57,699 nt of DNA. Source: a virus. The stretch lies in the IMG/VR virus record IMGVR_UViG_3300047547_000110, positions 1 through 57,699 of that record; one strand, 5' to 3'. The notes under the pieces are model-generated. The model was not told the origin of the DNA and did no database searches. It saw only the letters and a list, made by a program, of their open reading frames with translations. Positions within the stretch are counted from its first letter, which is position 1, and every line of letters begins with the position of its first letter. Below are positions 1 through 57,699 of this stretch, piece by piece. Made by a program: the position numbers and the translations under genes.

Positions 1-22
1 GCCTTAGATAGCTGGAAGCTAT

Positions 23-45
23 AAGGGCCCTTCGGGGCCCTTTTT
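23..45 (+). terminator. Rho-independent terminator ending the plus arm
   Basis: An 8-bp stem AAGGGCCC/GGGCCCTT with a TTCG loop runs into a T-tract. Across the circular join it lies just after the VRR-NUC-like gene, so it ends the replication transcript before the next promoter. Confidence 0.9.
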
Positions 46-72
46 CTATTGCCCTAAAAAAAAGTTGCTGGA

Positions 73-106
73 GGGGGCTCCCAACGGTCGAAAACCCCCT
101 TATAAT
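73..106 (+). promoter_or_regulatory. Box promoter 1 (GGGGGCTCCCAA ... TATAAT)
   Basis: GGGGGCTCCCAA is followed by a perfect TATAAT, with 17 bases between CTCCCA and TATAAT. The same box and spacing precede the genes at 1031 and 22830, and a degenerate copy precedes 52646. The bases after the -10 (ATAATCATCCCAT) match the 22.8 kb copy exactly. CTCCCA is a poor sigma70 -35, so an activator or repressor probably binds the G/C box. That is inference. Confidence 0.7.
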
Positions 107-139
107 CATCCCATACCAACCAAACATTGGAGAATAAAC

Positions 140-895
140 ATGACGACCATCGCCAACACCATCCGCGCCGCCCTCGCTGCCGGCAAGACTAACGACCAAG
201 TGCTTGCCGACGTGAAAGCAGCTCACCCCAACGCAAATACCTCCGCTGCATGCGTGTCCTACTATCGCAGCAAGATGAAGAAGGCGGGTACGGCCACCGC
301 GAAGCCCGAGCCGACGGCTATCACCAAAGCGGTTGCTGCAGTGAGTGGCAATGCAGCCTACACGGTCAAGAATGTCAAGACCTTCATCGGTAATGAGGGT
401 CACGGCTTCAACGCCACCCTCTACCGAGATGGCAAGGCGATTGCATTCGTATATGACGACGCTTCGGGTGGGCCCGTTGCCTTCGAGTGGAAGGACCGCG
501 TCGACGGCCTCGTTGAAGTGGCTACGAAGGACTATAAGGGCGAGCCTTGGACTGTCAAAATGACCAATGAAGAGAAGGCCTACCATGCCTTCGTGAGCGC
601 TCTTCCTAAGCATGTGTGCTCCTTCACGGATGACGACGGCAAGCCCGTGGAGATGGATGTCAATATGGAGATGCACGTCTCTGACCTCGTGAACGATGTG
701 CTCACCTTGCGTGACATTGCTCGCATGACTAAGGGCAAGATCGCTTTTGTGAAGACCGATGGCAAGCTCTACACCATCAAGTGCGAGCCCAACGACAAGA
801 ACATCGCCGCCATCAAGGCCAAGCACGCTGGTTGTGTGATTTTGAATGGTATGAGCGACGTCGCGGCCCTCGCTACGATGCGCGCCCTCTCTTGA
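140..895 (+). CDS. Early protein with N-terminal GKTN/WYR-type small domain
   Basis: I do not recognise a named family. I chose the ATG at 140 because GGAGAA lies 7 bases upstream; an in-frame start at 65 would lie inside the promoter. Residues 1-46 form a helical module (GKTNDQVLADVK, then NTSAACVSYYRSKM) also found at the C-terminus of the next gene and the N-terminus of the 52646 gene. The remaining about 200 residues are unlike the other two. The module looks like a small nucleic-acid-binding fold. A strong own promoter suggests early, high expression. 251 aa, soluble. Confidence 0.85.
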   Translation: MTTIANTIRAALAAGKTNDQVLADVKAAHPNANTSAACVSYYRSKMKKAGTATAKPEPTAITKAVAAVSGNAAYTVKNVKTFIGNEGHGFNATLYRDGKAIAFVYDDASGGPVAFEWKDRVDGLVEVATKDYKGEPWTVKMTNEEKAYHAFVSALPKHVCSFTDDDGKPVEMDVNMEMHVSDLVNDVLTLRDIARMTKGKIAFVKTDGKLYTIKCEPNDKNIAAIKAKHAGCVILNGMSDVAALATMRALS

Positions 896-934
896 TGCCA
901 TCATTTACAAAAATAATGGAAAATTGGCGCCCGA

Positions 935-967
935 GGGGGCTCCCAATCCCCACCATTAGTGCATAAT
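935..967 (+). promoter_or_regulatory. Box promoter 2 (GGGGGCTCCCAA ... CATAAT)
   Basis: The box is identical to that at 73-84, with 16 bases from CTCCCA to CATAAT. It lies in the 135-bp gap before the second gene, so that gene has its own promoter even though it follows the first on the same strand. Confidence 0.65.
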
Positions 968-1030
968 GGATTCCATCGACACACGCAATGCGTCGATGCC
1001 CAAACCGAACCAACCTTTTAGGAGAATGAC

Positions 1031-1603
1031 ATGACGAAGCTGACCGAACAATCCAACATCACCGACATCGCTGCAGTGTACAACGAGCTCAAGGGCACCA
1101 ACACGGATGCCAAGACCCTCGGCAAACGATGCAAGGCCAAGCTGCTGGCCCAAATCGACGCCATGCTCGAAGCGCAAGCCGAGAAGAAGGCGGAGGAGCA
1201 GTCCACCAAGGAGGAAGCTCCAAAGGTGGAAGAAGCCCCGAAGCCGAGCGCATTGGGTCATCTCGTGCAGCACATGGCGGAAGTGACTGACAAGACCGAG
1301 GCCGCTCCTACCAAGCCGAAGGCGAAGCGTGAGCCGAAGGCCCCGAAAGAGAAAAAGGAGAAGGGCCCCGTCATCCGCGTCGTCGCTGAGGCTCTGCTGC
1401 TCGAAGTCGTCACCCATGACGAAGACAAGCGTCCGTACGGTCACTCCTACGACGAAATTCTGAATCGCATCCATGCACAATTCGAGGGTGCGAAGACGAC
1501 GGTGGCGTGCCTGCGTTGGTACGCTGTCCACATGCGTGAGCGTGGCGAGAAGGTTCCGAACCGTCCGCGCGCTACCCCTACCACTGTGAAGAAGGAGGCT
1601 TGA
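1031..1603 (+). CDS. Early protein: charged linker plus C-terminal WYR-type small domain
   Basis: 190 aa with an AGGAGAA ribosome site. Residues 1-60 are helical. Residues about 60-115 are a Lys/Glu/Pro-rich linker. Residues about 125-180 carry the module GHSYDEILNRIHAQF ... AKTTVACLRWY ... EKVP shared with the 140 and 52646 genes. The shape (flexible basic linker plus small domain) suggests a nucleic-acid-associated accessory protein; this is not proven. First gene of a run of small genes to 2709. Confidence 0.85.
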   Translation: MTKLTEQSNITDIAAVYNELKGTNTDAKTLGKRCKAKLLAQIDAMLEAQAEKKAEEQSTKEEAPKVEEAPKPSALGHLVQHMAEVTDKTEAAPTKPKAKREPKAPKEKKEKGPVIRVVAEALLLEVVTHDEDKRPYGHSYDEILNRIHAQFEGAKTTVACLRWYAVHMRERGEKVPNRPRATPTTVKKEA

Positions 1604-1608
1604 TCGCC

Positions 1609-1893
1609 ATGCCCACAATGTTGACCTACATTGCGGGCGCCCCTTACTATGAGGGCGCCCGTGAAGCAATCGCCAAACTGAAGGAGGGCGACAAGCTCCT
1701 TCTCGTCCGTGAGCCCAACAACGAATACGACCGCAACGCCGTGGCCGTGCATGGAGTCGATGGGCTCAAGTTGGGCCATGTGCCGAGGGTCGATGCTCCG
1801 ACCATCGCCAAGGTCCTTGACCGCGAATTGCCCTACACGTGCAAGCGTAAGGGCATCTCTTCAACCGCCATTGACATCTCGTGGGAGGCATAA
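1609..1893 (+). CDS. HIRAN-domain protein
   Basis: 94 aa, almost entirely one HIRAN domain: an N-terminal strand, then LLLVREPNNEYDRNAVAV, then LKLGHVPRVDAPTIAKVL. HIRAN domains bind 3' ends of single-stranded DNA and are usually fused to SNF2 helicases (HLTF/Rad5) or nucleases. Here the domain stands alone, and the phage's SNF2-type helicase lies elsewhere (51011), so the two may act in trans; that is inference. I chose ATG 1609 over an in-frame TTG at 1600 because GGAGG is 10 bases upstream of the ATG but only 1 base from the TTG. Confidence 0.85.
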   Translation: MPTMLTYIAGAPYYEGAREAIAKLKEGDKLLLVREPNNEYDRNAVAVHGVDGLKLGHVPRVDAPTIAKVLDRELPYTCKRKGISSTAIDISWEA

Positions 1894-1894
1894 C

Positions 1895-2188
1895 ATGGAC
1901 GACAATCAAGAGGAAGGCTTGACACCTGATGAATTGGTGGCGGTACTCACCGGCCGCTGCGTGCATGAGGTCCAACTCGGCCGACTCATGGGCTTGCTCG
2001 GTCTTGCTGCTGCCAACGCAGGCGGCAAGTTGGAGCTCAAGCTTGATGACCTCAAAGCTCTTGACGGCAAGGGCATTGGAATTGCCTTTGACGAAAAGGC
2101 GGGCACGGCCACGGTTGAGCTCTTGGACGCCCCTAAGGGTGATGACATTAAACCGACGCACTTCGCGGCGTCCAACATGCGCCACTAA
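1895..2188 (+). CDS. Hypothetical acidic protein
   Basis: 97 aa, starting 1 base after the stop of the HIRAN gene, with GGGAGG upstream. It has an acidic N-terminus, a helical middle (LGRLMGLLGLAAANAG) and a strand-rich C-terminal half. I recognise no domain. Tight packing suggests translation together with the HIRAN gene. Confidence 0.75.
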   Translation: MDDNQEEGLTPDELVAVLTGRCVHEVQLGRLMGLLGLAAANAGGKLELKLDDLKALDGKGIGIAFDEKAGTATVELLDAPKGDDIKPTHFAASNMRH

Positions 2189-2205
2189 GGCATAAGGAGA
2201 CTGAG

Positions 2206-2457
2206 ATGCAATACGAGACAAAGACCCGCAGTATGGGCCGGCTGGGCTACGTCGCCATGTTCGTGGCAGTAGCCATGCTCACCTTGTTGGTGCTACACCA
2301 ATTCATCGTGCTGCTGGATCGTCCTGAAGTCCATGTCTCGTACAGCACTGGTCAGTGCGTCGAGGTAGTGGACCATAAGGCCAAGCACGAAGGCAAGCGG
2401 TCAGAATGGTCCTGCGACAAGCTGCCTGAGACCTACGAACGCATCTGGGTGTATTGA
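2206..2457 (+). CDS. Small single-span membrane protein
   Basis: 83 aa, AAGGAG site. Residues about 12-36 are a strong transmembrane helix (YVAMFVAVAMLTLLVLHQF). The C-terminal 45 residues contain two Cys and would face the periplasm in an N-in topology, where they could form a disulfide. Function unknown; small early membrane proteins of phages sometimes act on the host envelope or exclude other phages. Confidence 0.75.
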   Translation: MQYETKTRSMGRLGYVAMFVAVAMLTLLVLHQFIVLLDRPEVHVSYSTGQCVEVVDHKAKHEGKRSEWSCDKLPETYERIWVY

Positions 2458-2526
2458 CGGCTCGACCGGCAAGGCCAGTGTGTCATGATGCCTTCTCGGG
2501 GATGGTCCCCACGGAGGCATTTTATT

Positions 2527-2709
2527 ATGTACGATCAGGAAGGGGATGAGGATGGTTTGGGCTGCGCTCGCGGCCTTATGGTGGCGGTTCCTGTGGGGAT
2601 TTTGATGTGGATCGCGATCATCGGTGCTGTGATGCTGATCCGGGGCTGCCACGACGAGCCTGTGGCGCAATTCAGGTCAGCTCCGGCAGTCGAGGTGCAT
2701 GTCACCTAG
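2527..2709 (+). CDS. Small membrane protein
   Basis: 60 aa. The ATG at 2527 has GGAGG 9 bases upstream; a longer reading from 2485 would cross a GGGG-loop-CCCC hairpin in the leader. An acidic N-terminus is followed by one hydrophobic helix (about residues 17-40) and a short tail. No known family. Last plus-strand gene before the convergent lysis genes. Confidence 0.6.
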   Translation: MYDQEGDEDGLGCARGLMVAVPVGILMWIAIIGAVMLIRGCHDEPVAQFRSAPAVEVHVT

Positions 2710-2760
2710 GCGCTGAGCCGGGCTACTCGGCCCGAGAGCTAAAACATAGACCTGAAGTAA

Positions 2761-2787
2761 GAAAAAGACACCGCCAGGCGGCGGTGT
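2761..2787 (-). terminator. Terminator of the late (minus) transcript
   Basis: An 8-bp perfect stem ACACCGCC/GGCGGTGT with a 4-base loop is followed on the minus strand by CTTTTTC. It lies just past the last lysis-region gene and faces the plus-strand genes. Confidence 0.85.
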
Positions 2788-2845
2788 TAAAGGCTCAGGC
2801 GGGCGTGAAGGAGAGGAACCCAACCGCCTGAGGCCGCGGGGCTTG

Positions 2846-3127
2846 TCACTTGCCTACGAACTCCTTGATGCCAACCCAAAGGGCGGCAAGCATACCGCTG
2901 ACGAGAATGCCCATGACGGTGAGCAGGCCTTTCGACTTGATGCTCTCGGTCGTGTTGCGCCACTCGCGGAGGTGCTGGAAGTCCTTTTGAACTTCAATGG
3001 GATCATCGACTTTCACCCCGAGCATGAGGAACGTCTCACGGACGGCCTCACGGATCAAGGCACGAGCCTCTTCGGGGGTCAGGTTCTGGAGCTGCTGCTC
3101 GGGGCCAGGTCGGTTGTTTTCACTCAC
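2846..3127 (-). CDS. Membrane-anchored protein of the lysis region
   Basis: 93 aa from a GTG start with GGGAGGGAAC upstream. A longer reading from GTG 3244, overlapping the Rz1 stop, is possible but adds a low-complexity Arg-rich N-terminus. A soluble helical part (LTPEEARALIREAVRETF ... VDDPIEVQKDFQHLREW) is followed by one C-terminal transmembrane helix at about residues 66-88. This type of protein is common beside phage lysis or tail genes and may be a holin-associated or pinholin-like component; its role is unproven. Confidence 0.75.
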   Translation of the reverse strand: MSENNRPGPEQQLQNLTPEEARALIREAVRETFLMLGVKVDDPIEVQKDFQHLREWRNTTESIKSKGLLTVMGILVSGMLAALWVGIKEFVGK

Positions 3128-3240
3128 TTCGTTCCCTCCCGGGCAGAATGGTAGTTCAGGGCTATCGCTGCGCCGGCGTCCAAAGACGGCTTCAGCAACG
3201 GCAGCCCGCACTGGGTTGCATTGTGTTCTCCGATCATCAT

Positions 3241-3621
3241 TCACTTCCCGCCCTTCCCGTCGCCTTCAGGCACGGGCTGCTGCCGTGTCCGGCGGTAGAA
3301 GTCGAGCTGATAGCTGGCTTCACGAGCCCAGCGTACCATCTCAGACATGTTGCGAGAAAGTGCCTCGTATCCGCGGGCAGGCAAGGCGAACAACGCCTCG
3401 CCCTCGACTTCAACGACCTGCCAGCGGACCGTCTCGAGCTTAACCGGCTCAGGAGCCGGGAGCACGGGCAGCGGGGGCTGCTTGGTCTCCGTTGGAGGTT
3501 GGAGCTTGGGTGGAGTGCTCGAGCAGGCGGATAACCCGATCAGAGCCATCGTTAACCCGGCGCTCAATAAGACCCGGCTTACGCTTGGCGAGCGCGCCGA
3601 GGTCATGCTTGGATAGGACAT
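3241..3621 (-). CDS. Outer-membrane spanin lipoprotein (Rz1-like)
   Basis: 126 aa. An N-terminal signal with a lipobox (LIGLSAC|SSTPP) is followed by a Pro-rich stretch (PPLPVLPAPEP), the classic o-spanin pattern, so Cys should be lipidated and the protein sorted to the outer membrane. It starts inside the Rz-like gene in another frame and runs past its end, which is typical spanin architecture. It is longer than most Rz1 proteins (60-100 aa) because of a charged C-terminal extension. It acts with the i-spanin to fuse inner and outer membranes at lysis. Confidence 0.85.
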   Translation of the reverse strand: MSYPSMTSARSPSVSRVLLSAGLTMALIGLSACSSTPPKLQPPTETKQPPLPVLPAPEPVKLETVRWQVVEVEGEALFALPARGYEALSRNMSEMVRWAREASYQLDFYRRTRQQPVPEGDGKGGK

Positions 3622-3910
3622 CCTTAAGCTCCCTCGAGTATGCGCCAGCCTCACGCTGGGCGGTTGAAAAGTCCTCCAGCGCCTTAGCTTGCACCTTTGC
3701 CGCCGAGTCCCATGCGTCGATGGACTTCTCGAAGGCGTCGGCCCGTGCTTTCTCGCGGGAGACATCTTCCGTCAAAGTCGCAACCTGCCCGGTGAGCTGA
3801 GCATTGGCCTCGACTAAGCCAGAGTAATGGCGATATGATAACGCAACTGCCGTTGCCAAAGCAACCCCAATTGCGATGCCAACGTATGCTTTCCAGCTCA
3901 AACCGAACAT
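3449..3910 (-). CDS. Inner-membrane spanin (Rz-like)
   Basis: 153 aa, AAGGAGAAG site. An N-terminal transmembrane anchor (AYVGIAIGVALATAVALSY) is followed by a long coiled coil (residues about 30-100) reaching into the periplasm. About half the gene overlaps the Rz1-like frame. The spanin pair completes lysis after the holin and endolysin act. Confidence 0.88.
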   Translation of the reverse strand: MFGLSWKAYVGIAIGVALATAVALSYRHYSGLVEANAQLTGQVATLTEDVSREKARADAFEKSIDAWDSAAKVQAKALEDFSTAQREAGAYSRELKDVLSKHDLGALAKRKPGLIERRVNDGSDRVIRLLEHSTQAPTSNGDQAAPAARAPGS

Positions 3911-3920
3911 GATCTTCTCC

Positions 3921-4421
3921 TTAAGGGTAGATGCTGGAGGGCAGCTCGAAATGAGGCCCATCCAGGAATGCCTTCTTGCCTGCAGCCTTGCGGCGAGTGA
4001 CATAGCCGGCGACTTCGTCTTCCATGTCTCCAGCGAGGTCGGCCAGCGTCTTGTCCCAAACCCCGCCCCAACGGATGGGGACCTGGAGCTCAAGACTTGC
4101 CCGGCGCACAGCGTCCGCCACGCGATAGCAGAGATTCCAGTCCCACCGCAGTTCGGCCTTGCCATCACCATCGAAGTCGATCAGTGGCACCAAGTCAACC
4201 GCGTGGCCGAGGCCGTCAGAACCAGGGAGATGGCGGGAGTCCATGGTCTGGCTTGCTCCCTGTGCGACCAGCTTGGCTTGGCGAGCGCGAGTGCGCAAGC
4301 CTTCATAGACCTGGAAGTCGACCGATGTGACCTGGATGGCACGTTCTACCACGCGAATAAGGTCAGGGTGAACGCCTGCCAGGCTTTGACGGGACTTAGT
4401 CCCTAGTACGAAAGTAGTCAT
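3921..4421 (-). CDS. Endolysin, M15-family peptidoglycan peptidase
   Basis: 166 aa, soluble, no signal peptide, so release depends on a holin. VYEGLRTRARQAKL, SRHLPGSDGLGHAVDLVP and DGPHFEL match the zinc-binding HxxxxxxD and C-terminal H motifs of M15 (VanY / L-Ala-D-Glu) peptidases used as phage endolysins. The start overlaps the upstream membrane gene by ATGA, so the two are probably translationally coupled. Adjacent spanins support the role. Confidence 0.92.
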   Translation of the reverse strand: MTTFVLGTKSRQSLAGVHPDLIRVVERAIQVTSVDFQVYEGLRTRARQAKLVAQGASQTMDSRHLPGSDGLGHAVDLVPLIDFDGDGKAELRWDWNLCYRVADAVRRASLELQVPIRWGGVWDKTLADLAGDMEDEVAGYVTRRKAAGKKAFLDGPHFELPSSIYP

Positions 4422-4738
4422 GGCTCATCCTCTATTTTTGCTGATGCCCCAGGGCCTGGGGCGGGCTTACTCGGCCGAGCTGCAGCCATTGCAGCAGGGC
4501 CCTTGATCTTTGCTATGCTGACGTCTTCCCAGGTGGCTCCGAACACGTACGAGCCAACTATGCCGATGAGAGTCAAGAAGGCCATGGTCACGGCGGTGTC
4601 TGCCGGCCCGGTGGCCAATCCTTTCCACAGGATATAGGCGATGGTCCACATGCAGAAAGCCGCCACCGCAAACATGAAGCGGCGGCGAATCTTCCAGCTC
4701 GACGCCGGGATGGGGTTGCGCAGTTTGTCATCATCCAT
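4418..4738 (-). CDS. Putative holin (two transmembrane segments)
   Basis: 106 aa, GGAGAAG site, TGATG overlap with the tail gene upstream and ATGA overlap with the endolysin downstream. Two hydrophobic helices (about residues 22-43 and 50-70) flank a short loop, then comes a Pro/Ala-rich soluble tail. Topology and position directly before the endolysin argue for a class II holin. The second helix motif (IGIVGSYVFGATWED) is common in phage membrane proteins of unproven role, so holin is inferred from position. Confidence 0.7.
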   Translation of the reverse strand: MDDDKLRNPIPASSWKIRRRFMFAVAAFCMWTIAYILWKGLATGPADTAVTMAFLTLIGIVGSYVFGATWEDVSIAKIKGPAAMAAARPSKPAPGPGASAKIEDEP

Positions 4739-7700
4739 CACGACGTCTTCTCCATGCGCTTGTTCTCGTTTGCGCCCCACGTCAAGCCGGTCTCAAACCA
4801 CACAGGCACCCAGGTTGTGCCGTCTGTGCTGGCTTCAATCTCCACGTCGGTCGGCATCTTGGTTGCATCGCCGGTCGGGTTGCGAAGCTCCACGGCGGTC
4901 ACATCTACAGCTGAGCCCATGTCGTATGCTACCCAGGCCGTGCCGTTCGCGATCTGAGCGGCTGTGCCAGTCCAGAAAGTCGCCGGGTCATTGTCGTCCA
5001 CGTTCGCAAGGCCTGAGCCAGCGCCTTGGGACTTCGTGTAGCCAGTATGCTTCGTCGCGCCATTAAAGAACGCCAGCTCTGCATAGGTGACATCCGTTCC
5101 AATCGAAGCCGCTGTGCGTAGGCGCCAGTAGCGACGTGTGCCGGTGTTGTAGTTGCGGATCGTGGACTTGGTCCAGGTGGTGCCATTCGAGGAGTACCAG
5201 GGCTCATTGGCGCCACCGGATGCCGTAGGGCGCGACCCTACAACATTCGTGCCATTGGCGCGCAAAGCCGTAGGGTAATTTGCCAGTGCAGTACGTGTCC
5301 AGGTAGCTCCGTCGTCCGTGCTGACATTCAATCCGCCAGGACCTGTTGCGACGTAGCCGCTCGCACCAAAGGCCTCGACCTCTTGGAAGTCATTGCCAGT
5401 CGAGGCCCCGCTGACCATTGCCACTTCGCTGACCAGGGTGAAGTTCAGCCCGTCAGTTGAGCGCAGGACGAGTTCCTTCATCGTGCCGTCACCTACGTTG
5501 CGGCGACCCATGGCAGTGATGACAAAGCTTGTCGCGCTGCGGGCTGCAACACCATACGGGCGGAAGAACTGCCATCCACCAGTCACGGCAGCCGGATAGT
5601 CGTAGTAGCCAGAACCCGGGCACACAGACCAGCTCAGCAGGTTGGTGGAACGCATCAGGAGCACACTATCTGCCTGGAATTGTGAGCCCTTGCCAGAGTG
5701 GAAGGCATACCAGTAGGACCCTACCTTGAAGAGCTCCATCCACATGCCCGTGTACCACGTCCAGCCCGAGCCGATACTCGGCAGAGTCATGCTGCCGAGG
5801 TTGCTCCAGCTTAGACCGTCAGTGGACGTCTGCACCGTCTTGTCGTTCATGATGCGGACAAAGCGGGAATTGGAAGCGTCCCAAGCAATGCACAACGGCA
5901 AGGCGCCGGTGATGTTTGAGGTGGTCCACGGCCGAGGCGGATAAGAGCGGGCGAAGTCGGCCACCTGTGTGTTGTACCAAGGGGCAGACGAACCCACCGA
6001 AGCATAGTATTTCGGGAAGGACGCATACCGATTGGAGCCACGTGCCATGCCAGGCTTCTGACGGCTGAACATGTTGCCGCCGTCCAGGGTGCCCATGTAC
6101 TCGAACGTCACACCGCCATCAGTCGACCCATAGAAACGAGTCACCGCGTATTGGCTTGCTGCCGGGCCGGCATAGGCTTGGCTTGCTGCTAGGAAGCGCG
6201 TGCCGTCATAGAGGTAGTTCTCCATGGCGACCGATGAGCCAAAGCCTGGACCGATCGGCTGGCCAGTTTCATCGACCCGCACGAACTCGTCATATTGGCG
6301 CAACAGGGATTCAACGCCTGCCCGCACTGAGTAGACCTCTGCACGGATATTGGCCACGCTGCCAAGGTCCAGGGTAGTGAAGGATGCGCTTGTGCCCGTC
6401 AGGCCGCTGAGTGTCTTAATCACAGCGCTCGTGGACGAGTTGAGCACCCGGGCGACATAGGTTGTGCCCGCCTCGGGTCCGACGTTGGCAGCGTTCTGGT
6501 CAACCAGAGTCTGGGCAGTCTGCTGGATGCGATCACGGTGTGCCCAGGCCAGGGACACGCCATCATAGCCACTGATTTGCGCCGGGTAGACGTTGCCATT
6601 GACCGTGAACTTGCCAGGCGGGTACGGACGCCACTGGCGGCCTGACGTCGCATTGACTGCCAGGGTGTCAGTTGCGCCGGAGCCCAGTGCCAAGGTGCCT
6701 TGGCCCGTGGTGGTCAGCATACGAACGCTGACCGACTCACCCAGGGCGTACTCATTGGGCAGCTCGACGACCGAAGGATTGTCCCCGCTACCGAGGAAGA
6801 TCAGACGGGTGTTGGAGGCGATCGGCACGGGAACCGTATCCAGCATGCCACGCTTGACCGTGACAAGGGTGTCAGTGATAGACACCACTTGCACCAGTTC
6901 GCGGGTGTTGATAGCTCCAGTGCCCACTGCAGCAACGTCTCCGACGGCAACCAGGTCGAGGTCAAGCCCGCCGGTGATTGCGAGCGCGGTGTCAGCCTGG
7001 CCGTAAGCGGCCGAGATGACCGCCGTCGGGCAGAAGTTCGCCACGGCCTGCTGTTGATAGCCTGCACCCTCATCGACGTAAATCTGGGCGCTGTACGCAG
7101 AGCCACCGGGGTTGGTGCCGCCGATCATCATGTAGGAAGCCGTCTGCGGGAGAGCAGCTGCCGCCGAGTCGCCGAGGGTGCGAGCGATCAGGTAGTAAGG
7201 CACCTCTGTCAGCAGACGGAAAGGCACAGGCGTCGGAGCGCCAATCGGATTAGTCCATTCACTAGGCGGTGGTGGCGAGTAGATTGCACTCGACAGAGCG
7301 AACACGTCTTCCACGACAGACAGCTTGATGAGGTTGCTCGTCAGCTCACCGAGCTCGATATTGGTCACCCGAAACACGACCTGCGAGATACCGTACTCAG
7401 CCCAGGCAAAGCGAAAGACGTCACCGATATTCAGGCTTGCAGCCTTGCGTGTGACGTACAAAGTAGCGGAAGCCAAAGGAGTGGACAAGGCCTTCAGGTC
7501 ACGAGCTGCCGCCCGCGTGGCGATGGTTCCGTTGGTGAAGCCAGGATACTGAGAAGTCGTGCCGACTGTGGCGCCCTGACTGGCGGCAAGAGCAATGTCC
7601 TGCACAGTCACAGAGTTGTTCTTGCCAGTCGACTTGTCCCAGAAAACCACGCTCACCTGGTTGGTGAGTTCGGCCACGGTTGAGCGCTTGAAGTCCGTCA

Positions 7701-8445
7701 CCCGCTCCACGACCGCCTCGTCGAGAAGCATCAGTGACGGGATGTCATACCCGCCACGGGCAAGCTTGATGACAAACTGGCCCGTGGTCCGGTCAGTGTA
7801 CAGAGACCCGTCGATGTGCCGCAGCACGATCGCCAGGAAGTCAGAAAGCTGCTGCTGCTTATCCCAAAGGATGGACATGCCCATGCCTTCTGCGTGCAGA
7901 ATATCCGCTGCAGCCGTGAAGGAGGTGTTGTCCACGTCGGCTTCAGGGTAGCCCATGCCCCAGTCGGGATCGGTGAGCACTTCGCGCAAGATGTGCGCCG
8001 GGTTCATGTCACCACCGACGTCAGCCTTTGCCGCATACCATTGAGCGATGCCGTCCTGGCGGAGCTGGATGCGCGTGGCACGAATAGCCCAGCGCTTCAA
8101 GTAGGGGTTGTTGCCCAAGTAGCACTGGCGGAATACCAGGCCGAGCACGCGGCGGAAAGCGGGGATGGCTGCGCCAAGCTGGCTCTGCAGGTAGGCGTTA
8201 CGCCCCTGCGACGGCAAGCCCATCTCAATGTCGATCGTGCCTGACACGCCGCCCTCGCGCTCATCACCGCCGAACAACATCGGGGCGTTGACCACCACGG
8301 CTCCGCCGGTGCTCGTGCCACTCCAGGCCGCTTTGCCGTCCACGCTGAACCGAGTCACCTTGTCGACTGGCCCATGGCACATGATGGCGTGCATGCCTAG
8401 ATAGTATTTGTACCCTACGGTCTGCGCCTTGCTACTTCCGCCCAT
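4738..8445 (-). CDS. Tail tip / host-recognition protein with discoidin-like C-terminus
   Basis: 1235 aa, the largest tail gene. I chose ATG 8445 with GAGGAGG rather than an upstream in-frame start. The N-terminal about 450 residues resemble the central tail-tip (gpJ-like) hub proteins of siphophages. The middle region (about 700-1050) has several Asp-box-like repeats (STDGLSWS, STDGLNFT, STDDGATWT) typical of BNR beta-propellers. The last about 130 residues fit an F5/8 type C (discoidin) carbohydrate-binding fold. Together these suggest glycan or lipopolysaccharide binding at the tail tip, but the receptor cannot be named from sequence. Confidence 0.88.
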   Translation of the reverse strand: MGGSSKAQTVGYKYYLGMHAIMCHGPVDKVTRFSVDGKAAWSGTSTGGAVVVNAPMLFGGDEREGGVSGTIDIEMGLPSQGRNAYLQSQLGAAIPAFRRVLGLVFRQCYLGNNPYLKRWAIRATRIQLRQDGIAQWYAAKADVGGDMNPAHILREVLTDPDWGMGYPEADVDNTSFTAAADILHAEGMGMSILWDKQQQLSDFLAIVLRHIDGSLYTDRTTGQFVIKLARGGYDIPSLMLLDEAVVERVTDFKRSTVAELTNQVSVVFWDKSTGKNNSVTVQDIALAASQGATVGTTSQYPGFTNGTIATRAAARDLKALSTPLASATLYVTRKAASLNIGDVFRFAWAEYGISQVVFRVTNIELGELTSNLIKLSVVEDVFALSSAIYSPPPPSEWTNPIGAPTPVPFRLLTEVPYYLIARTLGDSAAAALPQTASYMMIGGTNPGGSAYSAQIYVDEGAGYQQQAVANFCPTAVISAAYGQADTALAITGGLDLDLVAVGDVAAVGTGAINTRELVQVVSITDTLVTVKRGMLDTVPVPIASNTRLIFLGSGDNPSVVELPNEYALGESVSVRMLTTTGQGTLALGSGATDTLAVNATSGRQWRPYPPGKFTVNGNVYPAQISGYDGVSLAWAHRDRIQQTAQTLVDQNAANVGPEAGTTYVARVLNSSTSAVIKTLSGLTGTSASFTTLDLGSVANIRAEVYSVRAGVESLLRQYDEFVRVDETGQPIGPGFGSSVAMENYLYDGTRFLAASQAYAGPAASQYAVTRFYGSTDGGVTFEYMGTLDGGNMFSRQKPGMARGSNRYASFPKYYASVGSSAPWYNTQVADFARSYPPRPWTTSNITGALPLCIAWDASNSRFVRIMNDKTVQTSTDGLSWSNLGSMTLPSIGSGWTWYTGMWMELFKVGSYWYAFHSGKGSQFQADSVLLMRSTNLLSWSVCPGSGYYDYPAAVTGGWQFFRPYGVAARSATSFVITAMGRRNVGDGTMKELVLRSTDGLNFTLVSEVAMVSGASTGNDFQEVEAFGASGYVATGPGGLNVSTDDGATWTRTALANYPTALRANGTNVVGSRPTASGGANEPWYSSNGTTWTKSTIRNYNTGTRRYWRLRTAASIGTDVTYAELAFFNGATKHTGYTKSQGAGSGLANVDDNDPATFWTGTAAQIANGTAWVAYDMGSAVDVTAVELRNPTGDATKMPTDVEIEASTDGTTWVPVWFETGLTWGANENKRMEKTS

Positions 8446-8644
8446 TGCGAGCCTCCTCAATTGCTGCGAGAGCCATGCCGTCACCGGTGGCTATCAAGTC
8501 ATCCTCCCCGACACCTTCTTGAAGGAAGGCACCGTAGTCCAGGCCATGCCTGGCGAAGAAGGCGCGAACGCCGCCGGAGCAGTAACCCAGGCGGCGAAGG
8601 TGCTCCATGCGCACCACTGTTTTGTTGTCGGCTTCGTCTGTCAC
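8432..8644 (-). CDS. Small tail-region protein
   Basis: 70 aa, GTG start overlapping the upstream stop (GTGA), ending 14 bases inside the next gene. The pattern MEHLRRLGYCSGGVRAFFARHGLDYGAF... occurs in small phage proteins encoded next to tail-tip genes. It is probably a tail-tip assembly factor; function not established. Very tight packing argues for co-translation with the tail-tip protein. Confidence 0.75.
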   Translation of the reverse strand: MTDEADNKTVVRMEHLRRLGYCSGGVRAFFARHGLDYGAFLQEGVGEDDLIATGDGMALAAIEEARNGRK

Positions 8645-8871
8645 TTCTTGCCGCCCTTCTTCTTGATGGGTACAGCTCGGAAGTGCCCATACCAGACGAT
8701 GTTGGGACCTTCTAGGTCCCTCTCACCGAATAGCACAGGAATCTCGCGGCCGACCTCAGCCGTTGGAGCTGTCACATCACCGAGACCCGCCGGCTTGGCG
8801 TTCTCCGGCTTGGGCATCATCGAGTAGGAGACGACCAGTGCGACGATGAAGACTACGATATACCACCACAT
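8641..8871 (-). CDS. Small tail-tip-associated protein with membrane-like N-terminus
   Basis: 76 aa with GGAGG five bases before the ATG. A hydrophobic N-terminus (WWYIVVFIVALVVSYSMM) precedes the motif VGREIPVLFGERDLEGPNIV, which also occurs near the start of larger tail proteins in other phages. It sits in the usual slot between gpL-like and gpJ-like tail-tip genes. It could be a structural peptide or a membrane-contact element for DNA entry. Confidence 0.7.
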   Translation of the reverse strand: MWWYIVVFIVALVVSYSMMPKPENAKPAGLGDVTAPTAEVGREIPVLFGERDLEGPNIVWYGHFRAVPIKKKGGKK

Positions 8872-8880
8872 AGGGGCCTC

Positions 8881-9693
8881 CTAAACGATCGAACTTCCGT
8901 CGAACGGGTTGCGACTTGGAATCCAGGGAAAGCCCCCGAAGTTGTCGAGATTGTTGAATTTGGTGTCGCACGTCGTGCGCAGGTGGTCACAGCCCGGGTA
9001 GAGCTTCACCACCTGGCCCGTCGTGAGGCTAGCTAGCGGCCTGGACAGAGTAACCACGCCGGCAGAGTGCGCGACAATGAAACGGGACGAGTTATCAGGG
9101 GCGACAAGGATGCCGCCCGTTAACCAGCCATCAGCGTAGACGCCTGCGACACCTGCCACTTCCACGTTGAGGCCACCTGTCAAGGTCAGCACGAGGTTCT
9201 CGTGCTTGTAGAGCTCACGGTTGACTCCGCAGCCGCGTGCATAGAGAACATGGCGGCAGCCGTACTCGAACTTGGCACGAAGACCAGGACGACGAATGGA
9301 GGTATAGACCGGCTCACATTCCAGCTCGATCTGCGAATCCGTCGCCTTGGCGGAAAGCACACGACCTTTCCAATAGACGATGTACTGGTTGTCAGGATCG
9401 CCCCAATGCCCACGCAGGATGGTCACCGTGGTAATCTCTTCAGGAGCAAAGCCTAGGAACTGCGAGGCGAACTCATCATCCCGCGGGAAGGTGAGCTTCA
9501 TGCTGTTCTTGAAGATGTCGGTCGACTGCTTGACCCGATCGCGCTTGATAGGGCTCGGCTTGTAGGTCTGCCCTAGACGCACGATCTGGTCGGCGCCGCT
9601 GATGTAGTTCCAACGCGAAAGACCCTGGATGAACTCATAGAGCTCAACCGGGGTCCCTTGCTGGACCGAATTTTCATACGTGGCGTAGGTCAC
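8881..9693 (-). CDS. Tail-tip protein, phage BR0599/DUF2163-like (gpL-like)
   Basis: 270 aa from GTG (GGAG 8 bases upstream). The N-terminal half is DUF2163-like. The C-terminal half has the conserved Cys set: FEYGCRHVLYARGC near residues 143-156, and CDHLRTTC then FNNLDNFGGFP. In lambda gpL the equivalent cysteines bind an iron-sulfur cluster, so a metal centre is likely. It forms part of the distal tail between tail-tip proteins. Confidence 0.88.
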   Translation of the reverse strand: MTYATYENSVQQGTPVELYEFIQGLSRWNYISGADQIVRLGQTYKPSPIKRDRVKQSTDIFKNSMKLTFPRDDEFASQFLGFAPEEITTVTILRGHWGDPDNQYIVYWKGRVLSAKATDSQIELECEPVYTSIRRPGLRAKFEYGCRHVLYARGCGVNRELYKHENLVLTLTGGLNVEVAGVAGVYADGWLTGGILVAPDNSSRFIVAHSAGVVTLSRPLASLTTGQVVKLYPGCDHLRTTCDTKFNNLDNFGGFPWIPSRNPFDGSSIV

Positions 9694-9696
9694 TCA

Positions 9697-11382
9697 CTAG
9701 TCTCCTTCGGGGACCTCGACCACGGCCACGGTGCAGCTCGCGCGCCCCGCATAGTCGTGATTGATGTCGGCATTGTCGGTGTCCAGCCGGACGTGCTTCA
9801 TGAAGCAAACCAGGTCGATGTCTGCGACATTGAAGGCAACACCGAAGCTTGCTGACATGGCTAGGACTTCGTTGCCGCTTGGATCAGTTGCCGCCGACAA
9901 GACGCGATTGAACAAGAGAGTGCCATTGTTCAGCTGGACCATGATGTCAGTGGTACCATAATACAGCGGATAGCCGATCGGCCGAACCGTTATGCTGGTG
10001 GCCGAGCTTGACACGTTTTCCAACAAGATGAGGTCACGGTTCCAGCCGGGTAGCCAGAACGTACGCTGCTTGCCACGGCGAGCGTGGAGCCACTTGCGCA
10101 TCCGCCAAACATCGGCGCGGTTCTGTGGGTCCATGCTGAGCACCTCAGTCCGATCGGGGTACGCACGTTCCTGGTCAATGGTCACCGGGCCAGACCCGTT
10201 GTCAAAGACGTCGACAGCCCGGACGATCTTCTCAGACATATCTGAGAGGACCACGGAGCGGTCAGTCATCACATCCTTGGTGCGATAGGTCGGATAACCG
10301 ATGGAGGCTCCGAGGTCCACATTGTTGTTCACCAGGAAAGCCAGGCGCGCCCGAGTCACGGTATGCGCCATGCGGCTGAACTCGCTGCCTTGGAGTGTCC
10401 TGGCGAACCTGAGAGGCATCACGTAGGCGTTCGAGTATGATTGGTCAAGCGGCAACTTCAGGGTGATGCTGCCGGCCGTCAGAGTCGTCGTCTCTGCCGC
10501 CACAAACTTGGTATCGCTCTCCCAGACCAGCACGATGTCATTCGCGCGGTAATCAGCATTGGTCGTGTCAAACACGATGGACGTGATGCCGGCAGACAGA
10601 TTGCCAAGGCGAGTGGCTTCAGCCCAGATGGGCGCGCCATACACACGATGTGCCCACTGCGTGCTGATGGCCTTGGCCCGTGAGTATTGCTGCTGGTCAA
10701 GCTGGAAGTCGTACTGCAAGGTCTGGCGAGCCGCAGCACGCAAGGCAAGACGCTGCTCAGCCGAGTAGGCCTGCATGACGTCAGTCATCCACTGAAGCTG
10801 CTCGCGGAACTTGGTCTGCGGAACGAAGGGCCACACAACTACGCGGCGGCCGGTAATGTGCAGAGTGGGAGTCTCACCAGGGAAGTGGAACTCATACTCG
10901 CCATCGATGACCGGTGCGCCATTCGTCGAGATGCTGAGCGTGTATATACGCGACTCCAGTGCCTTGAACGTGGTGGGAGCCGGAGCGGGCTCGGCCAGGT
11001 CGATGCCGTCAAGACCCACGTCGGTGATGCTGGAGAGGAGCTTGCCGACGAAGTAGGCGTTCCAGACTTCCACCTGACGCGTCTGACTGGATAGCAGGTT
11101 GCCCAGGTCGATGACGCCAGGACGCACATGAATCCGATAGTAGTAGTCATCCAAGAAGGAAGGCATGCGCCAGCCTGCTGAGCTGGATTTAGGCTCCAAG
11201 TCAATTGGCAGGTTGTCCGCTACAGTTGCCGCGCCCAAAGGCAAGTTCTCAAGTACAGGCTGGCGGAACGGATACGACTGATCTGTATGACCGCCAATCT
11301 CCGTGATATTAGGGGCCTCCTGCGGAGGCGGCTGACGGCGCTCGTCAAACGCCATCAATCCGTAGGTAGTCACCACTGCCAT
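9697..11382 (-). CDS. Large tail structural protein
   Basis: 561 aa. No catalytic motif seen. The C-terminal third includes VWRMRKWLHARRGKQRTFWLPGW, as in siphophage distal-tail proteins of the DUF2460/gpM-like position. It lies between two beta-rich structural proteins and the gpL-like gene, so it is probably a tail-tip or distal-tail ring component. Confidence 0.8.
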   Translation of the reverse strand: MAVVTTYGLMAFDERRQPPPQEAPNITEIGGHTDQSYPFRQPVLENLPLGAATVADNLPIDLEPKSSSAGWRMPSFLDDYYYRIHVRPGVIDLGNLLSSQTRQVEVWNAYFVGKLLSSITDVGLDGIDLAEPAPAPTTFKALESRIYTLSISTNGAPVIDGEYEFHFPGETPTLHITGRRVVVWPFVPQTKFREQLQWMTDVMQAYSAEQRLALRAAARQTLQYDFQLDQQQYSRAKAISTQWAHRVYGAPIWAEATRLGNLSAGITSIVFDTTNADYRANDIVLVWESDTKFVAAETTTLTAGSITLKLPLDQSYSNAYVMPLRFARTLQGSEFSRMAHTVTRARLAFLVNNNVDLGASIGYPTYRTKDVMTDRSVVLSDMSEKIVRAVDVFDNGSGPVTIDQERAYPDRTEVLSMDPQNRADVWRMRKWLHARRGKQRTFWLPGWNRDLILLENVSSSATSITVRPIGYPLYYGTTDIMVQLNNGTLLFNRVLSAATDPSGNEVLAMSASFGVAFNVADIDLVCFMKHVRLDTDNADINHDYAGRASCTVAVVEVPEGD

Positions 11383-11383
11383 G

Positions 11384-12385
11384 TCAGGTCACCTTCTTGT
11401 AAGCGATGCCGCGTTGATAGCTGCGCCCGTTTTTCTGGTACCAAGGGAAGACCTTCCAGGTGTCGGAACCGAGGGTGAACTCGTCACCAGGCAGGTAGTT
11501 CGTCATGTCCATGTAACGGATACCTGGTACGACGCCAACCGGGTGCAGATACTCATTCGCCCGATTCACCGAGACAACATTCGGGGTCAGGATACCGATG
11601 CCATTGAGCGGGTTCGGGGAGGCATCACGCAAAAGCTTGTCATGTACCCCACCGCCTTGGCAAGACTGCGGAGTCACCGACGCAACACCGGTGCGTTGTG
11701 AAGAGCACCAGTTATCAAATGAGTCAAAGGCCGCGCGTACAGCAGAACCAATCTGCGTAGTTGTGCCATTGTAATCAGCAGCCCGGAATGGCACCTCTTC
11801 CAACGCATAGGAGCCATTGTCAATTTCAGAGCCAAGCCACGAACTCGGGCTTGTTGAGTTGGTCACTGAGGCCGAGCTGCCAGTTGAGTAGAAGAAACGA
11901 CCGCCACCAGGAGTGGATGGGTTGAACAAGTCGAGAGACCCGAAGCCCATGCGCTGGAACGTGCCCGTGGTAACTTCCACTTCCAGATAAATGGTCTTGC
12001 TGTCTGGCGCGAACAGGTAGTAGGCAGGAAAAGGGCCGGTGCTTGTCACGAACGGCATGTGCACAGTCCATTGGTCGGAGCCTACCGTGCCACTCGTGCG
12101 GATCGGGTAGCCTGCCTGGCGGTCCCACGTGCTGCCGGACGCAAAGCCGTCCGAGCCGTTCATGCTGATCCCGTAGCGGCTTGTGTAGTTCGAGCCGTTG
12201 CTGAAGACTGTCTCGTTCTGGTAGGACCGCATGTTGTAGTACGCCGCGCCCTTCGACACGCAAAGCTCGCGACCGGAGCCGACGGTCACCCAGCGGTTCA
12301 CAGTCCAACCTTGCGCAATTGCAAAGAGACGCAGCTTGTCCAGTAGATCATTGGGGCCAGTAGATGCCCCGGTCTCGTATGCCAT
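11384..12385 (-). CDS. Tail/virion structural protein A
   Basis: 333 aa, Ser/Thr/Gly-rich and beta-rich, with SD GGAGAG. The start (NDLLDKLRLFAIAQGW) parallels that of the next gene (NLEDLFGKIVSFLTTNSAL), and both end in a short aromatic C-terminal motif. The two look like divergent paralogues built on one scaffold. Its place between tape measure and tail tip suggests a distal tail or side-fibre component. Confidence 0.75.
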   Translation of the reverse strand: MAYETGASTGPNDLLDKLRLFAIAQGWTVNRWVTVGSGRELCVSKGAAYYNMRSYQNETVFSNGSNYTSRYGISMNGSDGFASGSTWDRQAGYPIRTSGTVGSDQWTVHMPFVTSTGPFPAYYLFAPDSKTIYLEVEVTTGTFQRMGFGSLDLFNPSTPGGGRFFYSTGSSASVTNSTSPSSWLGSEIDNGSYALEEVPFRAADYNGTTTQIGSAVRAAFDSFDNWCSSQRTGVASVTPQSCQGGGVHDKLLRDASPNPLNGIGILTPNVVSVNRANEYLHPVGVVPGIRYMDMTNYLPGDEFTLGSDTWKVFPWYQKNGRSYQRGIAYKKVT

Positions 12386-12395
12386 GTGTCTCTCC

Positions 12396-13925
12396 TCAGT
12401 TCAAGGCCATCGCCCAGTACTCATGCGGTTCCGTCCGCGCGACGTTCTGGAAGATGATGTAGTTGGTACCGGCAAAAGTCGTTGTATTCTCAGACGCGTT
12501 GGAGAAGCCCGAGATAGCCATGCAGCCCTCAAGCTCACCCCACACGGCCGGCGTCGGGAGCCGCTGGTGAATGATAAGCGGCTGCAGCAGATAGCCACCG
12601 CCAAGCACTTCGCGGTAGTCGCGACGCGGAGCGGTAGAGCCAACGTTACGCACGGAAGTTGGCCACACTCCACGACGCAGGCCGGCCTGGGTGTACGGGT
12701 AGCTGAGCGGCTGCGTCATCTCGGTCAGCGCGTTTGCATCGGCGCTACTACCGTAGCGGTTGCCCACGTAGCCCCAGACGCCGTCCGGCGTGCGGAGGTA
12801 GAGCGAGCAGCTGATGGTCTCGGTCGTGCCGGTCGGCGAACTCTCGGCGGCCGGGATCGGGAACACGCTGTGTTTCTGGTTGTTGTAGGAGTAGCGCCAC
12901 GGGGTGGAGCGGTCGCCGTCGGTTGGCACTAGGGAGCCGCCTACGGCCAGCGGGTACGGGTACTGCGCCGGCGTTGCGTAGGGGAGTATGAACCCGAGGT
13001 ACCCGCCCTCGAAGGACGTCGAGACCTTCACGCCGAACACGAAGGACCGGCCGTTCGCACGGAACCAGTAGGGCATGGCGACATTCCAGCACGGAACCAT
13101 GGGCACGTTGAGCGGGCTGCCACTCTGGTAGTGCGGGATGGCGCCGGGCTGCTTGAACCAGCTGGTCTCGTTGGGGTCGTAGCCGGTGTAGCCGTTGAGG
13201 AAGAGGTTGTACCAGCCGTTTGCCGCGTCGTACTCCGAGCGGATGCCCGTGTAGATGGCGTCGGTCCCGGACGTGCCGGTGGCCTTGAGCAGGACCTCGC
13301 TGCCGAAGTGGTTCGCGACGTCGCCGCCCGCGTCCAGCAGCAGCAGGCACTTCCAGTAGACAGAGCCTGTAGTCGCACCGTCCTGCTTGCGGTCGATGAT
13401 AATACGCCAATACAAATGCGACCCCGGTGTGCCTGGCACAGCGAAGTCACGCGTCTGGTGCATGATGTAGGCTGGATTGCTGTTAACCGTCAGAGCTGTC
13501 GTCCAGGATGAGTTATCATCCGAATACTGTAGCCGGAAGTTCTGCAGCATGCCTGTGGTGCCAGTCCCGTCATTTGCAGCCTGCATGCGTACTGTCGCAA
13601 TAGCTTTGGCCGCCTTCAACGTGATGGTGATCTGGCTGGTGCCAGCTACGTAACTCGTGCAGGTTGTGGAGCCCGTGGTCGTGTTGTCTGGTATGTTGGA
13701 CCCAATCGACCGCGGCTCATAACGGAAGCTGTGCAGAATGCGCCGGTTCGCATAAGTTGCGCTCTCCACCAGGTTGGTGGAGATGCCAGCTACATTGTCA
13801 CGGAACTGGCGAAGGACTTGCCACTGCTGGCTGGCAGACACCAGCGCCGAGTTGGTCGTCAGGAAGCTCACGATCTTCCCGAACAAGTCCTCCAGGTTGG
13901 ACGCGGTGCCTACCTCATTTGCCAT
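12396..13925 (-). CDS. Tail/virion structural protein B with inserted carbohydrate-binding-like domain
   Basis: 509 aa. It shares the head and tail layout of protein A but carries an extra beta domain at about residues 75-185 (YSDDNSSWTTA, then SHLYWRIIIDRKQDG), which resembles the F5/8C-like domain at the end of the tail-tip protein. That suggests a second glycan-contact element. Receptor binding is inference. Confidence 0.75.
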   Translation of the reverse strand: MANEVGTASNLEDLFGKIVSFLTTNSALVSASQQWQVLRQFRDNVAGISTNLVESATYANRRILHSFRYEPRSIGSNIPDNTTTGSTTCTSYVAGTSQITITLKAAKAIATVRMQAANDGTGTTGMLQNFRLQYSDDNSSWTTALTVNSNPAYIMHQTRDFAVPGTPGSHLYWRIIIDRKQDGATTGSVYWKCLLLLDAGGDVANHFGSEVLLKATGTSGTDAIYTGIRSEYDAANGWYNLFLNGYTGYDPNETSWFKQPGAIPHYQSGSPLNVPMVPCWNVAMPYWFRANGRSFVFGVKVSTSFEGGYLGFILPYATPAQYPYPLAVGGSLVPTDGDRSTPWRYSYNNQKHSVFPIPAAESSPTGTTETISCSLYLRTPDGVWGYVGNRYGSSADANALTEMTQPLSYPYTQAGLRRGVWPTSVRNVGSTAPRRDYREVLGGGYLLQPLIIHQRLPTPAVWGELEGCMAISGFSNASENTTTFAGTNYIIFQNVARTEPHEYWAMALN

Positions 13926-13939
13926 CTCTATTCTCCTAA

Positions 13940-16423
13940 TCAGTATCCCAGCGATTGCTGGTTGCGTTGCACCACGTTCATGATGAGCTTCTCGCCCTCG
14001 TCCGTGCCAAGGTAGTCGCCCACCAGGCTCGGGTCGAGCACGTTGATGTTCCGGACATTCACCTGCGCCGGTGCTGCCGCAGGAGCTTGTCCGCCGTCCG
14101 GATAGGTACGGCTGGACAGCTCACGCCCGCGCACCGACGCCGGACCACTCACCAGCTCAGGACCATACTCACCCACGATGCCGATCTTGCCAGCAGGAAT
14201 CTGACCGCCTTGGTCGTAGGCGCCAGAGAACTGCGAGCCGTTAATCTGGGAGACAATCGACGCGCCAGTAGCCGCCACGCGGGCCATCTCTGCCAAGTTA
14301 GCCGGGAAGCCCAACTCCTGGGCTTTGGCGAGACCGGTCGAGATGGACATGGCAGCCTGAGCTACGCTGAATGCCTTGCTCACAGCGAATAGTACCCTGT
14401 AAGCCTTCGATTGCTCGCCAGCATACCCTTTTGCCAGTCCAGCCAGGCCGTCGAACAGAGTCGCGGCACCTTGGAGCTGGGTCTGAATGCGCTGCGTTTC
14501 CATCGCGGCTTGTTCATCGGTGAACTGCTGCTGCAGGCGGCGCAGGAGGTCCTGACGCTCGGTCTCCGTGACGGCTTCACTCTCGAGGATGAGAGCCTTC
14601 TTCCGTTCGTAGGACTGACGCAGAGACTCCTCTTCGGTCAGCAGGGAGTTGTACAGACTGTCCCTCTCTGCTTGCCGTTGTTTCTCGATGTCGGCCAGCG
14701 CCTTGGTCCGATCCTCTGCCGTGCGGGCCTCCAAGTCGGTGCGCAGCTGAGAACCTTCCTCCGTGTTGCGGCGAATAATCTCCATCCGCTTGTCGTAGGA
14801 TTCCTGGATGACCTCTTCCTGCGTACGCAGCGAGGAGCGCAAGCCTTCCAGCTCGGCGCCACGCTCGTCTTCCAGCTTCTTCAGCTGCTCAGCCCGGTCA
14901 GCATCGAGGCGCTTCATCAGGTCGATACGGAGCTCACTGCCTGCTTTGGTGTTCGCCTCAATGATCGCCTTGCGCTTCTCGTAGGAGGCTGCGATGGACT
15001 CCTCTTCAGTGCGCAGAGACTCCTGCAGAGACTTGAACTCGTTCTCCTGTTGCTTGCGCTTCTGTTCAGCCGCTTTGGCGGCAGCCTTGTCAACGGAGTC
15101 GCTCGGCTTGGACGTGCCACCCACCTTGTACTGGGCGAGACGATCCACACCAGCGTTGGCCTTCTTCTTGGCCTCAGCAGCGGCATCGTATTCGGCACGC
15201 AGGCGGGAAGCTGCGGCAACCTGGTCATCACTTGCCTTAACGGAAGCATCACGCTCCTGCAGGGCTGCATCCAAGCTATCCAACCGCGCGGACTGGATGG
15301 CCTTCAAGCGATTCTCCAACCGCTGGCCGACGCCGGCAACCGTGTCATCGTTGAAGATGGCCGCAACGCCATCCTTGAAGGCGCCAGCGTAGGCCATCAC
15401 ACGGTCAAGGCCGGCTGCGACCTCCACCGTCATGATCTGGATGAAGGCACGAACGTTGGAAGGCAGGTTCTTGAAGGCACCAATCAGGAAGTCTACGGCT
15501 CCCTTGCCTTCGTCTTCCCACTCGCCGAAGCTGTCCTTGAGGAACTTGGTGACAATCTCGACGGTGCGCTCAATGTCATTACCCCAGGTGTCAAACTGCA
15601 CCGTGATGGACTTCAGGTAAGCCTCTAGCTCACCCGATGCGAGCATGTCGTTCAGCTCCTGTAGTGCATCCGTCGCGAGCCGTACGGCTGCCTCGATTGC
15701 ATCGCCCACGCCGCTCTGAGACACGTTGCGGAAGAGAGCATCCCAGGTGTCGCCCAGGTTGGCGATGGCGCCGTCCAGGGTATCCATCCGGCGCTCCATA
15801 GCACCGGCAAACTGGTTTTCACCCAGAGCTGTCAGGTACTGTTCAATCTCAGAGGCGTTGTTCCCGATGGTCGTCTTGACCCCCTGGAACGTGAAGGTGA
15901 CCTTGTCCCCCTCCTGCTTGGCCTTGATACCGAATTCTTTCAACCGCTCGAACTCACCAGTGGCAGCATCGGCCACCGCTTCGATCATTTGGTTGAGGTC
16001 TTTGCCCATCGCACTGGCAGTGTTGCCGTACGACATGAGGGCGCGCTCACTTGGCGTGAGGCCCAGGTTGACCAGCTTGGTGAATCCCTCGACCGCCTGG
16101 TTGAGGTCATACGGTGTCTTCTGAGCGAAGTCCGATAACGCCTCAAACGCTTGCGCGGCCTTCTCGCTAGAACCGGTCGCTGTGACCAGACCAGCGTTCA
16201 GGACGTCAAACTCGCGTTGGACACTCACCAGCTTGGAAAGAGCTGCGCCCGCTGACACGACAGCAGTCAGCGGGCCAAGCAGCTTGGAGAAGGCTCCGGT
16301 CAAGCCGGATGTGGCGCGCTCGGCTGAGCCGCCGGAGGACGAAAGCCCCTTCAGGCGCCGGTCAGCTTCCGACACCTGCAGGGACTCTACGCGAATTGCT
16401 AGGCTAGCTACGTCGGTTGCCAT
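13940..16423 (-). CDS. Tape measure protein
   Basis: 827 aa. The N-terminus (FDVLNAGLVTATGSSEKAAQ ... LGLTPSERALMSYGNTASAMG) matches the conserved tape-measure domain. The middle (about 460-690) is a coiled coil built of three related units, each with an EE[SV]I/L..SY[ED][KR][RK] core: EEESIAASYEKRKAII, QEEVIQESYDKRMEII, EEESLRQSYERKKALI. The C-terminal region is Gly/Ala-rich. It sets tail length and guides tail assembly. Start ATG overlaps the chaperone stop by 20 bp. Confidence 0.95.
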   Translation of the reverse strand: MATDVASLAIRVESLQVSEADRRLKGLSSSGGSAERATSGLTGAFSKLLGPLTAVVSAGAALSKLVSVQREFDVLNAGLVTATGSSEKAAQAFEALSDFAQKTPYDLNQAVEGFTKLVNLGLTPSERALMSYGNTASAMGKDLNQMIEAVADAATGEFERLKEFGIKAKQEGDKVTFTFQGVKTTIGNNASEIEQYLTALGENQFAGAMERRMDTLDGAIANLGDTWDALFRNVSQSGVGDAIEAAVRLATDALQELNDMLASGELEAYLKSITVQFDTWGNDIERTVEIVTKFLKDSFGEWEDEGKGAVDFLIGAFKNLPSNVRAFIQIMTVEVAAGLDRVMAYAGAFKDGVAAIFNDDTVAGVGQRLENRLKAIQSARLDSLDAALQERDASVKASDDQVAAASRLRAEYDAAAEAKKKANAGVDRLAQYKVGGTSKPSDSVDKAAAKAAEQKRKQQENEFKSLQESLRTEEESIAASYEKRKAIIEANTKAGSELRIDLMKRLDADRAEQLKKLEDERGAELEGLRSSLRTQEEVIQESYDKRMEIIRRNTEEGSQLRTDLEARTAEDRTKALADIEKQRQAERDSLYNSLLTEEESLRQSYERKKALILESEAVTETERQDLLRRLQQQFTDEQAAMETQRIQTQLQGAATLFDGLAGLAKGYAGEQSKAYRVLFAVSKAFSVAQAAMSISTGLAKAQELGFPANLAEMARVAATGASIVSQINGSQFSGAYDQGGQIPAGKIGIVGEYGPELVSGPASVRGRELSSRTYPDGGQAPAAAPAQVNVRNINVLDPSLVGDYLGTDEGEKLIMNVVQRNQQSLGY

Positions 16424-17140
16424 GCTGCACCTTCCAGAATATACGGTCGAGGGACTTAATCAGCTCGGCCTCCCAACCCTGCAGACGCTTCCCCGTCATG
16501 CTGGACCAAGACTGCAGCTCGGTATACGTCAGCGGCTCACCCGCAAACACCTCCCGGAACCACTCCCAAACATACCGAAGCTCCTCGGGGAGCTCCGGCG
16601 CATTTTCGAGCTGAGGCGGCTTGCGCTTCAGCGTCTTCCAAACCTGCATGAGAGAAGCACGCAGGGACTGTTTTGAGCCCTTAGGGATTAGGTCGAGCCG
16701 GAACTCGTGCTCGGCGAAGGCTGCGAGCTGTTCGACCGCCCCACGAAAAAAAGTGCCCGCTTGCTCGCTGCCAAGTCGATGGCATCCATGATCTGCGGAG
16801 CCTCCTGGAAGAAAGCATCGACTGCATCAGCCGTGCATTCCTGCGGGAAGCTCCAGGCGCAAACCAGGGACGCGATCAGACGGCGCTTGCTCTTGGCAAT
16901 CTCCGCTGCCCGCTCCTCGCGAGACTCGATACCGGCGATGCGGAAAGCGTCACGCTTGGACTCCGCCTCAGCAGCGCGGAAGGCATCAGAGTCGACGCCC
17001 AACACGCGCACCCAGTGCTCGCTTTTCTCCCCGGTCGGGAGGTACAGCGGAAGCTGCACTCCCTCGTTGGCCACGCCACGCGTGAAGAAGGCATTCATTG
17101 CGGGAGTTGCCGCCCCCGCGGCGTTGTTATTGTCAGTCAT
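16404..17140 (-). CDS. Tail assembly chaperone fusion made by -1 frameshift (gpGT-like)
   Basis: Reading from ATG 17140, the zero frame reaches T TTT TTC (A-run 16746-16752 on the plus strand), a canonical X XXY YYZ slippery heptamer. A -1 shift there continues through RGAVEQLAAFAEHEFRLDL into the frame that ends at 16404, giving about 245 aa. The downstream frame has no good start of its own until an internal ATG at 16649. This is the G/GT arrangement of siphophages, in which both products chaperone the tape measure. Confidence 0.85.
16688..17140 (-). CDS. Tail assembly chaperone, unshifted product (gpG-like)
   Basis: 150 aa if no frameshift occurs. The last 18 residues after the FF of the slippery site (VGRSNSSQPSPSTSSGST) are low-complexity, as expected for the short product. 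The start overlaps the tail-tube stop (TAATG). It binds the tape measure during tail assembly and is normally absent from the virion. Confidence 0.88.
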   Translation of the reverse strand: MTDNNNAAGAATPAMNAFFTRGVANEGVQLPLYLPTGEKSEHWVRVLGVDSDAFRAAEAESKRDAFRIAGIESREERAAEIAKSKRRLIASLVCAWSFPQECTADAVDAFFQEAPQIMDAIDLAASKRALFFVGRSNSSQPSPSTSSGST

Positions 17141-18306
17141 TATGCAGGCACCCTTTCGATCTGGATGTTTGTGGAAGTTGCCGCGTTCAGGAGAGCCTGG
17201 AACGGCATGCTCAGGGTAATGGGACCCTCGCCCTCAACGTCAGGCTGACCGCCGTTGTACTTGATGCGCGGCAGCGTGAAGATGTACTTGTTGCCAGCGC
17301 CGTCCGGCAGCTCGAACACGATGTTGGACTCGGTCTCGTTGATGAACTTGTCCAGCAGGAGCGAGTTCTCGAAGTACGCCGTGATCTGACCGGAGCAGTT
17401 CGAGCGACCGATCGACGGCCGGATGGACGCCTTCGATCCGACCACGAAGCGAGCCTCCAGGCCGTTCTCCACGTTCAGCTGAATCTCCGTGATAACGGCA
17501 ATCGGCGTACCGGCCTCGTTGAGGGTACCGGTGAACGAGTCGAGCGGCGAGGTGGTAGTCGGTGCAGCGTAAGTGGCGCCAGCCACGATGGCCGTGTCCG
17601 TGGTCATGTTCTGACCGAGAACACCGAGGGTGCCGGTAATCATCGCGTTGGCGCTGATCGCCAGGGCCAGGGTGTTGAACTCGACGCCAGTGAAGCGATG
17701 GTACGGCTTGTCGATGGTGAGGATGTCACCGAAGAAGCGTTCCACCGTGAACGAGCGGCGAACCGTGCCAGCCTTGAGGATAGCGCGGAGGCTATTCACC
17801 TGACGACCAGCCGCAGCGGCTTCCACCACCATGGTCTGGCCTTCAAGCGCGGTCAGCGTCATCACCGTAGCCGTCAAGGCCGAGATGCGGAAGCGCCCGT
17901 TGTTGCCAGCGTTGGTGAAGCCACTGTTGATGACCACATCGTTGACTGCGAAGCCATCAGTCAGGAAGGAACCAGCCGAGCGGACCACCGTGCCCACGGT
18001 TGCTGAGAAGCTCTGCGCGCCAGTGGTCTTGGTCGAGGTCCAGGTGCCCAGGAGCACAGCTTCCAGCAGGTCATCGAAGCTAGCAAAGCTCAGCTCGATG
18101 TTCATGTCGCCCCCAACTTGGTAGGCGCCATGGCGGAAGTCAGCAATCTGGCGATCGTCGCGAATCTCCTCGGACTGCAGGGATTCCTTCGACAGACCCA
18201 GGGTCGTGCTGGTGTGACGAATCGGCTTGAAAGCCGGAGTAGCCGGCGTCGTCCCGTAGGTCGACTCGGCGATGTAACGCATGGAATGGCGGCTGCCGTT
18301 TGCCAT
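17140..18306 (-). CDS. Major tail tube protein
   Basis: 388 aa, beta-rich. The start RYIAESTYGTTPATPAF is typical of siphophage tail tube proteins, as is its place directly before the frameshifted chaperones and tape measure. The middle (about 95-160) contains an Ig-like or insertion domain. It polymerises around the tape measure to form the DNA channel. No motif is missing. Confidence 0.9.
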   Translation of the reverse strand: MANGSRHSMRYIAESTYGTTPATPAFKPIRHTSTTLGLSKESLQSEEIRDDRQIADFRHGAYQVGGDMNIELSFASFDDLLEAVLLGTWTSTKTTGAQSFSATVGTVVRSAGSFLTDGFAVNDVVINSGFTNAGNNGRFRISALTATVMTLTALEGQTMVVEAAAAGRQVNSLRAILKAGTVRRSFTVERFFGDILTIDKPYHRFTGVEFNTLALAISANAMITGTLGVLGQNMTTDTAIVAGATYAAPTTTSPLDSFTGTLNEAGTPIAVITEIQLNVENGLEARFVVGSKASIRPSIGRSNCSGQITAYFENSLLLDKFINETESNIVFELPDGAGNKYIFTLPRIKYNGGQPDVEGEGPITLSMPFQALLNAATSTNIQIERVPA

Positions 18307-18330
18307 GATGTGTGCTCCTTAAAGTGAAGA

Positions 18331-18753
18331 TCAGTTGCGGGACACCCGGGCAAACCAGGTGACAGTCATGCTCACGCGATACCACCCATCGACTTCCCGC
18401 CCGCGTGAGCGGCCGCAAGAAGCCACCGTGAGCTCGACTCCCGAGTGAGCAAGTCGCTTGCCCGCTTTGAAGAAGTCTGTCAGCTCGTCCGCCTTGGCCG
18501 TCACGGCCGCCTCGCCGGTCATCAGCGGGTAATTCAGGTCGATCTGCAGGAAGCCGTCATGGCCATCCTGACCCTCGTCACCAAGCGTGGCGACTGAAGG
18601 CTGGTTCATAAATACGAACGCCGCTGCCCATGGACTCTGGTCAGTCGGCTTGTCGAATGGAGCGTTTTCAACGGCGTACGGAAGGCCGAGCGGGGAGTCT
18701 TCCACTCCCTGCATCAAAGCCTTCCGCAGTCCCGCGTACGGGTTCACAGCCAT
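18331..18753 (-). CDS. Tail terminator-like protein (DUF4128-like)
   Basis: 140 aa from ATG 18753, with GGAG upstream (longer reading lacks a site). Size, position before the tail tube gene, and the pattern LQIDLNYPL ... ADELTDFFKAG ... WYRVSMTVTWF fit the DUF4128 / gpU-like tail terminators that cap the tube and stop its growth. Confidence 0.8.
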   Translation of the reverse strand: MAVNPYAGLRKALMQGVEDSPLGLPYAVENAPFDKPTDQSPWAAAFVFMNQPSVATLGDEGQDGHDGFLQIDLNYPLMTGEAAVTAKADELTDFFKAGKRLAHSGVELTVASCGRSRGREVDGWYRVSMTVTWFARVSRN

Positions 18754-18766
18754 ATCCTCGCTCCTA

Positions 18767-19168
18767 TCAACGTCCCAAAGCCGCAGCCTTGGCACTCACA
18801 ATTCTTTGCCACTGAGCAAGATGCCGTCGCACCATGCCTTCGGGCGCTTGCCTGCTCCAGCCTTCGTACTCAATACGCTCGGCATAGGGCAGGTTGTTGG
18901 TAAACCAGACAACATCTGCCAGGCTCCCCAGGTTGGCCATGGCTTCCGCCAAGGCCGCTGCTCCGCTCGGGTCATCTCGGCTAATCTCGGACCCAGCAGG
19001 CGAGTTGATGGTCGTCTGCCAGTTACCGCGAAGCCGACCGGTATCAACCGGCGTGGCCATAATGACCAGCTTGAACAGTTCCAGCACCGAGGCCCTACGC
19101 ACCTTATCGACCTTTTCAAGGGCCTTGATGCCGAAGCCGCGAAGCTGGGATTCAAACCGACCAGCCAT
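18767..19168 (-). CDS. Neck / tail-completion protein, HK97 gp10-like
   Basis: 133 aa. ATPVDTGRLRGNWQTTIN and LPYAERIEYEGWSRQAPEGMVR match the HK97 gp10 / gpZ-like family. It joins the tail to the head connector. It lies in the usual order: adaptor, stopper, this gene, terminator. Confidence 0.85.
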   Translation of the reverse strand: MAGRFESQLRGFGIKALEKVDKVRRASVLELFKLVIMATPVDTGRLRGNWQTTINSPAGSEISRDDPSGAAALAEAMANLGSLADVVWFTNNLPYAERIEYEGWSRQAPEGMVRRHLAQWQRIVSAKAAALGR

Positions 19169-19171
19169 CTC

Positions 19172-19537
19172 TTACCTCCGCAACTGCAGGGCGTACACAA
19201 CTGCAAGCCCGGCAGGATTCACAGGGTTGACGTCGACAATCGCCCACACAACCCCGTTGGCCTCGGCAAACGTGTCTGCTTGCTTTGGCTCTTGATTCGC
19301 TTGGATGTAAGCTTGACGGTCGCCTCGCATGATCGTCTCACCATCCACCAGTTTCTCCTCGTAGTCAACGACAACGCCGATGACCTCGAAGACTTGCGGA
19401 GCTCCTCCTGTCACAGTCCCGTTGACCGGGTCAACCGTGACAGGTGCTCCGGCCCTGCGAAGCTCACAATCCTGGCCGAACTCGGCCAGGAGCGCGTCCA
19501 CAGTGCCCTTCAAGCCGGCGTAGTCGAAGGTAGCCAT
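19172..19537 (-). CDS. Head closure (stopper) protein
   Basis: 121 aa, small beta-barrel pattern with a VTVDPVNGTVTGG loop, and strands VVVDYEEKLVDGETIMRGD and VVWAIVDVNPVNP. Position between the adaptor and the gp10-like gene fits the head-closure ring that seals the portal after packaging. Family assignment is mostly by position. Confidence 0.72.
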   Translation of the reverse strand: MATFDYAGLKGTVDALLAEFGQDCELRRAGAPVTVDPVNGTVTGGAPQVFEVIGVVVDYEEKLVDGETIMRGDRQAYIQANQEPKQADTFAEANGVVWAIVDVNPVNPAGLAVVYALQLRR

Positions 19538-19539
19538 TG

Positions 19540-20064
19540 TTAGGCCCTCCCAAGTTCGCCGGAGTTGCTCGACCCGATCAAGCCTGCAGCTTGCAGAGTG
19601 AGGGTGACTTCCGGGTAGTCAGGAGTGGAGGCCGACGCAGAAGCTCCCACCGACTCACTGTACTTGGTCTGCACCTTGATAGGTCCAACCTCTTTCAAGG
19701 ACTCGATGACTTTGCCGCCAGAAGCGTCGAAGGTCGGGTCCGGCATCAGAGGCTTGCCTGTCAGTGCGCGATTTGCCATCATGCAGGTCGCAGTGACCAA
19801 GGCAGGAGGCAGACCACGCAGGAACGATGTCACGCCGCCACGAGGCCATTGAGTGCCCTGCAGGCGACGAATCTGGTAGCCAACCCACTTGTACCGACCA
19901 TCCAGGTAGGTCGTCGCATTGACGATGGCAGCCTGGAGCTCGGCATCGGTTCGAGCCGCAAGGTCTACCCCGCGGTCGAGCCAGTAGGCGCGTGCCGTTG
20001 CCGGATCAGTGTAGGCGTTTGCCCCGTCCACTGTTCCGTCATTGTCTTGAGGAGTGAAGGCCAT
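19540..20064 (-). CDS. Head-tail adaptor (annotated elsewhere as DnaT-like)
   Basis: 174 aa. ANAYTDPATARAYWLDRGVD, AIVNATTYLDGRYKWVGY and QGTQWPRGGV are the signature of phage proteins often labelled DnaT-like ssDNA-binding. Between capsid and tail genes such proteins act as connector/adaptor rings on the portal. I prefer the structural reading because there is no replication context here. Confidence 0.8.
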   Translation of the reverse strand: MAFTPQDNDGTVDGANAYTDPATARAYWLDRGVDLAARTDAELQAAIVNATTYLDGRYKWVGYQIRRLQGTQWPRGGVTSFLRGLPPALVTATCMMANRALTGKPLMPDPTFDASGGKVIESLKEVGPIKVQTKYSESVGASASASTPDYPEVTLTLQAAGLIGSSNSGELGRA

Positions 20065-20074
20065 GTCTTAGCCC

Positions 20075-20305
20075 TCACTCAATCTTCAGGTCTGAAGCGT
20101 TCTCAGCGAGCACTTGCCCCTGGTCACGCCAGTCCGCCCCGGTCACCGTGGCAATGACGCCGTTGGTGGCCTTGCGGATGGTTACTTGACCGCCCGGAGG
20201 AACCCGGACGGTCTGCTGACCAGCCGGGGCCTTCGGGGGCGTGGCGGGAGCCTGGCCCGCCGTCGTACGCGGCTTGGTCATATCGCTGCTAGTGTAGCGG
20301 GCCAT
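20075..20305 (-). CDS. Small Pro/Ala-rich virion-region protein
   Basis: 76 aa from ATG 20305 with AAGGAGGG 8 bases upstream. A Pro/Ala/Gln-rich N-terminal half is followed by a compact C-terminal half (VRVPPGGQVTIRKATNGVI). Possibly a minor head or decoration component; no known family recognised. Confidence 0.65.
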   Translation of the reverse strand: MARYTSSDMTKPRTTAGQAPATPPKAPAGQQTVRVPPGGQVTIRKATNGVIATVTGADWRDQGQVLAENASDLKIE

Positions 20306-20318
20306 GGCTATTCCCTCC

Positions 20319-20963
20319 TTACTGCTTTGCGGCGCGCGCTTTGGCGCGGGTGTAGCCTTCGGCCACGGCGTCGACTTCGTCGCGGGCAACCTTCTTGCCA
20401 ACCAGCTCACCGAGGTGCTCGAGGTTCGGCAGGTTGTTCGACGTCCAGTGGGCATCGGTCTCGGGGTCGAGCAGGCCGATCGCCTCGGCAAGGCTCGGCT
20501 TCACGTCCGGAGCGCCGTTCGGCGTGTTCTGGGCGGTACCGGTCGTCTCGGTGGACGTGGTGCTGCCTTGCGTGCCGGCTTGATCGCCCGTGGCATCCTG
20601 GCTCGCCTGAACCTTGACCAGTTCACGCACCTTGACCTCGTCTTCAGCAGTGAAGAGCTCACCGAAGTGGGCGCTCATGGCCTTGACCACATATTCAGGG
20701 TCGGTCTGGTCGCCAGGCAGCTCGGAGAGAGCTTTGTCCAGGTCGGCGCGGATGGGGCCAGTACGCTCGCTGCGCAGCTGGTCCAGCTCGGCCTTCTCGG
20801 CGGTTACCGCGCCGTAGAACTCCAAGACACGCGCCAGGGTGGCGGCTTGGCCTTCAGAGCCGGAGTAGATGAATTCGCCATCAACGAACTCGTGCCCGTT
20901 GACAACCATGCTCCGACCGGCGTGCGGGCCGATCAGAACAAACTTCTGGGTGACTGATGCCAT
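20319..20963 (-). CDS. Hypothetical head-region protein
   Basis: 214 aa. N-terminal about 50 residues are beta-rich (FVLIGPHAGRSMVVNGHEFV). The middle is helical and charged. Residues about 130-155 are a Thr/Gly/Gln low-complexity linker, then a helical C-terminal domain. It lies between the capsid genes and the connectors. Could be a minor head protein; function not recognised. Confidence 0.75.
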   Translation of the reverse strand: MASVTQKFVLIGPHAGRSMVVNGHEFVDGEFIYSGSEGQAATLARVLEFYGAVTAEKAELDQLRSERTGPIRADLDKALSELPGDQTDPEYVVKAMSAHFGELFTAEDEVKVRELVKVQASQDATGDQAGTQGSTTSTETTGTAQNTPNGAPDVKPSLAEAIGLLDPETDAHWTSNNLPNLEHLGELVGKKVARDEVDAVAEGYTRAKARAAKQ

Positions 20964-21034
20964 GATGCTTTCTCCTTCACATGGATTCGTAAGCCATTAG
21001 ACCCCACTAGTTGCCCAGTGAGGTCTTCAGGGGT

Positions 21035-21265
21035 TTAGTTGGGACTCGACAGCAGGATCGGAGCGGCGAGGCCGGTCGTCAGTGCCGTCACGGTTGCGTC
21101 AGACCAAATGCCAGCAGAACCACCAGCTGCAGCAGCTGCAGCAGCACGCGCATTCGCGTTGGCTGCCACATCGTCTGCGACGACGATGACGTTGTTGACT
21201 TTGTTCTGCAAGGTTTGGCCGGTTCGCGAAGGCGAGAGAGCGACCAGGTACAAGGCGTTGGCCAT
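21035..21265 (-). CDS. Small Ala-rich protein next to the capsid gene
   Basis: 76 aa with an Ala-rich helix in the middle (VAANANARAAAAAAAGG) and hydrophobic ends. Directly downstream of the major capsid gene, the slot where many siphophages encode decoration or head-stabilising proteins. That role is a guess from position. Confidence 0.65.
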   Translation of the reverse strand: MANALYLVALSPSRTGQTLQNKVNNVIVVADDVAANANARAAAAAAAGGSAGIWSDATVTALTTGLAAPILLSSPN

Positions 21266-21284
21266 GTGGAATCCTCCAATATAC

Positions 21285-21309
21285 GCCCGCCGGCATTATG
21301 CCGGCGGGC
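21285..21309 (-). terminator. Strong hairpin after the capsid gene
   Basis: An 11-bp perfect stem GCCCGCCGGCA/TGCCGGCGGGC with a TTA loop. There is no T-run on the minus strand, so it is not a standard terminator. It may stabilise the 3' end of the capsid mRNA or partly attenuate read-through into downstream genes. Confidence 0.6.
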
Positions 21310-21331
21310 TGACTGTGGACCCAGCTAAAGA

Positions 21332-22264
21332 TTAGCCGGGGATGACGCCCTTCAGCACAGCGAGACCCTTCTCGCTGAACAGAGCCAGACCGCAGTACCA
21401 CACCACGCGGGTGATGGACTCGTCCGCATCTTCCTTCTCGCCGACTTCCTTGATGTTGATACCGGCCGCCTTCTCAGCGGTCAGACCGGCGATACCGTGC
21501 GAACGGCTGCCGTCGTCGAAGGTACCCGCGAACACCGAGGTGGCATTCGACGCGGAACCCTGGGTCTGCGTGATCGGAATCCAGTCATTGCGGAAGATCG
21601 GGATGCCGCGGTAAGCCGGCACCTGACGACCGGACGCCATGGTGTACACATCGCCCGGCGAAGTGCCACCCAGGCTGCGGAGCAGCGCGAGGTACTTGCG
21701 GCGGGTGCGGCTGTGCATCATCAGGTAGTCCACCTGACCGTCCTTGTCGGTCACCAGGTCGATCAGCGCATCCAGGTCCTCGAAGGACAGGGCTGCACCG
21801 TTCGCGGCGCCGTTGTTGGCGGTGATGGTCTGACCCGCAGCAACCAGGCCGAACATGCCAGCCATGTTGTTGCCGGTGGCGTCACCGTTAATCATCTGGT
21901 CCTGGTACTTGCGACCGGCCGACTTTGCCTTGGAGGCGATCTGCACCGCCTTCTGGTCGTTGCCGTCGCCGGAGCGAGTGGCCTGAATCAGACCGTTGAC
22001 CTCGGCGTCGCCGATGATCGTGGTGAGGGTCGAGGTGACCTGCGTGAAGGTCGCAGCCGCCTTGGCAGTGATGGTCGAGCCCACGCCAGCGACTTGCACA
22101 TCGCCCAGCACGTTCTCGCGGTTGTACGCGAGGGCGTTGCCGTCGATGCCGTCGAAGGGCAGCAGTTCGAACATCTCGTTGACGGTGATGACGTTTTCGA
22201 TGACACCAGCGACGAGTTCGTCCTGGGCCAGCTTCGCCGACTCGGCGAGGGTTACGGAAGCCAT
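21332..22264 (-). CDS. Major capsid protein (HK97 fold)
   Basis: 310 aa, AGGAGAAA site. Features of short HK97-fold capsid proteins: N-arm ESAKLAQDELVAGVIENVI, E-loop region around GDVQVAGVGSTITAK, P-domain helix SFEDLDALIDLVTDKDG, and LMMHSRTRRKYLALLRS. No N-terminal delta domain, which agrees with a separate scaffold gene (24549). It forms the icosahedral shell. The gene is separated from scaffold and portal by the plus-strand cassette, so it needs its own promoter in the gap upstream. Confidence 0.92.
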   Translation of the reverse strand: MASVTLAESAKLAQDELVAGVIENVITVNEMFELLPFDGIDGNALAYNRENVLGDVQVAGVGSTITAKAAATFTQVTSTLTTIIGDAEVNGLIQATRSGDGNDQKAVQIASKAKSAGRKYQDQMINGDATGNNMAGMFGLVAAGQTITANNGAANGAALSFEDLDALIDLVTDKDGQVDYLMMHSRTRRKYLALLRSLGGTSPGDVYTMASGRQVPAYRGIPIFRNDWIPITQTQGSASNATSVFAGTFDDGSRSHGIAGLTAEKAAGINIKEVGEKEDADESITRVVWYCGLALFSEKGLAVLKGVIPG

Positions 22265-22524
22265 GTTGTTTCTCCTAACAGAGGTTGAGGGTTTGCTTGG
22301 TTTGGTGCCGGATCGCCCGACGATTCGACCCCGGGCCAGGCGTCACGCCTCTGCTGGGTCAGCGAGCGCGGTTCGCGGAGGTCATCCGCGCTCGCACGCT
22401 ATGGTTCGAAACTTTGCCATGACGGCACCAGCTCGTAACCCCATAAACCAGCACCAGCACAGCAGTATCTGAGCTATCTGAGTCCCTCAAAGTGCCAGGT
22501 CCGTACGTAGAAAGCTATGCGCAC

Positions 22525-22584
22525 CAAGGACTTAGAGCCATTTTGGACCGTACGAGCCTTGGACTCGGTGTTGTACCAGGAAAA
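22525..22584 (+). repeat. 60-bp conserved element, copy A
   Basis: By my count 47 of 60 bases match, without gaps, the reverse complement of 37316-37375. The first 16 and last 15 bases are identical (core GTTGTACCAGGAAAA at the end). CTTAGA motifs and an AT-rich block follow in the same order in both copies, so the homologous block is longer than 60 bp. Confidence 0.85.
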
Positions 22585-22759
22585 CACACGGCCACCGATT
22601 CAGGGCAAGGTCAGCCACGGCGTAACCGAGGTCTAGAAGCCTTAGATGGCCTAGAAGTCCTTATCCGGCTTAGAGTTACAGTCACTTAGAGACCTATATA
22701 AGGTTTAGATTACCTTAGATTAAAGGATAGATAAAATAAATAGAAAATAATTGCTTGAA

Positions 22760-22792
22760 GGGGCTCCCAAGCTAGGAGAACCCTGCCATAAT
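22760..22792 (+). promoter_or_regulatory. Box promoter 3 (GGGGCTCCCAA ... CATAAT)
   Basis: CTCCCA, 17 bases, CATAAT, then ATCATCCCAT as in box promoter 1. It drives the plus cassette embedded in the head genes and so ties it to the genes near position 1. Confidence 0.68.
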
Positions 22793-22829
22793 CATCCCAT
22801 CAACACGAAACACTGACTTGGAGCTCAAC

Positions 22830-23030
22830 ATGAACCGCCCTTTCGCCAACACCGCAGCCGCTGACTACGACGCCACTGTGGCAGCTGTTGAACTGCAGCT
22901 CGCCAAGCTGAAGGGCAAGATTGAAGCCCACAAGGCGAAGGCCAAGACCGACCCCAAGAATTGGGGCTATTCGGGTGACCTTCGCAAGGTTGAGTCCGAC
23001 CTCGCTGACCTTCTCGCCTTCCTCAACTAA
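22830..23030 (+). CDS. Small helical protein of the plus cassette
   Basis: 66 aa from ATG 22830 with GGAG upstream. Mostly one long amphipathic helix (YDATVAAVELQLAKLKGKIE), Lys-rich middle, then a short second helix. Could form a helical hairpin. No known family. First gene after box promoter 3. Confidence 0.75.
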   Translation: MNRPFANTAAADYDATVAAVELQLAKLKGKIEAHKAKAKTDPKNWGYSGDLRKVESDLADLLAFLN

Positions 23031-23041
23031 GGAGCCACATC

Positions 23042-23545
23042 ATGACCGCCAAGAAGACCGCCTTTGCGAAGTCCATTGTCACGCAGCTCGAGGATGGTGC
23101 CATTGTGGCCATCGGGGACTGCTGTGTCATGCTTCGACTGTCTGAGACCGAAACCTATTCCAACCTCCATGAGGTGGTGGAAGGTAAGCTCATCCCGCAA
23201 TATACGGAGCTGCTCGACTCGGCTCTTGGGTTTGCTCAAGCCTTCAAGCCCACTGCTGCATTCAACAAGGACCTAGTGGCGCATGCCTTCCTTTGCCAAC
23301 TCGTGGCCGATATTGGCGAGGAGAACTTCGCCGAAGTGGTTCGCAAGCAGAAGGAGACACCGATTCAAGGCGTCTGCTATTCTCATGACTTCTGTGACGC
23401 CAACATGACCATGGACGCAGCGATGAAGTCTCTCGGCATCGATCCAATGCCCGAGGACGAAGATGGCATGCCCGACCGCGTGGTCGACCTTTGGAATGCT
23501 GCATGGGACCACGCCAAGACTCGCATGGAGGCTATGACCCTCTAA
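23042..23545 (+). CDS. Hypothetical protein of the plus cassette
   Basis: 167 aa, AAGGAG site 11 bp after the previous stop. Mostly helical, acidic, with five Cys, including a CVMLR and a CYSHDFC cluster that could hold a metal or disulfide. No family recognised. Adjacent genes share the transcript. Confidence 0.78.
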   Translation: MTAKKTAFAKSIVTQLEDGAIVAIGDCCVMLRLSETETYSNLHEVVEGKLIPQYTELLDSALGFAQAFKPTAAFNKDLVAHAFLCQLVADIGEENFAEVVRKQKETPIQGVCYSHDFCDANMTMDAAMKSLGIDPMPEDEDGMPDRVVDLWNAAWDHAKTRMEAMTL

Positions 23546-23613
23546 ACAACGGCATCAGATGCACCTAGCTGGGTGCATGATTACTTCACCGACCTACCTA
23601 TGGGAGAATACCG

Positions 23614-24498
23614 ATGGATGACTTCTTTCCGTCCGACGACTACCTCGACGCTTTTGCCGAGGACGTTGGGCTCAACTCGAAGCCGAGCCGCTTCCGTGAA
23701 CCGCCGCACAAGATCGCGGTGAAACGTGGATGGAGCACTATGGTGGGCAATTCCGCGAACAAGCAAGTGCCTCGCGGTGGAGCGCCGTGGACGGGCAAGG
23801 AAGACGCCGACCTGCTCAAGTCTGCTAAGCGCACGACGGACCTCGGCCGTATTGCCAAGGCCCACGGTCGGACTGAGACTGCCATCGCTTGTCGCCTCGA
23901 GCATCTCGGGTATGACAAGGGCGCTCTCATTGCCATGGACTTTGCCGACGTCGAGCTCCGCGTCGTCTCCCACATGATCGCAAACAACACGAAAGGAACC
24001 AACAAGATGAAAATGACTGCCAACCGACTGATCCTGCTGCTCGGCGCGTACCGCGGAAGCCTCGAGGCTGAGACTCGCACCGGAACCACCGCCCCGGACC
24101 TTTGCTTCCTCACCGTGGAAGGGCTTCTCGCTCAAGACGGTGTGGGCGGACACTTCATCACGGATGAAGGCCGTGTGCTTGTAGAGGGTCTGCTGGGCCG
24201 CTCGTCCTCGGCTTCCGGCCGTGATGGCGCCAGCACGTCTTGGAATGGCCCGCGCAACACCAGCATGCTCGATGACCAGCGCTTCTACATGGTTGCCTCG
24301 GGTGACTGCATGAAGGGCGGACCGCACGGACGTCCTCAGCTCAAAAAGCCAGCAATCACTGTGCAGAGCTCGGGCCGCGATGCTGAGAAGGAGGCCAAGC
24401 GCCTCGCCGATCTGAGCCGTGGCGAGAAGTTCTTCGTCCTGCAGGCTGTCTCGGTGCATGAGGTCCAGCCGCAGCCTGCCACGTCCCGCCGTCTGTGA
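23614..24498 (+). CDS. SANT/Myb-like protein with a polymerase motif-A-like segment
   Basis: 294 aa with a GGGAG site. Residues about 57-100 form a Myb/SANT-like helix-turn-helix (APWTGKEDADLLKSAK ... RTETAIACRLEHLGY). Residues 108-119 (MDFADVELRVVS) closely resemble motif A of family A DNA polymerases (D-Y-S-x-I-E-L-R), yet no fingers or motif C follows. From 24007 the text looks like a second gene: GAAAGGAACC lies before ATG AAA ATG. So this may be a DNA-binding protein fused to, or read through into, a separate about 163-aa protein. Confidence 0.7.
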   Translation: MDDFFPSDDYLDAFAEDVGLNSKPSRFREPPHKIAVKRGWSTMVGNSANKQVPRGGAPWTGKEDADLLKSAKRTTDLGRIAKAHGRTETAIACRLEHLGYDKGALIAMDFADVELRVVSHMIANNTKGTNKMKMTANRLILLLGAYRGSLEAETRTGTTAPDLCFLTVEGLLAQDGVGGHFITDEGRVLVEGLLGRSSSASGRDGASTSWNGPRNTSMLDDQRFYMVASGDCMKGGPHGRPQLKKPAITVQSSGRDAEKEAKRLADLSRGEKFFVLQAVSVHEVQPQPATSRRL

Positions 24499-24509
24499 TT
24501 GGGCAAAAG

Positions 24510-24533
24510 AAAAGGGAGCCGAAGCTCCCTTTT
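24510..24533. terminator. Bidirectional terminator between plus cassette and scaffold gene
   Basis: A 10-bp perfect stem AAAAGGGAGC/GCTCCCTTTT with a CGAA loop gives T-runs on both strands. It separates the convergent plus cassette and scaffold gene. Confidence 0.92.
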
Positions 24534-24548
24534 CTTGCTGCCTTGCGC

Positions 24549-25325
24549 TTAGCGGCGCTTGGCGAGGCCCGCTGCAATCTTCTCGGTCGGCGAGAGGTCG
24601 CGCTTCTGCGGGTTGGGCTTGCCCGTGGTGGAGCCCGGCTTGACACCTGAACCGCTCGGCGCTTCGCTCTCGAAAGCGCGGCCGAAGGTGGGGCTGGCCT
24701 TCATCTCTTTCACGAGGTCCTCGACCGTCATGAAACCGCCGGAGGCGTTGCCACGCGGATCGCCAGACTCATCGATCACACGGACGACGTACTCCTCGCC
24801 TTCCTTGATGACCTTGGTCTTGGCCTGGATATGCGGGAGCAGCAGCTCAGGCACACCCTTCTGGCCGGCGATCGCTTGCACAGCCGCCGTGGTGACCAGG
24901 TACTTCTGGAGGGTCTTGCCCATGTTCTGGAGTTCGCCGTCCTTGCCCTGCAGCTGGGTCTGGAAGCCACGCTCCAGGTCCTTCTTCATCTTCTCCCAGT
25001 TGACCTTGCCGTCTTTCGACTCACCGATGACACGCTCGACCGCCTGCTTGAGTGTCTCAGCCGAGACAGCATCGTCGCCTTCAAGGCCGAGCAGCTGGCC
25101 GACAGCGGCGAAGCCTGACACGTCAGGGCGGTTGCGCTTGGCTTCATCAGCGTCACGGCGAGCAGCCTTGAGGGACTTGTTCAGGCCGTCGATCGCACCA
25201 GCAGTACCCTTGAACGTTTCACCCAAGACGTAGCCGCCGTCGCCTTCGCTGTACATCCCGCGGAATTGCTCAGGCACCTTGTCGATGCTGTCCACGGTGG
25301 GGTTCTTCAGAAATTCAAATTCCAT
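24549..25325 (-). CDS. Head scaffolding protein
   Basis: 258 aa from ATG 25325 (GGAG 6 bases upstream). Highly charged, with long predicted coiled coils (SLKAARRDADEAKRNR, WEKMKKDLERGFQTQLQGKD), a Ser/Gly/Pro linker, and a basic C-terminus (TEKIAAGLAKRR). This is the usual layout of phage scaffolds, whose basic tail binds the capsid protein. It directs shell assembly and leaves before packaging. It lies just after the MuF-like and portal genes. Confidence 0.85.
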   Translation of the reverse strand: MEFEFLKNPTVDSIDKVPEQFRGMYSEGDGGYVLGETFKGTAGAIDGLNKSLKAARRDADEAKRNRPDVSGFAAVGQLLGLEGDDAVSAETLKQAVERVIGESKDGKVNWEKMKKDLERGFQTQLQGKDGELQNMGKTLQKYLVTTAAVQAIAGQKGVPELLLPHIQAKTKVIKEGEEYVVRVIDESGDPRGNASGGFMTVEDLVKEMKASPTFGRAFESEAPSGSGVKPGSTTGKPNPQKRDLSPTEKIAAGLAKRR

Positions 25326-25457
25326 CACACTCTCCTTCTGCGCATCACGCGCGGTTGTTGGGCATCGCGCCCGGGATAATCTCAGATTGGCACCTTAACG
25401 CCGGCGCCTATATGTTGTGGACCATTGTTTGCTTACCGGGTCGACTTCGGCCACGGA

Positions 25458-26651
25458 TCAGTCGTCCGTCCCACGAAGCCGGTCTAGCAGTTCGCGGGCA
25501 TCGTCGTCAAGCCGAGTACGCAGCTGGTCCAGGTTGTACTGGCGCCCGCTAGCATCCACAAACTTGTCGAGTGACACGCCACCGTCACGGAACAAGCGGG
25601 CACGCGTAGGGCCCAGGACCTCGTCCTGGAACTTCGCAGGCTGGCGCTTGATCCAGTCCTGGTAGGTGACATTGCTTGGGGTCAAGCCGATGTTCTCCGC
25701 AGCCCAGGCGTCACGCCGAGCCTTGACTTGCGCCCGACGATCGGCAGCCGACATGCGGGACCACTCTTTCGCGCCTGCCTCTTCACGAGCTTCCTGGGTG
25801 AAGTCCAGCTCACGCTTGCGGCGGGTACGACCGTCACGGACTGTGGGCCGATCACCCACAATCTCCTCACCGGCCAGAATAGGGACCACCGTGGAGCGGC
25901 AGTTTGGATGCGCTGGCGGGCGAGGCCCTTTGTCAATTGGGTAGACTTCACCGTCACGAGAACGGCAGACAGCCGAGGTGCGGCCGTCCAAGGTAGCTAC
26001 CCAACGGACTCCGCTGATGATGTCAGCATTGGCCTCCCAGGTCGCTTGGCGGGCGCCAGTCGAGACGTGGTTCGCCGCTGTACGCACAACAGTCTCGGCG
26101 TCACGCTTGGTGATAGCCAGAACCCCGTCAGAGTAGTTCGCGGCCTTGGTCCCACGGATGCGGCGCACGATCTGGTCGTTGGTCTCGCCCTGCAGGATGC
26201 CCAGACGCAGCTGTTGCTCGATGCGCTGAGAGTCTGCAGCAGCCAGACGATCCCACCAGCCTTGCAACGGAATGCCGTTGATAGGCGACGCCACGACAGC
26301 CCTCAGCGTAGCAGGCGCTACGGTGTTGAAGGCAATCTCGACAGGCACAGCCGCAGCCATGGCATTAACCTCCCAAGTGGCCTCGACTTGAGACAACCCA
26401 TTGAGGTCAGGGCGCACGTCGGCATCGACCGCAGCAATAGCTGCTGCCCGCAGCCTCCGAATCTCGATCAGCATCGCGTTTAGGCGCGCTTCTTGGAACT
26501 CGGTGAGGTTCTCCTGGAGCATCGCGACAAGCTCACGATCCGAAGCCTCCAGGAGCTTGACTGCATCAGCTGCCATGCGGTTAGAGAACCGCAAGACAGC
26601 GATCTGATGGCGGACCGTGGCGTCGAGGAGCTCCTCGTTCGCGGTAGGCAT
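25458..26651 (-). CDS. Minor head protein, MuF / SPP1 gp7-like
   Basis: 397 aa. The C-terminal-half motif WVATLDGRTSAVCRSRDGEV with PRPPAHPNCRSTVVP is the MuF head-morphogenesis signature (CxxxDG / HPNCR). The N-terminal half is helical. Such proteins sit near the portal and can be ejected with DNA. Start overlaps the portal stop (TGATG). A TCGGCCACGG repeat lies 2 bases past the stop. Confidence 0.9.
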   Translation of the reverse strand: MPTANEELLDATVRHQIAVLRFSNRMAADAVKLLEASDRELVAMLQENLTEFQEARLNAMLIEIRRLRAAAIAAVDADVRPDLNGLSQVEATWEVNAMAAAVPVEIAFNTVAPATLRAVVASPINGIPLQGWWDRLAAADSQRIEQQLRLGILQGETNDQIVRRIRGTKAANYSDGVLAITKRDAETVVRTAANHVSTGARQATWEANADIISGVRWVATLDGRTSAVCRSRDGEVYPIDKGPRPPAHPNCRSTVVPILAGEEIVGDRPTVRDGRTRRKRELDFTQEAREEAGAKEWSRMSAADRRAQVKARRDAWAAENIGLTPSNVTYQDWIKRQPAKFQDEVLGPTRARLFRDGGVSLDKFVDASGRQYNLDQLRTRLDDDARELLDRLRGTDD

Positions 26652-28210
26652 CAGTCAGCTCCAGGATTCAGTGCCGGGTCAACCGGTGGGGCGTTGGGAT
26701 TGGCAGGCGGGTTGTTTGGGTCAACCGGTGGGGCGTTGGGATCGGCAGGCGGGTTGTTCGGGTCGGCAGGAGGCGTCTGGGTGCCATTGCCATTGCCAAA
26801 CATGTCGCCCATCGAGCTCGTAGCTTCTTCCTTCAGCTGCTCGGCGTCTTCGTCTTCGTCGAAGTCGTCGGACAGCACTTGGCGGGACTTCATCTCCTTC
26901 AGGAAGGCCTTGCGAGACAGGTCGCGCTGAGCACGCATCTTCAGCAGAGCATCCAGCTCAGCGGAATCAGCTTCCGTCAAGTCCACATCGGTGTTAACCG
27001 TGGCCGAACCTCCAGCCTCAAGACCGAGCCAGTCGGCGGTGAACTGCATGGCCTGCTCGAGGCAGTCCTGGAAGTCCCTCACAGTCGCAGCCAGGTAGGA
27101 CGACGATTCAGCCGAGTCCAGGGCGCGCCCGGTAGCTGTCTCGTCGCCAGGACGCTGACGCATGTACTCCGCGCCGTAGGTGGCCATCTGATTCTCCAAA
27201 GACTGGAGGTCATTGGCACCTGCGGTGATGGCCGCGCCGGTGTGCTCGACGTAGTACCACTTGCCTTCGGGGGCTTCAGTGGTGAGGAAGTTGTTGGGGC
27301 CGATGTTGACCTTCTGGTCTGCCGCCACACCGGACGCAGCCAGGATGGGGAAGCGGGACACAGTGAGAACGTTGCGCTGATCGCTGGCAGACTGCCAGTG
27401 CGCAACGTTGAGGAAGGCCAGGTCAGTGAGGGGCGGCTTGCACTCCATCAGACCCGAGCGCTTGCCTGCATAGAAGGTAACCAGCGGAATGTAGTCCAGC
27501 GAGGTGGTGCCTTCGGATTCGATGTGCCACTCGTCACCTTTTTCATTGGGTGCCCAGACTTCCCACATGCCGGGTTCGAGCACGCGGACGCGGACGACCT
27601 CGACTTCCTCCCAGCCGACACGCTCGACAGTCTTCTCAAGGATGCGGATGTGCGTGAGAACCTCCTGGCCAAGCACCACCGCCGAGTAGGCAGCAATGAG
27701 GCATTCAGGCTTGACGTGCACCCAGTACGGGCGCAAGCCATCAGCACGGTCGTCAGCCAGGGTGCGGGGACGATCGTCACCCTCAGCATCAGTCTTGGCT
27801 TCAGGTGTAGGATGCTCCACGAGGACATGGGAGAAGCCTTTGGCCCAGGCTTCCCGGAACCAGGAGCGCGAGAAGGCCTGCAGGTTGTTGCCCTGCATGT
27901 CAATGTCTTCGGCGTAGTCCACAATCTGAGCGGGCACGTCTTCGCCAAGCACAACCGCTTCACGAAAGGGCTTGCCTGCAAGGGTGTCCAGCGTCTGCTC
28001 AGTCATGTTGAGCAGCGTGGCACGCGACTTGCGGGCTTCGTAGTTCTTGTTGGATTCATTGTCATACTGCGGGAGGAATTCATCCCCAGCAGCTCGCATT
28101 GCTTCCGTGCCAGCAAGCAATACGTCGATCATGCGCCAGCGCGGCGTCATGCGGAGGTAAGCCGACGACGGGGTCGCCACTGTCGGCTTCTTATTGGGTG
28201 TATCTGCCAT
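26651..28210 (-). CDS. Portal protein (DUF4055-like)
   Basis: 519 aa. SRATLLNMTEQTLDTLAGKPF, KGFSHVLVEHP and the crown/stem region fit DUF4055-type portals. The C-terminal 40 residues are a Pro/Asn/Asp tandem repeat (ADPNAPPVDPNNPP) that probably extends flexibly into the head. Forms the dodecameric DNA gate and docks terminase. Confidence 0.92.
   Translation of the reverse strand: MADTPNKKPTVATPSSAYLRMTPRWRMIDVLLAGTEAMRAAGDEFLPQYDNESNKNYEARKSRATLLNMTEQTLDTLAGKPFREAVVLGEDVPAQIVDYAEDIDMQGNNLQAFSRSWFREAWAKGFSHVLVEHPTPEAKTDAEGDDRPRTLADDRADGLRPYWVHVKPECLIAAYSAVVLGQEVLTHIRILEKTVERVGWEEVEVVRVRVLEPGMWEVWAPNEKGDEWHIESEGTTSLDYIPLVTFYAGKRSGLMECKPPLTDLAFLNVAHWQSASDQRNVLTVSRFPILAASGVAADQKVNIGPNNFLTTEAPEGKWYYVEHTGAAITAGANDLQSLENQMATYGAEYMRQRPGDETATGRALDSAESSSYLAATVRDFQDCLEQAMQFTADWLGLEAGGSATVNTDVDLTEADSAELDALLKMRAQRDLSRKAFLKEMKSRQVLSDDFDEDEDAEQLKEEATSSMGDMFGNGNGTQTPPADPNNPPADPNAPPVDPNNPPANPNAPPVDPALNPGAD
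26676..26759. repeat. Two 42-bp tandem repeats in the portal gene
   Basis: Two near-identical 42-bp units (about two base differences) encode the Pro-rich portal C-terminus. Prone to length change between isolates. Confidence 0.85.
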
Positions 28211-28286
28211 GAGCGGCTCCTCGGTCGGCGGTGTACGTAGATGACCGCGATGGTACCTCGTAAACCGCCGATTCGGGAGCCAGCAA

Positions 28287-29186
28287 TCACGCGTCGCCTG
28301 GGTGGCGTTCCCCTAAGAAGACAGGGAAACGAGGCGCATCTTTCGACCCAATTGGGAAGAACTTGTACTTGACCGTCTTGCCGTGCCACAGGCCCGGACT
28401 CGCCCAAATCAACGCCCTGGTCGCAGCGTCGAAGCCGGTGCCAATGTTGAACTCCACACCGGCGAAAGGACCATTGATTCCCCGGACCTTCAGAGCGCCC
28501 AGTGTGTTCATGCCCACCATGCCGTCTTTCGAGTGGCCGCGTTCGGTCTGCCCCAGGAGCCCGATACTGGCCTCGTTGGAGTTGTGCAGGAGCTCCTCGA
28601 ACCCGATGACCAGAGCCTCTGCATCCTCAAACCGCTTGAGTTTCATCAGGTCCTGCTTAGAGGCCGTGCCACGACCGAACTTGTAGGGTGAGGAGGCGTC
28701 ACGCAGCATGACACCCTCATAGCCTAGCTCTAGCTGGACTCGCTCATACTCATCCAGCTCGTCAAGCGATGTGATGATGGTCTGCTCAACCATCACGCTG
28801 CGACCCGAGCCGGTGGCAATGTCACGGGCCATGCCGAGACGCTCATGATACGGCTTACCGGGCTCGCGCACACAGTCGAAGACATGGAGGAACACATCGG
28901 GCTCACCGTCACGACTCATCACGCCGGACGTCGTGCCGAGGAAGGCACGCGGGTCACGCGGATCGCCCACCAAGAGCTCACCATCCAGTCCTTCCAAGAA
29001 GGTCTTGCCAAAGATGGCTTGGACCCGCCGGTTGGGAATAGGCTTGAGGTTGCGGGACACCACAACCCCGTCACGGATGATCGCACGAATGCCATCCAGC
29101 TTAGGACTGCCCAGCAGCGGCCAGCGAACGGCGGCGGAGTCGGCCACGGTTGCGGCGAGCATGGGGCGAAAGGCTCTCTCAGTCAT
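28287..29186 (-). CDS. ATP-dependent DNA ligase
   Basis: 299 aa. Nucleotidyltransferase motif I is SPKLDGIRA with Lys29 as the AMP acceptor. Motif III is around FLHVFDCV, motif IV around GYEGVMLRD, and motif V around MKLKRFEDAEALVIGF. The C-terminal part is the OB fold. No extra N-terminal DNA-binding domain, as in small phage ligases. Seals nicks in replication; unusual for lying among head genes. Confidence 0.95.
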   Translation of the reverse strand: MTERAFRPMLAATVADSAAVRWPLLGSPKLDGIRAIIRDGVVVSRNLKPIPNRRVQAIFGKTFLEGLDGELLVGDPRDPRAFLGTTSGVMSRDGEPDVFLHVFDCVREPGKPYHERLGMARDIATGSGRSVMVEQTIITSLDELDEYERVQLELGYEGVMLRDASSPYKFGRGTASKQDLMKLKRFEDAEALVIGFEELLHNSNEASIGLLGQTERGHSKDGMVGMNTLGALKVRGINGPFAGVEFNIGTGFDAATRALIWASPGLWHGKTVKYKFFPIGSKDAPRFPVFLGERHPGDA

Positions 29187-29371
29187 GACGGATTCTCCTG
29201 TGCTGCAGCTTCCAGTAGCTCGATCAGCCGAAGCCCGTTGCCGCCATAGCCGTCTTCCAGTAAGTTGGCTATGCGACGGGCCGCTTCTTCTGCGCGGTCC
29301 GCTGCTTGAGACATGCGGTCAGCCGTGGCTTCAAGCCTATGAACTGCGCGCCACATTGATTCATCATTCAT
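29183..29371 (-). CDS. Small coiled-coil protein
   Basis: 62 aa, ATGA overlap with the ligase start. Nearly one continuous helix with heptad-like spacing (VHRLEATADRMSQAADRAEE). No known family. Position suggests co-translation with the ligase. Confidence 0.65.
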   Translation of the reverse strand: MNDESMWRAVHRLEATADRMSQAADRAEEAARRIANLLEDGYGGNGLRLIELLEAAAQENPS

Positions 29372-29921
29372 GGCTTGGCACCCCGTGCGTATGAATTGGG
29401 TTCAGGTCATCTGCCCAAGAGGGCCAGTCACGGAGAGGACGACGAACCAGGCGAGCCTTGCCGCCTTCGAGGTGGAGGTATTCGGTGATGAAGACACTAG
29501 GCTCGGCAGGCGAACCGCCCAGCAGCTCTTGCAGGACGTCCAGGGCCACGCCGACCTCGGACGAGGAGGCTTCTCCAATGTGCTCCATGCCCTGCAGACG
29601 CTCAACAACACGTATCAGCGCCCGGGCCTGCAGGTCGCGCCGGTTGGTGTGCTCCCGCACGACGTCGAGGATGGCATCGTCGAAGGGCGACGGGTCCATG
29701 TCTTTGCCGTTCTCCGCCTCGGCAACCAGGCGCTCAACGCATGCCTCGTCATCCTCAGCAGCATGCAGCTCGACGAGAGCGTACTCGAGACCACGACGGT
29801 ATGCGTCACGAGCTGGAGCCCGGCAGTAGCTGTGCTGGCTACGCCATTGGCGGAATACGATGACCAGCAGTATGGCCATTAGCACGATTGAGAGAGTGAC
29901 CCAGGGGTCGATGTTGTTCAT
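29364..29921 (-). CDS. Membrane-anchored hypothetical protein
   Basis: 185 aa, GGAGAAC site. N-terminal transmembrane helix (VTLSIVLMAILLVIVF) followed by a soluble helical, acidic domain. Overlaps the next gene by 8 bp. Function not recognised. Confidence 0.75.
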   Translation of the reverse strand: MNNIDPWVTLSIVLMAILLVIVFRQWRSQHSYCRAPARDAYRRGLEYALVELHAAEDDEACVERLVAEAENGKDMDPSPFDDAILDVVREHTNRRDLQARALIRVVERLQGMEHIGEASSSEVGVALDVLQELLGGSPAEPSVFITEYLHLEGGKARLVRRPLRDWPSWADDLNPIHTHGVPSHE

Positions 29922-29930
29922 GATGTTCTC

Positions 29931-30440
29931 CTATTGGTCAACAGCTGATATGAAACGCTTAAGAGCATGGTAGGCCTTGCTATCAGTCTGCCCGTCGATT
30001 ACAGCATCCTCGACGTAGCCGTTCGTAGTCTGCACCCGCAGCCACGTCCGCTGAGAGGCGGTGATCTTACGGACAAAGTCTAGCGGCACGAGGAAGCCCT
30101 TGCGCGATTCTTTTGTTGCAGCCCCGAACTCATTAAAGTTGGTCAAGGGCTGCATGATCGAGAGGTCGTGCGTCTGCCCGTCGATGTTGAGCTTGGCGCC
30201 CGTAATGCCCTTGATGTCGTTGAATAGGTAGACGACGAGGATGGCCTCGGCTGGGCTCTTAGACGTCCACTGTGCGCCGAGTCCGGTGCAAAGCATGCCC
30301 TTGCAAGCATTACCGTGGCCGCCGATGGCTACAACCCGCGCATTGTCGAAGCCACTACGGGTGACATTGGGGCCAGTGCCTGAGGTAGTTGAGCAGCCTA
30401 TCAAGAGCAGCCCAACAGCAAAAAGAAGTAATCGAATCAT
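29931..30440 (-). CDS. Phage-encoded lipoprotein
   Basis: 169 aa. Signal peptide ends in a lipobox (GLLLIGC|STTSG), so it is probably lipidated and exported. The mature domain has two Cys near CKGMLC and a mixed alpha/beta pattern. It follows a terminator after nrdB, so it has its own transcription or depends on read-through. Such single lipoprotein genes can act in superinfection exclusion (as T5 Llp does). That role is inference. Confidence 0.8.
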   Translation of the reverse strand: MIRLLLFAVGLLLIGCSTTSGTGPNVTRSGFDNARVVAIGGHGNACKGMLCTGLGAQWTSKSPAEAILVVYLFNDIKGITGAKLNIDGQTHDLSIMQPLTNFNEFGAATKESRKGFLVPLDFVRKITASQRTWLRVQTTNGYVEDAVIDGQTDSKAYHALKRFISAVDQ

Positions 30441-30477
30441 TATTAGCTCCTACCCGGTGTCGCTAAGCCGGGAGATA

Positions 30478-30519
30478 AAAGAAGGGGCGACGATCACAGT
30501 GTATCGCCGCCCCTTCTTT
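30478..30519 (-). terminator. Terminator after nrdB
   Basis: A 12-bp perfect stem AAAGAAGGGGCG/CGCCCCTTCTTT with further inner pairing (CGAT/ATCG). The minus strand continues CTTTTATC. Separates the reductase genes from the lipoprotein gene. Confidence 0.85.
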
Positions 30520-30544
30520 CAGGATGCCATCATTCCCAGCTGGG

Positions 30545-31504
30545 TCAATCGAAGGCGTCGTCCCATGTACCTTCGATGGCCCCCTTCGAGTAGTCCGTCG
30601 CCCGATTCTCGAAGAAGTTAGTATGCTCCTTCCCGAAGACGATCACATCGACCCAAGGCAGAGGGTTGGTGGCCACGCCAAAGAGAGGCCGCTCGCCAAG
30701 CTGGCCGAGACGCTGGTCAGCCACATAGCGGATATATCCCTTAACCTCCTCGGCCGTCATGCCTGAGTTGCCGCCACCGTCATACGCCAGGTCGATGAAG
30801 GCGAACTCGAGCTCCACCATCCGCTGAGCCACCTCACGAATACGCTCGGAGTGCTCTGCGGTCCGGATGTGGGGGTGTTCGGCCAGCAGCTGGTGATACA
30901 CCCTCACCATGCACTCGACGTGATGGGTCTCGTCACGGATGGACCAGCTGACGATCTGCCCCATACCCACCATCTTGCCAAAGCGGGTGAAGTTGAGCAG
31001 CATGACGAAGCTGGAGAAGAGCTGCAGCCCCTCTCCGAAGGCCGAGAAGACCGCGATGTCAAGCGCCAGACCTTCCAGCCCCTCGCGCTGCTGGAACAGG
31101 TACTCATGCTTGTCCACCATCTCGCTGTATCCCATGAAGGCGGAGTACTCCACCTCAGGGATACCCAGCTCGTCGATCAGCATCGAGTAGGCCTGGATGT
31201 GCACGCCCTCGCGGGCGGCAATCGAGGCCATCATCATGCGCAACTCGACCGGCTTGAAGGTCGGCATGTAGCGCTCGATGTACCCAGAGGCTACATCGAC
31301 GTCAGCCTGGGTGAAGAAGCGGAAGATGTGGGTCAGCAGGGACTTCTCCTCTGCTGTCAGCACAGTCTTCCAGGTCTTGATGTCCTCCGTCAGAGGCACC
31401 TCACGAGCGAGCCAGTGCATTTGCTCACTCGCTACAAAGGCCTCATAGGCCCATGGATACCAGAACGGCTTATATGCCGCCCGTTTGTCAAAGATACTCG
31501 CCAT
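30545..31504 (-). CDS. nrdB: Ribonucleotide reductase, class I small (radical) subunit
   Basis: 319 aa. Metal ligands fit class Ia spacing: Asp68, Glu99, His102, Glu158, Glu192, His195, with the radical Tyr106 (REGVHIQAYS). C-terminal tail (AIEGTWDDAFD) is acidic/aromatic, as needed to dock NrdA. Works with the adjacent large subunit to make dNDPs. The start follows the nrdA stop by 3 bp. Confidence 0.97.
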   Translation of the reverse strand: MASIFDKRAAYKPFWYPWAYEAFVASEQMHWLAREVPLTEDIKTWKTVLTAEEKSLLTHIFRFFTQADVDVASGYIERYMPTFKPVELRMMMASIAAREGVHIQAYSMLIDELGIPEVEYSAFMGYSEMVDKHEYLFQQREGLEGLALDIAVFSAFGEGLQLFSSFVMLLNFTRFGKMVGMGQIVSWSIRDETHHVECMVRVYHQLLAEHPHIRTAEHSERIREVAQRMVELEFAFIDLAYDGGGNSGMTAEEVKGYIRYVADQRLGQLGERPLFGVATNPLPWVDVIVFGKEHTNFFENRATDYSKGAIEGTWDDAFD

Positions 31505-31507
31505 AGT

Positions 31508-33322
31508 TTACCCCTCGCAGCTCGTGCAACCTTCACCAAGAGTGCATACTGCACCAGACGGGGCCGCGTCGTCCGCCTTCGTCTCTACGGGAGCAGGCTC
31601 ACGCAGGATGTCAGGCATCACACCGACCGACGTCGCCTTGACAGACGAGGAGCGGAGGTAGTAGAGGGACTTCAGGCCGAGCTCCCATGCACGGAAGTGG
31701 GTCTGATGGAGCGTCTTGGTCGAGACGTTGGCAGGCAGGAAGAGGTTGAGGCTCTGCGCCTGGCAGATGAACGGCTGGCGATCAGCAGCCAGTTCGAGCA
31801 TCACGTTCGGATCGACCTCCGAAGCAGTCTCGAAGACAGCCTTATCGTGCGCCGAAAGGAAGTCCAGGTGCTGTACAGAGCCGCGTTCGAGCACGATCGA
31901 GCGCCAGACCTCCGGGTCATCGCGGCCGAGTTCTGCAAGCCTGACCTGCAGTGCCGGATTGCGCACTTCATGAGAGCCTGCCATGGTCTTCTGCACGAAG
32001 GCATTGCTGACCAGGGGCTCCGTGCTCGGGCTGACCCCGCCGCAGATGATCGAAGAGGTGGCGTTCGGAGCGATCGCGATCAGGTGAGCATGACGCAGGC
32101 CTGTTCCCTTCATGTCCTCAGCTTCACCGCGCTCAACCGCGAGACGCATGGACGCCAGACGAGCCTCGCTGCGGATCGCATGGTAGAGCTGAGCGTTGAA
32201 CTCGGCAACGTGGGAGGAACCAAGTGCCCAGCCTTGCAGCTGGCAGTAGGTATGGAAGCCAAGGGTGCCGAGACCAATGGAGCGCTCCGACACGACCGAC
32301 TTGACAGCCCGCCACATCTCGTCAGGGGCGCGCTGGCAGAACACCTCGAGCGCATTGTCCAGCATGGTCACCAGGTCATCGATAAACTGGGTCCGATTCG
32401 GCCACCAGTCGTCGAGCTTTGCCACGTTGATGCTGGAGAGGCAGCAGACAGCGGTGCGGTCGGGAGCGGTCGGGAGGGTTATCTCAGTGCAGAGGTTCGA
32501 GTGGTGCACGCGGAGGCCCTTATCCTTGAGAGGCTGCGGCAGGCTGCGGTTGGCAGCGTCCACGAAGAAGAGGTAGGGTTCACCGAGGCGAGCACGTTGC
32601 TGGAGCATCTGAACCCACAGGCCGCGGGCTTGGACCGTCTCGCGGACGTTGCCGGAGTGAGGGTCAACCAGGTCCCATGGTTGGTCATCGCGCACAGCCT
32701 GCATGAAGGCATCACTGATGCAGACCCCGTGATGGAGGTTCTCGTTCTTGCGGTGAACGTCTCCACCCGTGGCCGAACGCATGTTGATGAACTCGACAAT
32801 CTCGGGATGGGACACATCGAGGTAGGTCGCATGAGCACCGCGACGAGTGGAGCCTTGGTGGTAGGCGATGGCCTGCGAGTCCTGGACGTGCATGAAGGAC
32901 ATGACGCCCGGCGTGTCCACGCCCTTGCTGGTGACTTCACCAACAGAGCGCACGTCACCCCAGTAGGTGCCGATGCCGCCGCCATTAGTCGAGAGGAAAG
33001 CGTTCTCCACGAAGTTCTCAGCCAAGCCGCGCACAGAGTCATCGACGTGGTTGAGGAAGCAGCTGATAGGCAGACCGCGGGTCGTGCCGCCATTCGCCAG
33101 CAGCGGAGTGGCGAACATGAACCATTGATTGGAGGAGTAGTTGTACAGTCGCTGCGCCAGGGCATCGTCGCCCCCGCTGAACGCCTTTGCCGCCCGGGCC
33201 AAGGCCTGCTGACCGGTCTCGCCGGGCAAGCAGAACTGTTTCTTGAGGGTCGTTACCGCGAAGGCACTCATGGCCTCATCGCGGGTGGGGTCGATGTCGA
33301 TCCCGGTCGCAGCATCTATCAT
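31508..33322 (-). CDS. nrdA: Ribonucleotide reductase, class I large (catalytic) subunit
   Basis: 604 aa. Active-site set present: Cys88 (PISCFLN), Asn276-Cys278-Glu280 (SNLCTE), a Cys293/294 pair, Tyr pair LYYLRSS near 560, and C-terminal redox CTLGEGCTSC. It lacks the N-terminal ATP-cone, so it should escape dATP feedback inhibition, as in several phage reductases. Shorter than E. coli NrdA (761 aa) for that reason. GGAG 9 bases before ATG. Confidence 0.97.
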   Translation of the reverse strand: MIDAATGIDIDPTRDEAMSAFAVTTLKKQFCLPGETGQQALARAAKAFSGGDDALAQRLYNYSSNQWFMFATPLLANGGTTRGLPISCFLNHVDDSVRGLAENFVENAFLSTNGGGIGTYWGDVRSVGEVTSKGVDTPGVMSFMHVQDSQAIAYHQGSTRRGAHATYLDVSHPEIVEFINMRSATGGDVHRKNENLHHGVCISDAFMQAVRDDQPWDLVDPHSGNVRETVQARGLWVQMLQQRARLGEPYLFFVDAANRSLPQPLKDKGLRVHHSNLCTEITLPTAPDRTAVCCLSSINVAKLDDWWPNRTQFIDDLVTMLDNALEVFCQRAPDEMWRAVKSVVSERSIGLGTLGFHTYCQLQGWALGSSHVAEFNAQLYHAIRSEARLASMRLAVERGEAEDMKGTGLRHAHLIAIAPNATSSIICGGVSPSTEPLVSNAFVQKTMAGSHEVRNPALQVRLAELGRDDPEVWRSIVLERGSVQHLDFLSAHDKAVFETASEVDPNVMLELAADRQPFICQAQSLNLFLPANVSTKTLHQTHFRAWELGLKSLYYLRSSSVKATSVGVMPDILREPAPVETKADDAAPSGAVCTLGEGCTSCEG

Positions 33323-33403
33323 ATTCAGGGGCTCCTGGTGGTTGAAGAGAAAGAGCTACGATCTTGACACGTCTCGGGCGTAACGCAAGCCGACAAAAAG
33401 GAA

Positions 33404-33433
33404 AACCCCTGAAGCCTTGCAGCTTCAGGGGTT
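33404..33433 (-). terminator. Terminator upstream of nrdA
   Basis: A 12-bp perfect stem AACCCCTGAAGC/GCTTCAGGGGTT, then TTTTCCTTTTTG on the minus strand. It ends the terminase-tRNA transcript, so nrdA starts from its own promoter in the 80 bp downstream. Confidence 0.88.
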
Positions 33434-33470
33434 CGCCAGAGCCCAACCAACCGATCACAGGAGTGTGGAG

Positions 33471-33548
33471 ATGAACGTCAACCACGAATGCAGTGTACTG
33501 CAGGAGACCGAGCAGCGCAACCGTCGTTGTCGCCAGGCCCAGGCCTAG
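33471..33548 (+). CDS. Possible 25-residue peptide gene on the opposite strand
   Basis: ATG to TAG with AGGAG exactly 7 bases upstream and the leader CCAACCAACCGATCA identical to that before the gene at 43129. Product MNVNHECSVL...QAQA is Cys/Arg-rich. It is too short to judge by composition; its leader is the main support. Confidence 0.35.
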   Translation: MNVNHECSVLQETEQRNRRCRQAQA

Positions 33549-33557
33549 ATACGACAA

Positions 33558-33576
33558 AGCCCGCTCGGGGCGGGCT
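33558..33576 (-). terminator. Hairpin downstream of the tRNA gene
   Basis: A 7-bp stem AGCCCGC/GCGGGCT with a weak minus-strand T-run (TTTGTC). Could stop or process the tRNA transcript. Confidence 0.5.
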
Positions 33577-33665
33577 CTGAAGGACAGTGCGGTGTCAGCG
33601 GGCCGCCAGGCGCCACACATGCTCCCGTGCAGGACCCACGTCTGGGTTGCCCTGCAGGTTCGCAT

Positions 33666-33741
33666 TGGTTGCGGAGGTGGGACTCGAACCCACGACCTCC
33701 GGGTTATGAACCCAGCGGGCTGCCAACTGCCCTACTCCGCG
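33666..33741 (-). tRNA. Initiator-type tRNA-Met (anticodon CAT)
   Basis: A 76-nt cloverleaf with CCA encoded. Anticodon loop TTCATAA. Three initiator hallmarks are visible: an unpaired C1-A72 at the acceptor end, three consecutive G:C pairs (29-31:39-41) in the anticodon stem, and a purine-pyrimidine 11:24 pair in the D stem (G:C). T loop is TTCGAGT. It should therefore be formylated and enter the P site, boosting translation starts. Lies between terminase and nrd genes on the late strand. Confidence 0.95.
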
Positions 33742-33917
33742 TCAAATGGTGCCGGGCCATCAGGTTAGCCCGTCAGGCCCGGCGTGGTGAGAGGTAGACC
33801 TTGCTGCAAAGGTATGGGGCCGAGGCCCTAGCCAGTTCGCCTAGCGCTGTCTCACCGTTCAGCGTGTCGGAAGGTATGGTGATGATAGCGGGCGACCTCG
33901 GCCACGGATGCCATCGT
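33742..33917. other. Spacer between terminase and tRNA
   Basis: No gene with a ribosome site. Holds an 8-bp inverted repeat GCCGGGCC/GGCCCGGC (33751-33758/33776-33783) and a TCGGCCACGG repeat 10 bases past the terminase stop. Confidence 0.6.
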
Positions 33918-35384
33918 TTAGAAGGAGCCCTGCCGGACCTCCTTGCGCTTGAAGCGGACGCGATAGCGGGCCTCGTCAGCGATGTGGTCCTCCACGTCCG
34001 AATCGACGTCATCAGGGTCAGCCTCATCGCGCGGGATGGGTACAAAGGTCCTGATAAAGGCGGGACAGCGCTCTGCCACCACGAACAGACCAGGCTTCTC
34101 GCGAGGGCCGGCGATCGGCTGATCCTCCTCATCAAGGTTGAGCGCACCCTTGAGCCGCTTGCGTGTCTGCTCCCAGCCCTGCTTGCGTGACCCTGGTCCC
34201 TTGTCAGCCTTCTCCCACTTGACGCCCTTGCCAGCCATATCTTTGGCGATGCAGTTGCCGTTCTCCTCGTCGAAGATGGAGGAGTCAGCAGGACCAGGCT
34301 TCACGCGGCCCGCCAGGCCCAGGCCTATCTCGCGGAACTTGATGCCCTCAGCGATGTCGGAGGCGAGCATGCGCAGGCCCTCGTTCTCAGCGCCCTTCTT
34401 GCAGCCGTACCACTCGCCAATGCGGAACAGGTCGCCCTTGACCGTACTGATCTTGCGACCGCTCGGCAGGGTGAGCTCCGTGCCGTCAGACTCGGCCCAC
34501 CAGCCCACTGAGAAGGGCTTCGAGGAGCCCCAGTCGAAGGACCTGTCCACCGTCCAGGAGCGTGGCACTTGGAAGACTGGCACGCAGTGGACCTGCGTCT
34601 GCCAGAGGTCGTCGAACATGCCGCCCGACGTGATGTCCCAGCTGCCATCGAGCCAGGCCGCGACCTGCGCCGGGTTCGAGGCCGACGCGCGGATGCGCTG
34701 GATGTAGTCGGGGTCGGCATCCAGCAGGATGCGGTTCTCGCTGATGTGCCCGTGGATCGCCACGCGGTCGGGCTCGCCGGCCGTCTTGATGATCTTGCCC
34801 CGCATGCCAGGCAGCTGCCACCGGTTCTTGACCCAGTTGTGCCCGCGGCCGTACGGGTTGGTCGTGGCGCGCACCTTGCGAGGCATGCCCGCGACCGTTG
34901 AGCGGCAGCAGGAGAACATCTTGAGGTACATCTCGGAGGTGGCCCAGTTGGTGAGCTCCTCCCAGCCGATCCACGGGTACGCGTGGCCGTGGTAGTTGTC
35001 ATAGTCCGCCGGCTTGGACATGTAGCGCAGCAGGAGCTGCTCGCCGCTTGGGAACGTCCAGACGTAGTCGCTCTCGTTGAACTTGGCGCCTGGGAACCAC
35101 AGCTTGAACCAGGCCTTGGACTTCGCCACGACGTCGGAGAGCTGCTTATAGGTGGAGCGGAACAGGATGCCCCGCCACGCTGCGCCGTAGCCTTGCCCCA
35201 CGTGCTGGCAGAAGTCAGCCAGCAGCGCGTCAGTCTTGCCTGGGCCGCGGGTGCCCTCGTACAGGGTCTCGAATACCGGACTTGAGAGGAAGAGCACCTG
35301 CGAGCCGGCCTGCGCAGCCCACACCTTCACCTCAGGCTGCGCGACCTTCTTCTTCTTTTTCCAGTGCGGTGGGGTGTAGGCCAT
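33918..35384 (-). CDS. Terminase large subunit
   Basis: 488 aa. ATPase: Walker A GTRGPGKT (44-51), Walker B around PWIGWEEL (137-144). Nuclease: SFDWGSSKPF with Asp283, and further acidic residues in GPADSSIFDE and DVEDHIADEA. Cuts and packages the concatemer into proheads through the portal. The start overlaps the preceding stop (TGATG). The small subunit is two genes upstream, with two small genes between them. Confidence 0.95.
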   Translation of the reverse strand: MAYTPPHWKKKKKVAQPEVKVWAAQAGSQVLFLSSPVFETLYEGTRGPGKTDALLADFCQHVGQGYGAAWRGILFRSTYKQLSDVVAKSKAWFKLWFPGAKFNESDYVWTFPSGEQLLLRYMSKPADYDNYHGHAYPWIGWEELTNWATSEMYLKMFSCCRSTVAGMPRKVRATTNPYGRGHNWVKNRWQLPGMRGKIIKTAGEPDRVAIHGHISENRILLDADPDYIQRIRASASNPAQVAAWLDGSWDITSGGMFDDLWQTQVHCVPVFQVPRSWTVDRSFDWGSSKPFSVGWWAESDGTELTLPSGRKISTVKGDLFRIGEWYGCKKGAENEGLRMLASDIAEGIKFREIGLGLAGRVKPGPADSSIFDEENGNCIAKDMAGKGVKWEKADKGPGSRKQGWEQTRKRLKGALNLDEEDQPIAGPREKPGLFVVAERCPAFIRTFVPIPRDEADPDDVDSDVEDHIADEARYRVRFKRKEVRQGSF

Positions 35385-35794
35385 CAGAGCACCCTCTCCA
35401 CGCGCAGGATGGCGCGGTCGAACCAGGACGTGAAGTCGTGGAGCCAGTCCGTCAGGGAGCGGTCAAACTCACTGTGGATGCGGGTATGGTCCCGCTCGTC
35501 CAGCACGCGGATGAGGTAGTACTCCAGCTGCTCGGCGCGCCAGCCCAGGGTCACCTCGAGGTAGCGGTCGCCGTCCACCACGACGTAGTGTAGGATGGGC
35601 TCGCCACCATCAAGGTAAACGGTCTCGGCTATCCTGAGCCCGCGGTCTGGGTGGGTGCGCAGGTACTCCACGCAGTTCTCGTGGCAGCGGAAGTTGAAGA
35701 GGCCTGCCTCGGGGATAGGCCTGATGCCCTGGTGTCGGGCACGCAACCGGCGGGCAATCCGCTCTCGGGCTCGTTTGATGGCACGCTGGCGCAT
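35384..35794 (-). CDS. Hypothetical protein between terminase genes, possible papain-like fold
   Basis: 136 aa from ATG 35794 (AAGGAGAAC). After a basic N-terminus (RAIKRARERIARRLRARH), residues about 31-80 show CHENCVEYL ... ILHYVVVDGDRYLEVTLG, a Cys...His...(Asp/Glu) order seen in small papain-like/NlpC-type domains. The match is to pattern only, so a cysteine hydrolase is a weak inference. The basic tail may bind DNA. Confidence 0.7.
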   Translation of the reverse strand: MRQRAIKRARERIARRLRARHQGIRPIPEAGLFNFRCHENCVEYLRTHPDRGLRIAETVYLDGGEPILHYVVVDGDRYLEVTLGWRAEQLEYYLIRVLDERDHTRIHSEFDRSLTDWLHDFTSWFDRAILRVERVL

Positions 35795-35876
35795 GGTGTG
35801 TTCTCCTTCTGTTCGTGGCGCGCCCATGGGCAATGCGGGGCGGTGTGACCGTCCCCACCGCAGAGCGCGCAATGCT

Positions 35877-36131
35877 TCAACGGCGCTCCATCTTGGTAGC
35901 GCATTCGATGGTCAGCCCATAGCCGAGGGCCAAGCGGCGCGGGTCTACGTCTTCACCACACCCGCAGGCGCAGCTACCGTCCTCCCTGGGAGCCCATCGG
36001 GCCTTGGCCTGGTCATTGCGCAGTCTTTGGGCGTCGATCGCGTCCTGGACGTGTATGGCAGTCTCTGCGCTTGCCCGGTCAATAGGGTCTGGGTGGTGTT
36101 CTGCTTCTGCCGTGGGTCTGCTCTCAATCAT
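35877..36131 (-). CDS. TraR/DksA-type zinc-finger-like small protein
   Basis: 84 aa. Helical N-terminal part, then CACGCGEDVDPRRL ... TIECATKME, a degenerate DksA/TraR zinc finger. It has C-x-C-x-C but the last Cys pair is reduced to one visible Cys, so metal binding is uncertain. Phage members can alter host RNA polymerase at ribosomal promoters. Weak ribosome site. Confidence 0.72.
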   Translation of the reverse strand: MIESRPTAEAEHHPDPIDRASAETAIHVQDAIDAQRLRNDQAKARWAPREDGSCACGCGEDVDPRRLALGYGLTIECATKMERR

Positions 36132-36160
36132 CGGTTGATCCTTTAGGTTAGATGTGGAAA

Positions 36161-36178
36161 CGCGCCCGACCGGGCGCG
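36161..36178 (-). terminator. GC-rich hairpin after the small terminase gene
   Basis: An 8-bp stem CGCGCCCG/CGGGCGCG with a 2-base loop, then TTTCC on the minus strand. Partial terminator or mRNA stabiliser. Confidence 0.55.
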
Positions 36179-36201
36179 CTCATTTAACATACTGCCATGG
36201 G

Positions 36202-36807
36202 TCAGGCTTTATCCTCGCCCTCATTGCCCGCGTACTTGGCTTGCTGCTCGCGGGCAGCATCAGCCCAGGCCTTCGGATCGATCACGCCGGGCACGATGAG
36301 AACGCCGCCAGCACCGCCTTCGACTTCCACCTTGTGGTTCTCGCGGTACTTCTCAGGACGGGCACCCTTGAGGACCAGAGCCATCAGCGTGTCGCTGTAC
36401 TTGCGCACAGTCAACTGGCGCTGCTCGCCCGTCTCAGGGTCCACGACTGTGGTCGGCATGCCTTGGTAGATGACAGGCTCGTCGTAGCCATCCACGGCAC
36501 GCCGCATGGCCTCTGCCTCGATACGGTCAGCAGCCTCCTCGATCGCAATCGAGTAGAGCTCCTCAAACCACTCGGACTGCTCCCGCCACTTGTCGACCGT
36601 GGAACGCGATACGCCCGCAGCACGGCAGCCCTCAAGGACGATGCCACGATTGGCGAAGGTACGCAGGAAGAGGCGACGGCGTTCGATGCTCAGGCGTTCA
36701 GAAGCGGAGAGGTCGTCGAGTTCCCACTCCACCAGTTCGAGCTCAGACACAGGACCCCGCTCATGCAAGAAGTCCCGCTGCTCATCTGTCATGTTCTTGG
36801 CGGACAT
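36202..36807 (-). CDS. Terminase small subunit
   Basis: 201 aa from ATG 36807 with GGAGG 5 bases upstream (a GTG one codon earlier is also in frame). N-terminal helix-turn-helix: FANRGIVLEGCRAAGVSRSTVDKWRE (about residues 51-76). Central oligomerisation helices, C-terminal charged tail. Recognises the packaging site and recruits the large subunit. Its recognition site may be the repeats just upstream. Confidence 0.88.
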   Translation of the reverse strand: MSAKNMTDEQRDFLHERGPVSELELVEWELDDLSASERLSIERRRLFLRTFANRGIVLEGCRAAGVSRSTVDKWREQSEWFEELYSIAIEEAADRIEAEAMRRAVDGYDEPVIYQGMPTTVVDPETGEQRQLTVRKYSDTLMALVLKGARPEKYRENHKVEVEGGAGGVLIVPGVIDPKAWADAAREQQAKYAGNEGEDKA

Positions 36808-36938
36808 CACGTCCTCCTTTCAGTTTAATGGCTTACATGGTGTGATGGTAGCACTCCAGGTCGGGAGCGTAAGCCAGCAGCGATGGCGGAGGTCTCCCCT
36901 TGTTCCTTCGTGCGCGAAACTCACCGCCCTTGTTTCGC

Positions 36939-36999
36939 CGGATTTTTCGACGCAGATGAAGCCACCTAGCTGGAAGACTCAATCGGATTTTTCTACGCA
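36939..36999. repeat. Two 16-bp direct repeats upstream of the small terminase gene
   Basis: CGGATTTTTCGACGCA (36939-36954) and CGGATTTTTCTACGCA (36984-36999), one mismatch, starts 45 bp apart (about four helical turns). Suits cooperative binding by a ring protein such as the small terminase. Confidence 0.8.
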
Positions 37000-37315
37000 A
37001 AGGGCCTCACCCAACTGGGCCCTCGCGCGGCCACCGGAATCGACCACGGATGCTCCGTACGAGGGGAAACTCCCAATCGGCAGCCCTCAGAACAGCCCAT
37101 GGCGAGCGTCACGACCGAATCCATCAAAAGGCCTAGATTGCTATTTTTACTGGAAAGTTGTTTTTATAGGATTAGATTTATCTAAACCTTTATTATTTAA
37201 GGTCTAGATTAAAATAACTAATAAAAACAATAACTTATGATGCAATCTAAGGCATCTAAGCTGTCTAAGCCGAGTAGCCGTGCCGGAAAATCACCACTGA
37301 GAAAAGGGTATATTA

Positions 37316-37375
37316 TTTTCCTGGTACAACATCGAGCTCAAGGTCCAGATTGCTCAGATTGGCTCTAAGTCCTTG
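37316..37375 (-). repeat. 60-bp conserved element, copy B (inverted)
   Basis: Reverse complement of 22525-22584 at about 47 of 60 positions. On its own strand it is followed by CTTAGA motifs and AT-rich DNA, as in copy A, and it points toward the terminase operon. Confidence 0.85.
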
Positions 37376-37440
37376 ATTTACATAGCAAAAGCAGTACGAG
37401 CCTGGCCTTATAAGGGATCTAGATAGCTTAGATCGTCGCC

Positions 37441-37484
37441 GCCACAAACAAATGAGGGAGCAGCCGCGAAGCATGCTCCCTCAT
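37441..37484 (-). terminator. Terminator of the PrimPol operon
   Basis: An 11-bp perfect stem ATGAGGGAGCA/TGCTCCCTCAT (37452-37462/37474-37484), then TTGTTTG on the minus strand. Lies 28 bp past the PrimPol stop. Confidence 0.75.
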
Positions 37485-37511
37485 AATCAGAGACCGTGGC
37501 CGACCTCGACG

Positions 37512-39848
37512 TCAATCAAGGGCATCGCGTGGCCAGTCAACCTTGCTGCCGAACCGAGCCTCGAGCAGACCGCGACAGTGACTCAGGGCAGGAATCTTCG
37601 ACGCAGACGCGCGGCCCATACGATCGACCTTGACCATGTAGTCCGTATCGTCAGGCTTGACCTGAGTGTTGGCCATCTCGCCATTGAGCAGCTTATTGAG
37701 GCGCATCCCGAATGCCACAGGATCAGCAGGACGGTAGACCCGCTGCTCCTTGGCGAACTCCAGATAATCCGCCCGCAGGTGTTCCTTAACCACCACGACG
37801 CCCGTCTCATGCCAGTCGCCACGCGCGTTGGGCAACATGCCGTCGAGCAACTTGTTGTACCACCAGCGCTCCACGTCGTCCATCGTCAAGACCTTCTGGT
37901 CGACGAGTGCCTTGGTAGCAGGTACCTCATCGCGAGGTGCCCATCCCTTGATGTCCCGGCTCAGCAGGTCAAACAACATACCCTCGATGCCACCCTCTTC
38001 GTAGAGCTGATCGTTCAGCGCCTTGAAGAAGGCCTTGTCGCCGCGCCTCTTGCTATTTACCGCGAAGACCGCAAAGCGGCGTTCACCGTCCAGGCCTGCA
38101 GGCACGACCCAGTCACCGTTGGCAGCCATGATGATGTGGACATGGTTCTTGCCCATCACAGCATCACGCCCCTTGCCTTCGTACGCGATCGTCGGCTCGG
38201 TCACCAACTGCTTGAGCTTCGCCTCGCCCGCCTTGTCACCGGCCCAGAAGGCTTCATCAGCGAACAGGCAGATGCAGTTCTGCAGGTGGGAATTGAAGCG
38301 GCCAACGAGGTGCTCCGGCGAGCTGATGTGGAGGCCGTGCGACCCAGCCAGCATTGCAGCTGCGCGGCCTAGCGTTCCCTTGCCGGTACCCTTCTCACCC
38401 TTGAAGCACATCGCGACCTCAGCAGCACGCGAAGGGTGTTGGACCATGTAGGCGAGCCAGTCAAGCACGTACTCATAATGCTCCTGCACGCCATCCACGA
38501 GGACGTCGCGGATGAGCTCCTTGAGCAGAGACCAGTCACGCTTGTTGGGCTGCACGGCCCAGCCGCGCCACAGGTTCAACCAGCCTTCATGCCCGCGCTC
38601 CGGGTCGAAGATGATGCCCTTGTATTGGCGACGATGCGGGTTGCGAATCCAGTAGGACGACCGAGTCACCAGCTTGTCATGAACCTCCACCAATTGGTTG
38701 CAGTAGAGGTTCTCGAAGTCTTCCTTCGTGCTGCGTTGAAAGAAGGGGCGGTTCAGAACCGGGTCCATCTCCTCAGTGAAGATGCGAAACTTGCCGCCCT
38801 CCATCACAACGCAGTGGGCTTCATTCATCTCCTCCATGACGGCGGCAATGCCTTCAGCCTTGGGCTCCGCACGAAGGGTAGCGTCGTCGACACCGTGGCC
38901 GTGCTCGGAGGGGTCCTCCCAGACGTCGAAGTCGTCCTCAGGGTCGGAGCGGACAACCTCGCCGCCCGCTTCCTGCACAACCTTGTGGAGGAACTTGACC
39001 GTGACAGGACGACCGCCCTTGCCCGAGGTGGCATGCAGCGAATCCCAGCGACGGCCGATAATCCATGCGTCATCTTGGTACTTCGCATCTTGCGTGGACC
39101 ACTCGATGAACTCCTGACGGCCTTCACCATTCGTAGCATGGTGGCACGCCATCATCAGGTCGCGCCACGTGTCATGATCTTGGAAGTCTTCGGCGTCGAG
39201 CTGCTCCAAGGTAGCGGCGAGCATCTCTGGTGTGAGCTCGCCGAGGCCCGCAGCATCACCGTGCGCCCGGGTTGGACGACGGCAGAGACGCAGGAGCGTG
39301 TCCGGCATCTCGGGCATGTCGTCCAGAGTGGGAGCTAGGTCGTCCCATTCATAGTGCCGACCGTTCGGGTGGACCGAGCCGGCGGATACGACTTGGCGGC
39401 CTTGCGACTTGAACTCTACTCCCGGATAGGCTTCCAGGGTATCGAGCAACGATACATCAGCCGGCTTGGTGAACCAGTAGTGATGCCCGCCTGAGCCTGT
39501 AATGGTATGAGGCGCAGAGGACAGGTCCAGCCCCACGTCGGCGACAAGTTCGGCCAGGGAGTCGCGGCCTTCGGGGAAGTTGCGCGGGTCGACGTCCAGC
39601 ACCATAATGGATGCGGGAAGACGGATGCCTGCATTGATGCCATCCCTATCAGCGAGTTGAATGATTCCATCAGAGTCGTATTCACGGGCTTGCCATGCGC
39701 CGTCCCTCGGCGTCTTGCCACGGTCACGGCCTTTGCTGTCGACCGCATTCCATGTATGGAGCGGGATCAGCTGCAGGCCTGCTTTAATGTACGCGCGCAT
39801 GTCCGCCACACGTGGGCGCAGGTTTTTCTTCTTCTTGTCGGTACTCAC
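37512..39848 (-). CDS. Bifunctional primase-polymerase / D5-type helicase
   Basis: 778 aa. N-terminal PrimPol domain: metal-binding LDVDP (84-88) and SGGHHYWF (119-126). A linker domain follows at about 215-300. C-terminal SF3/VapE-like helicase: Walker A KGEKGTGKGTL near 483-493, Walker B CLFADEAFW near 525, and an ANGDWVVPAGLDGERRFAVF sensor/arginine region. Lays primers and unwinds DNA at forks. Transcribed away from the plus-strand replication genes with a small RHH-like gene. Confidence 0.93.
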   Translation of the reverse strand: MSTDKKKKNLRPRVADMRAYIKAGLQLIPLHTWNAVDSKGRDRGKTPRDGAWQAREYDSDGIIQLADRDGINAGIRLPASIMVLDVDPRNFPEGRDSLAELVADVGLDLSSAPHTITGSGGHHYWFTKPADVSLLDTLEAYPGVEFKSQGRQVVSAGSVHPNGRHYEWDDLAPTLDDMPEMPDTLLRLCRRPTRAHGDAAGLGELTPEMLAATLEQLDAEDFQDHDTWRDLMMACHHATNGEGRQEFIEWSTQDAKYQDDAWIIGRRWDSLHATSGKGGRPVTVKFLHKVVQEAGGEVVRSDPEDDFDVWEDPSEHGHGVDDATLRAEPKAEGIAAVMEEMNEAHCVVMEGGKFRIFTEEMDPVLNRPFFQRSTKEDFENLYCNQLVEVHDKLVTRSSYWIRNPHRRQYKGIIFDPERGHEGWLNLWRGWAVQPNKRDWSLLKELIRDVLVDGVQEHYEYVLDWLAYMVQHPSRAAEVAMCFKGEKGTGKGTLGRAAAMLAGSHGLHISSPEHLVGRFNSHLQNCICLFADEAFWAGDKAGEAKLKQLVTEPTIAYEGKGRDAVMGKNHVHIIMAANGDWVVPAGLDGERRFAVFAVNSKRRGDKAFFKALNDQLYEEGGIEGMLFDLLSRDIKGWAPRDEVPATKALVDQKVLTMDDVERWWYNKLLDGMLPNARGDWHETGVVVVKEHLRADYLEFAKEQRVYRPADPVAFGMRLNKLLNGEMANTQVKPDDTDYMVKVDRMGRASASKIPALSHCRGLLEARFGSKVDWPRDALD

Positions 39849-40036
39849 TCGCGCACCCCCGCTTCCTGGAGGGACACGGGCTGACGGCCTGCCTCTTCAA
39901 TTAGAGCGCGAACTGCGTCGGCTTCTGTGACCTTCTCAGGGTCGGGACTTTCTCGCCGTAGCGACTCCAGCTTGCCGCGAATGAGGTCGCGGTGGGCATC
40001 GGAGAGTCGCAGCGACATCTGTTGGCTGAGTGCCAT
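39845..40036 (-). CDS. Small ribbon-helix-helix-like protein
   Basis: 63 aa. Start MALSQQMSLRLSD then two helices (HRDLIRGKLESLRR ... TEADAVRALIEEAG) fits an RHH (Arc/CopG-like) fold, typical of small DNA-binding regulators. ATGA overlap with the PrimPol gene. GGAG 7 bases upstream. It sits at the divergent control region and may regulate it. Confidence 0.75.
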   Translation of the reverse strand: MALSQQMSLRLSDAHRDLIRGKLESLRRESPDPEKVTEADAVRALIEEAGRQPVSLQEAGVRE

Positions 40037-40252
40037 GGGCGTGCTCCTTCTCAGTATGTGATCGGTTGGGCCTTGGGTGGGCCGGGACTGTCATCTTACC
40101 CGGACGTAATGCAATGCGAAACCGTCGGTTGACCCATCTAGGCCTTATAAGGCTCAGATGCCCTAGACCATTGTCCCGTGAACGTGGGTCCGCAGTGCAT
40201 GGCCTCGGTGTTACGATGAACATCCCTAAACCGCTCAACGAAGGAGAGCAAG
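40037..40252. other. Divergent control region
   Basis: 216 bp between the minus (PrimPol) and plus (replication) arms. Holds CCAACCGATCAC on the minus strand before the RHH gene, and CCTTATAAGG and CTAGA/CTCAGA motifs like those in the two large gaps. Both promoters should lie here; I cannot place the start points firmly. Confidence 0.6.
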
Positions 40253-40786
40253 ATGGACGTCAACGAGTACATGAAGCAGAGCCTGTCCCTGCTGGAGCGC
40301 ATCGCCGAGGGTATCGAAGCCCTCAACGAAAACGGCGTGCACGTCACCAACTTTGTCCTGCCCGAGGGTACGGACCTGAAGGCCGTCGGCAACGTGGTTC
40401 ACGCCCAGCCGGCGGACAATGCCAAGTCGGACGAAGCTGACAAGAAGGCCAAGGCTGACGCCGATGCCAAGGCGAAGAAAGAGAAGGCTGACGCCGATGC
40501 CAAGGCGAAGAAGGAAGCCGACGCGAAGGCTGCCAAGGAGAAGGCTGACGCCGATGCCAAGGCCAAAGCGGATGCTGACGCCAAGAAGGAAGAAGAGAAG
40601 CCGGCAGACACCAAGAAGAAGGTCACGGCCGACGACGCTCGCAAGGCTCTCAAGGCCTATGCCGCGATCGAGGGCAACGACGCTGCAATGGAACTGCTGA
40701 CCAGCCTTGGCGCCGGGTCCATCACAGCCCTGGCCGAGCAAGGCGACGACAAGCTGGCTGAGCTGGTCGCGAAGTGCGGGGGCTGA
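40253..40786 (+). CDS. Ala/Lys-rich linker protein with C-terminal helical domain
   Basis: 177 aa, GAAGGAGAG site. N-terminal helix (EYMKQSLSLLERIAEGIEAL) is followed by about 65 residues of KADADAKAKKE repeats, histone-H1-like, and a C-terminal domain VTADDARKALKAYAAIEGND ... AGSITALAEQ. A basic repeat of this kind binds DNA or RNA loosely. First gene of the plus arm. The C-terminal domain is found in other phage early proteins of unknown role. Confidence 0.85.
   Translation: MDVNEYMKQSLSLLERIAEGIEALNENGVHVTNFVLPEGTDLKAVGNVVHAQPADNAKSDEADKKAKADADAKAKKEKADADAKAKKEADAKAAKEKADADAKAKADADAKKEEEKPADTKKKVTADDARKALKAYAAIEGNDAAMELLTSLGAGSITALAEQGDDKLAELVAKCGG
40451..40563 (+). repeat. Three copies of a 23-bp coding repeat
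   Basis: Identical 23-bp units at 40451, 40484 and 40541 encode KADADAKA in the Ala/Lys-rich protein. Confidence 0.85.
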
Positions 40787-40791
40787 ACGAG

Positions 40792-41055
40792 ATGAGCGAT
40801 CAACCCAATATGAAGATGCCCAAAGACGCAGCGCAGATTGTGTTCTGGTTCAAGGGCCTTCCGCAACCGACCGCCTTCCTGACGACCCGCGAGGAAGCAG
40901 ACAAGGTGGTCGCCGGCTTCAAGCATGGCGATGAGTCGGTCTCGTTCATGTCGTACCCCGACGGTCGTGGCGTGCGCTCTGAGAGCGTATTTGAGGTGGA
41001 CAACCTCCGCGGCGTGACCATCGAGTATCCGACCATTCAACTGGTAGGAGGCTGA
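40792..41055 (+). CDS. Hypothetical protein
   Basis: 87 aa from ATG 40792 (an upstream in-frame start overlaps the previous gene). Alpha/beta pattern (IVFWFKGLPQPTAFLTTREE ... RGVTIEYPTIQL). Ends 2 bases before the nuclease gene and is probably translated with it. Confidence 0.78.
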   Translation: MSDQPNMKMPKDAAQIVFWFKGLPQPTAFLTTREEADKVVAGFKHGDESVSFMSYPDGRGVRSESVFEVDNLRGVTIEYPTIQLVGG

Positions 41056-41057
41056 CC

Positions 41058-42593
41058 ATGCCTAGCGCCCACGCAGTACGTAACGCGTCGGGGGCAAAGC
41101 GCTGGATGAACTGCCCGGGCTCCATCAACATGGAGCACGGCCGTCCCAATAACTCCTCCGACGCCGCCCGGCTCGGTACTGCTGCCCATGCTTTGGGTGA
41201 AGCGTGCCTGCTGGATGGCTCGGAGGCTTGGGAATGGCTAGGCGGTCGAGTCCGGCTCGATCCCCGCGAACAGGCCGAAGTCTATCGGCCGAAGCAGCCC
41301 TACATGGGCGAAGATGATGGTGACAAGACTGTCATCGTTCCGGTCCATGCGACAGAGGATGGCTTGCCTCCTCAGGGTCATGAGGACTTCCCGATCGATG
41401 CCGACATGGCGGATGCTGTCCAGGTCTACCTGGATGCCGTCCGTGAAGAGATGGTACGGCTGGGCGAGCATGCTGAGCTGCAGGTCGAGAAGCGCTTCAA
41501 CCTGTCATGGCTTGTAGGCTATGACTACGACGAGGCCGAGGAGGCCAAGGCGCTCGAGGCAGGTGACTTCTACATCTCGCCGTCGGGCATCCGCCGTGAT
41601 GACTTCGGCGACCTGGTGCACGCCGACGGCAGTCCTTCGCACGGTCCGATGTTCGGGACGAATGACGCTTCTGTGGTCCTGCTGTTTGACCATGTGAGCG
41701 TGTTCGACTACAAGCACGGCCAGGGCGTTGTCGTTGAGGTGGAAGACAACGAGCAGGAGCTCTACTATGCCCTCGGCTGTGCCAAGGAGCTGGACTGGGC
41801 TTTCGACACGTTGGACCTCATCATCGTGCAACCCCGGGCTCGCCATGCAGACGGCAAGGTCCGGCGCTGGTCCACCTCCAAGGCCTACCTGCGGGAGTTC
41901 GAGGAACGCCTGCGTGTGGCAGCGGTTGCAACCGAGGCGCCTGATGCCCCGCTGGCGGCTGGTGACTGGTGCAAGTTCTGCAAGGCCGCGGCGGTATGTC
42001 CCCAGCTGCGGGAGGAAGCCTTCCGTCTGGCAGGCGTCGACTTCGGGGACGGATTCGAGGAGCCAACCGTGACCCTGACAGGACCTGAAGACAGTGATGC
42101 CGACCTGGAGCTGCGCATGCGGGCTATCCCCATGCTCGACAGCTTCATCAAGGCAACCGAAACCGAGGCGCTCCGTCGCCTGCGTGAAACCCCTGGCGGC
42201 GAGGCCTGCTATGGCAAGCTGGTCCGCAAGAAGGCGAACCGCGCCTTCCGCACCGACTTGACCGAGGAGGTCGACGGCGAGGAGAAGCCCATTGTGGTCT
42301 TCGACAAGCTGGTCGAGGCGGGCATCCCACGGGAGATGCTGTACGAGGAGCCGAAGCCGAAGAGCCCGTCCAAGGTGGAGGCGGTTCGTCCGCCCGAACT
42401 GATGGCGAAGCTCAAGGCTGAGAAGGTAAAGGCTCCGGCGGCGCACATCAAGGCGCTGGTGGCGCAGTACACCTTCAAGCCCGAGGGAGGCATCACCGTC
42501 GCGCCTCTGTCTGACCCCCGCGAGGCGGTCGATCCGAGCGCAGCGGCAGAAGCCGACTTCGATGCCGTCGATGGCGAGGCCTCCTACGAATAG
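41058..42593 (+). CDS. DUF2800 / Cas4-RecB-like nuclease
   Basis: 511 aa. Start AVRNASGAKRWMNCPGSIN, middle SVFDYKHGQGVVVEVEDNEQ (D-x-K of the PD-(D/E)XK core), and CKFCKAAAVCPQL near 305 form the DUF2800 pattern, with Cys residues placed as for an iron-sulfur cluster. Such proteins sit with DUF2815 ssDNA-binding proteins and polymerase in phage replication-recombination modules and probably resect DNA ends. Confidence 0.9.
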   Translation: MPSAHAVRNASGAKRWMNCPGSINMEHGRPNNSSDAARLGTAAHALGEACLLDGSEAWEWLGGRVRLDPREQAEVYRPKQPYMGEDDGDKTVIVPVHATEDGLPPQGHEDFPIDADMADAVQVYLDAVREEMVRLGEHAELQVEKRFNLSWLVGYDYDEAEEAKALEAGDFYISPSGIRRDDFGDLVHADGSPSHGPMFGTNDASVVLLFDHVSVFDYKHGQGVVVEVEDNEQELYYALGCAKELDWAFDTLDLIIVQPRARHADGKVRRWSTSKAYLREFEERLRVAAVATEAPDAPLAAGDWCKFCKAAAVCPQLREEAFRLAGVDFGDGFEEPTVTLTGPEDSDADLELRMRAIPMLDSFIKATETEALRRLRETPGGEACYGKLVRKKANRAFRTDLTEEVDGEEKPIVVFDKLVEAGIPREMLYEEPKPKSPSKVEAVRPPELMAKLKAEKVKAPAAHIKALVAQYTFKPEGGITVAPLSDPREAVDPSAAAEADFDAVDGEASYE

Positions 42594-42610
42594 GGGTATC
42601 GCTGCAACTT

Positions 42611-42647
42611 GGGTGGGAGCATGATGAGTGCTCCCACCCTTTCTTTT
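42611..42647 (+). terminator. Terminator after the DUF2800 gene
   Basis: An 11-bp perfect stem GGGTGGGAGCA/TGCTCCCACCC, then TTTCTTTT. Confidence 0.92.
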
Positions 42648-42667
42648 AACCTGTATAGGAGAATGTT

Positions 42668-43093
42668 ATGGCAAAGTCCAGTATCGATTCCCGGCGCCAG
42701 AATGTCAGCATCACCGGTGCCAACCGCAAGCAAGTCAAGAACCGCAACAAGCTGTCCGTCATCGGCAAGATTCACGAGCAGGCCATGTACGGCATCCAGA
42801 ATGCGACCAACGTGAAGGCTTGTAGTCTGTCTGGTGACGGTGCCTATGCGCTGATCGACCAGGGGCTCGCTTTCCTGGAACGCGTACCACCGTTTGACGG
42901 GTTCAACCCCACCACGATGGGTGAAGAGGTTGCTCAGGTCCTCGAGGCCCTGGCCACGCATGTGCGCCACAACCCTGAGGTGCTCGGTGCCGCGCTGCCG
43001 GGCGGAGCTGCGCCCATCTACCGCCTGTTGCTGGCCGACGCTGTTCGCATCAATACCCACTCCGACGCCGATTCCGAGCCCGACGAAGTCTAA
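42668..43093 (+). CDS. Hypothetical protein
   Basis: 141 aa, AGGAGA site. Basic N-terminus (TGANRKQVKNRNKLS), helical remainder, acidic tail. CTCCCA and TATAGG lie 17 bases apart just upstream (in the terminator arm), a possible promoter. No family recognised. Confidence 0.8.
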   Translation: MAKSSIDSRRQNVSITGANRKQVKNRNKLSVIGKIHEQAMYGIQNATNVKACSLSGDGAYALIDQGLAFLERVPPFDGFNPTTMGEEVAQVLEALATHVRHNPEVLGAALPGGAAPIYRLLLADAVRINTHSDADSEPDEV

Positions 43094-43128
43094 CGGCGCA
43101 GTCCAACCAACCGATCAAGGAGCAAACA

Positions 43129-43806
43129 ATGGAACAACCCAAGATGAGTGACCTGCAGTCCAAGCTGGCTGGCGATGCACAGCCTTCTTCGGCAGCCGAA
43201 GAACTGCGCCAAGCCATGCAGGACATGCTGGAGCAAGACAACCACCTGGTCAAGGGCCTTGCAGCACAGTCCAAGAAGCAGCTGGCCCGCGAAGTCGTCC
43301 ACCTGCGCGCCATGATTAAGGTGGTCCAGAATGCCACCCGCAATGTGCGCATCGACGGCCACCGGTTCGGCCACGCGGAAGCCTTTATGCTGATGACCTA
43401 CAAAGAGGTCGACGGCGAGGGCTCTATCCTGGTGTGGAACTCACGCGATGGCGTCACGCCGTTCGTCATCAACATCGGGTCGAAAAAGTACCAGCACGAC
43501 ATTCCGCGCCAGCAGGGCCCGTTCTTCGACCTGCCGCGTGAGCATTCGGTCTCCCATGTGTGGGTGACTCGCACCGATGCCCAGGTGCTCGAGGCGTGGC
43601 GTCGCACGATGGACCGCGCTGTCGAGCTGGGCAAGATCGATCCCGAGAAAGCCGCAGGCATGCGTGACAACCTGGAAGTCGCCGAGTCCTGGCACTACCG
43701 TATCGGCCTCCGTAACCTGGAGACCGGGCGCTTCACCGACGAAGAGGTCCTCGAGGCCGCTCACGCCACCAACCCCAACCAACCGGAGCTCTTTCCCAAT
43801 GACTGA
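43129..43806 (+). CDS. Hypothetical protein
   Basis: 225 aa with leader CCAACCAACCGATCA then AAGGAG. Helical N-terminal 80 residues, then an alpha/beta domain (EAFMLMTYKEVDGEGSILVW ... GVTPFVINIGSKK) and a helical C-terminus. Function not recognised. Its end overlaps the MazG-like gene by 8 bp. Confidence 0.82.
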   Translation: MEQPKMSDLQSKLAGDAQPSSAAEELRQAMQDMLEQDNHLVKGLAAQSKKQLAREVVHLRAMIKVVQNATRNVRIDGHRFGHAEAFMLMTYKEVDGEGSILVWNSRDGVTPFVINIGSKKYQHDIPRQQGPFFDLPREHSVSHVWVTRTDAQVLEAWRRTMDRAVELGKIDPEKAAGMRDNLEVAESWHYRIGLRNLETGRFTDEEVLEAAHATNPNQPELFPND

Positions 43807-44377
43807 ACAACGCATCCCGGCGCGTGTGCTTCGCACCGTGCCTTATGACCAGATGGTCCGCAACCTCTTCAAGCCGATGGGCAGCAAAGAGGCCTCCTTC
43901 CTGCACGCCGCCATCGGCATCTCGGGTGAGTGCGGCGAGCTGCTTGTCGCCTCGTCCATCGAGAACATCGTCGAAGAGCTGGGCGACATCGAGTTCTACG
44001 TCGAGGCAGGGTACCAGGTCCTCGGCGGCCGTCGTACCCCTCTCGCTGATAGCCTCGAGGTGGCCGGTTCTGACCCTTGCATGCACCAGGTGCTGGGCAC
44101 GGTGACCATCGCCTTGTCATCCACGTCGGCGCGCTTACTCGACCTGGCCAAGAAGGGCTGGGTCTACAACAAGCCCATGGATGAGAACGTCGAGCGCGCC
44201 TTGCGCTATGAGCTCATGCGCATCGAGCTCATGATGGAGCAGCTGCGTGAGATGATCGGCGTGCGTCGTCCCGACGTCCTGGGCGCCAACCAGGGCAAGC
44301 TTGGCAAGCGCTATCCCGAGGGCGTCTACACCGACCAAGCCGCGCAGACTCGGGCTGACAAGCCTGACGGCGAGTGA
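43799..44377 (+). CDS. MazG-like NTP pyrophosphohydrolase
   Basis: 192 aa from ATG 43799. HAAIGISGECGELLVAS then ENIVEELGDIEFYVEA gives the ExxE ... EExxD metal-binding helices of all-alpha NTP pyrophosphohydrolases (dUTPase/dCTPase/MazG group). Likely hydrolyses a dNTP or ppGpp-type substrate. Substrate cannot be read from sequence; a dCTPase role would fit the TS-family enzyme downstream. Confidence 0.85.
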   Translation: MTEQRIPARVLRTVPYDQMVRNLFKPMGSKEASFLHAAIGISGECGELLVASSIENIVEELGDIEFYVEAGYQVLGGRRTPLADSLEVAGSDPCMHQVLGTVTIALSSTSARLLDLAKKGWVYNKPMDENVERALRYELMRIELMMEQLREMIGVRRPDVLGANQGKLGKRYPEGVYTDQAAQTRADKPDGE

Positions 44378-44670
44378 CTACCAAGGTCATCAACCGCCGC
44401 AGTGGGGCGTCCTACGACTTGATGGTCGATAGGACGTCTTTCTGGGGCAACCCTTTCCATATTGGAGTTGACGGCACTCGTCGTGAGGTGATTGCCAAGT
44501 ACCGCGCGATGGTGTTGTCGCGACCTGATATGGTGGCCAGATTGCCGGAGCTGCGCGGCAAGACATTGGGCTGCTGGTGTAAGCCGAAACCCTGTCATGC
44601 CGACGTTCTTGCAGAGCTGGCAGATTCTGAGCTGTTTGACGGCTCGCTCTCAGGGATCAACCTGAGATAA
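44374..44670 (+). CDS. DUF4326 protein
   Basis: 98 aa, GTG start overlapping the MazG-like stop (GTGA). TSFWGNPFHIG and LRGKTLGCWCKPKPCHADVLAEL are the DUF4326 signature, a phage family of unknown activity with conserved Cys and His. Co-translated with the MazG-like gene. Confidence 0.88.
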   Translation: MTTKVINRRSGASYDLMVDRTSFWGNPFHIGVDGTRREVIAKYRAMVLSRPDMVARLPELRGKTLGCWCKPKPCHADVLAELADSELFDGSLSGINLR

Positions 44671-44682
44671 TTCAACTCTACT

Positions 44683-44728
44683 CGCTGCAGTCGCTTCCCT
44701 TGGGAGGCACACAGACCCGGCTGCAGCG
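44683..44728. promoter_or_regulatory. Inverted repeat before the SSB gene
   Basis: CGCTGCAG/CTGCAGCG, 8 bp perfect, 30-base spacer that contains a small TCCC/GGGA hairpin. Lies in the 115-bp gap before the DUF2815 gene; could be an operator or an mRNA structure controlling SSB synthesis. Confidence 0.5.
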
Positions 44729-44785
44729 GGTGGACTCCATGTCAATCTCGACTATCTCGTAAACCCGCTATAAGGAGTATCATCC

Positions 44786-45388
44786 ATGGCAACCGATAAG
44801 AAAGACGTCCGCAAGGTCACCTCTCCCCGCTTCCGCGCCAGCTTCGTCTGGGCGTTCAAACCGCAGCCTCCGATGGAAGGCAGCACTGGTGATCCGAAGT
44901 ACGGCGTCACCATGCTGTTCGACGAAGCGGCTCGCAAGACGCCGCAGTACGAGGCGATGAAGAAGCTGGCAGTGCACGCCGCCAAGGAAAAGTTCGGCGA
45001 CAAGCTGAAGCCGGACGGCAAGGGCTGGTTCATCGGCCTGCGCAATCCGTTTCGCGACGGCGCTGAGAAGTCCGAGCTGGAAGGCTACGAGGGCATGACC
45101 TTCGCCAGCGCAACCAGCAAGATGCAACCGGGCATCGTGGACCAATCGCTGAGCCGCATCATCAGCGAGGACGACTACTACAGCGGCTGCTACAGCCGTG
45201 CCACTGTCACGGCCTACGGCTATGACAAGGCTGGCAACAAGGGCGTTGCGTTCGGCCTGCAGAACCTGCAGAAGCTGGGCGATGGCGACCGCTTCTCCGG
45301 CCGCACGGCTGCGGAAGACGACTTCGATTCCGTCGACGACTTCGTCGGCGAGGGTGAAGCCGGCAGCGACGCCAGCTTCCTCGACTAA
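44786..45388 (+). CDS. DUF2815 single-stranded DNA-binding protein
   Basis: 200 aa, AAGGAG site. SPRFRASFVWAFKPQPP, YGVTMLFD, and the acidic C-terminal tail (AEDDFDSVDDF ... ASFLD) are typical of DUF2815 / gp2.5-like SSBs. The acidic tip usually contacts polymerase and helicase. Partner of the DUF2800 nuclease in recombination-replication modules. Confidence 0.92.
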   Translation: MATDKKDVRKVTSPRFRASFVWAFKPQPPMEGSTGDPKYGVTMLFDEAARKTPQYEAMKKLAVHAAKEKFGDKLKPDGKGWFIGLRNPFRDGAEKSELEGYEGMTFASATSKMQPGIVDQSLSRIISEDDYYSGCYSRATVTAYGYDKAGNKGVAFGLQNLQKLGDGDRFSGRTAAEDDFDSVDDFVGEGEAGSDASFLD

Positions 45389-45409
45389 CCTCGAGCATGC
45401 TGGTAAGGA

Positions 45410-45435
45410 GGGGAGCTTCGGCTCCCCTTCTTTTT
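45410..45435 (+). terminator. Terminator after the SSB gene
   Basis: A 7-bp stem GGGGAGC/GCTCCCC with a TTCG loop, followed by TTCTTTTT. Confidence 0.92.
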
Positions 45436-45508
45436 GCCCATTCAATGGCGTCCCAGGGCGGAAGACCACGCCATGATCTATCCCATGCACTCAACGGAGC
45501 ACATCCAA

Positions 45509-45706
45509 ATGGCTAGGACTGACGATAGACATGTCCACCTCGAGCTGGTGGATCACAAGACGGAAGAGGAGCGCTGGCGTGAGGAAGCCTTGCACAAGCT
45601 GCGCCCTCGCCCGGAGCTCCAGGCCAAGATCGATGAAGCCAAGCGCCGTCGGAGCCCCAAGACCAAGTTCCAAAAGGTCATGCGGTTCCTGCGGGGCGGG
45701 CGGTGA
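45509..45706 (+). CDS. Small basic protein
   Basis: 65 aa. ATG 45509 has GGAG 9 bases upstream; two earlier in-frame ATGs lack a site. Charged, helical, ending in basic FQKVMRFLRGGR. No family recognised. Confidence 0.68.
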   Translation: MARTDDRHVHLELVDHKTEEERWREEALHKLRPRPELQAKIDEAKRRRSPKTKFQKVMRFLRGGR

Positions 45707-45891
45707 CACCAACCCGGGCGATGATGGCCCGTATAGAAGACAGCGGGTACCAGTTCCTCCGTGGGGAGTCGGGCTGGTCACTGTACGACCTCGATGACCG
45801 AAGCGAGGTCAAGGGCGCACATGCGAAAGCATTGGGCGATGCAATATGGCTCGCAGCCGACATACTCGGCTTGAAACACGAAGGAGAATGA
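45703..45891 (+). CDS. Small hypothetical protein
   Basis: 62 aa, GTG start in a GTGA overlap. Beta hairpin (YQFLRGESGWSLYDL) then a helix. Coupled to both neighbours. No family recognised. Confidence 0.7.
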   Translation: MTPTRAMMARIEDSGYQFLRGESGWSLYDLDDRSEVKGAHAKALGDAIWLAADILGLKHEGE

Positions 45892-46577
45892 CCGTGGAAG
45901 AAAATCGTAGGGAGAAACTCATCTCCCGACTCAAGAAGTGCTTGGCCCTATCGGCCTCGCCGGAGCCTCACGAAGCAGCTGCAGCGCTTCGACAAGCACA
46001 GAAGCTCATGACTGAATTGGGCATGACCGAGGCCGACCTGCTTGGCCTGGAGCTTGCCAATGCGGTCGTCAAAACGCGTGAGGGCTTTGGGGCCTGCCGG
46101 ACGATGAACTTCCTGACATCAATCATCATGGAGGCCTTCGGCATCCAGTGCATCTACGAGCGGAACCCAGGCTCAGCCAATCGGCTCAACGTCCGCTATG
46201 TTGGCCCGCAAGACCGCGTACTGCTGGCCGAGTACTCCCATCGAGTCGTGTGGCGAGCCATGCAGGGCTCGTGGGACAACTTCCTGATCCAGCGGCCTTG
46301 GCTTAAGGGTGACGGCGGCAAGCGTCAAGCCTTCCATCTTGGTTGGCTTGTCGGCGTCCGTGAGAAGATCGAGGCCATCGTCCCTTCAGATGAAGAGACT
46401 GCTGCAGTCAATCGCTGGATCGCCAAGAAGTATGGCGAGCTGGTGCCTGGCAAGGCTGTCAAGCAGAAGCCCGTCAACGCCGCTGCCTTCAACGCAGGCA
46501 TCGAGGCAGCCGAAGACTTCTCCCTCCACACTCCGGTTGAAGAGCATCAGCTCTCAATCGGCCACGCGGGAGCCTGA
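45888..46577 (+). CDS. DUF2786-domain protein
   Basis: 229 aa, ATGA overlap and GGAG site. Residues about 8-50 (LISRLKKCLALSASPEPHEA ... LMTELGMTEADL) are the DUF2786 helical domain. A larger alpha/beta part follows (LTSIIMEAFGIQCIY, FHLGWLVGVREKI). Common in phages; function unknown. Confidence 0.88.
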   Translation: MTVEENRREKLISRLKKCLALSASPEPHEAAAALRQAQKLMTELGMTEADLLGLELANAVVKTREGFGACRTMNFLTSIIMEAFGIQCIYERNPGSANRLNVRYVGPQDRVLLAEYSHRVVWRAMQGSWDNFLIQRPWLKGDGGKRQAFHLGWLVGVREKIEAIVPSDEETAAVNRWIAKKYGELVPGKAVKQKPVNAAAFNAGIEAAEDFSLHTPVEEHQLSIGHAGA

Positions 46578-46581
46578 TGCC

Positions 46582-46740
46582 ATGTGTGCAAATACTGGAG
46601 ACGTGGCAAAAGCCATCTCAGACCTGCAGACCTTGATGGATGCCCACCTCGGTGAGGCGTTGCGCAAGGCTCTGTGGGAAGCCGGCCCGGCGGTGAAGTC
46701 CGGGTCCACAAGATTCACGACGAGCTGGTGTTCGATGTGA
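46582..46740 (+). CDS. Short ORF, possibly the broken 5' part of a gene
   Basis: 52 aa with GGGAG 9 bases upstream of ATG. Helical start (DVAKAISDLQTLMDAHLGEA). Its last 17 residues lie over a different frame that reads as a polymerase motif (next entry), which suggests a frameshift near 46660-46700. Confidence 0.45.
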   Translation: MCANTGDVAKAISDLQTLMDAHLGEALRKALWEAGPAVKSGSTRFTTSWCSM

Positions 46741-46784
46741 AACAAGCAACCATTAGGAGAACTCATGAGCAAGCAAGAGGGTAG
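46662..46784 (+). pseudogene. Remnant resembling motif C of a family A DNA polymerase
   Basis: The frame open from 46662 to a TAG near 46784 contains VRVHKIHDELVFDVKQ (46698-46745). HDELVF is the near-invariant motif C of polymerase I-type enzymes. It differs from the intact polymerase of this phage (SVHDELIAECD), so it is not a simple local copy. No start codon or upstream polymerase sequence is in frame. Confidence 0.55.
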
Positions 46785-46998
46785 CAGTTGGCGGGGAAGT
46801 ACCGACTCCGCTGTGGAGGCCGGGTCGGCTACTTTCCGAGTCGGCGGTCACGTTGTTGAAGTGGAGCTCAAGAGCTTCACTGAATTCCGTGCCATAGAGG
46901 GCCTCCTGGAAGCCTCCAGGCGTCTCGGGCGTGGCGAAGCTAAGGCAACTATTGAAAACGCGGTCAAGCGCGCTATGGAGGACGTATGGGTGTTCTAA
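46765..46998 (+). CDS. Hypothetical protein
   Basis: 77 aa, AGGAG site. Beta-strand pair (ATFRVGGHVVEVELKSF) then helices. No family recognised. Overlaps the next start by 13 bp. Confidence 0.75.
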   Translation: MSKQEGSSWRGSTDSAVEAGSATFRVGGHVVEVELKSFTEFRAIEGLLEASRRLGRGEAKATIENAVKRAMEDVWVF

Positions 46999-47309
46999 AG
47001 ACTATCCTGTGGATCATCCTGACGGGTGGTCTACGCTCGAAGCTGCTGACCCTCCCCGAGCATCAGCCTTTCCGCGTCGTGCGGGCTGGCGGTCGCCTGC
47101 TTGTCGAGCCGATCCCTACGCAGATGGACCCGGACAATCCGGTCCACTTCGAGCGCGGGGCCCGTATCGTCGTGCAACCCCATGCCGGCTTCCACAAAGG
47201 AGCCAAAGGCGAGGTCCAGTACCACGCCCCTGACGGCCGTGTCTGGGTTCGTCGTGATGGCGCTTCGTCCGACGTGTGGTACCTGCCACACGAGCTGCGG
47301 CCGGAGTGA
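46986..47309 (+). CDS. Hypothetical protein with N-terminal hydrophobic helix
   Basis: 107 aa. GGAGG is close to the ATG. Residues 3-15 (VLKTILWIILTGG) are a short hydrophobic segment, either a weak membrane anchor or a signal. The rest is beta-rich (ARIVVQPHAGFHKGAKGEV ... RVWVRRDG), KOW/SH3-like in look. Function unknown. Confidence 0.75.
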   Translation: MGVLKTILWIILTGGLRSKLLTLPEHQPFRVVRAGGRLLVEPIPTQMDPDNPVHFERGARIVVQPHAGFHKGAKGEVQYHAPDGRVWVRRDGASSDVWYLPHELRPE

Positions 47310-47314
47310 GGAGG

Positions 47315-47584
47315 ATGCAGAGAATCTACCTCATCGTTGGCGGCCCGCTGGATGGGCAAGCTTTCAGGCCGGAAGGAGGCCGATTCCCAGGCGAGTGGGT
47401 TCGCCTGGGCCCTCATACGCTGAGAGACGAATACGTCTACCGCATCGTGCGAACTCGCCGGCCTGCAGAACCGATCATGCTGCCAATCTGGGCCTTGGTC
47501 CATGACTCCGTTCCACGAAACGAGGTCACTTGGCAGATATTCATGAGCACTATGCGGGCGTGGGCCGCGGAGATACTCAGATGA
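47315..47584 (+). CDS. Hypothetical GGPLDGQ-type phage protein
   Basis: 89 aa from ATG 47315 next to GAGGAGG. YLIVGGPLDGQAFRPEGG begins a small beta-rich domain seen in many tailed phages, role unknown. Confidence 0.75.
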   Translation: MQRIYLIVGGPLDGQAFRPEGGRFPGEWVRLGPHTLRDEYVYRIVRTRRPAEPIMLPIWALVHDSVPRNEVTWQIFMSTMRAWAAEILR

Positions 47585-47976
47585 CCCATTGCAAAGAACA
47601 CGGGGTCACTCTGCCCTGCCCTCTGTGCGCGCAGGACTTATGGCCCCTTCGCGACCTCAGAGCCGTGGCCGACTTCGCTGGCAATCCGCTCAATGGCCCT
47701 AATGGCCTTGTACCTGGCAGGAAGTACGTCCGTCTGTCCGACGTCGTGCGATCGATCGGCCGACGCTGGACTGAGCTGGAGAAGGTCAAGCTGACCGTGC
47801 TGGCTCCCTTGTACACGACCAAGAACGCCCTAGTGCGAGAAGCTCGCATTGGAGCGATAGATATTGGCAGGCTTGAGAAGGCAGCCCGCCAGGTTGCTAA
47901 GGGGTTCGAGACCGACTCCGATCCAATCGTGGAGCACTACATGCGTGCCATCATTGACGAGGAGTCGTCATGGTGA
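47581..47976 (+). CDS. Hypothetical protein with N-terminal Cys/His cluster
   Basis: 131 aa, ATGA overlap. N-terminal CKEHGVTLPCPLC could bind zinc. The remainder is helical with a basic middle. No family recognised. Last gene before a palindrome and the HNH gene. Confidence 0.75.
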   Translation: MTHCKEHGVTLPCPLCAQDLWPLRDLRAVADFAGNPLNGPNGLVPGRKYVRLSDVVRSIGRRWTELEKVKLTVLAPLYTTKNALVREARIGAIDIGRLEKAARQVAKGFETDSDPIVEHYMRAIIDEESSW

Positions 47977-47990
47977 CTCAACGGCATATC

Positions 47991-48022
47991 TCAAAAAGCA
48001 TTATGGCCATAATACTTTTTGA
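47991..48022. promoter_or_regulatory. 32-bp palindrome upstream of the HNH gene
   Basis: TCAAAAAG and ATTATGG are mirrored by CCATAAT and CTTTTTGA around 48006/48007, with one mismatch. AT-rich in a GC-rich genome. In RNA it forms a terminator-like hairpin; as DNA it could be an operator or a former endonuclease target. Confidence 0.7.
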
Positions 48023-48045
48023 GTATACGAATTGGAGAATCGCCA

Positions 48046-48621
48046 ATGCCAAAGAATGTATTGGATTTAGTGGCGCCGCTATTTGAAAGCGGAGTAGACG
48101 ACCTGGCAGAGTTGGCAGAGCAACTAACCGTGCAGCTGGGCTATACTCCGCGTCAAGCCACGCTGGCTAGCTATCGCTCACTATTCCGGCGGTTTGGGTC
48201 ATCATGGCGCGAAGAGCTGCGTAAGTCAAACACCCAATGGGGTCGAGATAACCGTCAAGCGCATAGCGAAGCTTCACGTAAATGGGCGGAAGCTTATCCA
48301 GCCAGGGCCCTACTTGGTCAAGCTCGGCAACGAGCCAAGCAGCGTGGTTTGCCGTGCGAATTGACTGAGGAATATGTGGAAAGCTTGCTACAGCCTGGTC
48401 GCTGTTCAGTGACTGGCATACTTCTCACGATGACGCGTGAAAATGATTGTGACTCGCTGAAAAATCCGTGGGCGCCGTCATTAGATCGTCTGGACCGCAA
48501 ACTTGGGTATGTTGAAGGCAATGTCCGGGTAACTTGCTGGCTTTTCAATCACATGCGATGCGACTACATGGATGAACATGTCCTGCAAGTCGCTCGCGCC
48601 ATAGTAGAGGCTAACAAATGA
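48046..48621 (+). CDS. HNH-type (homing-like) endonuclease
   Basis: 191 aa from ATG 48046 (GGAG 8 bases upstream). C-terminal part: CSVTGI, then PSLDRLDRKLGYVEGNVRVT and WLFNHM, the pattern of endonuclease VII/HNH-like free-standing nucleases. Its first 50 residues may be a DNA-recognition module. Base use is more AT-rich than its neighbours. The stop overlaps the polymerase start (ATGA). Likely a mobile gene placed upstream of polA. Confidence 0.85.
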   Translation: MPKNVLDLVAPLFESGVDDLAELAEQLTVQLGYTPRQATLASYRSLFRRFGSSWREELRKSNTQWGRDNRQAHSEASRKWAEAYPARALLGQARQRAKQRGLPCELTEEYVESLLQPGRCSVTGILLTMTRENDCDSLKNPWAPSLDRLDRKLGYVEGNVRVTCWLFNHMRCDYMDEHVLQVARAIVEANK

Positions 48622-50813
48622 GTGATGCAGTTATAGCAGAGCAGTATGCCGCTCGCGCCAGCAGGGACATAACGTACGAAAACCCGCTGAAAGCTACAAT
48701 AGACTTCGAGACTCGGTCTGCGTGTTCTATTAAGGACTGCGGATCGTGGCGTTATTCACTTGACCCTACGACGCAGGTCATGTGCTTGGCTTTTCGACTT
48801 CCACATTGGGAGAAGGATCGCACAGCTTTGTGGCATCCAGCTTTCCCGCATCTAGGAGTAAAAGAGGCAGACTGCCCTGAACTGGAAGAGCTCTTTGCAT
48901 GGATCGCTGAGGGCAAACTGGTTGAAGCGCATAACTGCTGGTTTGAGCGCGGTATCTGGACCAACATTTGCGTGCCAAAGCTTGGCTGGCCCGAAGTCGG
49001 CCACCGGCAATGGAGATGCTCTGCAGCCAAAGCAGCGGCTCACTCATTGCCGCGTTCCTTGGATGGCTGCACTCTAGCCCTGGACCTCCGCACAAAGAAA
49101 GACGTCGAGGGCGCCAAGGTCATGAAGAAGATGGCCAAGCCTCGCAAGCCCCGTGTGGCAGAGGTGAAGTCCTTCGTGGCGCAGCAAGACGGTGTGCCAG
49201 CAATCAAGCAATGCGTCGTCACGACTGTGGCGACCGATACGGGCTGGAAGGCCAGCGTGTCATGGGATGGCGGGGAGCGTGACTTCTCCCTGCCTTTTTA
49301 TTGGCACGAGTCTGTGGAGATGATCGAACGCCTCTGTGCCTACTGCCGCAAGGACGTACTCGCCGAGGAAGCCGTCTCTCATCGCCTGCGTGACCTGTCC
49401 GCCAAAGAGACCGAGATGTACCTGATGGATCAAGCCATCAATCAACGCGGGTTCCAGCTCGATCGTGAAGGCATCGAGGCTGCGTTGGAGGTCGTCAATG
49501 GCATCTTCTTGGACCTGAACAAGGAGCTGGTAGAGCTGACAGGCGGCAGGGTCGAGAAAGCGACGCAGCGGGCTCGCATGATTCAGTGGTTCAATGAGAT
49601 GGGCCTTCCGCTGGAAGATACTCAGGGCTCGACTCTGGACGGTTGGCTTAAGCGCGAAGACCTTGAAGCAGACGTACGGCGCGGTCTGGAGCTCGTCAGA
49701 GCTCTCGGTAGATCGAGCACTGCCAAGTTCGTTGCTGCCGAGAATTGGGCCTCACCGGGCGCCTGGCGGGTGCATGGCGGACTCCTCTATCACGGCGCAG
49801 GCACAGGCCGGTGGTCAGGCTCAGGGGTCCAGCCGCACAACTTCCCTCGTGGCTCCATCAAGGACATGGACTTCGCGTGGGAGGTCATCAAGACCAAAGA
49901 CGTCGCCTTCATGGAGATGATGTACGGGGACGTCATGACGCTCCTGTCGCACGCTCTGCGTGGGATGATTGTTCCGACGCCTGGGCGGAAGCTGATGGTG
50001 GCGGACTACGCAGCCATTGAGGCTCGTGTGGTGCTCTGGCTCGCCGGAGACGAGGATGCCCTCAACATCTTCCGCCGCAACGAGTGTATCTACATGGCGA
50101 TGGCTACCGAGATTTACGGTAGGCCAATCACTGACAAGGTGAAGCAGGCTGACGAGCGTCAGATGGGCAAGCAAGCCGTCCTGGGGCTGGGCTATCAGAT
50201 GGGGGCCAAGAAGTTCCAGGCGACTCTTGCAGAGAAGTGGGGCATATTCATCGAGCTGGATTTTGCCCAGCAGATTGTCGATACCTACCGCGAGAAGTTC
50301 TGGCGCATCAAGAAGATGTGGTGGGACCAAGAAGCTGCCGCTATTGCTGCGGTCCGGCACCCGGGTCGTACGTTCCGCTGTGGCAAGGTGTTTTGGCGGA
50401 GCTTCGACGGCTTCCTTCATTGCAAGCTGCCGAGCGGTCGCCTGCTTGGGTACAGCGAGCCACGCATCTTCAAGAAGAAGACGCCGTGGGGTGAAGAGCG
50501 TGACTGCCTCACCTATATGGGCGTAGACCCGTACACCAAGAAGTGGCGTCGTCAGGACACCTATGGTGGTATGCTTGTCGAGAACATCACTCAGGCGGTC
50601 GCTCGCGACTTGATGGCTGATGCGATGCTGCGGTGCCATGAGGAAGGTATGTATGACGTCATCCTGTCTGTTCACGATGAACTGATCGCCGAGTGTGATG
50701 AAGGCGTGGGCAGTGTGAAGGACTTCGAGACCGTGATGGCGCACGTACCGGATTGGGCTGCAGGTTGCCCGGTGTCGGCTGAAGGCTGGACTGGCTACCG
50801 CTACAAGAAATAA
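48618..50813 (+). CDS. DNA polymerase, family A (phage type)
   Basis: 731 aa. 3'-5' exonuclease: TIDFET (Asp29, Glu31), EAHNCWFERGIW and CRKDVLAEE. Polymerase: motif A VADYAAIEARVV, motif B RQMGKQAVLGLGYQMG, motif C SVHDELIAE. No 5'-nuclease domain. A Lys/Arg-rich insertion lies near 165-200. The first few hundred bases look more AT-rich than the rest, like the HNH gene. Main replicative polymerase. Confidence 0.96.
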   Translation: MSDAVIAEQYAARASRDITYENPLKATIDFETRSACSIKDCGSWRYSLDPTTQVMCLAFRLPHWEKDRTALWHPAFPHLGVKEADCPELEELFAWIAEGKLVEAHNCWFERGIWTNICVPKLGWPEVGHRQWRCSAAKAAAHSLPRSLDGCTLALDLRTKKDVEGAKVMKKMAKPRKPRVAEVKSFVAQQDGVPAIKQCVVTTVATDTGWKASVSWDGGERDFSLPFYWHESVEMIERLCAYCRKDVLAEEAVSHRLRDLSAKETEMYLMDQAINQRGFQLDREGIEAALEVVNGIFLDLNKELVELTGGRVEKATQRARMIQWFNEMGLPLEDTQGSTLDGWLKREDLEADVRRGLELVRALGRSSTAKFVAAENWASPGAWRVHGGLLYHGAGTGRWSGSGVQPHNFPRGSIKDMDFAWEVIKTKDVAFMEMMYGDVMTLLSHALRGMIVPTPGRKLMVADYAAIEARVVLWLAGDEDALNIFRRNECIYMAMATEIYGRPITDKVKQADERQMGKQAVLGLGYQMGAKKFQATLAEKWGIFIELDFAQQIVDTYREKFWRIKKMWWDQEAAAIAAVRHPGRTFRCGKVFWRSFDGFLHCKLPSGRLLGYSEPRIFKKKTPWGEERDCLTYMGVDPYTKKWRRQDTYGGMLVENITQAVARDLMADAMLRCHEEGMYDVILSVHDELIAECDEGVGSVKDFETVMAHVPDWAAGCPVSAEGWTGYRYKK

Positions 50814-50823
50814 GGAGAGCCTA

Positions 50824-51027
50824 ATGGCTGGACAACAAACGGCCGGGCAGACTTGTCCCCACCATGGGGCGGTTTGGTCGGCAGGCAACAAGTACAAGTG
50901 CGGGTGCGCGATCGATAAGTGGACGCTGGCTCGTCTGAGGAAGGCGGCGGAGTCGGCGGAGTCGGCCACGGTTGCGCCGCGTCCTGAGTACACAGTGGAA
51001 GGGGAAGACGATGGGTACCATGACTGA
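50824..51027 (+). CDS. Small zinc-ribbon-like protein
   Basis: 67 aa, AAGGAG site. CPHHGAVWSAGNKYKCGC is a Cys/His cluster suited to zinc. The C-terminal part includes a 23-bp stretch identical to one in the ligase gene. Overlaps the helicase start by 17 bp. Confidence 0.72.
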   Translation: MAGQQTAGQTCPHHGAVWSAGNKYKCGCAIDKWTLARLRKAAESAESATVAPRPEYTVEGEDDGYHD

Positions 51028-52504
51028 AGCCCCCTTCCGCCTGCCAAACTTCAAGCATCAGCAGGACGAGTGGGATCGCCATCGAGACGATGACGCCCGC
51101 GCTCTGCTGTGGCAAATGCGTACCGGCAAGACCAAGGCCACTCTGGACCTCGCTTGCTACCGCAAGCAGAAGGGTGACATTGACGCCGTGCTGGTCATCG
51201 CTCCGAACGGGGTCCATGTCAACTGGATTCGCCGGCAGCTGCCCCAACATATCTGGACTGGCGTCCAGTACGTTGCCCATGCGTGGCAAGCGAGTGAGGC
51301 CCACAAGCCGGAGCATGCTGCGTCCCTTGAGCGGGTCCTATCGTCTCGCAGCGACACGCTGGCCGTGCTCGCCGTCAATTCTGAATCCATCATTCACGAC
51401 AAGCCGGCCAAGATCATCGGCCGGTTCCTGCGCAAGCATAAGGGCCGCGTGCTTTTGGTGGTGGATGAGTCGCACGACTTCCGGTCACCTGGCTCCAAGC
51501 GCACAAAGCGGGCTCGCTCACTCAAGCGGTACTGCAAGGTCCGCCGTATCCTCACGGGCACCGCTGTGTCCAATAGCCCTCTCGCGGCATATAGCCAATT
51601 TGAGCTGCTCGAGGATCATGCTTTGGGGTACACCAACTTCGCGGACTTCGAGAGCCACTATGCCTACTATGTCCAGGAGCGCACCAAAGGCGGGCGGTCC
51701 TATGACCGGCTAGATCACTACCGCAACCTTGATGACCTGCAGGAGAAGATGTCCAAGTGGGCCTCTGTGGTCCTTCGGGAAGACGTCGACGACATGCCCG
51801 ACCTGGTTATGGACGAGCGCACCGTGACGCTGCCGGAAGCGCAGATGAAGGCTTACCGCACGTTGCTCAAGGAGATGATACTCGAGCTTGAGGACGGTGG
51901 CGAAGTCGAGGCTATTGACGGAGGTGCTCGCCTTGTCAAGCTGCAGCAAATGCTTGGCGGCTTTGTCGTTGACATTGATGGCAATGTGCGGGAGCTGCTG
52001 TCTGACGAGGAGAATCCTCGGGTGCAGGCGATGCTGGACGAGGTCAAGAGCTCTGACCGCAAGGTCATTGTGTGGTGCAAATACCGGGAGGATATTCGCC
52101 GGGTTGTTCGCTCACTGAATGCCGAGGGCATCAAGTGCGTGGAGTACCACGGGGCAGTCCATTCTCAGTCCAAGCGCCAGCAAGCCATCGATGACTTCAA
52201 CAACGACCCCGAGGTCCGCGTGTTCGTTGGTCAGCCAAAAGCTGGCGGTCAGGGTCTGGACCTTTCGGCGGCAGACCTGATCCTGTGGTACTCTCACACG
52301 TTCGACTTGATCGAGCGGGATCAGGCAAACGAGCGGGCCACCCAGATTGGCGGCAAGACTGTGACCATCAAGGACTTTGTGACACCTGGGACCGTAGACG
52401 AATACATCCTCGCCAACTTGAACGAGAAGCGGTCTGTCTCGGAGTCATTGGCGGGTCGTGGATTGCGCGATCGTCTGCTGGCTCTATTCCGCAAGCAGTT
52501 GTGA
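51011..52504 (+). CDS. SNF2-type SF2 helicase
   Basis: 497 aa. Walker A QMRTGKTKAT (35-44), DESH box near 151-155, motif III LTGTAVSN, motif IV region VIVWCKY, motif V KAGGQGLDLS, motif VI ERDQANERATQIG. This is the phage SNF2/SWI2-like helicase that usually sits beside family A polymerase. It has no HIRAN domain of its own. Start 51011 has GGGGAAG upstream; ATG 51020 is an alternative. Confidence 0.93.
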   Translation: MGTMTEAPFRLPNFKHQQDEWDRHRDDDARALLWQMRTGKTKATLDLACYRKQKGDIDAVLVIAPNGVHVNWIRRQLPQHIWTGVQYVAHAWQASEAHKPEHAASLERVLSSRSDTLAVLAVNSESIIHDKPAKIIGRFLRKHKGRVLLVVDESHDFRSPGSKRTKRARSLKRYCKVRRILTGTAVSNSPLAAYSQFELLEDHALGYTNFADFESHYAYYVQERTKGGRSYDRLDHYRNLDDLQEKMSKWASVVLREDVDDMPDLVMDERTVTLPEAQMKAYRTLLKEMILELEDGGEVEAIDGGARLVKLQQMLGGFVVDIDGNVRELLSDEENPRVQAMLDEVKSSDRKVIVWCKYREDIRRVVRSLNAEGIKCVEYHGAVHSQSKRQQAIDDFNNDPEVRVFVGQPKAGGQGLDLSAADLILWYSHTFDLIERDQANERATQIGGKTVTIKDFVTPGTVDEYILANLNEKRSVSESLAGRGLRDRLLALFRKQL

Positions 52505-52530
52505 TGCGCCCGAGCTGACGAGCAAACAAC

Positions 52531-52561
52531 GGCTCCACGATCTTGCTCCCGGCGGTACACT
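52531..52561 (+). promoter_or_regulatory. Probable box promoter 4 (GGCTCCAC ... TACACT)
   Basis: A degenerate copy of the box: CTCCAC, 17 bases... by the same alignment, then TACACT. It precedes the third gene that carries the GKTN/WYR module, as the box does for the other two. Confidence 0.45.
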
Positions 52562-52645
52562 ACACCCACTGACGCACACCGGGCAAGCCGCCCGATCGGG
52601 TGGCGGCAGACCCCGAAAACTTTTGACTCTACGAAGGAGAGCATC

Positions 52646-53122
52646 ATGACCGAAGACGTGAAGAATGAAGCTGCTGAAACCAAGGAACCCAAAGCTCCTG
52701 GCGTGGGCGATGTGGCCAAGGGCCTGATCCGCGATGGCAAGACCAACGAGGAAGTCCTGGCAGCCATCAAGGAGCAGTTCCCGGATGCCAAGACCTCCAT
52801 GGCCAGCATCAACTGGTACCGCAACAAGCTGCGTGGCGACGGCGAGAACGTGCCGACTGCCCGCGAGCTGAAGGCGGACGCCAAGGCCGAGACCAAGGCT
52901 GCGAAGGAAGCCGAAAAGGCTGAGAAGAAGGCAGCCAAGGACGCCGAGAAGGCGGAAGCCAAGGCGAAGAAGGACGCCGAGAAGGCCGAGAAGAAGGCTG
53001 CTGCTGACAAGGCCAAGGCCGATGCCAAGGCTGCGAAGGAAGCTGCCAAGGCTGCCAAGGCCGAAGGCGGTGAAGCCGCTGGCGGCGAGGGCGATGGCAA
53101 GGGCCAGGACTTCCTGGAGTAA
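52646..53122 (+). CDS. GKTN/WYR-module protein with Ala/Lys-rich tail
   Basis: 158 aa, GAAGGAGAG site. Residues about 20-70 (IRDGKTNEEVLAAIKEQF ... AKTSMASINWYRNKLR) are the module shared with the 140 and 1031 genes. The remaining about 80 residues are KAEKKAAKDAEKAE-type repeats, similar in style to the 40253 gene. Fits a small DNA-binding domain on a flexible basic or helical tail. Confidence 0.88.
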   Translation: MTEDVKNEAAETKEPKAPGVGDVAKGLIRDGKTNEEVLAAIKEQFPDAKTSMASINWYRNKLRGDGENVPTARELKADAKAETKAAKEAEKAEKKAAKDAEKAEAKAKKDAEKAEKKAAADKAKADAKAAKEAAKAAKAEGGEAAGGEGDGKGQDFLE

Positions 53123-53168
53123 TCCAAGGGAAGTGATGGTTCGCGGGGCTTAGCCCCAAGCCTAAGAT

Positions 53169-53202
53169 AAGGGGACGTGCTGCAGAGTACGTCCCCTTTC
53201 TT
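53169..53202 (+). terminator. Terminator after the module gene
   Basis: A 10-bp perfect stem AAGGGGACGT/ACGTCCCCTT, then TCTTC. Confidence 0.88.
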
Positions 53203-53220
53203 CATTCAGGAGCCTATGCC

Positions 53221-54222
53221 ATGATTCGACTTGCTCGCCTCTACTTTGTGCGTGGAGACATGCCCAGCCATACCCGTACTCGATTCGAGATTAAAGACCC
53301 ACCCTGCTCAGGCTATGGCCACGTAGCCATCATCCCGGGTGAGAAACGATCGACCCTGCTAAGCCCCTTCTCGCTGCAAGCTTGGCAGGTCAGCAATTCA
53401 TGCGATGAGATGCGTAGCGCTGAGTATGTGGAATGCTCACCCGAAAAGCTTGCCGGGTTCATCTATAAGGCTTGGGATGAGTGCATAAAGCTAGGGTTCC
53501 AGCGAGACTTTGGCGTCGCCGCAATGGTGCTGACCGAGCTCGGCCAGCCGGTGCCCAAGTATATACCGCCTCCGGTGGATGAATCCAAGAAGGACGAGTC
53601 CAAGCGAGGAGGCAAGCCCATCAATGAAGAGGCGCTGCGGCCGTGCAAGCCGACCAGCAAGCGCGGTGAAGTGGCTGCGTTCTTCATGCAGGACGATCCT
53701 CAGTCCCTACACGAGGCCATGGCTCGTCTCAGTCTCACCCGGTCGGGTGTGCTGTCTCACCTGTTCACTCTCAACAAGGACCACGGCGTCGGCTATGAGC
53801 TGGTCAGCGACTGTGCCCGCCTTTTGGTGCCTGAAGGTTTTGACTTGTTCGCTTGGGTAGAACCCGAGCGGGCTCCCAAAGCCGAGAAGCCTGTGCGCAC
53901 CAACGAGGACGGCACGGTCTACGAGCCCAAGAAAAGGACAAGCGGCAAGGCCGTCATTCCCGAGGCGCTCAAGCCGATCCCTGAGCCAGGCAAGCGCGCG
54001 GTGGTGGCTCGGTTCTTCGTTGATGGCTTCCACGACGTCGCCGAGGTCTGCACCAAGCTTGACTTGGACCGTTCGGCTGTGTTGTCTCACCTATTCACGA
54101 TCAACAAGGAGAATGGCCTAGGCTACGAACTGAGCGAGGATGGCAAGTGCGCTCGCTTGATCGTGCCTGAGGGGCATGTCGTCTTTGGCCCCAAGATTCC
54201 GCGAGCTAAGAAGGGTGAATGA
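53221..54222 (+). CDS. Protein with two tandem winged-helix-like repeats
   Basis: 333 aa, AGGAG site. Residues about 138-206 and 248-318 are clearly duplicated: SGVLSHLFTLNKDHGVGYEL versus SAVLSHLFTINKENGLGYEL, each ending LLVPEG/LIVPEG. Each has the helix-turn-helix then beta-wing order of a winged helix. The N-terminal 110 residues are an unrelated alpha/beta domain. Likely DNA-binding; target unknown. Confidence 0.82.
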   Translation: MIRLARLYFVRGDMPSHTRTRFEIKDPPCSGYGHVAIIPGEKRSTLLSPFSLQAWQVSNSCDEMRSAEYVECSPEKLAGFIYKAWDECIKLGFQRDFGVAAMVLTELGQPVPKYIPPPVDESKKDESKRGGKPINEEALRPCKPTSKRGEVAAFFMQDDPQSLHEAMARLSLTRSGVLSHLFTLNKDHGVGYELVSDCARLLVPEGFDLFAWVEPERAPKAEKPVRTNEDGTVYEPKKRTSGKAVIPEALKPIPEPGKRAVVARFFVDGFHDVAEVCTKLDLDRSAVLSHLFTINKENGLGYELSEDGKCARLIVPEGHVVFGPKIPRAKKGE

Positions 54223-54443
54223 TGGCCAAGCTCTCGGAGGCGGACGTCGCGTGCAAAGTGCTCGAGTCCGCCGGCATCCCGTATGTCGTGGACCGACGCG
54301 GAAAGCACAATAAAGTCAGGTGGGAGGTGGACGGTCGCAAGTTCGCCTACTCCTGCGCCAAGAGCCCCGGTGACTGGCGAGCAAGTGAGAATTGCAGGTG
54401 CGCTGTGAGGCGCATCTTGCGGGCGGCCGGGGTCGACATCTGA
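54219..54443 (+). CDS. Small HicA-like-fold candidate
   Basis: 74 aa, ATGA overlap (ATG ATG). AGIPYVVDRRGKHNKVRWEVDG then RRILRAAGV has the beta-beta-helix order and RxGKHxK signature seen in short phage proteins with a HicA/dsRBD-like fold. No antitoxin partner is adjacent, so a toxin role is not supported. Confidence 0.68.
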   Translation: MMAKLSEADVACKVLESAGIPYVVDRRGKHNKVRWEVDGRKFAYSCAKSPGDWRASENCRCAVRRILRAAGVDI

Positions 54444-54529
54444 CCCCACCGTTGAACCAAGCAAAATGGTTGCCTCGTGGCCGAGCTTGCGTCACGATAT
54501 ACCTTTCCTAACCAACCGGAGCAACTAAA

Positions 54530-55318
54530 ATGACTGAAGACCTGAACCAACAACCCCGCGAAGCTTTTGCGGCTGCCATCGCTGCGCGCATGCTTGTCAA
54601 AGTGGCAGACTTCAACCGTGAGGTTGTCGCCCTGCCGATTCCTGAGACTCCACAAGTCATCGGTCCTGAGCGTCAGAACTGGGCCAATGCCGCCCTGCAA
54701 GAAGAGCTCACCGAATTCAACGAAGCGATCGATGCAGGCGATGTGCTGGAAGCAGCCGATGCCCTTATCGACCTCGTGTACTTCGCCCTCGGTCGTCTCG
54801 TTGAGATGGGCGTGCCGGCGATTGCTGTGATGGATGAAGTCCAGCGCGCCAACATGGACAAGGAGCAAGGCGAGCTGTCCAAGCGTCCCGGCTCCATGGG
54901 CCACGATGCTATCAAGCCTGCGGGCTGGCAAGCGCCGGACCATGCGTGGCTGCTCGGCTTCAGCCTGTCGGATGTTCGCGAGCTGGCCAAGCTCCGCGCT
55001 GAAGCGGCTGAGCGTGAAGCGATGAGCCCCGTGTGGCTCGAGCTGCAGGCACTGCGTGAAGCCAAGGGCAAGGACTACAACGACGTGCCGGGTGGACGCG
55101 ATGCCTACTTCCCCTATGGGCACTTCTCCTATGCCCACATGCTGCAGACCAAGAACCTGCGCATCCAATCTCTGCTGGCTGCCTTGCAGAAGGGCCGCGA
55201 GGTGAACTTCGAGGGCTTGTACGATACCGTCAAGGACCTTGTCAACTACGGCACCTATTACGCCGAAGCCATGCGCGACGGCCGTCTGTCTCAGACATCC
55301 ATCGGGGGTGAAGCATGA
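54530..55318 (+). CDS. MazG-like domain fused to a DUF1599 (Nmad1-type) domain
   Basis: 262 aa. N-terminal part (about 50-105): LQEELTEFNEAIDAGDVLEA then DALIDLVYFALG gives the ExxE...D pattern of all-alpha NTP pyrophosphohydrolases. C-terminal part (about 165-250): KGKDYNDVPGG, FSYAHMLQTKNLRIQSLL and DTVKDLVNYGTYYAEA fit DUF1599, named nucleotide modification-associated domain 1. It directly precedes the TS-family gene (ATGA overlap), so both may act on one pyrimidine pathway. Confidence 0.85.
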   Translation: MTEDLNQQPREAFAAAIAARMLVKVADFNREVVALPIPETPQVIGPERQNWANAALQEELTEFNEAIDAGDVLEAADALIDLVYFALGRLVEMGVPAIAVMDEVQRANMDKEQGELSKRPGSMGHDAIKPAGWQAPDHAWLLGFSLSDVRELAKLRAEAAEREAMSPVWLELQALREAKGKDYNDVPGGRDAYFPYGHFSYAHMLQTKNLRIQSLLAALQKGREVNFEGLYDTVKDLVNYGTYYAEAMRDGRLSQTSIGGEA

Positions 55319-56178
55319 TCCCATTCTTCGACGCCTATGGAGCTATCGTCGCCTGGGTATATGGTGGCGATGTGGAGCTCAACGAACGGACCGGAGTGCG
55401 GGTCAAGGTAGGTCGTGGCGGTACGGCATTCCGTGTGGACCTCAGGGATGGCTTGCTGCCTACGATTGGCTTCCGCAAGACCTTTCCGAAGTCGGCGGCT
55501 GCCGAAGTCGCCTGGTATCTGCTCGGGACTCAGGATGCTGCCTTCATCCGCAAGTACGCTCCGCTGTGGGACAAGTTCGTCGAGCCCATCGAGCAGAAGA
55601 CGGACGAATGGCCATACATCCGCAAGACTGAAGGTGTCAAGGCCGCCTACGGATACCGCTGGCGCAACCACTTCGGCCGGGACCAGATTCGTCTTGCCGT
55701 CGAAGCCCTGAAGAAGGACCCGAGCGATCGCCGGTGCTTCATCTCGGCATGGGACCCTGCCACTGACGGGCTTGGTGAGGTCGGCCAGCGCAACGTTCCG
55801 TGCCCGGCAGTCTTCACCTTCAGCGTGCTTGGCGGGGAGTTGCACTCTTCCATCGTCTTGCGCAGCTCTGACATCTTCGTCGGGCTGCCTTACGATGTGA
55901 TGGGCCACGCGTTGCTCATGGATGCTATGGCTCACGAGCTGCGTCTCCGCCCGGGTGTCATGCACGTCACACTGGCCCATGCACATCTCTACGAGTCCCA
56001 TTGGGAACTCACCGCTGAGATGCTGAAGCAGGAGCCTGTTGTACCTGAGCTCCAGCTTCCGGGCTGGACCCTGTCTCAGATTGAGCGGGCCCCTGACGAC
56101 TACGTGGTCCGCTACGCTGAGGAGGCGAAGCAGCTGGCGTGGCCTACCTTCAACCCGCGGCCTGAAGTGGTGGAATGA
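55315..56178 (+). CDS. Thymidylate synthase-family enzyme with dCMP-type specificity residue
   Basis: 287 aa. The core aligns with E. coli ThyA at a constant offset of 17: Cys163 (=146) as nucleophile, Arg183 (=166), Ser184 (=167), Asp186 (=169), His224 and Tyr226 (=207, 209). Asn177 of ThyA, which selects dUMP, is Asp194 here (GLPYD), as in dCMP hydroxymethylases. His147 is Pro164 and Gln165 is Leu182. So dCMP hydroxymethylation or methylation is more likely than dTMP synthesis, though activity is not proven. Confidence 0.9.
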   Translation: MIPFFDAYGAIVAWVYGGDVELNERTGVRVKVGRGGTAFRVDLRDGLLPTIGFRKTFPKSAAAEVAWYLLGTQDAAFIRKYAPLWDKFVEPIEQKTDEWPYIRKTEGVKAAYGYRWRNHFGRDQIRLAVEALKKDPSDRRCFISAWDPATDGLGEVGQRNVPCPAVFTFSVLGGELHSSIVLRSSDIFVGLPYDVMGHALLMDAMAHELRLRPGVMHVTLAHAHLYESHWELTAEMLKQEPVVPELQLPGWTLSQIERAPDDYVVRYAEEAKQLAWPTFNPRPEVVE

Positions 56179-56639
56179 TGAACGAGCAGCCTATCAAGCG
56201 GACGCAGGAGGAGTGGGATAACTTCTTCCTGCGGTTCGCCCGCGACATCGCGAGCATGTCCAAGGACCCTGATCGCCAAGTCGGCGCGGTCGTGGTCACG
56301 CCTGATCGGCGGCAACTGTCTCTCGGCTACAACGGCTTCCCGCCGGGAGTCGAGGACCTGCCGTCACTCCTGGCCGACCGCGACTTCAAGCTGGCGAACA
56401 TGGTGCATGCTGAGGTCAACTGCCTCAGGCAGGCTCCTTTCGAGTTGGTGGGCTGCTCGATGTATGTCACCCGCTTCCCTTGCCACCACTGTGCTGAGAA
56501 GATCGTGGCAGCCCGTATCCATCGCGTGGTTGCTCCTGCCCCTGACTTCGGCCATGCGCGGTGGGGACAATCCTGGCGTCAATCAGCGGAGTCTCTAGAG
56601 TCCGCTGGTATCGCCATCACCCTCTACAAAGGAGAATAG
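56175..56639 (+). CDS. dCMP deaminase family protein
   Basis: 154 aa, ATGA overlap. Zinc and catalytic residues: VHAEVN (His78, Glu80) and PCHHC (Cys103, Cys106). SKDPDRQVGAVVV is typical of dCMP deaminases. Converts dCMP to dUMP, or a modified dCMP to its dUMP analogue. Cluster with TS-family and DHFR genes. Confidence 0.92.
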   Translation: MMNEQPIKRTQEEWDNFFLRFARDIASMSKDPDRQVGAVVVTPDRRQLSLGYNGFPPGVEDLPSLLADRDFKLANMVHAEVNCLRQAPFELVGCSMYVTRFPCHHCAEKIVAARIHRVVAPAPDFGHARWGQSWRQSAESLESAGIAITLYKGE

Positions 56640-56640
56640 T

Positions 56641-57108
56641 ATGAGACTGCTGCTAGCCAGCTCGGCTGACGGGTATCTAGCCCGTGGCCCTGAAGATGGC
56701 ATGAAGTGGACGGGCCCCATCGACAAAGCGGTGTTCCGTCTGCTCACCCTGTCCAACGGGAATGATGTGCTGCTTGCCGGCTCCCGCACCTTCGATCAGA
56801 TGCCCAAGCTGCCTGGTCGGCGGATGGAGCGCCTGTCGCGTGGCCCGAATGGCCTAACCCTGGCGGATGCTGCCGCTCGATGGCCTGACGCCTGGCTGAT
56901 CGGCGGACCTGAGGTCTCGGTCGAGGCCTTGCGCCTGGGTCTTGTCACACGGGCATTCATTTGCATCTCGCAGGCCGAGTTGCGCGAGGGCATCCATGCT
57001 CAGGAGCTCTCAGCTTTGCTGCCGCATGAAGACTCAGCCTACACCATCAAGGTGGGAGACGTCCAGGTCAAGGTCTTCACGGAGGGCCAGAAGTGGCCCG
57101 TGAAGTAA
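56641..57108 (+). CDS. Dihydrofolate reductase-like enzyme
   Basis: 155 aa, AAGGAGAA site. Start LLLASSADGYLARGPEDGMKW, then DVLLAGSRTFDQMPKLPGR and DAWLIGGPEVSVEAL match the DHFR/RibD fold (substrate loop, NADPH-binding T/R-T-F and IGG motifs). A reductase is needed only if the adjacent TS-family enzyme oxidises folate, that is, if it transfers a methyl group. Confidence 0.9.
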   Translation: MRLLLASSADGYLARGPEDGMKWTGPIDKAVFRLLTLSNGNDVLLAGSRTFDQMPKLPGRRMERLSRGPNGLTLADAAARWPDAWLIGGPEVSVEALRLGLVTRAFICISQAELREGIHAQELSALLPHEDSAYTIKVGDVQVKVFTEGQKWPVK

Positions 57109-57527
57109 GGCTATGGGAATGGCTGCGCGATGGACTGCGCGGCACCGAAGGCCTACACATGCGGCGGGTGGAGAACCTTGTGAGCGAAGGCGATCCAGAC
57201 GTTGACGGGTGTTGGCAAGGCCGGTATTTTGAGCTCGAGCTCAAGGGATGTGACCGGCCGGCGAAAGACGGGTCTCTGAGCTTTGACGTCCGCCAGTCGC
57301 AAGTCATCTGGCATCGCAGGCGCTGGAAGTGCGGCGGCAACATCTGGCTCTATATAAGAGTGGGTAAGGGGCGGGAGGTTCGGCGGTACCTGGTACCTGG
57401 AAACCTGACCGGGCGTGTGCAGGAAGGAGTGACTGAGGCCGAGCTAGCTCGCATGTCTATCCTCCCGCCTGGTCATACGGCTGCCGAGCTCCTAGCTCAA
57501 GCGGTAGACACTTCCAGCCTTAGATAG
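57093..57527 (+). CDS. VRR-NUC-like nuclease
   Basis: 144 aa, GTG start with GGAGG 7 bases upstream, overlapping the DHFR stop. GDPDVDGCWQGRYFELELKG supplies the D...ExK core of PD-(D/E)XK VRR-NUC enzymes; VRQSQVIWHRRRW and GGNIWLYIRV follow as expected. Likely a structure-specific (Holliday junction or flap) nuclease. Last gene of the plus arm before the terminator. Confidence 0.88.
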   Translation: MAREVRLWEWLRDGLRGTEGLHMRRVENLVSEGDPDVDGCWQGRYFELELKGCDRPAKDGSLSFDVRQSQVIWHRRRWKCGGNIWLYIRVGKGREVRRYLVPGNLTGRVQEGVTEAELARMSILPPGHTAAELLAQAVDTSSLR

Positions 57528-57538
57528 CTGGAAGCTAT

Positions 57539-57563
57539 AAGGGCCCTTCGGGGCCCTTTTTCT
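57539..57563 (+). terminator. Terminator (right copy)
   Basis: The same AAGGGCCC/GGGCCCTT stem and T-run as at 23-45, here seen in its true context after the VRR-NUC-like gene. Confidence 0.92.
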
Positions 57564-57656
57564 ATTGCCCTAAAAAAAAAGTTGCTGGAGGGGGCTCCCA
57601 ACGGTCGAAAACCCCCTTATAATCATCCCATACCAACCAAACATTGGAGAATAAAC

Positions 57657-57699
57657 ATGACGACCATCGCCAACACCATCCGCGCCGCCCTCGCTGCCG
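57657..57699 (+). CDS. Partial copy of the first gene
   Basis: First 14 codons of the gene at 140, cut by the window end. Part of the terminal overlap, not a separate gene. Confidence 0.9.
   Translation, partial: MTTIANTIRAALAA

What the first reader, a model, noticed from the sequence alone, without database searches (positions are those of the whole stretch)
73..967. Recurrent GGGGCTCCCAA box 16-17 bases before TATAAT/CATAAT: a phage-specific promoter class
Boxes at 73-84, 935-946 and 22760-22770 are near-identical and set at fixed spacing before a -10 hexamer; a weaker copy lies at 52531-52561. CTCCCA is a poor -35, so a phage or host activator probably reads the G/C box. Three of the four genes served carry the same small domain, and the fourth heads the antisense cassette, so this looks like one regulon.
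Basis: partly seen in the sequence, partly recalled or inferred. Interest (0 to 1): 0.72.

Follow-up and report, generated by a model that had tools for sequence, protein, structure and literature searches.

The report
Phage promoters with replaced minus-35 box
A family of phages that infect Pseudomonas, Xanthomonas and related bacteria starts several of its genes from promoters in which the usual "-35" signal is replaced by one conserved GC-rich word (GGGGCTCCC) at a fixed distance from a normal "-10" signal, so some still unknown protein, probably made by the phage, must help the host's RNA polymerase read them.

Summary
GGGGCTCCC(AA) lies at 74, 936 and 22760, with TATAAT/CATAAT starting 17-18 bases after the 9-mer. 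A fourth exact copy at 57591 is only the contig's terminal duplication.

The box alone occurs at chance frequency. Paired with a -10 at that spacing it is far from chance: in 17 genomes, 46 of 72 boxes have a -10 at gap 17-18, against 7 at all other gaps from 0 to 59. All 16 Bradleyvirinae relatives checked carry it. YuA, of the sister subfamily, does not.

52 non-redundant sites share an A/T tract at about -56 to -48, the box at -39 to -31 where a -35 should be, TATAAT, and CA at the likely start. The genes served differ and can be swapped behind a conserved promoter, so the small domain is not the rule.

That subclass also precedes the replication operon and the portal gene, so GGCTCC with an 18-20 base spacer is the shared core.

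Most likely these are sigma70 promoters whose -35 was replaced by the site of a phage-encoded activator. YuA has an analogous set with a different box, annotated as needing a phage cofactor. The box's reader is unidentified.

The parts
57..66 (+). A-rich tract upstream of box A (about -56 to -48), UP-element-like
   Evidence: column statistics of 52 aligned sites; direct reading
74..82 (+). class I box A, GGGGCTCCC (positions -39 to -31)
   Evidence: conserved in relatives that keep this locus
101..106 (+). -10 TATAAT of promoter A; likely start A at 113
140..895 (+). gene behind promoter A; N-terminal small domain; an unrelated gene stands directly behind the kept promoter in AXL1, YB23 and DoCa10
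936..944 (+). class I box B, GGGGCTCCC
962..967 (+). -10 CATAAT of promoter B (gap 17)
1031..1603 (+). gene behind promoter B; small domain at its C-terminal end
22760..22768 (+). class I box C, GGGGCTCCC, between the major capsid gene and the antisense cassette
22787..22792 (+). -10 CATAAT of promoter C
22827..24498 (+). antisense cassette behind promoter C (22827-23030, 23042-23545, 23614-24498); its counterpart in DLP4/AXL1 is called the YbiA operon
   Evidence: conserved in 17 of 17 genomes
40186..40191 (+). degenerate class II box GGGTCC, -10 TACGAT at 40212-40217, head of the rightward replication operon (40253-40786); GGCTCC or GGCTTC in most relatives
28250..28281 (-). class II-like promoter GGCTCC-N20-TACCAT before the portal gene (26651-28210, minus strand)
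   Evidence: hit in 15 of 16 relatives, with GGCTCC, GGCTTC or GGCTCA
57591..57623 (+). copy of promoter A in the terminal duplication; not an independent site
53221..54222 (+). candidate box reader (phrog_11422, unknown function): two tandem repeats, 51% identical, with weak winged-helix Pfam matches; candidate only

Best explanation
These are real phage promoters for host RNA polymerase with sigma70. Shown from sequence: a consensus -10, an A/T-rich upstream tract (class I), a conserved CA at the expected start, and a GGGGCTCCC or GGCTCC word at -39 to -31 in place of a -35. Inferred: a phage-encoded DNA-binding protein occupies that word and either contacts sigma region 4 or alpha, or takes over the sigma region 4 position, so that one reader drives several separate phage operons, namely accessory cassettes, the replication operon and the portal gene. 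The tandem winged-helix-like protein at 53221 is a candidate reader, with low confidence.
For: Box plus -10 is present in the window and all 16 Bradleyvirinae relatives, and in about 18 related metagenomic virus contigs; none of 74 reversed-box control stretches was a relative sharing phage synteny. Spacing is fixed: 46 cases at gap 17-18 against 7 at all other gaps. The GGCTCC core with an 18-20 spacer is conserved before 5 separate genes; 250 other 6-mers gave 0-1 loci, apart from near-variants of the core (3) and one word (2); wrong gaps gave 0. The best -35 match at correct spacing is CTCCCA, 3 of 6, without TTG, in nearly every site, so the sigma region 4 contact is not selected. The genes served are unrelated. 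Hosts span five genera of gamma- and betaproteobacteria, while the strict composite (GGGGCTCCC-N18-TATAAT-N5-CA) has 7 hits in 84,980 cellular genomes, none in host genera, which favours a phage-encoded reader. YuA, same family, has five repeats of the same layout annotated 'putative sigma70 promoter requiring phage-encoded cofactor'.
Against: No transcription data exist here. No reader has been identified. The protein at 53221 is only one of about ten non-structural genes conserved wherever the box is. A perfect -10 plus an UP-like tract might fire without a factor. A repressor site in the same place would look similar.
Confidence: 0.57

Rival explanations
1. The box is an operator for a phage repressor (or dual regulator). 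Host polymerase reads the -10 and UP tract alone, and the repressor shuts the promoters off, for example in the lysogenic or late state.
For: The core GGG-CT-CCC is an imperfect palindrome overlapping the promoter. DLP4 is reported as temperate (PMC6469090). A perfect TATAAT and A-tract could support basal activity.
Against: Phage operators over a promoter normally leave a usable -35 (general knowledge), and none is kept here. No TGn extended -10 is seen. Class II sites have weaker -10s (TACACT, TACCAT), which would need help rather than repression. A survey of the family found no genuine repressor or integrase (PMC11946847).
Confidence: 0.17
2. A host transcription factor or alternative sigma factor reads the box.
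For: Phages of other lineages are known to borrow host factors: CtrA controls gene expression in alphaproteobacterial phages (PMC9437464, title and abstract).
Against: The box is invariant over Pseudomonas, Xanthomonas, Stenotrophomonas, Janthinobacterium and Variovorax phages, yet the strict composite is not found in such hosts. The -10 is plain sigma70 type.
Confidence: 0.2
3. The boxes are inherited duplicates or a mobile cassette end without regulatory function.
For: Promoters sit at the heads of cassettes whose genes get swapped.
Against: Only promoter-relevant columns are conserved, spacing is fixed, and flanks and genes are unrelated. The box is kept at 58-90% protein divergence.
Confidence: 0.04

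Closest known systems
YuA repeated promoters (Pseudomonas phage YuA, NC_010116, Rabinowitzvirinae)
   Same: Same phage family. Five repeats with a box around -36, a TATACT-type -10, CA near the start, and an A-tract upstream of at least two; annotated as 'putative sigma70 promoter requiring phage-encoded cofactor'.
   Different: The box is CTTTACTTCTTCGG, which contains a fair -35 (TTTACT), not GGGGCTCCC. The served genes differ. YuA lacks the GGCTCC class.
T4 middle promoters (MotA box with AsiA, sigma appropriation)
   Same: An activator box replaces the -35 in front of a good sigma70 -10 (PMC7403470).
   Different: Different box sequence and position (here -39 to -31). No MotA or AsiA relative was named by the profile searches of the ten proteins scanned; the mechanism is not shown.
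Promoters annotated before the 'YbiA operon' in DLP4 and AXL1
   Same: These are class I promoters: one predicted promoter 58-65 bp before the cassette in each paper (PMC6469090, PMC9206674).
   Different: Predicted individually. The passages found in those papers do not describe the shared box, fixed spacing, second subclass or family-wide set.
CtrA-controlled phage promoters in alphaproteobacteria (PMC9437464)
   Same: A phage promoter set read through a dedicated factor; the paper mentions YuA-like phages.
   Different: The factor there is a host regulator; a different site (general knowledge).

Membership tests
sigma70-type promoter | -10 hexamer close to TATAAT with a start about 7 nt downstream | tested here: met
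   TATAAT columns 0.89-0.99; C 0.87 and A 0.85 at -1/+1; the start itself is inferred, not mapped
sigma70-type promoter | recognisable -35 (TTGACA) at 16-18 nt | tested here: not met
   CTCCCA/GCTCCC at that position in nearly all 52 sites; at most 3 of 6 matches
activator-replaced -35 promoter (MotA/AsiA-like) | conserved box replacing the -35 at fixed spacing | tested here: met
activator-replaced -35 promoter (MotA/AsiA-like) | phage-encoded MotA-like activator and AsiA-like sigma-binding protein | tested here: inconclusive
activator-replaced -35 promoter (MotA/AsiA-like) | transcription depends on the activator | not testable with these tools
   needs experiment
YuA cofactor promoters | box CTTTACTTCTTCGG before TATACT | tested here: not met
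   one YuA site scores 16.5 bits against 32-76 for the sites of the Bradleyvirinae genomes

The most novel reading that the evidence does not exclude
A whole phage subfamily has moved its accessory, replication and portal promoters to a private -35 substitute (GGCTCC core) read by its own tandem winged-helix protein (the phrog_11422 family at 53221), a reader unrelated to MotA/AsiA, and the sister subfamily (YuA) has drifted to a different box, giving a natural series of co-evolving promoter and reader pairs.
Probability: 0.2. Interest if true: 0.72.

Novelty: new variant of a known kind. Interest (0 to 1): 0.53.

Why it matters
It gives a family-wide promoter map for Bradleyvirinae (phages of interest for therapy and crop protection), shows which cassettes are switched together and kept under one promoter while genes are swapped behind it, and makes a clean test possible of how phages redirect host RNA polymerase outside the T4 model. 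It also provides a search word for annotating promoters in dozens of genomes.

Tried and rejected
Box as a host promoter word: genome scan, 7 scattered hits in 84,980 genomes, none in host genera. Box as a general viral word: 94 against 74 control stretches, the synteny-sharing relatives all in this phage lineage. RNA or hairpin element: it lies upstream of the likely start and the inverted repeat around it is not conserved. Sigma54 promoters like YuA's late ones: no convincing -24/-12 site in the window or four relatives; the scan also gave none in YuA, so its sensitivity is low. Possible class II site at 2459: its -10 overlaps the start codon, judged chance. Contig L148/G004 has two boxes with -10s but no shared protein; left open. 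The YuA genome paper is not in the library; its record annotation was used instead.

Full report
What the window is. It is an IMG/VR virus record of 57,699 bases with a duplicated end of about 183 bases (57516-57699 = 1-183), so probably a circular or circularly permuted genome of about 57.5 kb. Its closest record is Pseudomonas phage PaMx74: about 80% DNA identity over 1-8000 and 96% protein identity in the large terminase. It is therefore a Pamexvirus-like member of the lineage whose better classified members are filed under Bradleyvirinae, Mesyanzhinovviridae.

Observation. The exact word GGGGCTCCCAA is at 74, 936, 22760 and 57591; the last is the end duplicate. With two mismatches the word is no more frequent than in shuffles (21 against 24), so the word alone means little. 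The pair of box and -10 does mean something. In the window, GGGGCTCCC and GGGCTCCCA are the only 9-mers found three times at 16-18 bases before a -10-like word. A matrix trained on the relatives without the window scores the three sites at 64, 54 and 34 bits, while the best score in 20 shuffled windows was 12.

Relatives. Sixteen annotated phages were fetched and searched. Every one carries box plus -10. Over the 17 genomes, [AG]GGGCTCCC occurs 72 times; 46 have a -10 at gap 17 or 18, and only 7 at any other gap from 0 to 59. A scan of 2.9 million viral contigs for GGGCTCCC-N17,18-TATAAT gave 94 stretches; the same search with the box written backwards gave 74. The excess is explained by contigs that share this phage's genes, and no control stretch was such a relative (three control stretches had isolated single-protein matches). 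The strict composite GGGGCTCCC-N18-TATAAT-N5-CA gave 7 scattered hits in 84,980 cellular genomes, none in the host genera.

Anatomy. Fifty-two non-redundant sites share, with the -10 at -12 to -7: an A/T tract at about -56 to -48, where the alpha C-terminal domains bind UP elements (general knowledge); (A)GGGGCTCCC at -39 to -31; often CCCC just before the -10; TATAAT; and a CA step at the expected start. In promoters A, B and C of the window the CA lies 39 bases after the first box base even though the -10 of B is one base nearer to the box. No usable -35 exists: the best hexamer at correct spacing is CTCCCA, 3 of 6.

The second subclass. The GGCTCC core starts 25 bases before the -10 in both subclasses. 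The same arrangement lies before the gene at 40253, head of the rightward replication operon, and before the portal gene (28281, minus strand). As a test, the core with an 18-20 spacer was sought before each gene family. GGCTCC is conserved in at least half of the genomes before five genes; of 250 other 6-mers of similar GC content, 209 gave none and 35 gave one. The five that gave three are near-variants of the same core, and one gave two. Wrong spacings gave none.

What is served. Class I promoters precede many unrelated, mostly small genes. At locus A an unrelated gene stands directly behind the kept promoter in AXL1, YB23 and DoCa10. The shared small domain of 140, 1031 and 52646 is real (cross-matching PHROG families), but it does not define the set. 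The antisense cassette between capsid and scaffold is called the YbiA operon in DLP4 and AXL1, where a single predicted promoter had been noted (PMC6469090, PMC9206674).

How it probably works. Steps shown: the promoter layout, its fixed geometry, its restriction to this lineage, and the absence of a -35. Step inferred: a protein reads the box and lets host Esigma70 start. A phage-encoded reader is favoured because the box is invariant over five host genera while the composite is not found in hosts, and because YuA, in the sister subfamily, carries five repeats of the same layout with another box, annotated as sigma70 promoters needing a phage-encoded cofactor. The best described case of a box replacing a -35 is the T4 MotA box with AsiA (PMC7403470). 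No relative of MotA or AsiA was named among the proteins scanned here, so only the working principle is compared, not membership.

Candidate reader. Genes kept in all box-bearing complete genomes and absent from YuA include those at 52646, 53221, 1031, 140, 43129 and 47530 and replication enzymes. The 53221 protein is attractive: two repeats 51% identical to each other with an invariant VLSHLF-type helix and weak winged-helix matches (PF0610-like_N E = 0.0014, below its cut-off). It remains a guess. The cassette protein 23614 is excluded, being absent or only a fragment in divergent genomes that have boxes.

Limits. There are no expression data. The sites are related by descent, so the count of independent loci (at least five gene families in the core genomes, and about ten more unrelated genes in relatives) is the safer measure than the count of sites. 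The literature library holds no report of this box in phages that I could find, but most subscription journals are missing.

Noticed in passing
window 22531-22720, 37251-37433, 40142-40167 and 3-9: Clusters of CTTAGA / TCTAAG / CCTAGA words in the A/T-rich intergenic regions before the capsid/cassette and terminase/primase divergences; most CTTAGA words of the window lie in these regions. Possibly iterons or an operator set.
   Followed up: partly
window 22514-22584 and 37316-37386: A 71-base inverted repeat, 76% complementary, shared by these two intergenic regions.
   Followed up: no
window 1-183 and 57516-57699: Terminal duplication with one extra A in a poly-A run: the contig is a closed circle or a circularly permuted genome.
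   Followed up: yes
YuA NC_010116 7722, 10500, 22639, 29058, 31098: Five repeats CTTTACTTCTTCGG-N7-CAC-TATACT annotated as needing a phage cofactor; the one at 29058 has GGGG before the box and scores 16.5 bits with the Bradleyvirinae model, hinting at common origin.
   Followed up: partly
L110/L135 (virus contig G003, 23 kb): Four class I promoters in one 23-kb contig, two of them 365 bases apart, each before a different small gene.
   Followed up: partly
L148 (virus contig G004, 16 kb): Two box plus TATAAT sites in a 70% GC contig that shares no protein with this phage lineage; chance or a distant user of the box.
   Followed up: no
window 52580-52610 and relatives: A conserved GCCGGGC...GCCCGATCGGGCGGC stretch directly after the class II start before gene 52646, kept in most of the relatives; may be a leader structure.
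   Followed up: no
window 30545-33322: Ribonucleotide reductase genes whose close relatives are in the Xanthomonas/Stenotrophomonas/Variovorax phages, not in PaMx74 or the other Pseudomonas phages checked: mosaic genome.
   Followed up: no

What the first reader, a model, noticed from the sequence alone, without database searches (positions are those of the whole stretch)
22461..22830. Homologous non-coding element present twice in inverted orientation (22.5 kb and 37.3 kb)
The 60-bp block 22525-22584 matches the reverse complement of 37316-37375 at 47 of 60 positions without gaps, with identical ends of 16 and 15 bases. Each copy is followed, in its own direction, by about eight CTTAGA/CTAGA motifs and then AT-rich DNA (22625-22745; 37435 down to 37130). 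The copies point toward the plus cassette and the terminase operon. Such paired elements could be replication origins with initiator boxes, or control regions for two operons. No listed gene type explains them.
Basis: seen in the sequence. Interest (0 to 1): 0.8.

Follow-up and report, generated by a model that had tools for sequence, protein, structure and literature searches.

The report
Paired origin-like iteron arrays in phage
This bacterial virus and its relatives carry two inverted copies of a DNA element, each packed with about 15 copies of a short protein-binding-type repeat beside the most easily melted DNA of the genome, which makes them good, still untested, candidates for the sites where the virus starts copying its genome.

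Summary
The two copies are homologous over about 250 bp (local score 55; best of 300 shuffles 16). Both are conserved at the same two places in all 22 paired Bradleyvirinae genomes examined: E1 between the major-capsid gene and the plus cassette, E2 between the primase-helicase gene and terS. The 60-bp block and the CTTAGA motifs are one thing: a degenerate ~9-bp iteron, AAG(G/C)YYTAGA, in both orientations, found without bias in relatives only. In the window each copy holds 15 sites per 320 bp; the genome mean is 2.8, shuffles reach 10. In all seven complete genomes tested, the arrays are also the two least stable DNA stretches. RNA structure was tested and not found. A third, palindromic iteron site lies upstream of the operon for a small ribbon-helix-helix-like protein and the primase; a Rhodobacter phage shows the same layout with a different iteron. 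Best reading: an inverted pair of iteron-plus-unwinding-element replicators. The binding protein (RHH-like, primase C-terminus, or both) is unresolved. Multi-operator transcription control is the main rival. New variant of a known kind.

The parts
22465..22755 (+). Element copy 1 (E1): core + iteron array + AT-rich end, between the major head gene (21332-22264, -) and the plus cassette
   Evidence: Alignment across 22 genomes; 15 iteron hits per 320 bp; second least stable 100-bp window of the genome, 22651-22750
22465..22560 (-). E1 GC-rich core with six iterons in reverse orientation (22465-22477, 22474-22486, 22521-22533, 22529-22541, 22539-22551, 22548-22560)
   Evidence: PWM trained on relatives only
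22628..22722 (+). E1 forward iterons, three in contiguous 9-bp tandem (22628, 22637, 22646) then 22665, 22689, 22700, 22710
22690..22755 (.). E1 AT-rich, easily melted stretch (DUE-like)
   Evidence: AT 74-76% in 50-bp windows; stability ranking
22757..22795 (+). Promoter-like sequence of the plus cassette (GGGGCTCCC at 22760, CATAAT at 22787), conserved as GGGGCTCCC..TATAAT in relatives; also at 74/57591
   Evidence: inference, not shown to be a promoter
37128..37435 (-). Element copy 2 (E2), inverted relative to E1, between the primase stop (37512) and terS (36202-36810, -)
   Evidence: Alignment across 22 genomes; 15 iteron hits per 320 bp; least stable 100-bp window of the genome, 37141-37240
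37340..37435 (+). E2 core: six iterons in reverse orientation relative to E2 (37340, 37349, 37367, 37403, 37414, 37423) and one opposite (37392)
37243..37273 (-). E2 three contiguous 9-bp tandem iterons (GGCTTAGAC AGCTTAGAT GCCTTAGAT)
37180..37209 (-). E2 AT-rich inverted iteron pair ATCTAGACCTTAAATAATAAAGGTTTAGAT inside the least stable segment; conserved in relatives
37366..37378 (-). IHF-like site AATCAAGGACTTA (consensus WATCAANNNNTTR, recalled) with upstream T-tract; only genome-wide match; conserved in E2 of 20/22 genomes
40135..40169 (.). Third iteron site: palindrome CATCTAGGCCTTATAAGGCTCAGATG plus one more iteron, in the divergent intergenic region upstream of the RHH-like/primase operon
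   Evidence: conserved in near relatives, tandem form in others, absent in Bosavirus-type genomes
39845..40036 (-). Small ribbon-helix-helix-like protein (QQMSLRLS..TEADAVRALIEEA), GTGA overlap with primase start; candidate iteron-binding protein
   Evidence: Conserved in every element-bearing genome checked; fold by sequence pattern only, not confirmed by Pfam/NCBIfam/Foldseek
37512..39848 (-). Prim-Pol / PriCT-2 / DUF5906 primase-helicase; C-terminal ~95 residues predicted winged helix; candidate initiator

Best explanation
E1 and E2 are an inverted pair of replicator elements (origin-like). Each is an array of about 15 degenerate 9-bp iterons, reverse-facing in the core and forward-facing beyond it, next to a DNA-unwinding element. 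Proposed mechanism (inferred): a phage-encoded iteron-binding protein loads the arrays, bends or wraps them with help from IHF in the core, strains the adjacent AT-rich DNA so that it opens, and the linked Prim-Pol/helicase assembles there and primes synthesis. The binder is either the RHH-like protein encoded just upstream of the primase, the winged-helix C-terminus of the primase, or both. The palindromic site upstream of their operon would let the binder control its own supply. The two copies may act as two origins, or as an origin plus a distant enhancer/regulator as in phage P4 (ori1/crr). Shown: the iteron arrays, the instability, conservation, linkage and the third site. Inferred: protein binding, melting and initiation.
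For: Unbiased EM on relatives converges from all top words on one iteron for core and array. Cluster test in the window: 15 and 15 per 320 bp, mean 2.8, SD 1.85, next best 9; shuffle maximum 10. In 7/7 complete genomes the two arrays are the top two iteron clusters and the two least stable 100-bp windows, E2 first and E1 second. A Roseobacter phage with a 45% identical primase has a single array of 9-bp tandem GGCTATACAA iterons about 2 kb downstream of that gene, and it is the least stable window of that genome. Iteron variants change together in E1 and E2 of a genome (rho 0.67). RcRudolph has an array of AAGGTCGGACA iterons and the same iteron as a palindrome upstream of its RHH-like/primase operon. 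A clade with a diverged primase C-terminus (21% against 43-51% in similarly distant relatives) has different iterons, CTAAAT, downstream of the primase. IHF-like site. No consensus RNA fold.
Against: No replication data exist. The 9-bp spacing is not in phase with the DNA helix as in most iteron plasmids. GC-skew minima do not coincide with the elements consistently across relatives. AT-rich repeat arrays can also be multi-operator promoters, and E1 abuts a promoter-like sequence. The RcRudolph array is only the fourth least stable window. E1/E2 covariation rests largely on two diverged genomes and is not phylogenetically independent. The trans-acting protein is unproven, and in the CTAAAT clade both the RHH-like gene and the primase C-terminus differ, so that test does not separate them.
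Confidence: 0.55

Rival explanations
1. Transcription control regions. The arrays are multi-box operators for the phage RHH-like regulator, which switches the plus cassette (E1), the terS/late operon (E2) and its own primase operon (40135-40169). TAGA-type boxes would be read by the Q-x-S-x-R strand, as in the P22 Arc repressor.
For: Third iteron site in the promoter region of the RHH-like gene; strand residues Q6 and R10 invariant and S8 nearly so in 20 homologues; Arc reads a TAGA box with Gln9, Asn11 and Arg13 (PMC12645479); RHH-like gene present in every element-bearing genome checked; E1 lies directly upstream of a conserved GGGGCTCCC..TATAAT promoter-like sequence.
Against: About 15 boxes with DNA of the lowest stability in the genome is more than operators need. 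No sigma-70 promoter at E2 beyond shuffle expectation. RDJL Phi 1 has an array but no detectable RHH-like gene. The third site is missing in Bosavirus-type genomes that keep both arrays.
Confidence: 0.25
2. Partition or centromere-like arrays for maintenance as an extrachromosomal prophage, bound by the RHH-like protein as in RHH-type partition systems.
For: RHH-like protein plus direct-repeat arrays resembles plasmid parC-type sites (established knowledge); DLP4 is described as temperate (PMC6469090).
Against: No partition NTPase was recognised among the genes examined, though not every gene was scanned. A survey of 75 family genomes found no integrase or excisionase genes, supporting a lytic lifestyle (PMC11946847). 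Partition sites do not need a melted segment.
Confidence: 0.05
3. Packaging (pac) signals or capsid-linked sites, since E2 precedes terS and E1 precedes the major capsid gene.
For: Position of the two copies.
Against: Two inverted copies would give two packaging starts in opposite directions. In RDJL Phi 1 the array lies about 6 kb from terL. The unwinding element and the RHH/primase-linked palindrome are unexplained.
Confidence: 0.04
4. Structured leader RNA shared by two operons (for example a put-like antitermination RNA).
For: Two similar elements pointing into two operons.
Against: RNAalifold sense-strand consensus energy 0 for both copies, no better than column shuffles; no Rfam match; E1 lies upstream of the promoter-like sequence.
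Confidence: 0.02

Closest known systems
Phage P4 ori1 and crr (recalled; only their existence could be cited, PMC9942202)
   Same: Two separate cis sites with iterons for one phage primase-helicase; one site close to the primase-helicase gene; winged-helix-like C-terminus on the helicase
   Different: Prim-Pol type primase here; iteron sequence and 9-bp tandem spacing differ; an RHH-like gene is co-transcribed; no significant structural match of the C-terminal model to a P4 domain was returned
Iteron plasmid origins and oriLambda (reviewed in PMC5043065)
   Same: Arrays of replicon-specific repeats beside an A+T-rich unwinding element; IHF-type accessory site; inverted iteron pair upstream of the initiator operon, as recalled for plasmid rep operators
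   Different: Degenerate 9-bp iterons not helically phased, in both orientations, and two full copies 15-22 kb apart
P22 Arc operator / RHH multi-operator arrays (PMC12645479)
   Same: TAGA core; Q-x-(S)-x-R strand in the candidate binder
   Different: Arc has one 21-bp operator with two half-sites; here there are about 15 boxes per element; RHH fold not confirmed
RDJL Phi 1 single array (32.2-32.5 kb) and RcRudolph array (62.75-63.2 kb), found here; no description met in the papers searched
   Same: 9-bp tandem iterons in both orientations, homologous primase
   Different: One array per genome; iterons GGCTATACAA and AAGGTCGGACA

Membership tests
Iteron-type replication origin | Array of multiple repeats of one replicon-specific site | tested here: met
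Iteron-type replication origin | Adjacent A+T-rich unwinding element | tested here: met
   Two least stable windows in 7/7 genomes
Iteron-type replication origin | Iterons in phase with the DNA helix | tested here: not met
   Tandem copies at 9-bp spacing
Iteron-type replication origin | Linked initiator gene | tested here: inconclusive
   Primase-helicase gene adjacent to E2 in all genomes, but binding not shown
Iteron-type replication origin | Initiates replication / confers autonomous replication | not testable with these tools
   Needs experiment
Phage P4 ori1/crr system | Origin-binding winged-helix domain at the C-terminus of the primase-helicase | tested here: inconclusive
   AF2 model pLDDT 81 with winged-helix topology; only weak Foldseek hits, E>=0.19, none to a P4 protein among those listed
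Phage P4 ori1/crr system | Both cis sites required for replication | not testable with these tools
   Needs deletion mutants
RHH (Arc/CopG-type) operator array | Linked protein with RHH fold | tested here: inconclusive
   Sequence pattern and two predicted helices, but no Pfam, NCBIfam or Foldseek match
RHH (Arc/CopG-type) operator array | Boxes with TAGA core read by Q-x-N-x-R | tested here: inconclusive
   TAGA core in most iterons, Q and R invariant, S instead of N
Structured leader RNA | Conserved, covarying secondary structure | tested here: not met

The most novel reading that the evidence does not exclude
A two-component phage initiation system: an RHH-like iteron reader that autoregulates through a palindromic iteron operator, plus a Prim-Pol helicase. 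It acts on two inverted replicators 15-22 kb apart that communicate (looping or handcuffing) to time replication against the late operons lying between them. Its recognition code has changed repeatedly in concert across operator and array.
Probability: 0.2. Interest if true: 0.75.

Novelty: new variant of a known kind. Interest (0 to 1): 0.6.

Why it matters
The genome papers read for this group (DLP4, AXL1, Lydia) describe no origin of replication. If E1 and E2 are replicators, they give two precise 300-bp targets, one candidate operon for the trans factors, and natural variants (TAGA, TATAC, CTAAAT, GTCGGAC iterons) for testing specificity. A paired inverted replicator in a phage group reported as lytic would also be a useful comparison to P4 ori1/crr and to iteron plasmids.

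Tried and rejected
RNA structure on either strand and Rfam: negative. GC skew: the minimum is 2 kb from E2 in the window, but relatives do not agree. Sigma-70 promoter scan: nothing above shuffles at E1 or E2. Foldseek on the RHH-like monomer: no meaningful match. Pfam, NCBIfam and PHROGs on the RHH-like family and the RcRudolph protein: no RHH hit. YuA and Epa5, which have a helix-turn-helix-type gene before the primase: no array above background. An attempt to separate RHH-like protein from primase as binder through the CTAAAT clade failed because both differ there. Papers on P4 crr/ori1 beyond a mention could not be found in the library.

Full report
What the window is. The window is a complete circular phage genome: its ends repeat 182-183 bp, with one homopolymer difference. 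It belongs next to Pseudomonas phage PaMx74 and other Bradleyvirinae (Mesyanzhinovviridae) of Pseudomonas, Stenotrophomonas, Xanthomonas, Janthinobacterium and Variovorax.

The observation. The 60-bp block matches at 47/60 positions as stated, and it is part of the longest inverted repeat in the genome. With gaps, the two copies are homologous over about 250 bp (score 55, shuffle maximum 16). Copy 1 (E1) lies between the major head gene (21332-22264, -) and the plus cassette. Copy 2 (E2) lies between the 3' end of the primase-helicase gene (37512-39848, -) and terS (36202-36810, -). BLAST finds the E1 region in 33 phage records. In 22 genomes where both places could be read (GenBank and IMG/VR; some are near-identical to each other), both copies are present at the same places.

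What it is made of. I trained a motif by EM on the elements of 16 relatives, leaving the window out. Seeds taken from the most over-represented words (CTTAGAT, TCTGAGC, CGAGCCT and others) all converged on one degenerate motif, AAG(G/C)YYTAGA, with GTA replacing AGA in some sites. The GC-rich block and the CTTAGA array are therefore the same repeat. Scanning the window with that matrix gives 15 sites per 320 bp in each element; the genome mean is 2.8 (SD 1.85), the next best window has 9, and local shuffles reach at most 10. In E1 the core sites face backwards and the array sites forwards; in E2 the same order appears in mirror image. Part of each array is a strict 9-bp tandem.

The AT-rich ends. 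Nearest-neighbour stability was computed for seven complete genomes (window, PaMx74, AAT-1, DLP4, Donnerlittchen, Mallos, YB23). In every one the least stable 100-bp window is at E2 and the second is at E1. Inside E2 this segment holds a conserved inverted iteron pair, ATCTAGACCTT..AAGGTTTAGAT. The E2 core carries (A/G)ATCAANNNNTTR, which resembles the IHF consensus as I recall it, in 20 of 22 genomes. In the window it is the only such match in the genome, and it has an upstream A/T tract. E1 has a one-mismatch version.

Not an RNA. The sense-strand consensus folding energy is zero for both copies, and the antisense is not beyond shuffles. Rfam finds only the tRNA.

A third site and a linked gene. 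The same matrix finds a palindrome, CATCTAGGCCTTATAAGGCTCAGATG, at 40135-40160 with one more site behind it. It sits in the divergent region upstream of a 63-residue protein (39845-40036, -) whose stop overlaps the primase start. That protein has the pattern of a ribbon-helix-helix protein with Q-x-S-x-R in the strand. It is present in every element-bearing genome checked, including QDWS359 where BLAST first missed it. Arc of phage P22 reads a TAGA box with Gln9, Asn11 and Arg13 (PMC12645479). The RHH assignment rests on sequence pattern and two predicted helices only; no profile library or fold search confirms it. The third site is conserved near PaMx74, appears as a tandem pair in AAT-1-like, Mallos and V45iii phages, and is not found in Bosavirus-type genomes.

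Distant relatives. Roseobacter phage RDJL Phi 1 (primase 45% identical) has one array of 9-bp tandem GGCTATACAA repeats in both orientations about 2 kb downstream of the primase. It is the least stable segment of that genome, and no RHH-like gene was detected. Rhodobacter phage RcRudolph has an RHH-like gene before its primase. It has an array of AAGGTCGGACA at 62.75-63.2 kb and the same repeat as a palindrome, GTCCGACCTAAGGTCGGAC, upstream of that operon. A third clade (L044, L045, L046, L048) has CTAAAT repeats at the E2 place, no RHH-like gene found next to the primase in the contigs scanned, and a primase whose C-terminus has diverged to 21% while the rest stays near 70%. The recognition sequence thus changes between lineages, while repeats stay linked to this primase. 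Which protein reads it is not settled: RDJL Phi 1 favours the primase; the TAGA/Q-x-S-x-R match, the palindromes and the co-occurrence favour the RHH-like protein. The primase C-terminus is predicted as a winged helix, with only weak structural matches, among them archaeal and yeast origin-recognition proteins.

Mechanism. The best-supported reading is a replicator: bound iterons strain and open the adjacent unwinding element, and the primase-helicase enters there. Binding, melting and initiation are inferred. Two inverted copies could be two origins or an origin and a distant helper. The main rival is multi-box transcriptional control. E1 directly abuts a conserved GGGGCTCCC..TATAAT sequence in front of the plus cassette, so E1 may do both. 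Variants of the iteron differ between genomes but match between E1 and E2 of one genome (rho 0.67), consistent with one shared binder; the genomes are related, so this is supportive, not conclusive.

Known or new. The reports read for this group describe the insertion of the plus cassette, a promoter before it and a headful-type genome, but searches of their text found no origin or repeat element (PMC6469090, PMC9206674, PMC11946847). The parts are of known kinds (iterons, unwinding element, possible IHF site), described for plasmids and lambda in PMC5043065. The 9-bp non-phased spacing fails one usual feature of iteron plasmid origins, so it is not filed as a member of that class. The inverted pair in this phage group is a new variant.

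Noticed in passing
22265-22440: The region just upstream of the major head gene is strongly conserved (GGTGCCGGATCGCCCGAC, GTCACGCCT) and folds better than column shuffles as RNA on the minus strand (z about -3). Possible structured leader of the capsid mRNA, separate from E1.
   Followed up: partly
74-98, 936-944, 22760-22792: All exact GGGGCTCCC matches in the genome (the one at 74 recurs at 57591 in the end repeat) lie upstream of plus-strand genes; at 74 and 22760 a (C/T)ATAAT follows about 20 bp later. Looks like a phage promoter class.
   Followed up: partly
1-182 and 57517-57699: The ends of the window repeat each other (one A missing in a homopolymer), so the record is a closed circle read slightly past its start.
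   Followed up: yes
37502, 38901, 7670, 20359, 25447, 29140, 33898, 50962 and others: Motif TCGGCCACGG recurs about ten times across the genome and also flanks the elements in most relatives; meaning unknown.
   Followed up: no
37441-37483: Strong hairpin followed by T-rich sequence just after the primase stop (GAGGGAGC..GCTCCCTC), a likely terminator separating the primase operon from E2.
   Followed up: no
L044, L046, L048 upstream of the primase: The small gene before the primase differs between lineages: RHH-like here, an excisionase/MerR-like helix-turn-helix type in the CTAAAT clade, a repressor-like helix-turn-helix in YuA and Epa5. Family names here are by eye.
   Followed up: partly
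33666-33741: tRNA-Met (CAT) gene on the minus strand within the packaging/structural region.
   Followed up: no
47971-48070: Third least stable segment of the genome, just before the gene upstream of the DNA polymerase; no iteron cluster there.
   Followed up: no
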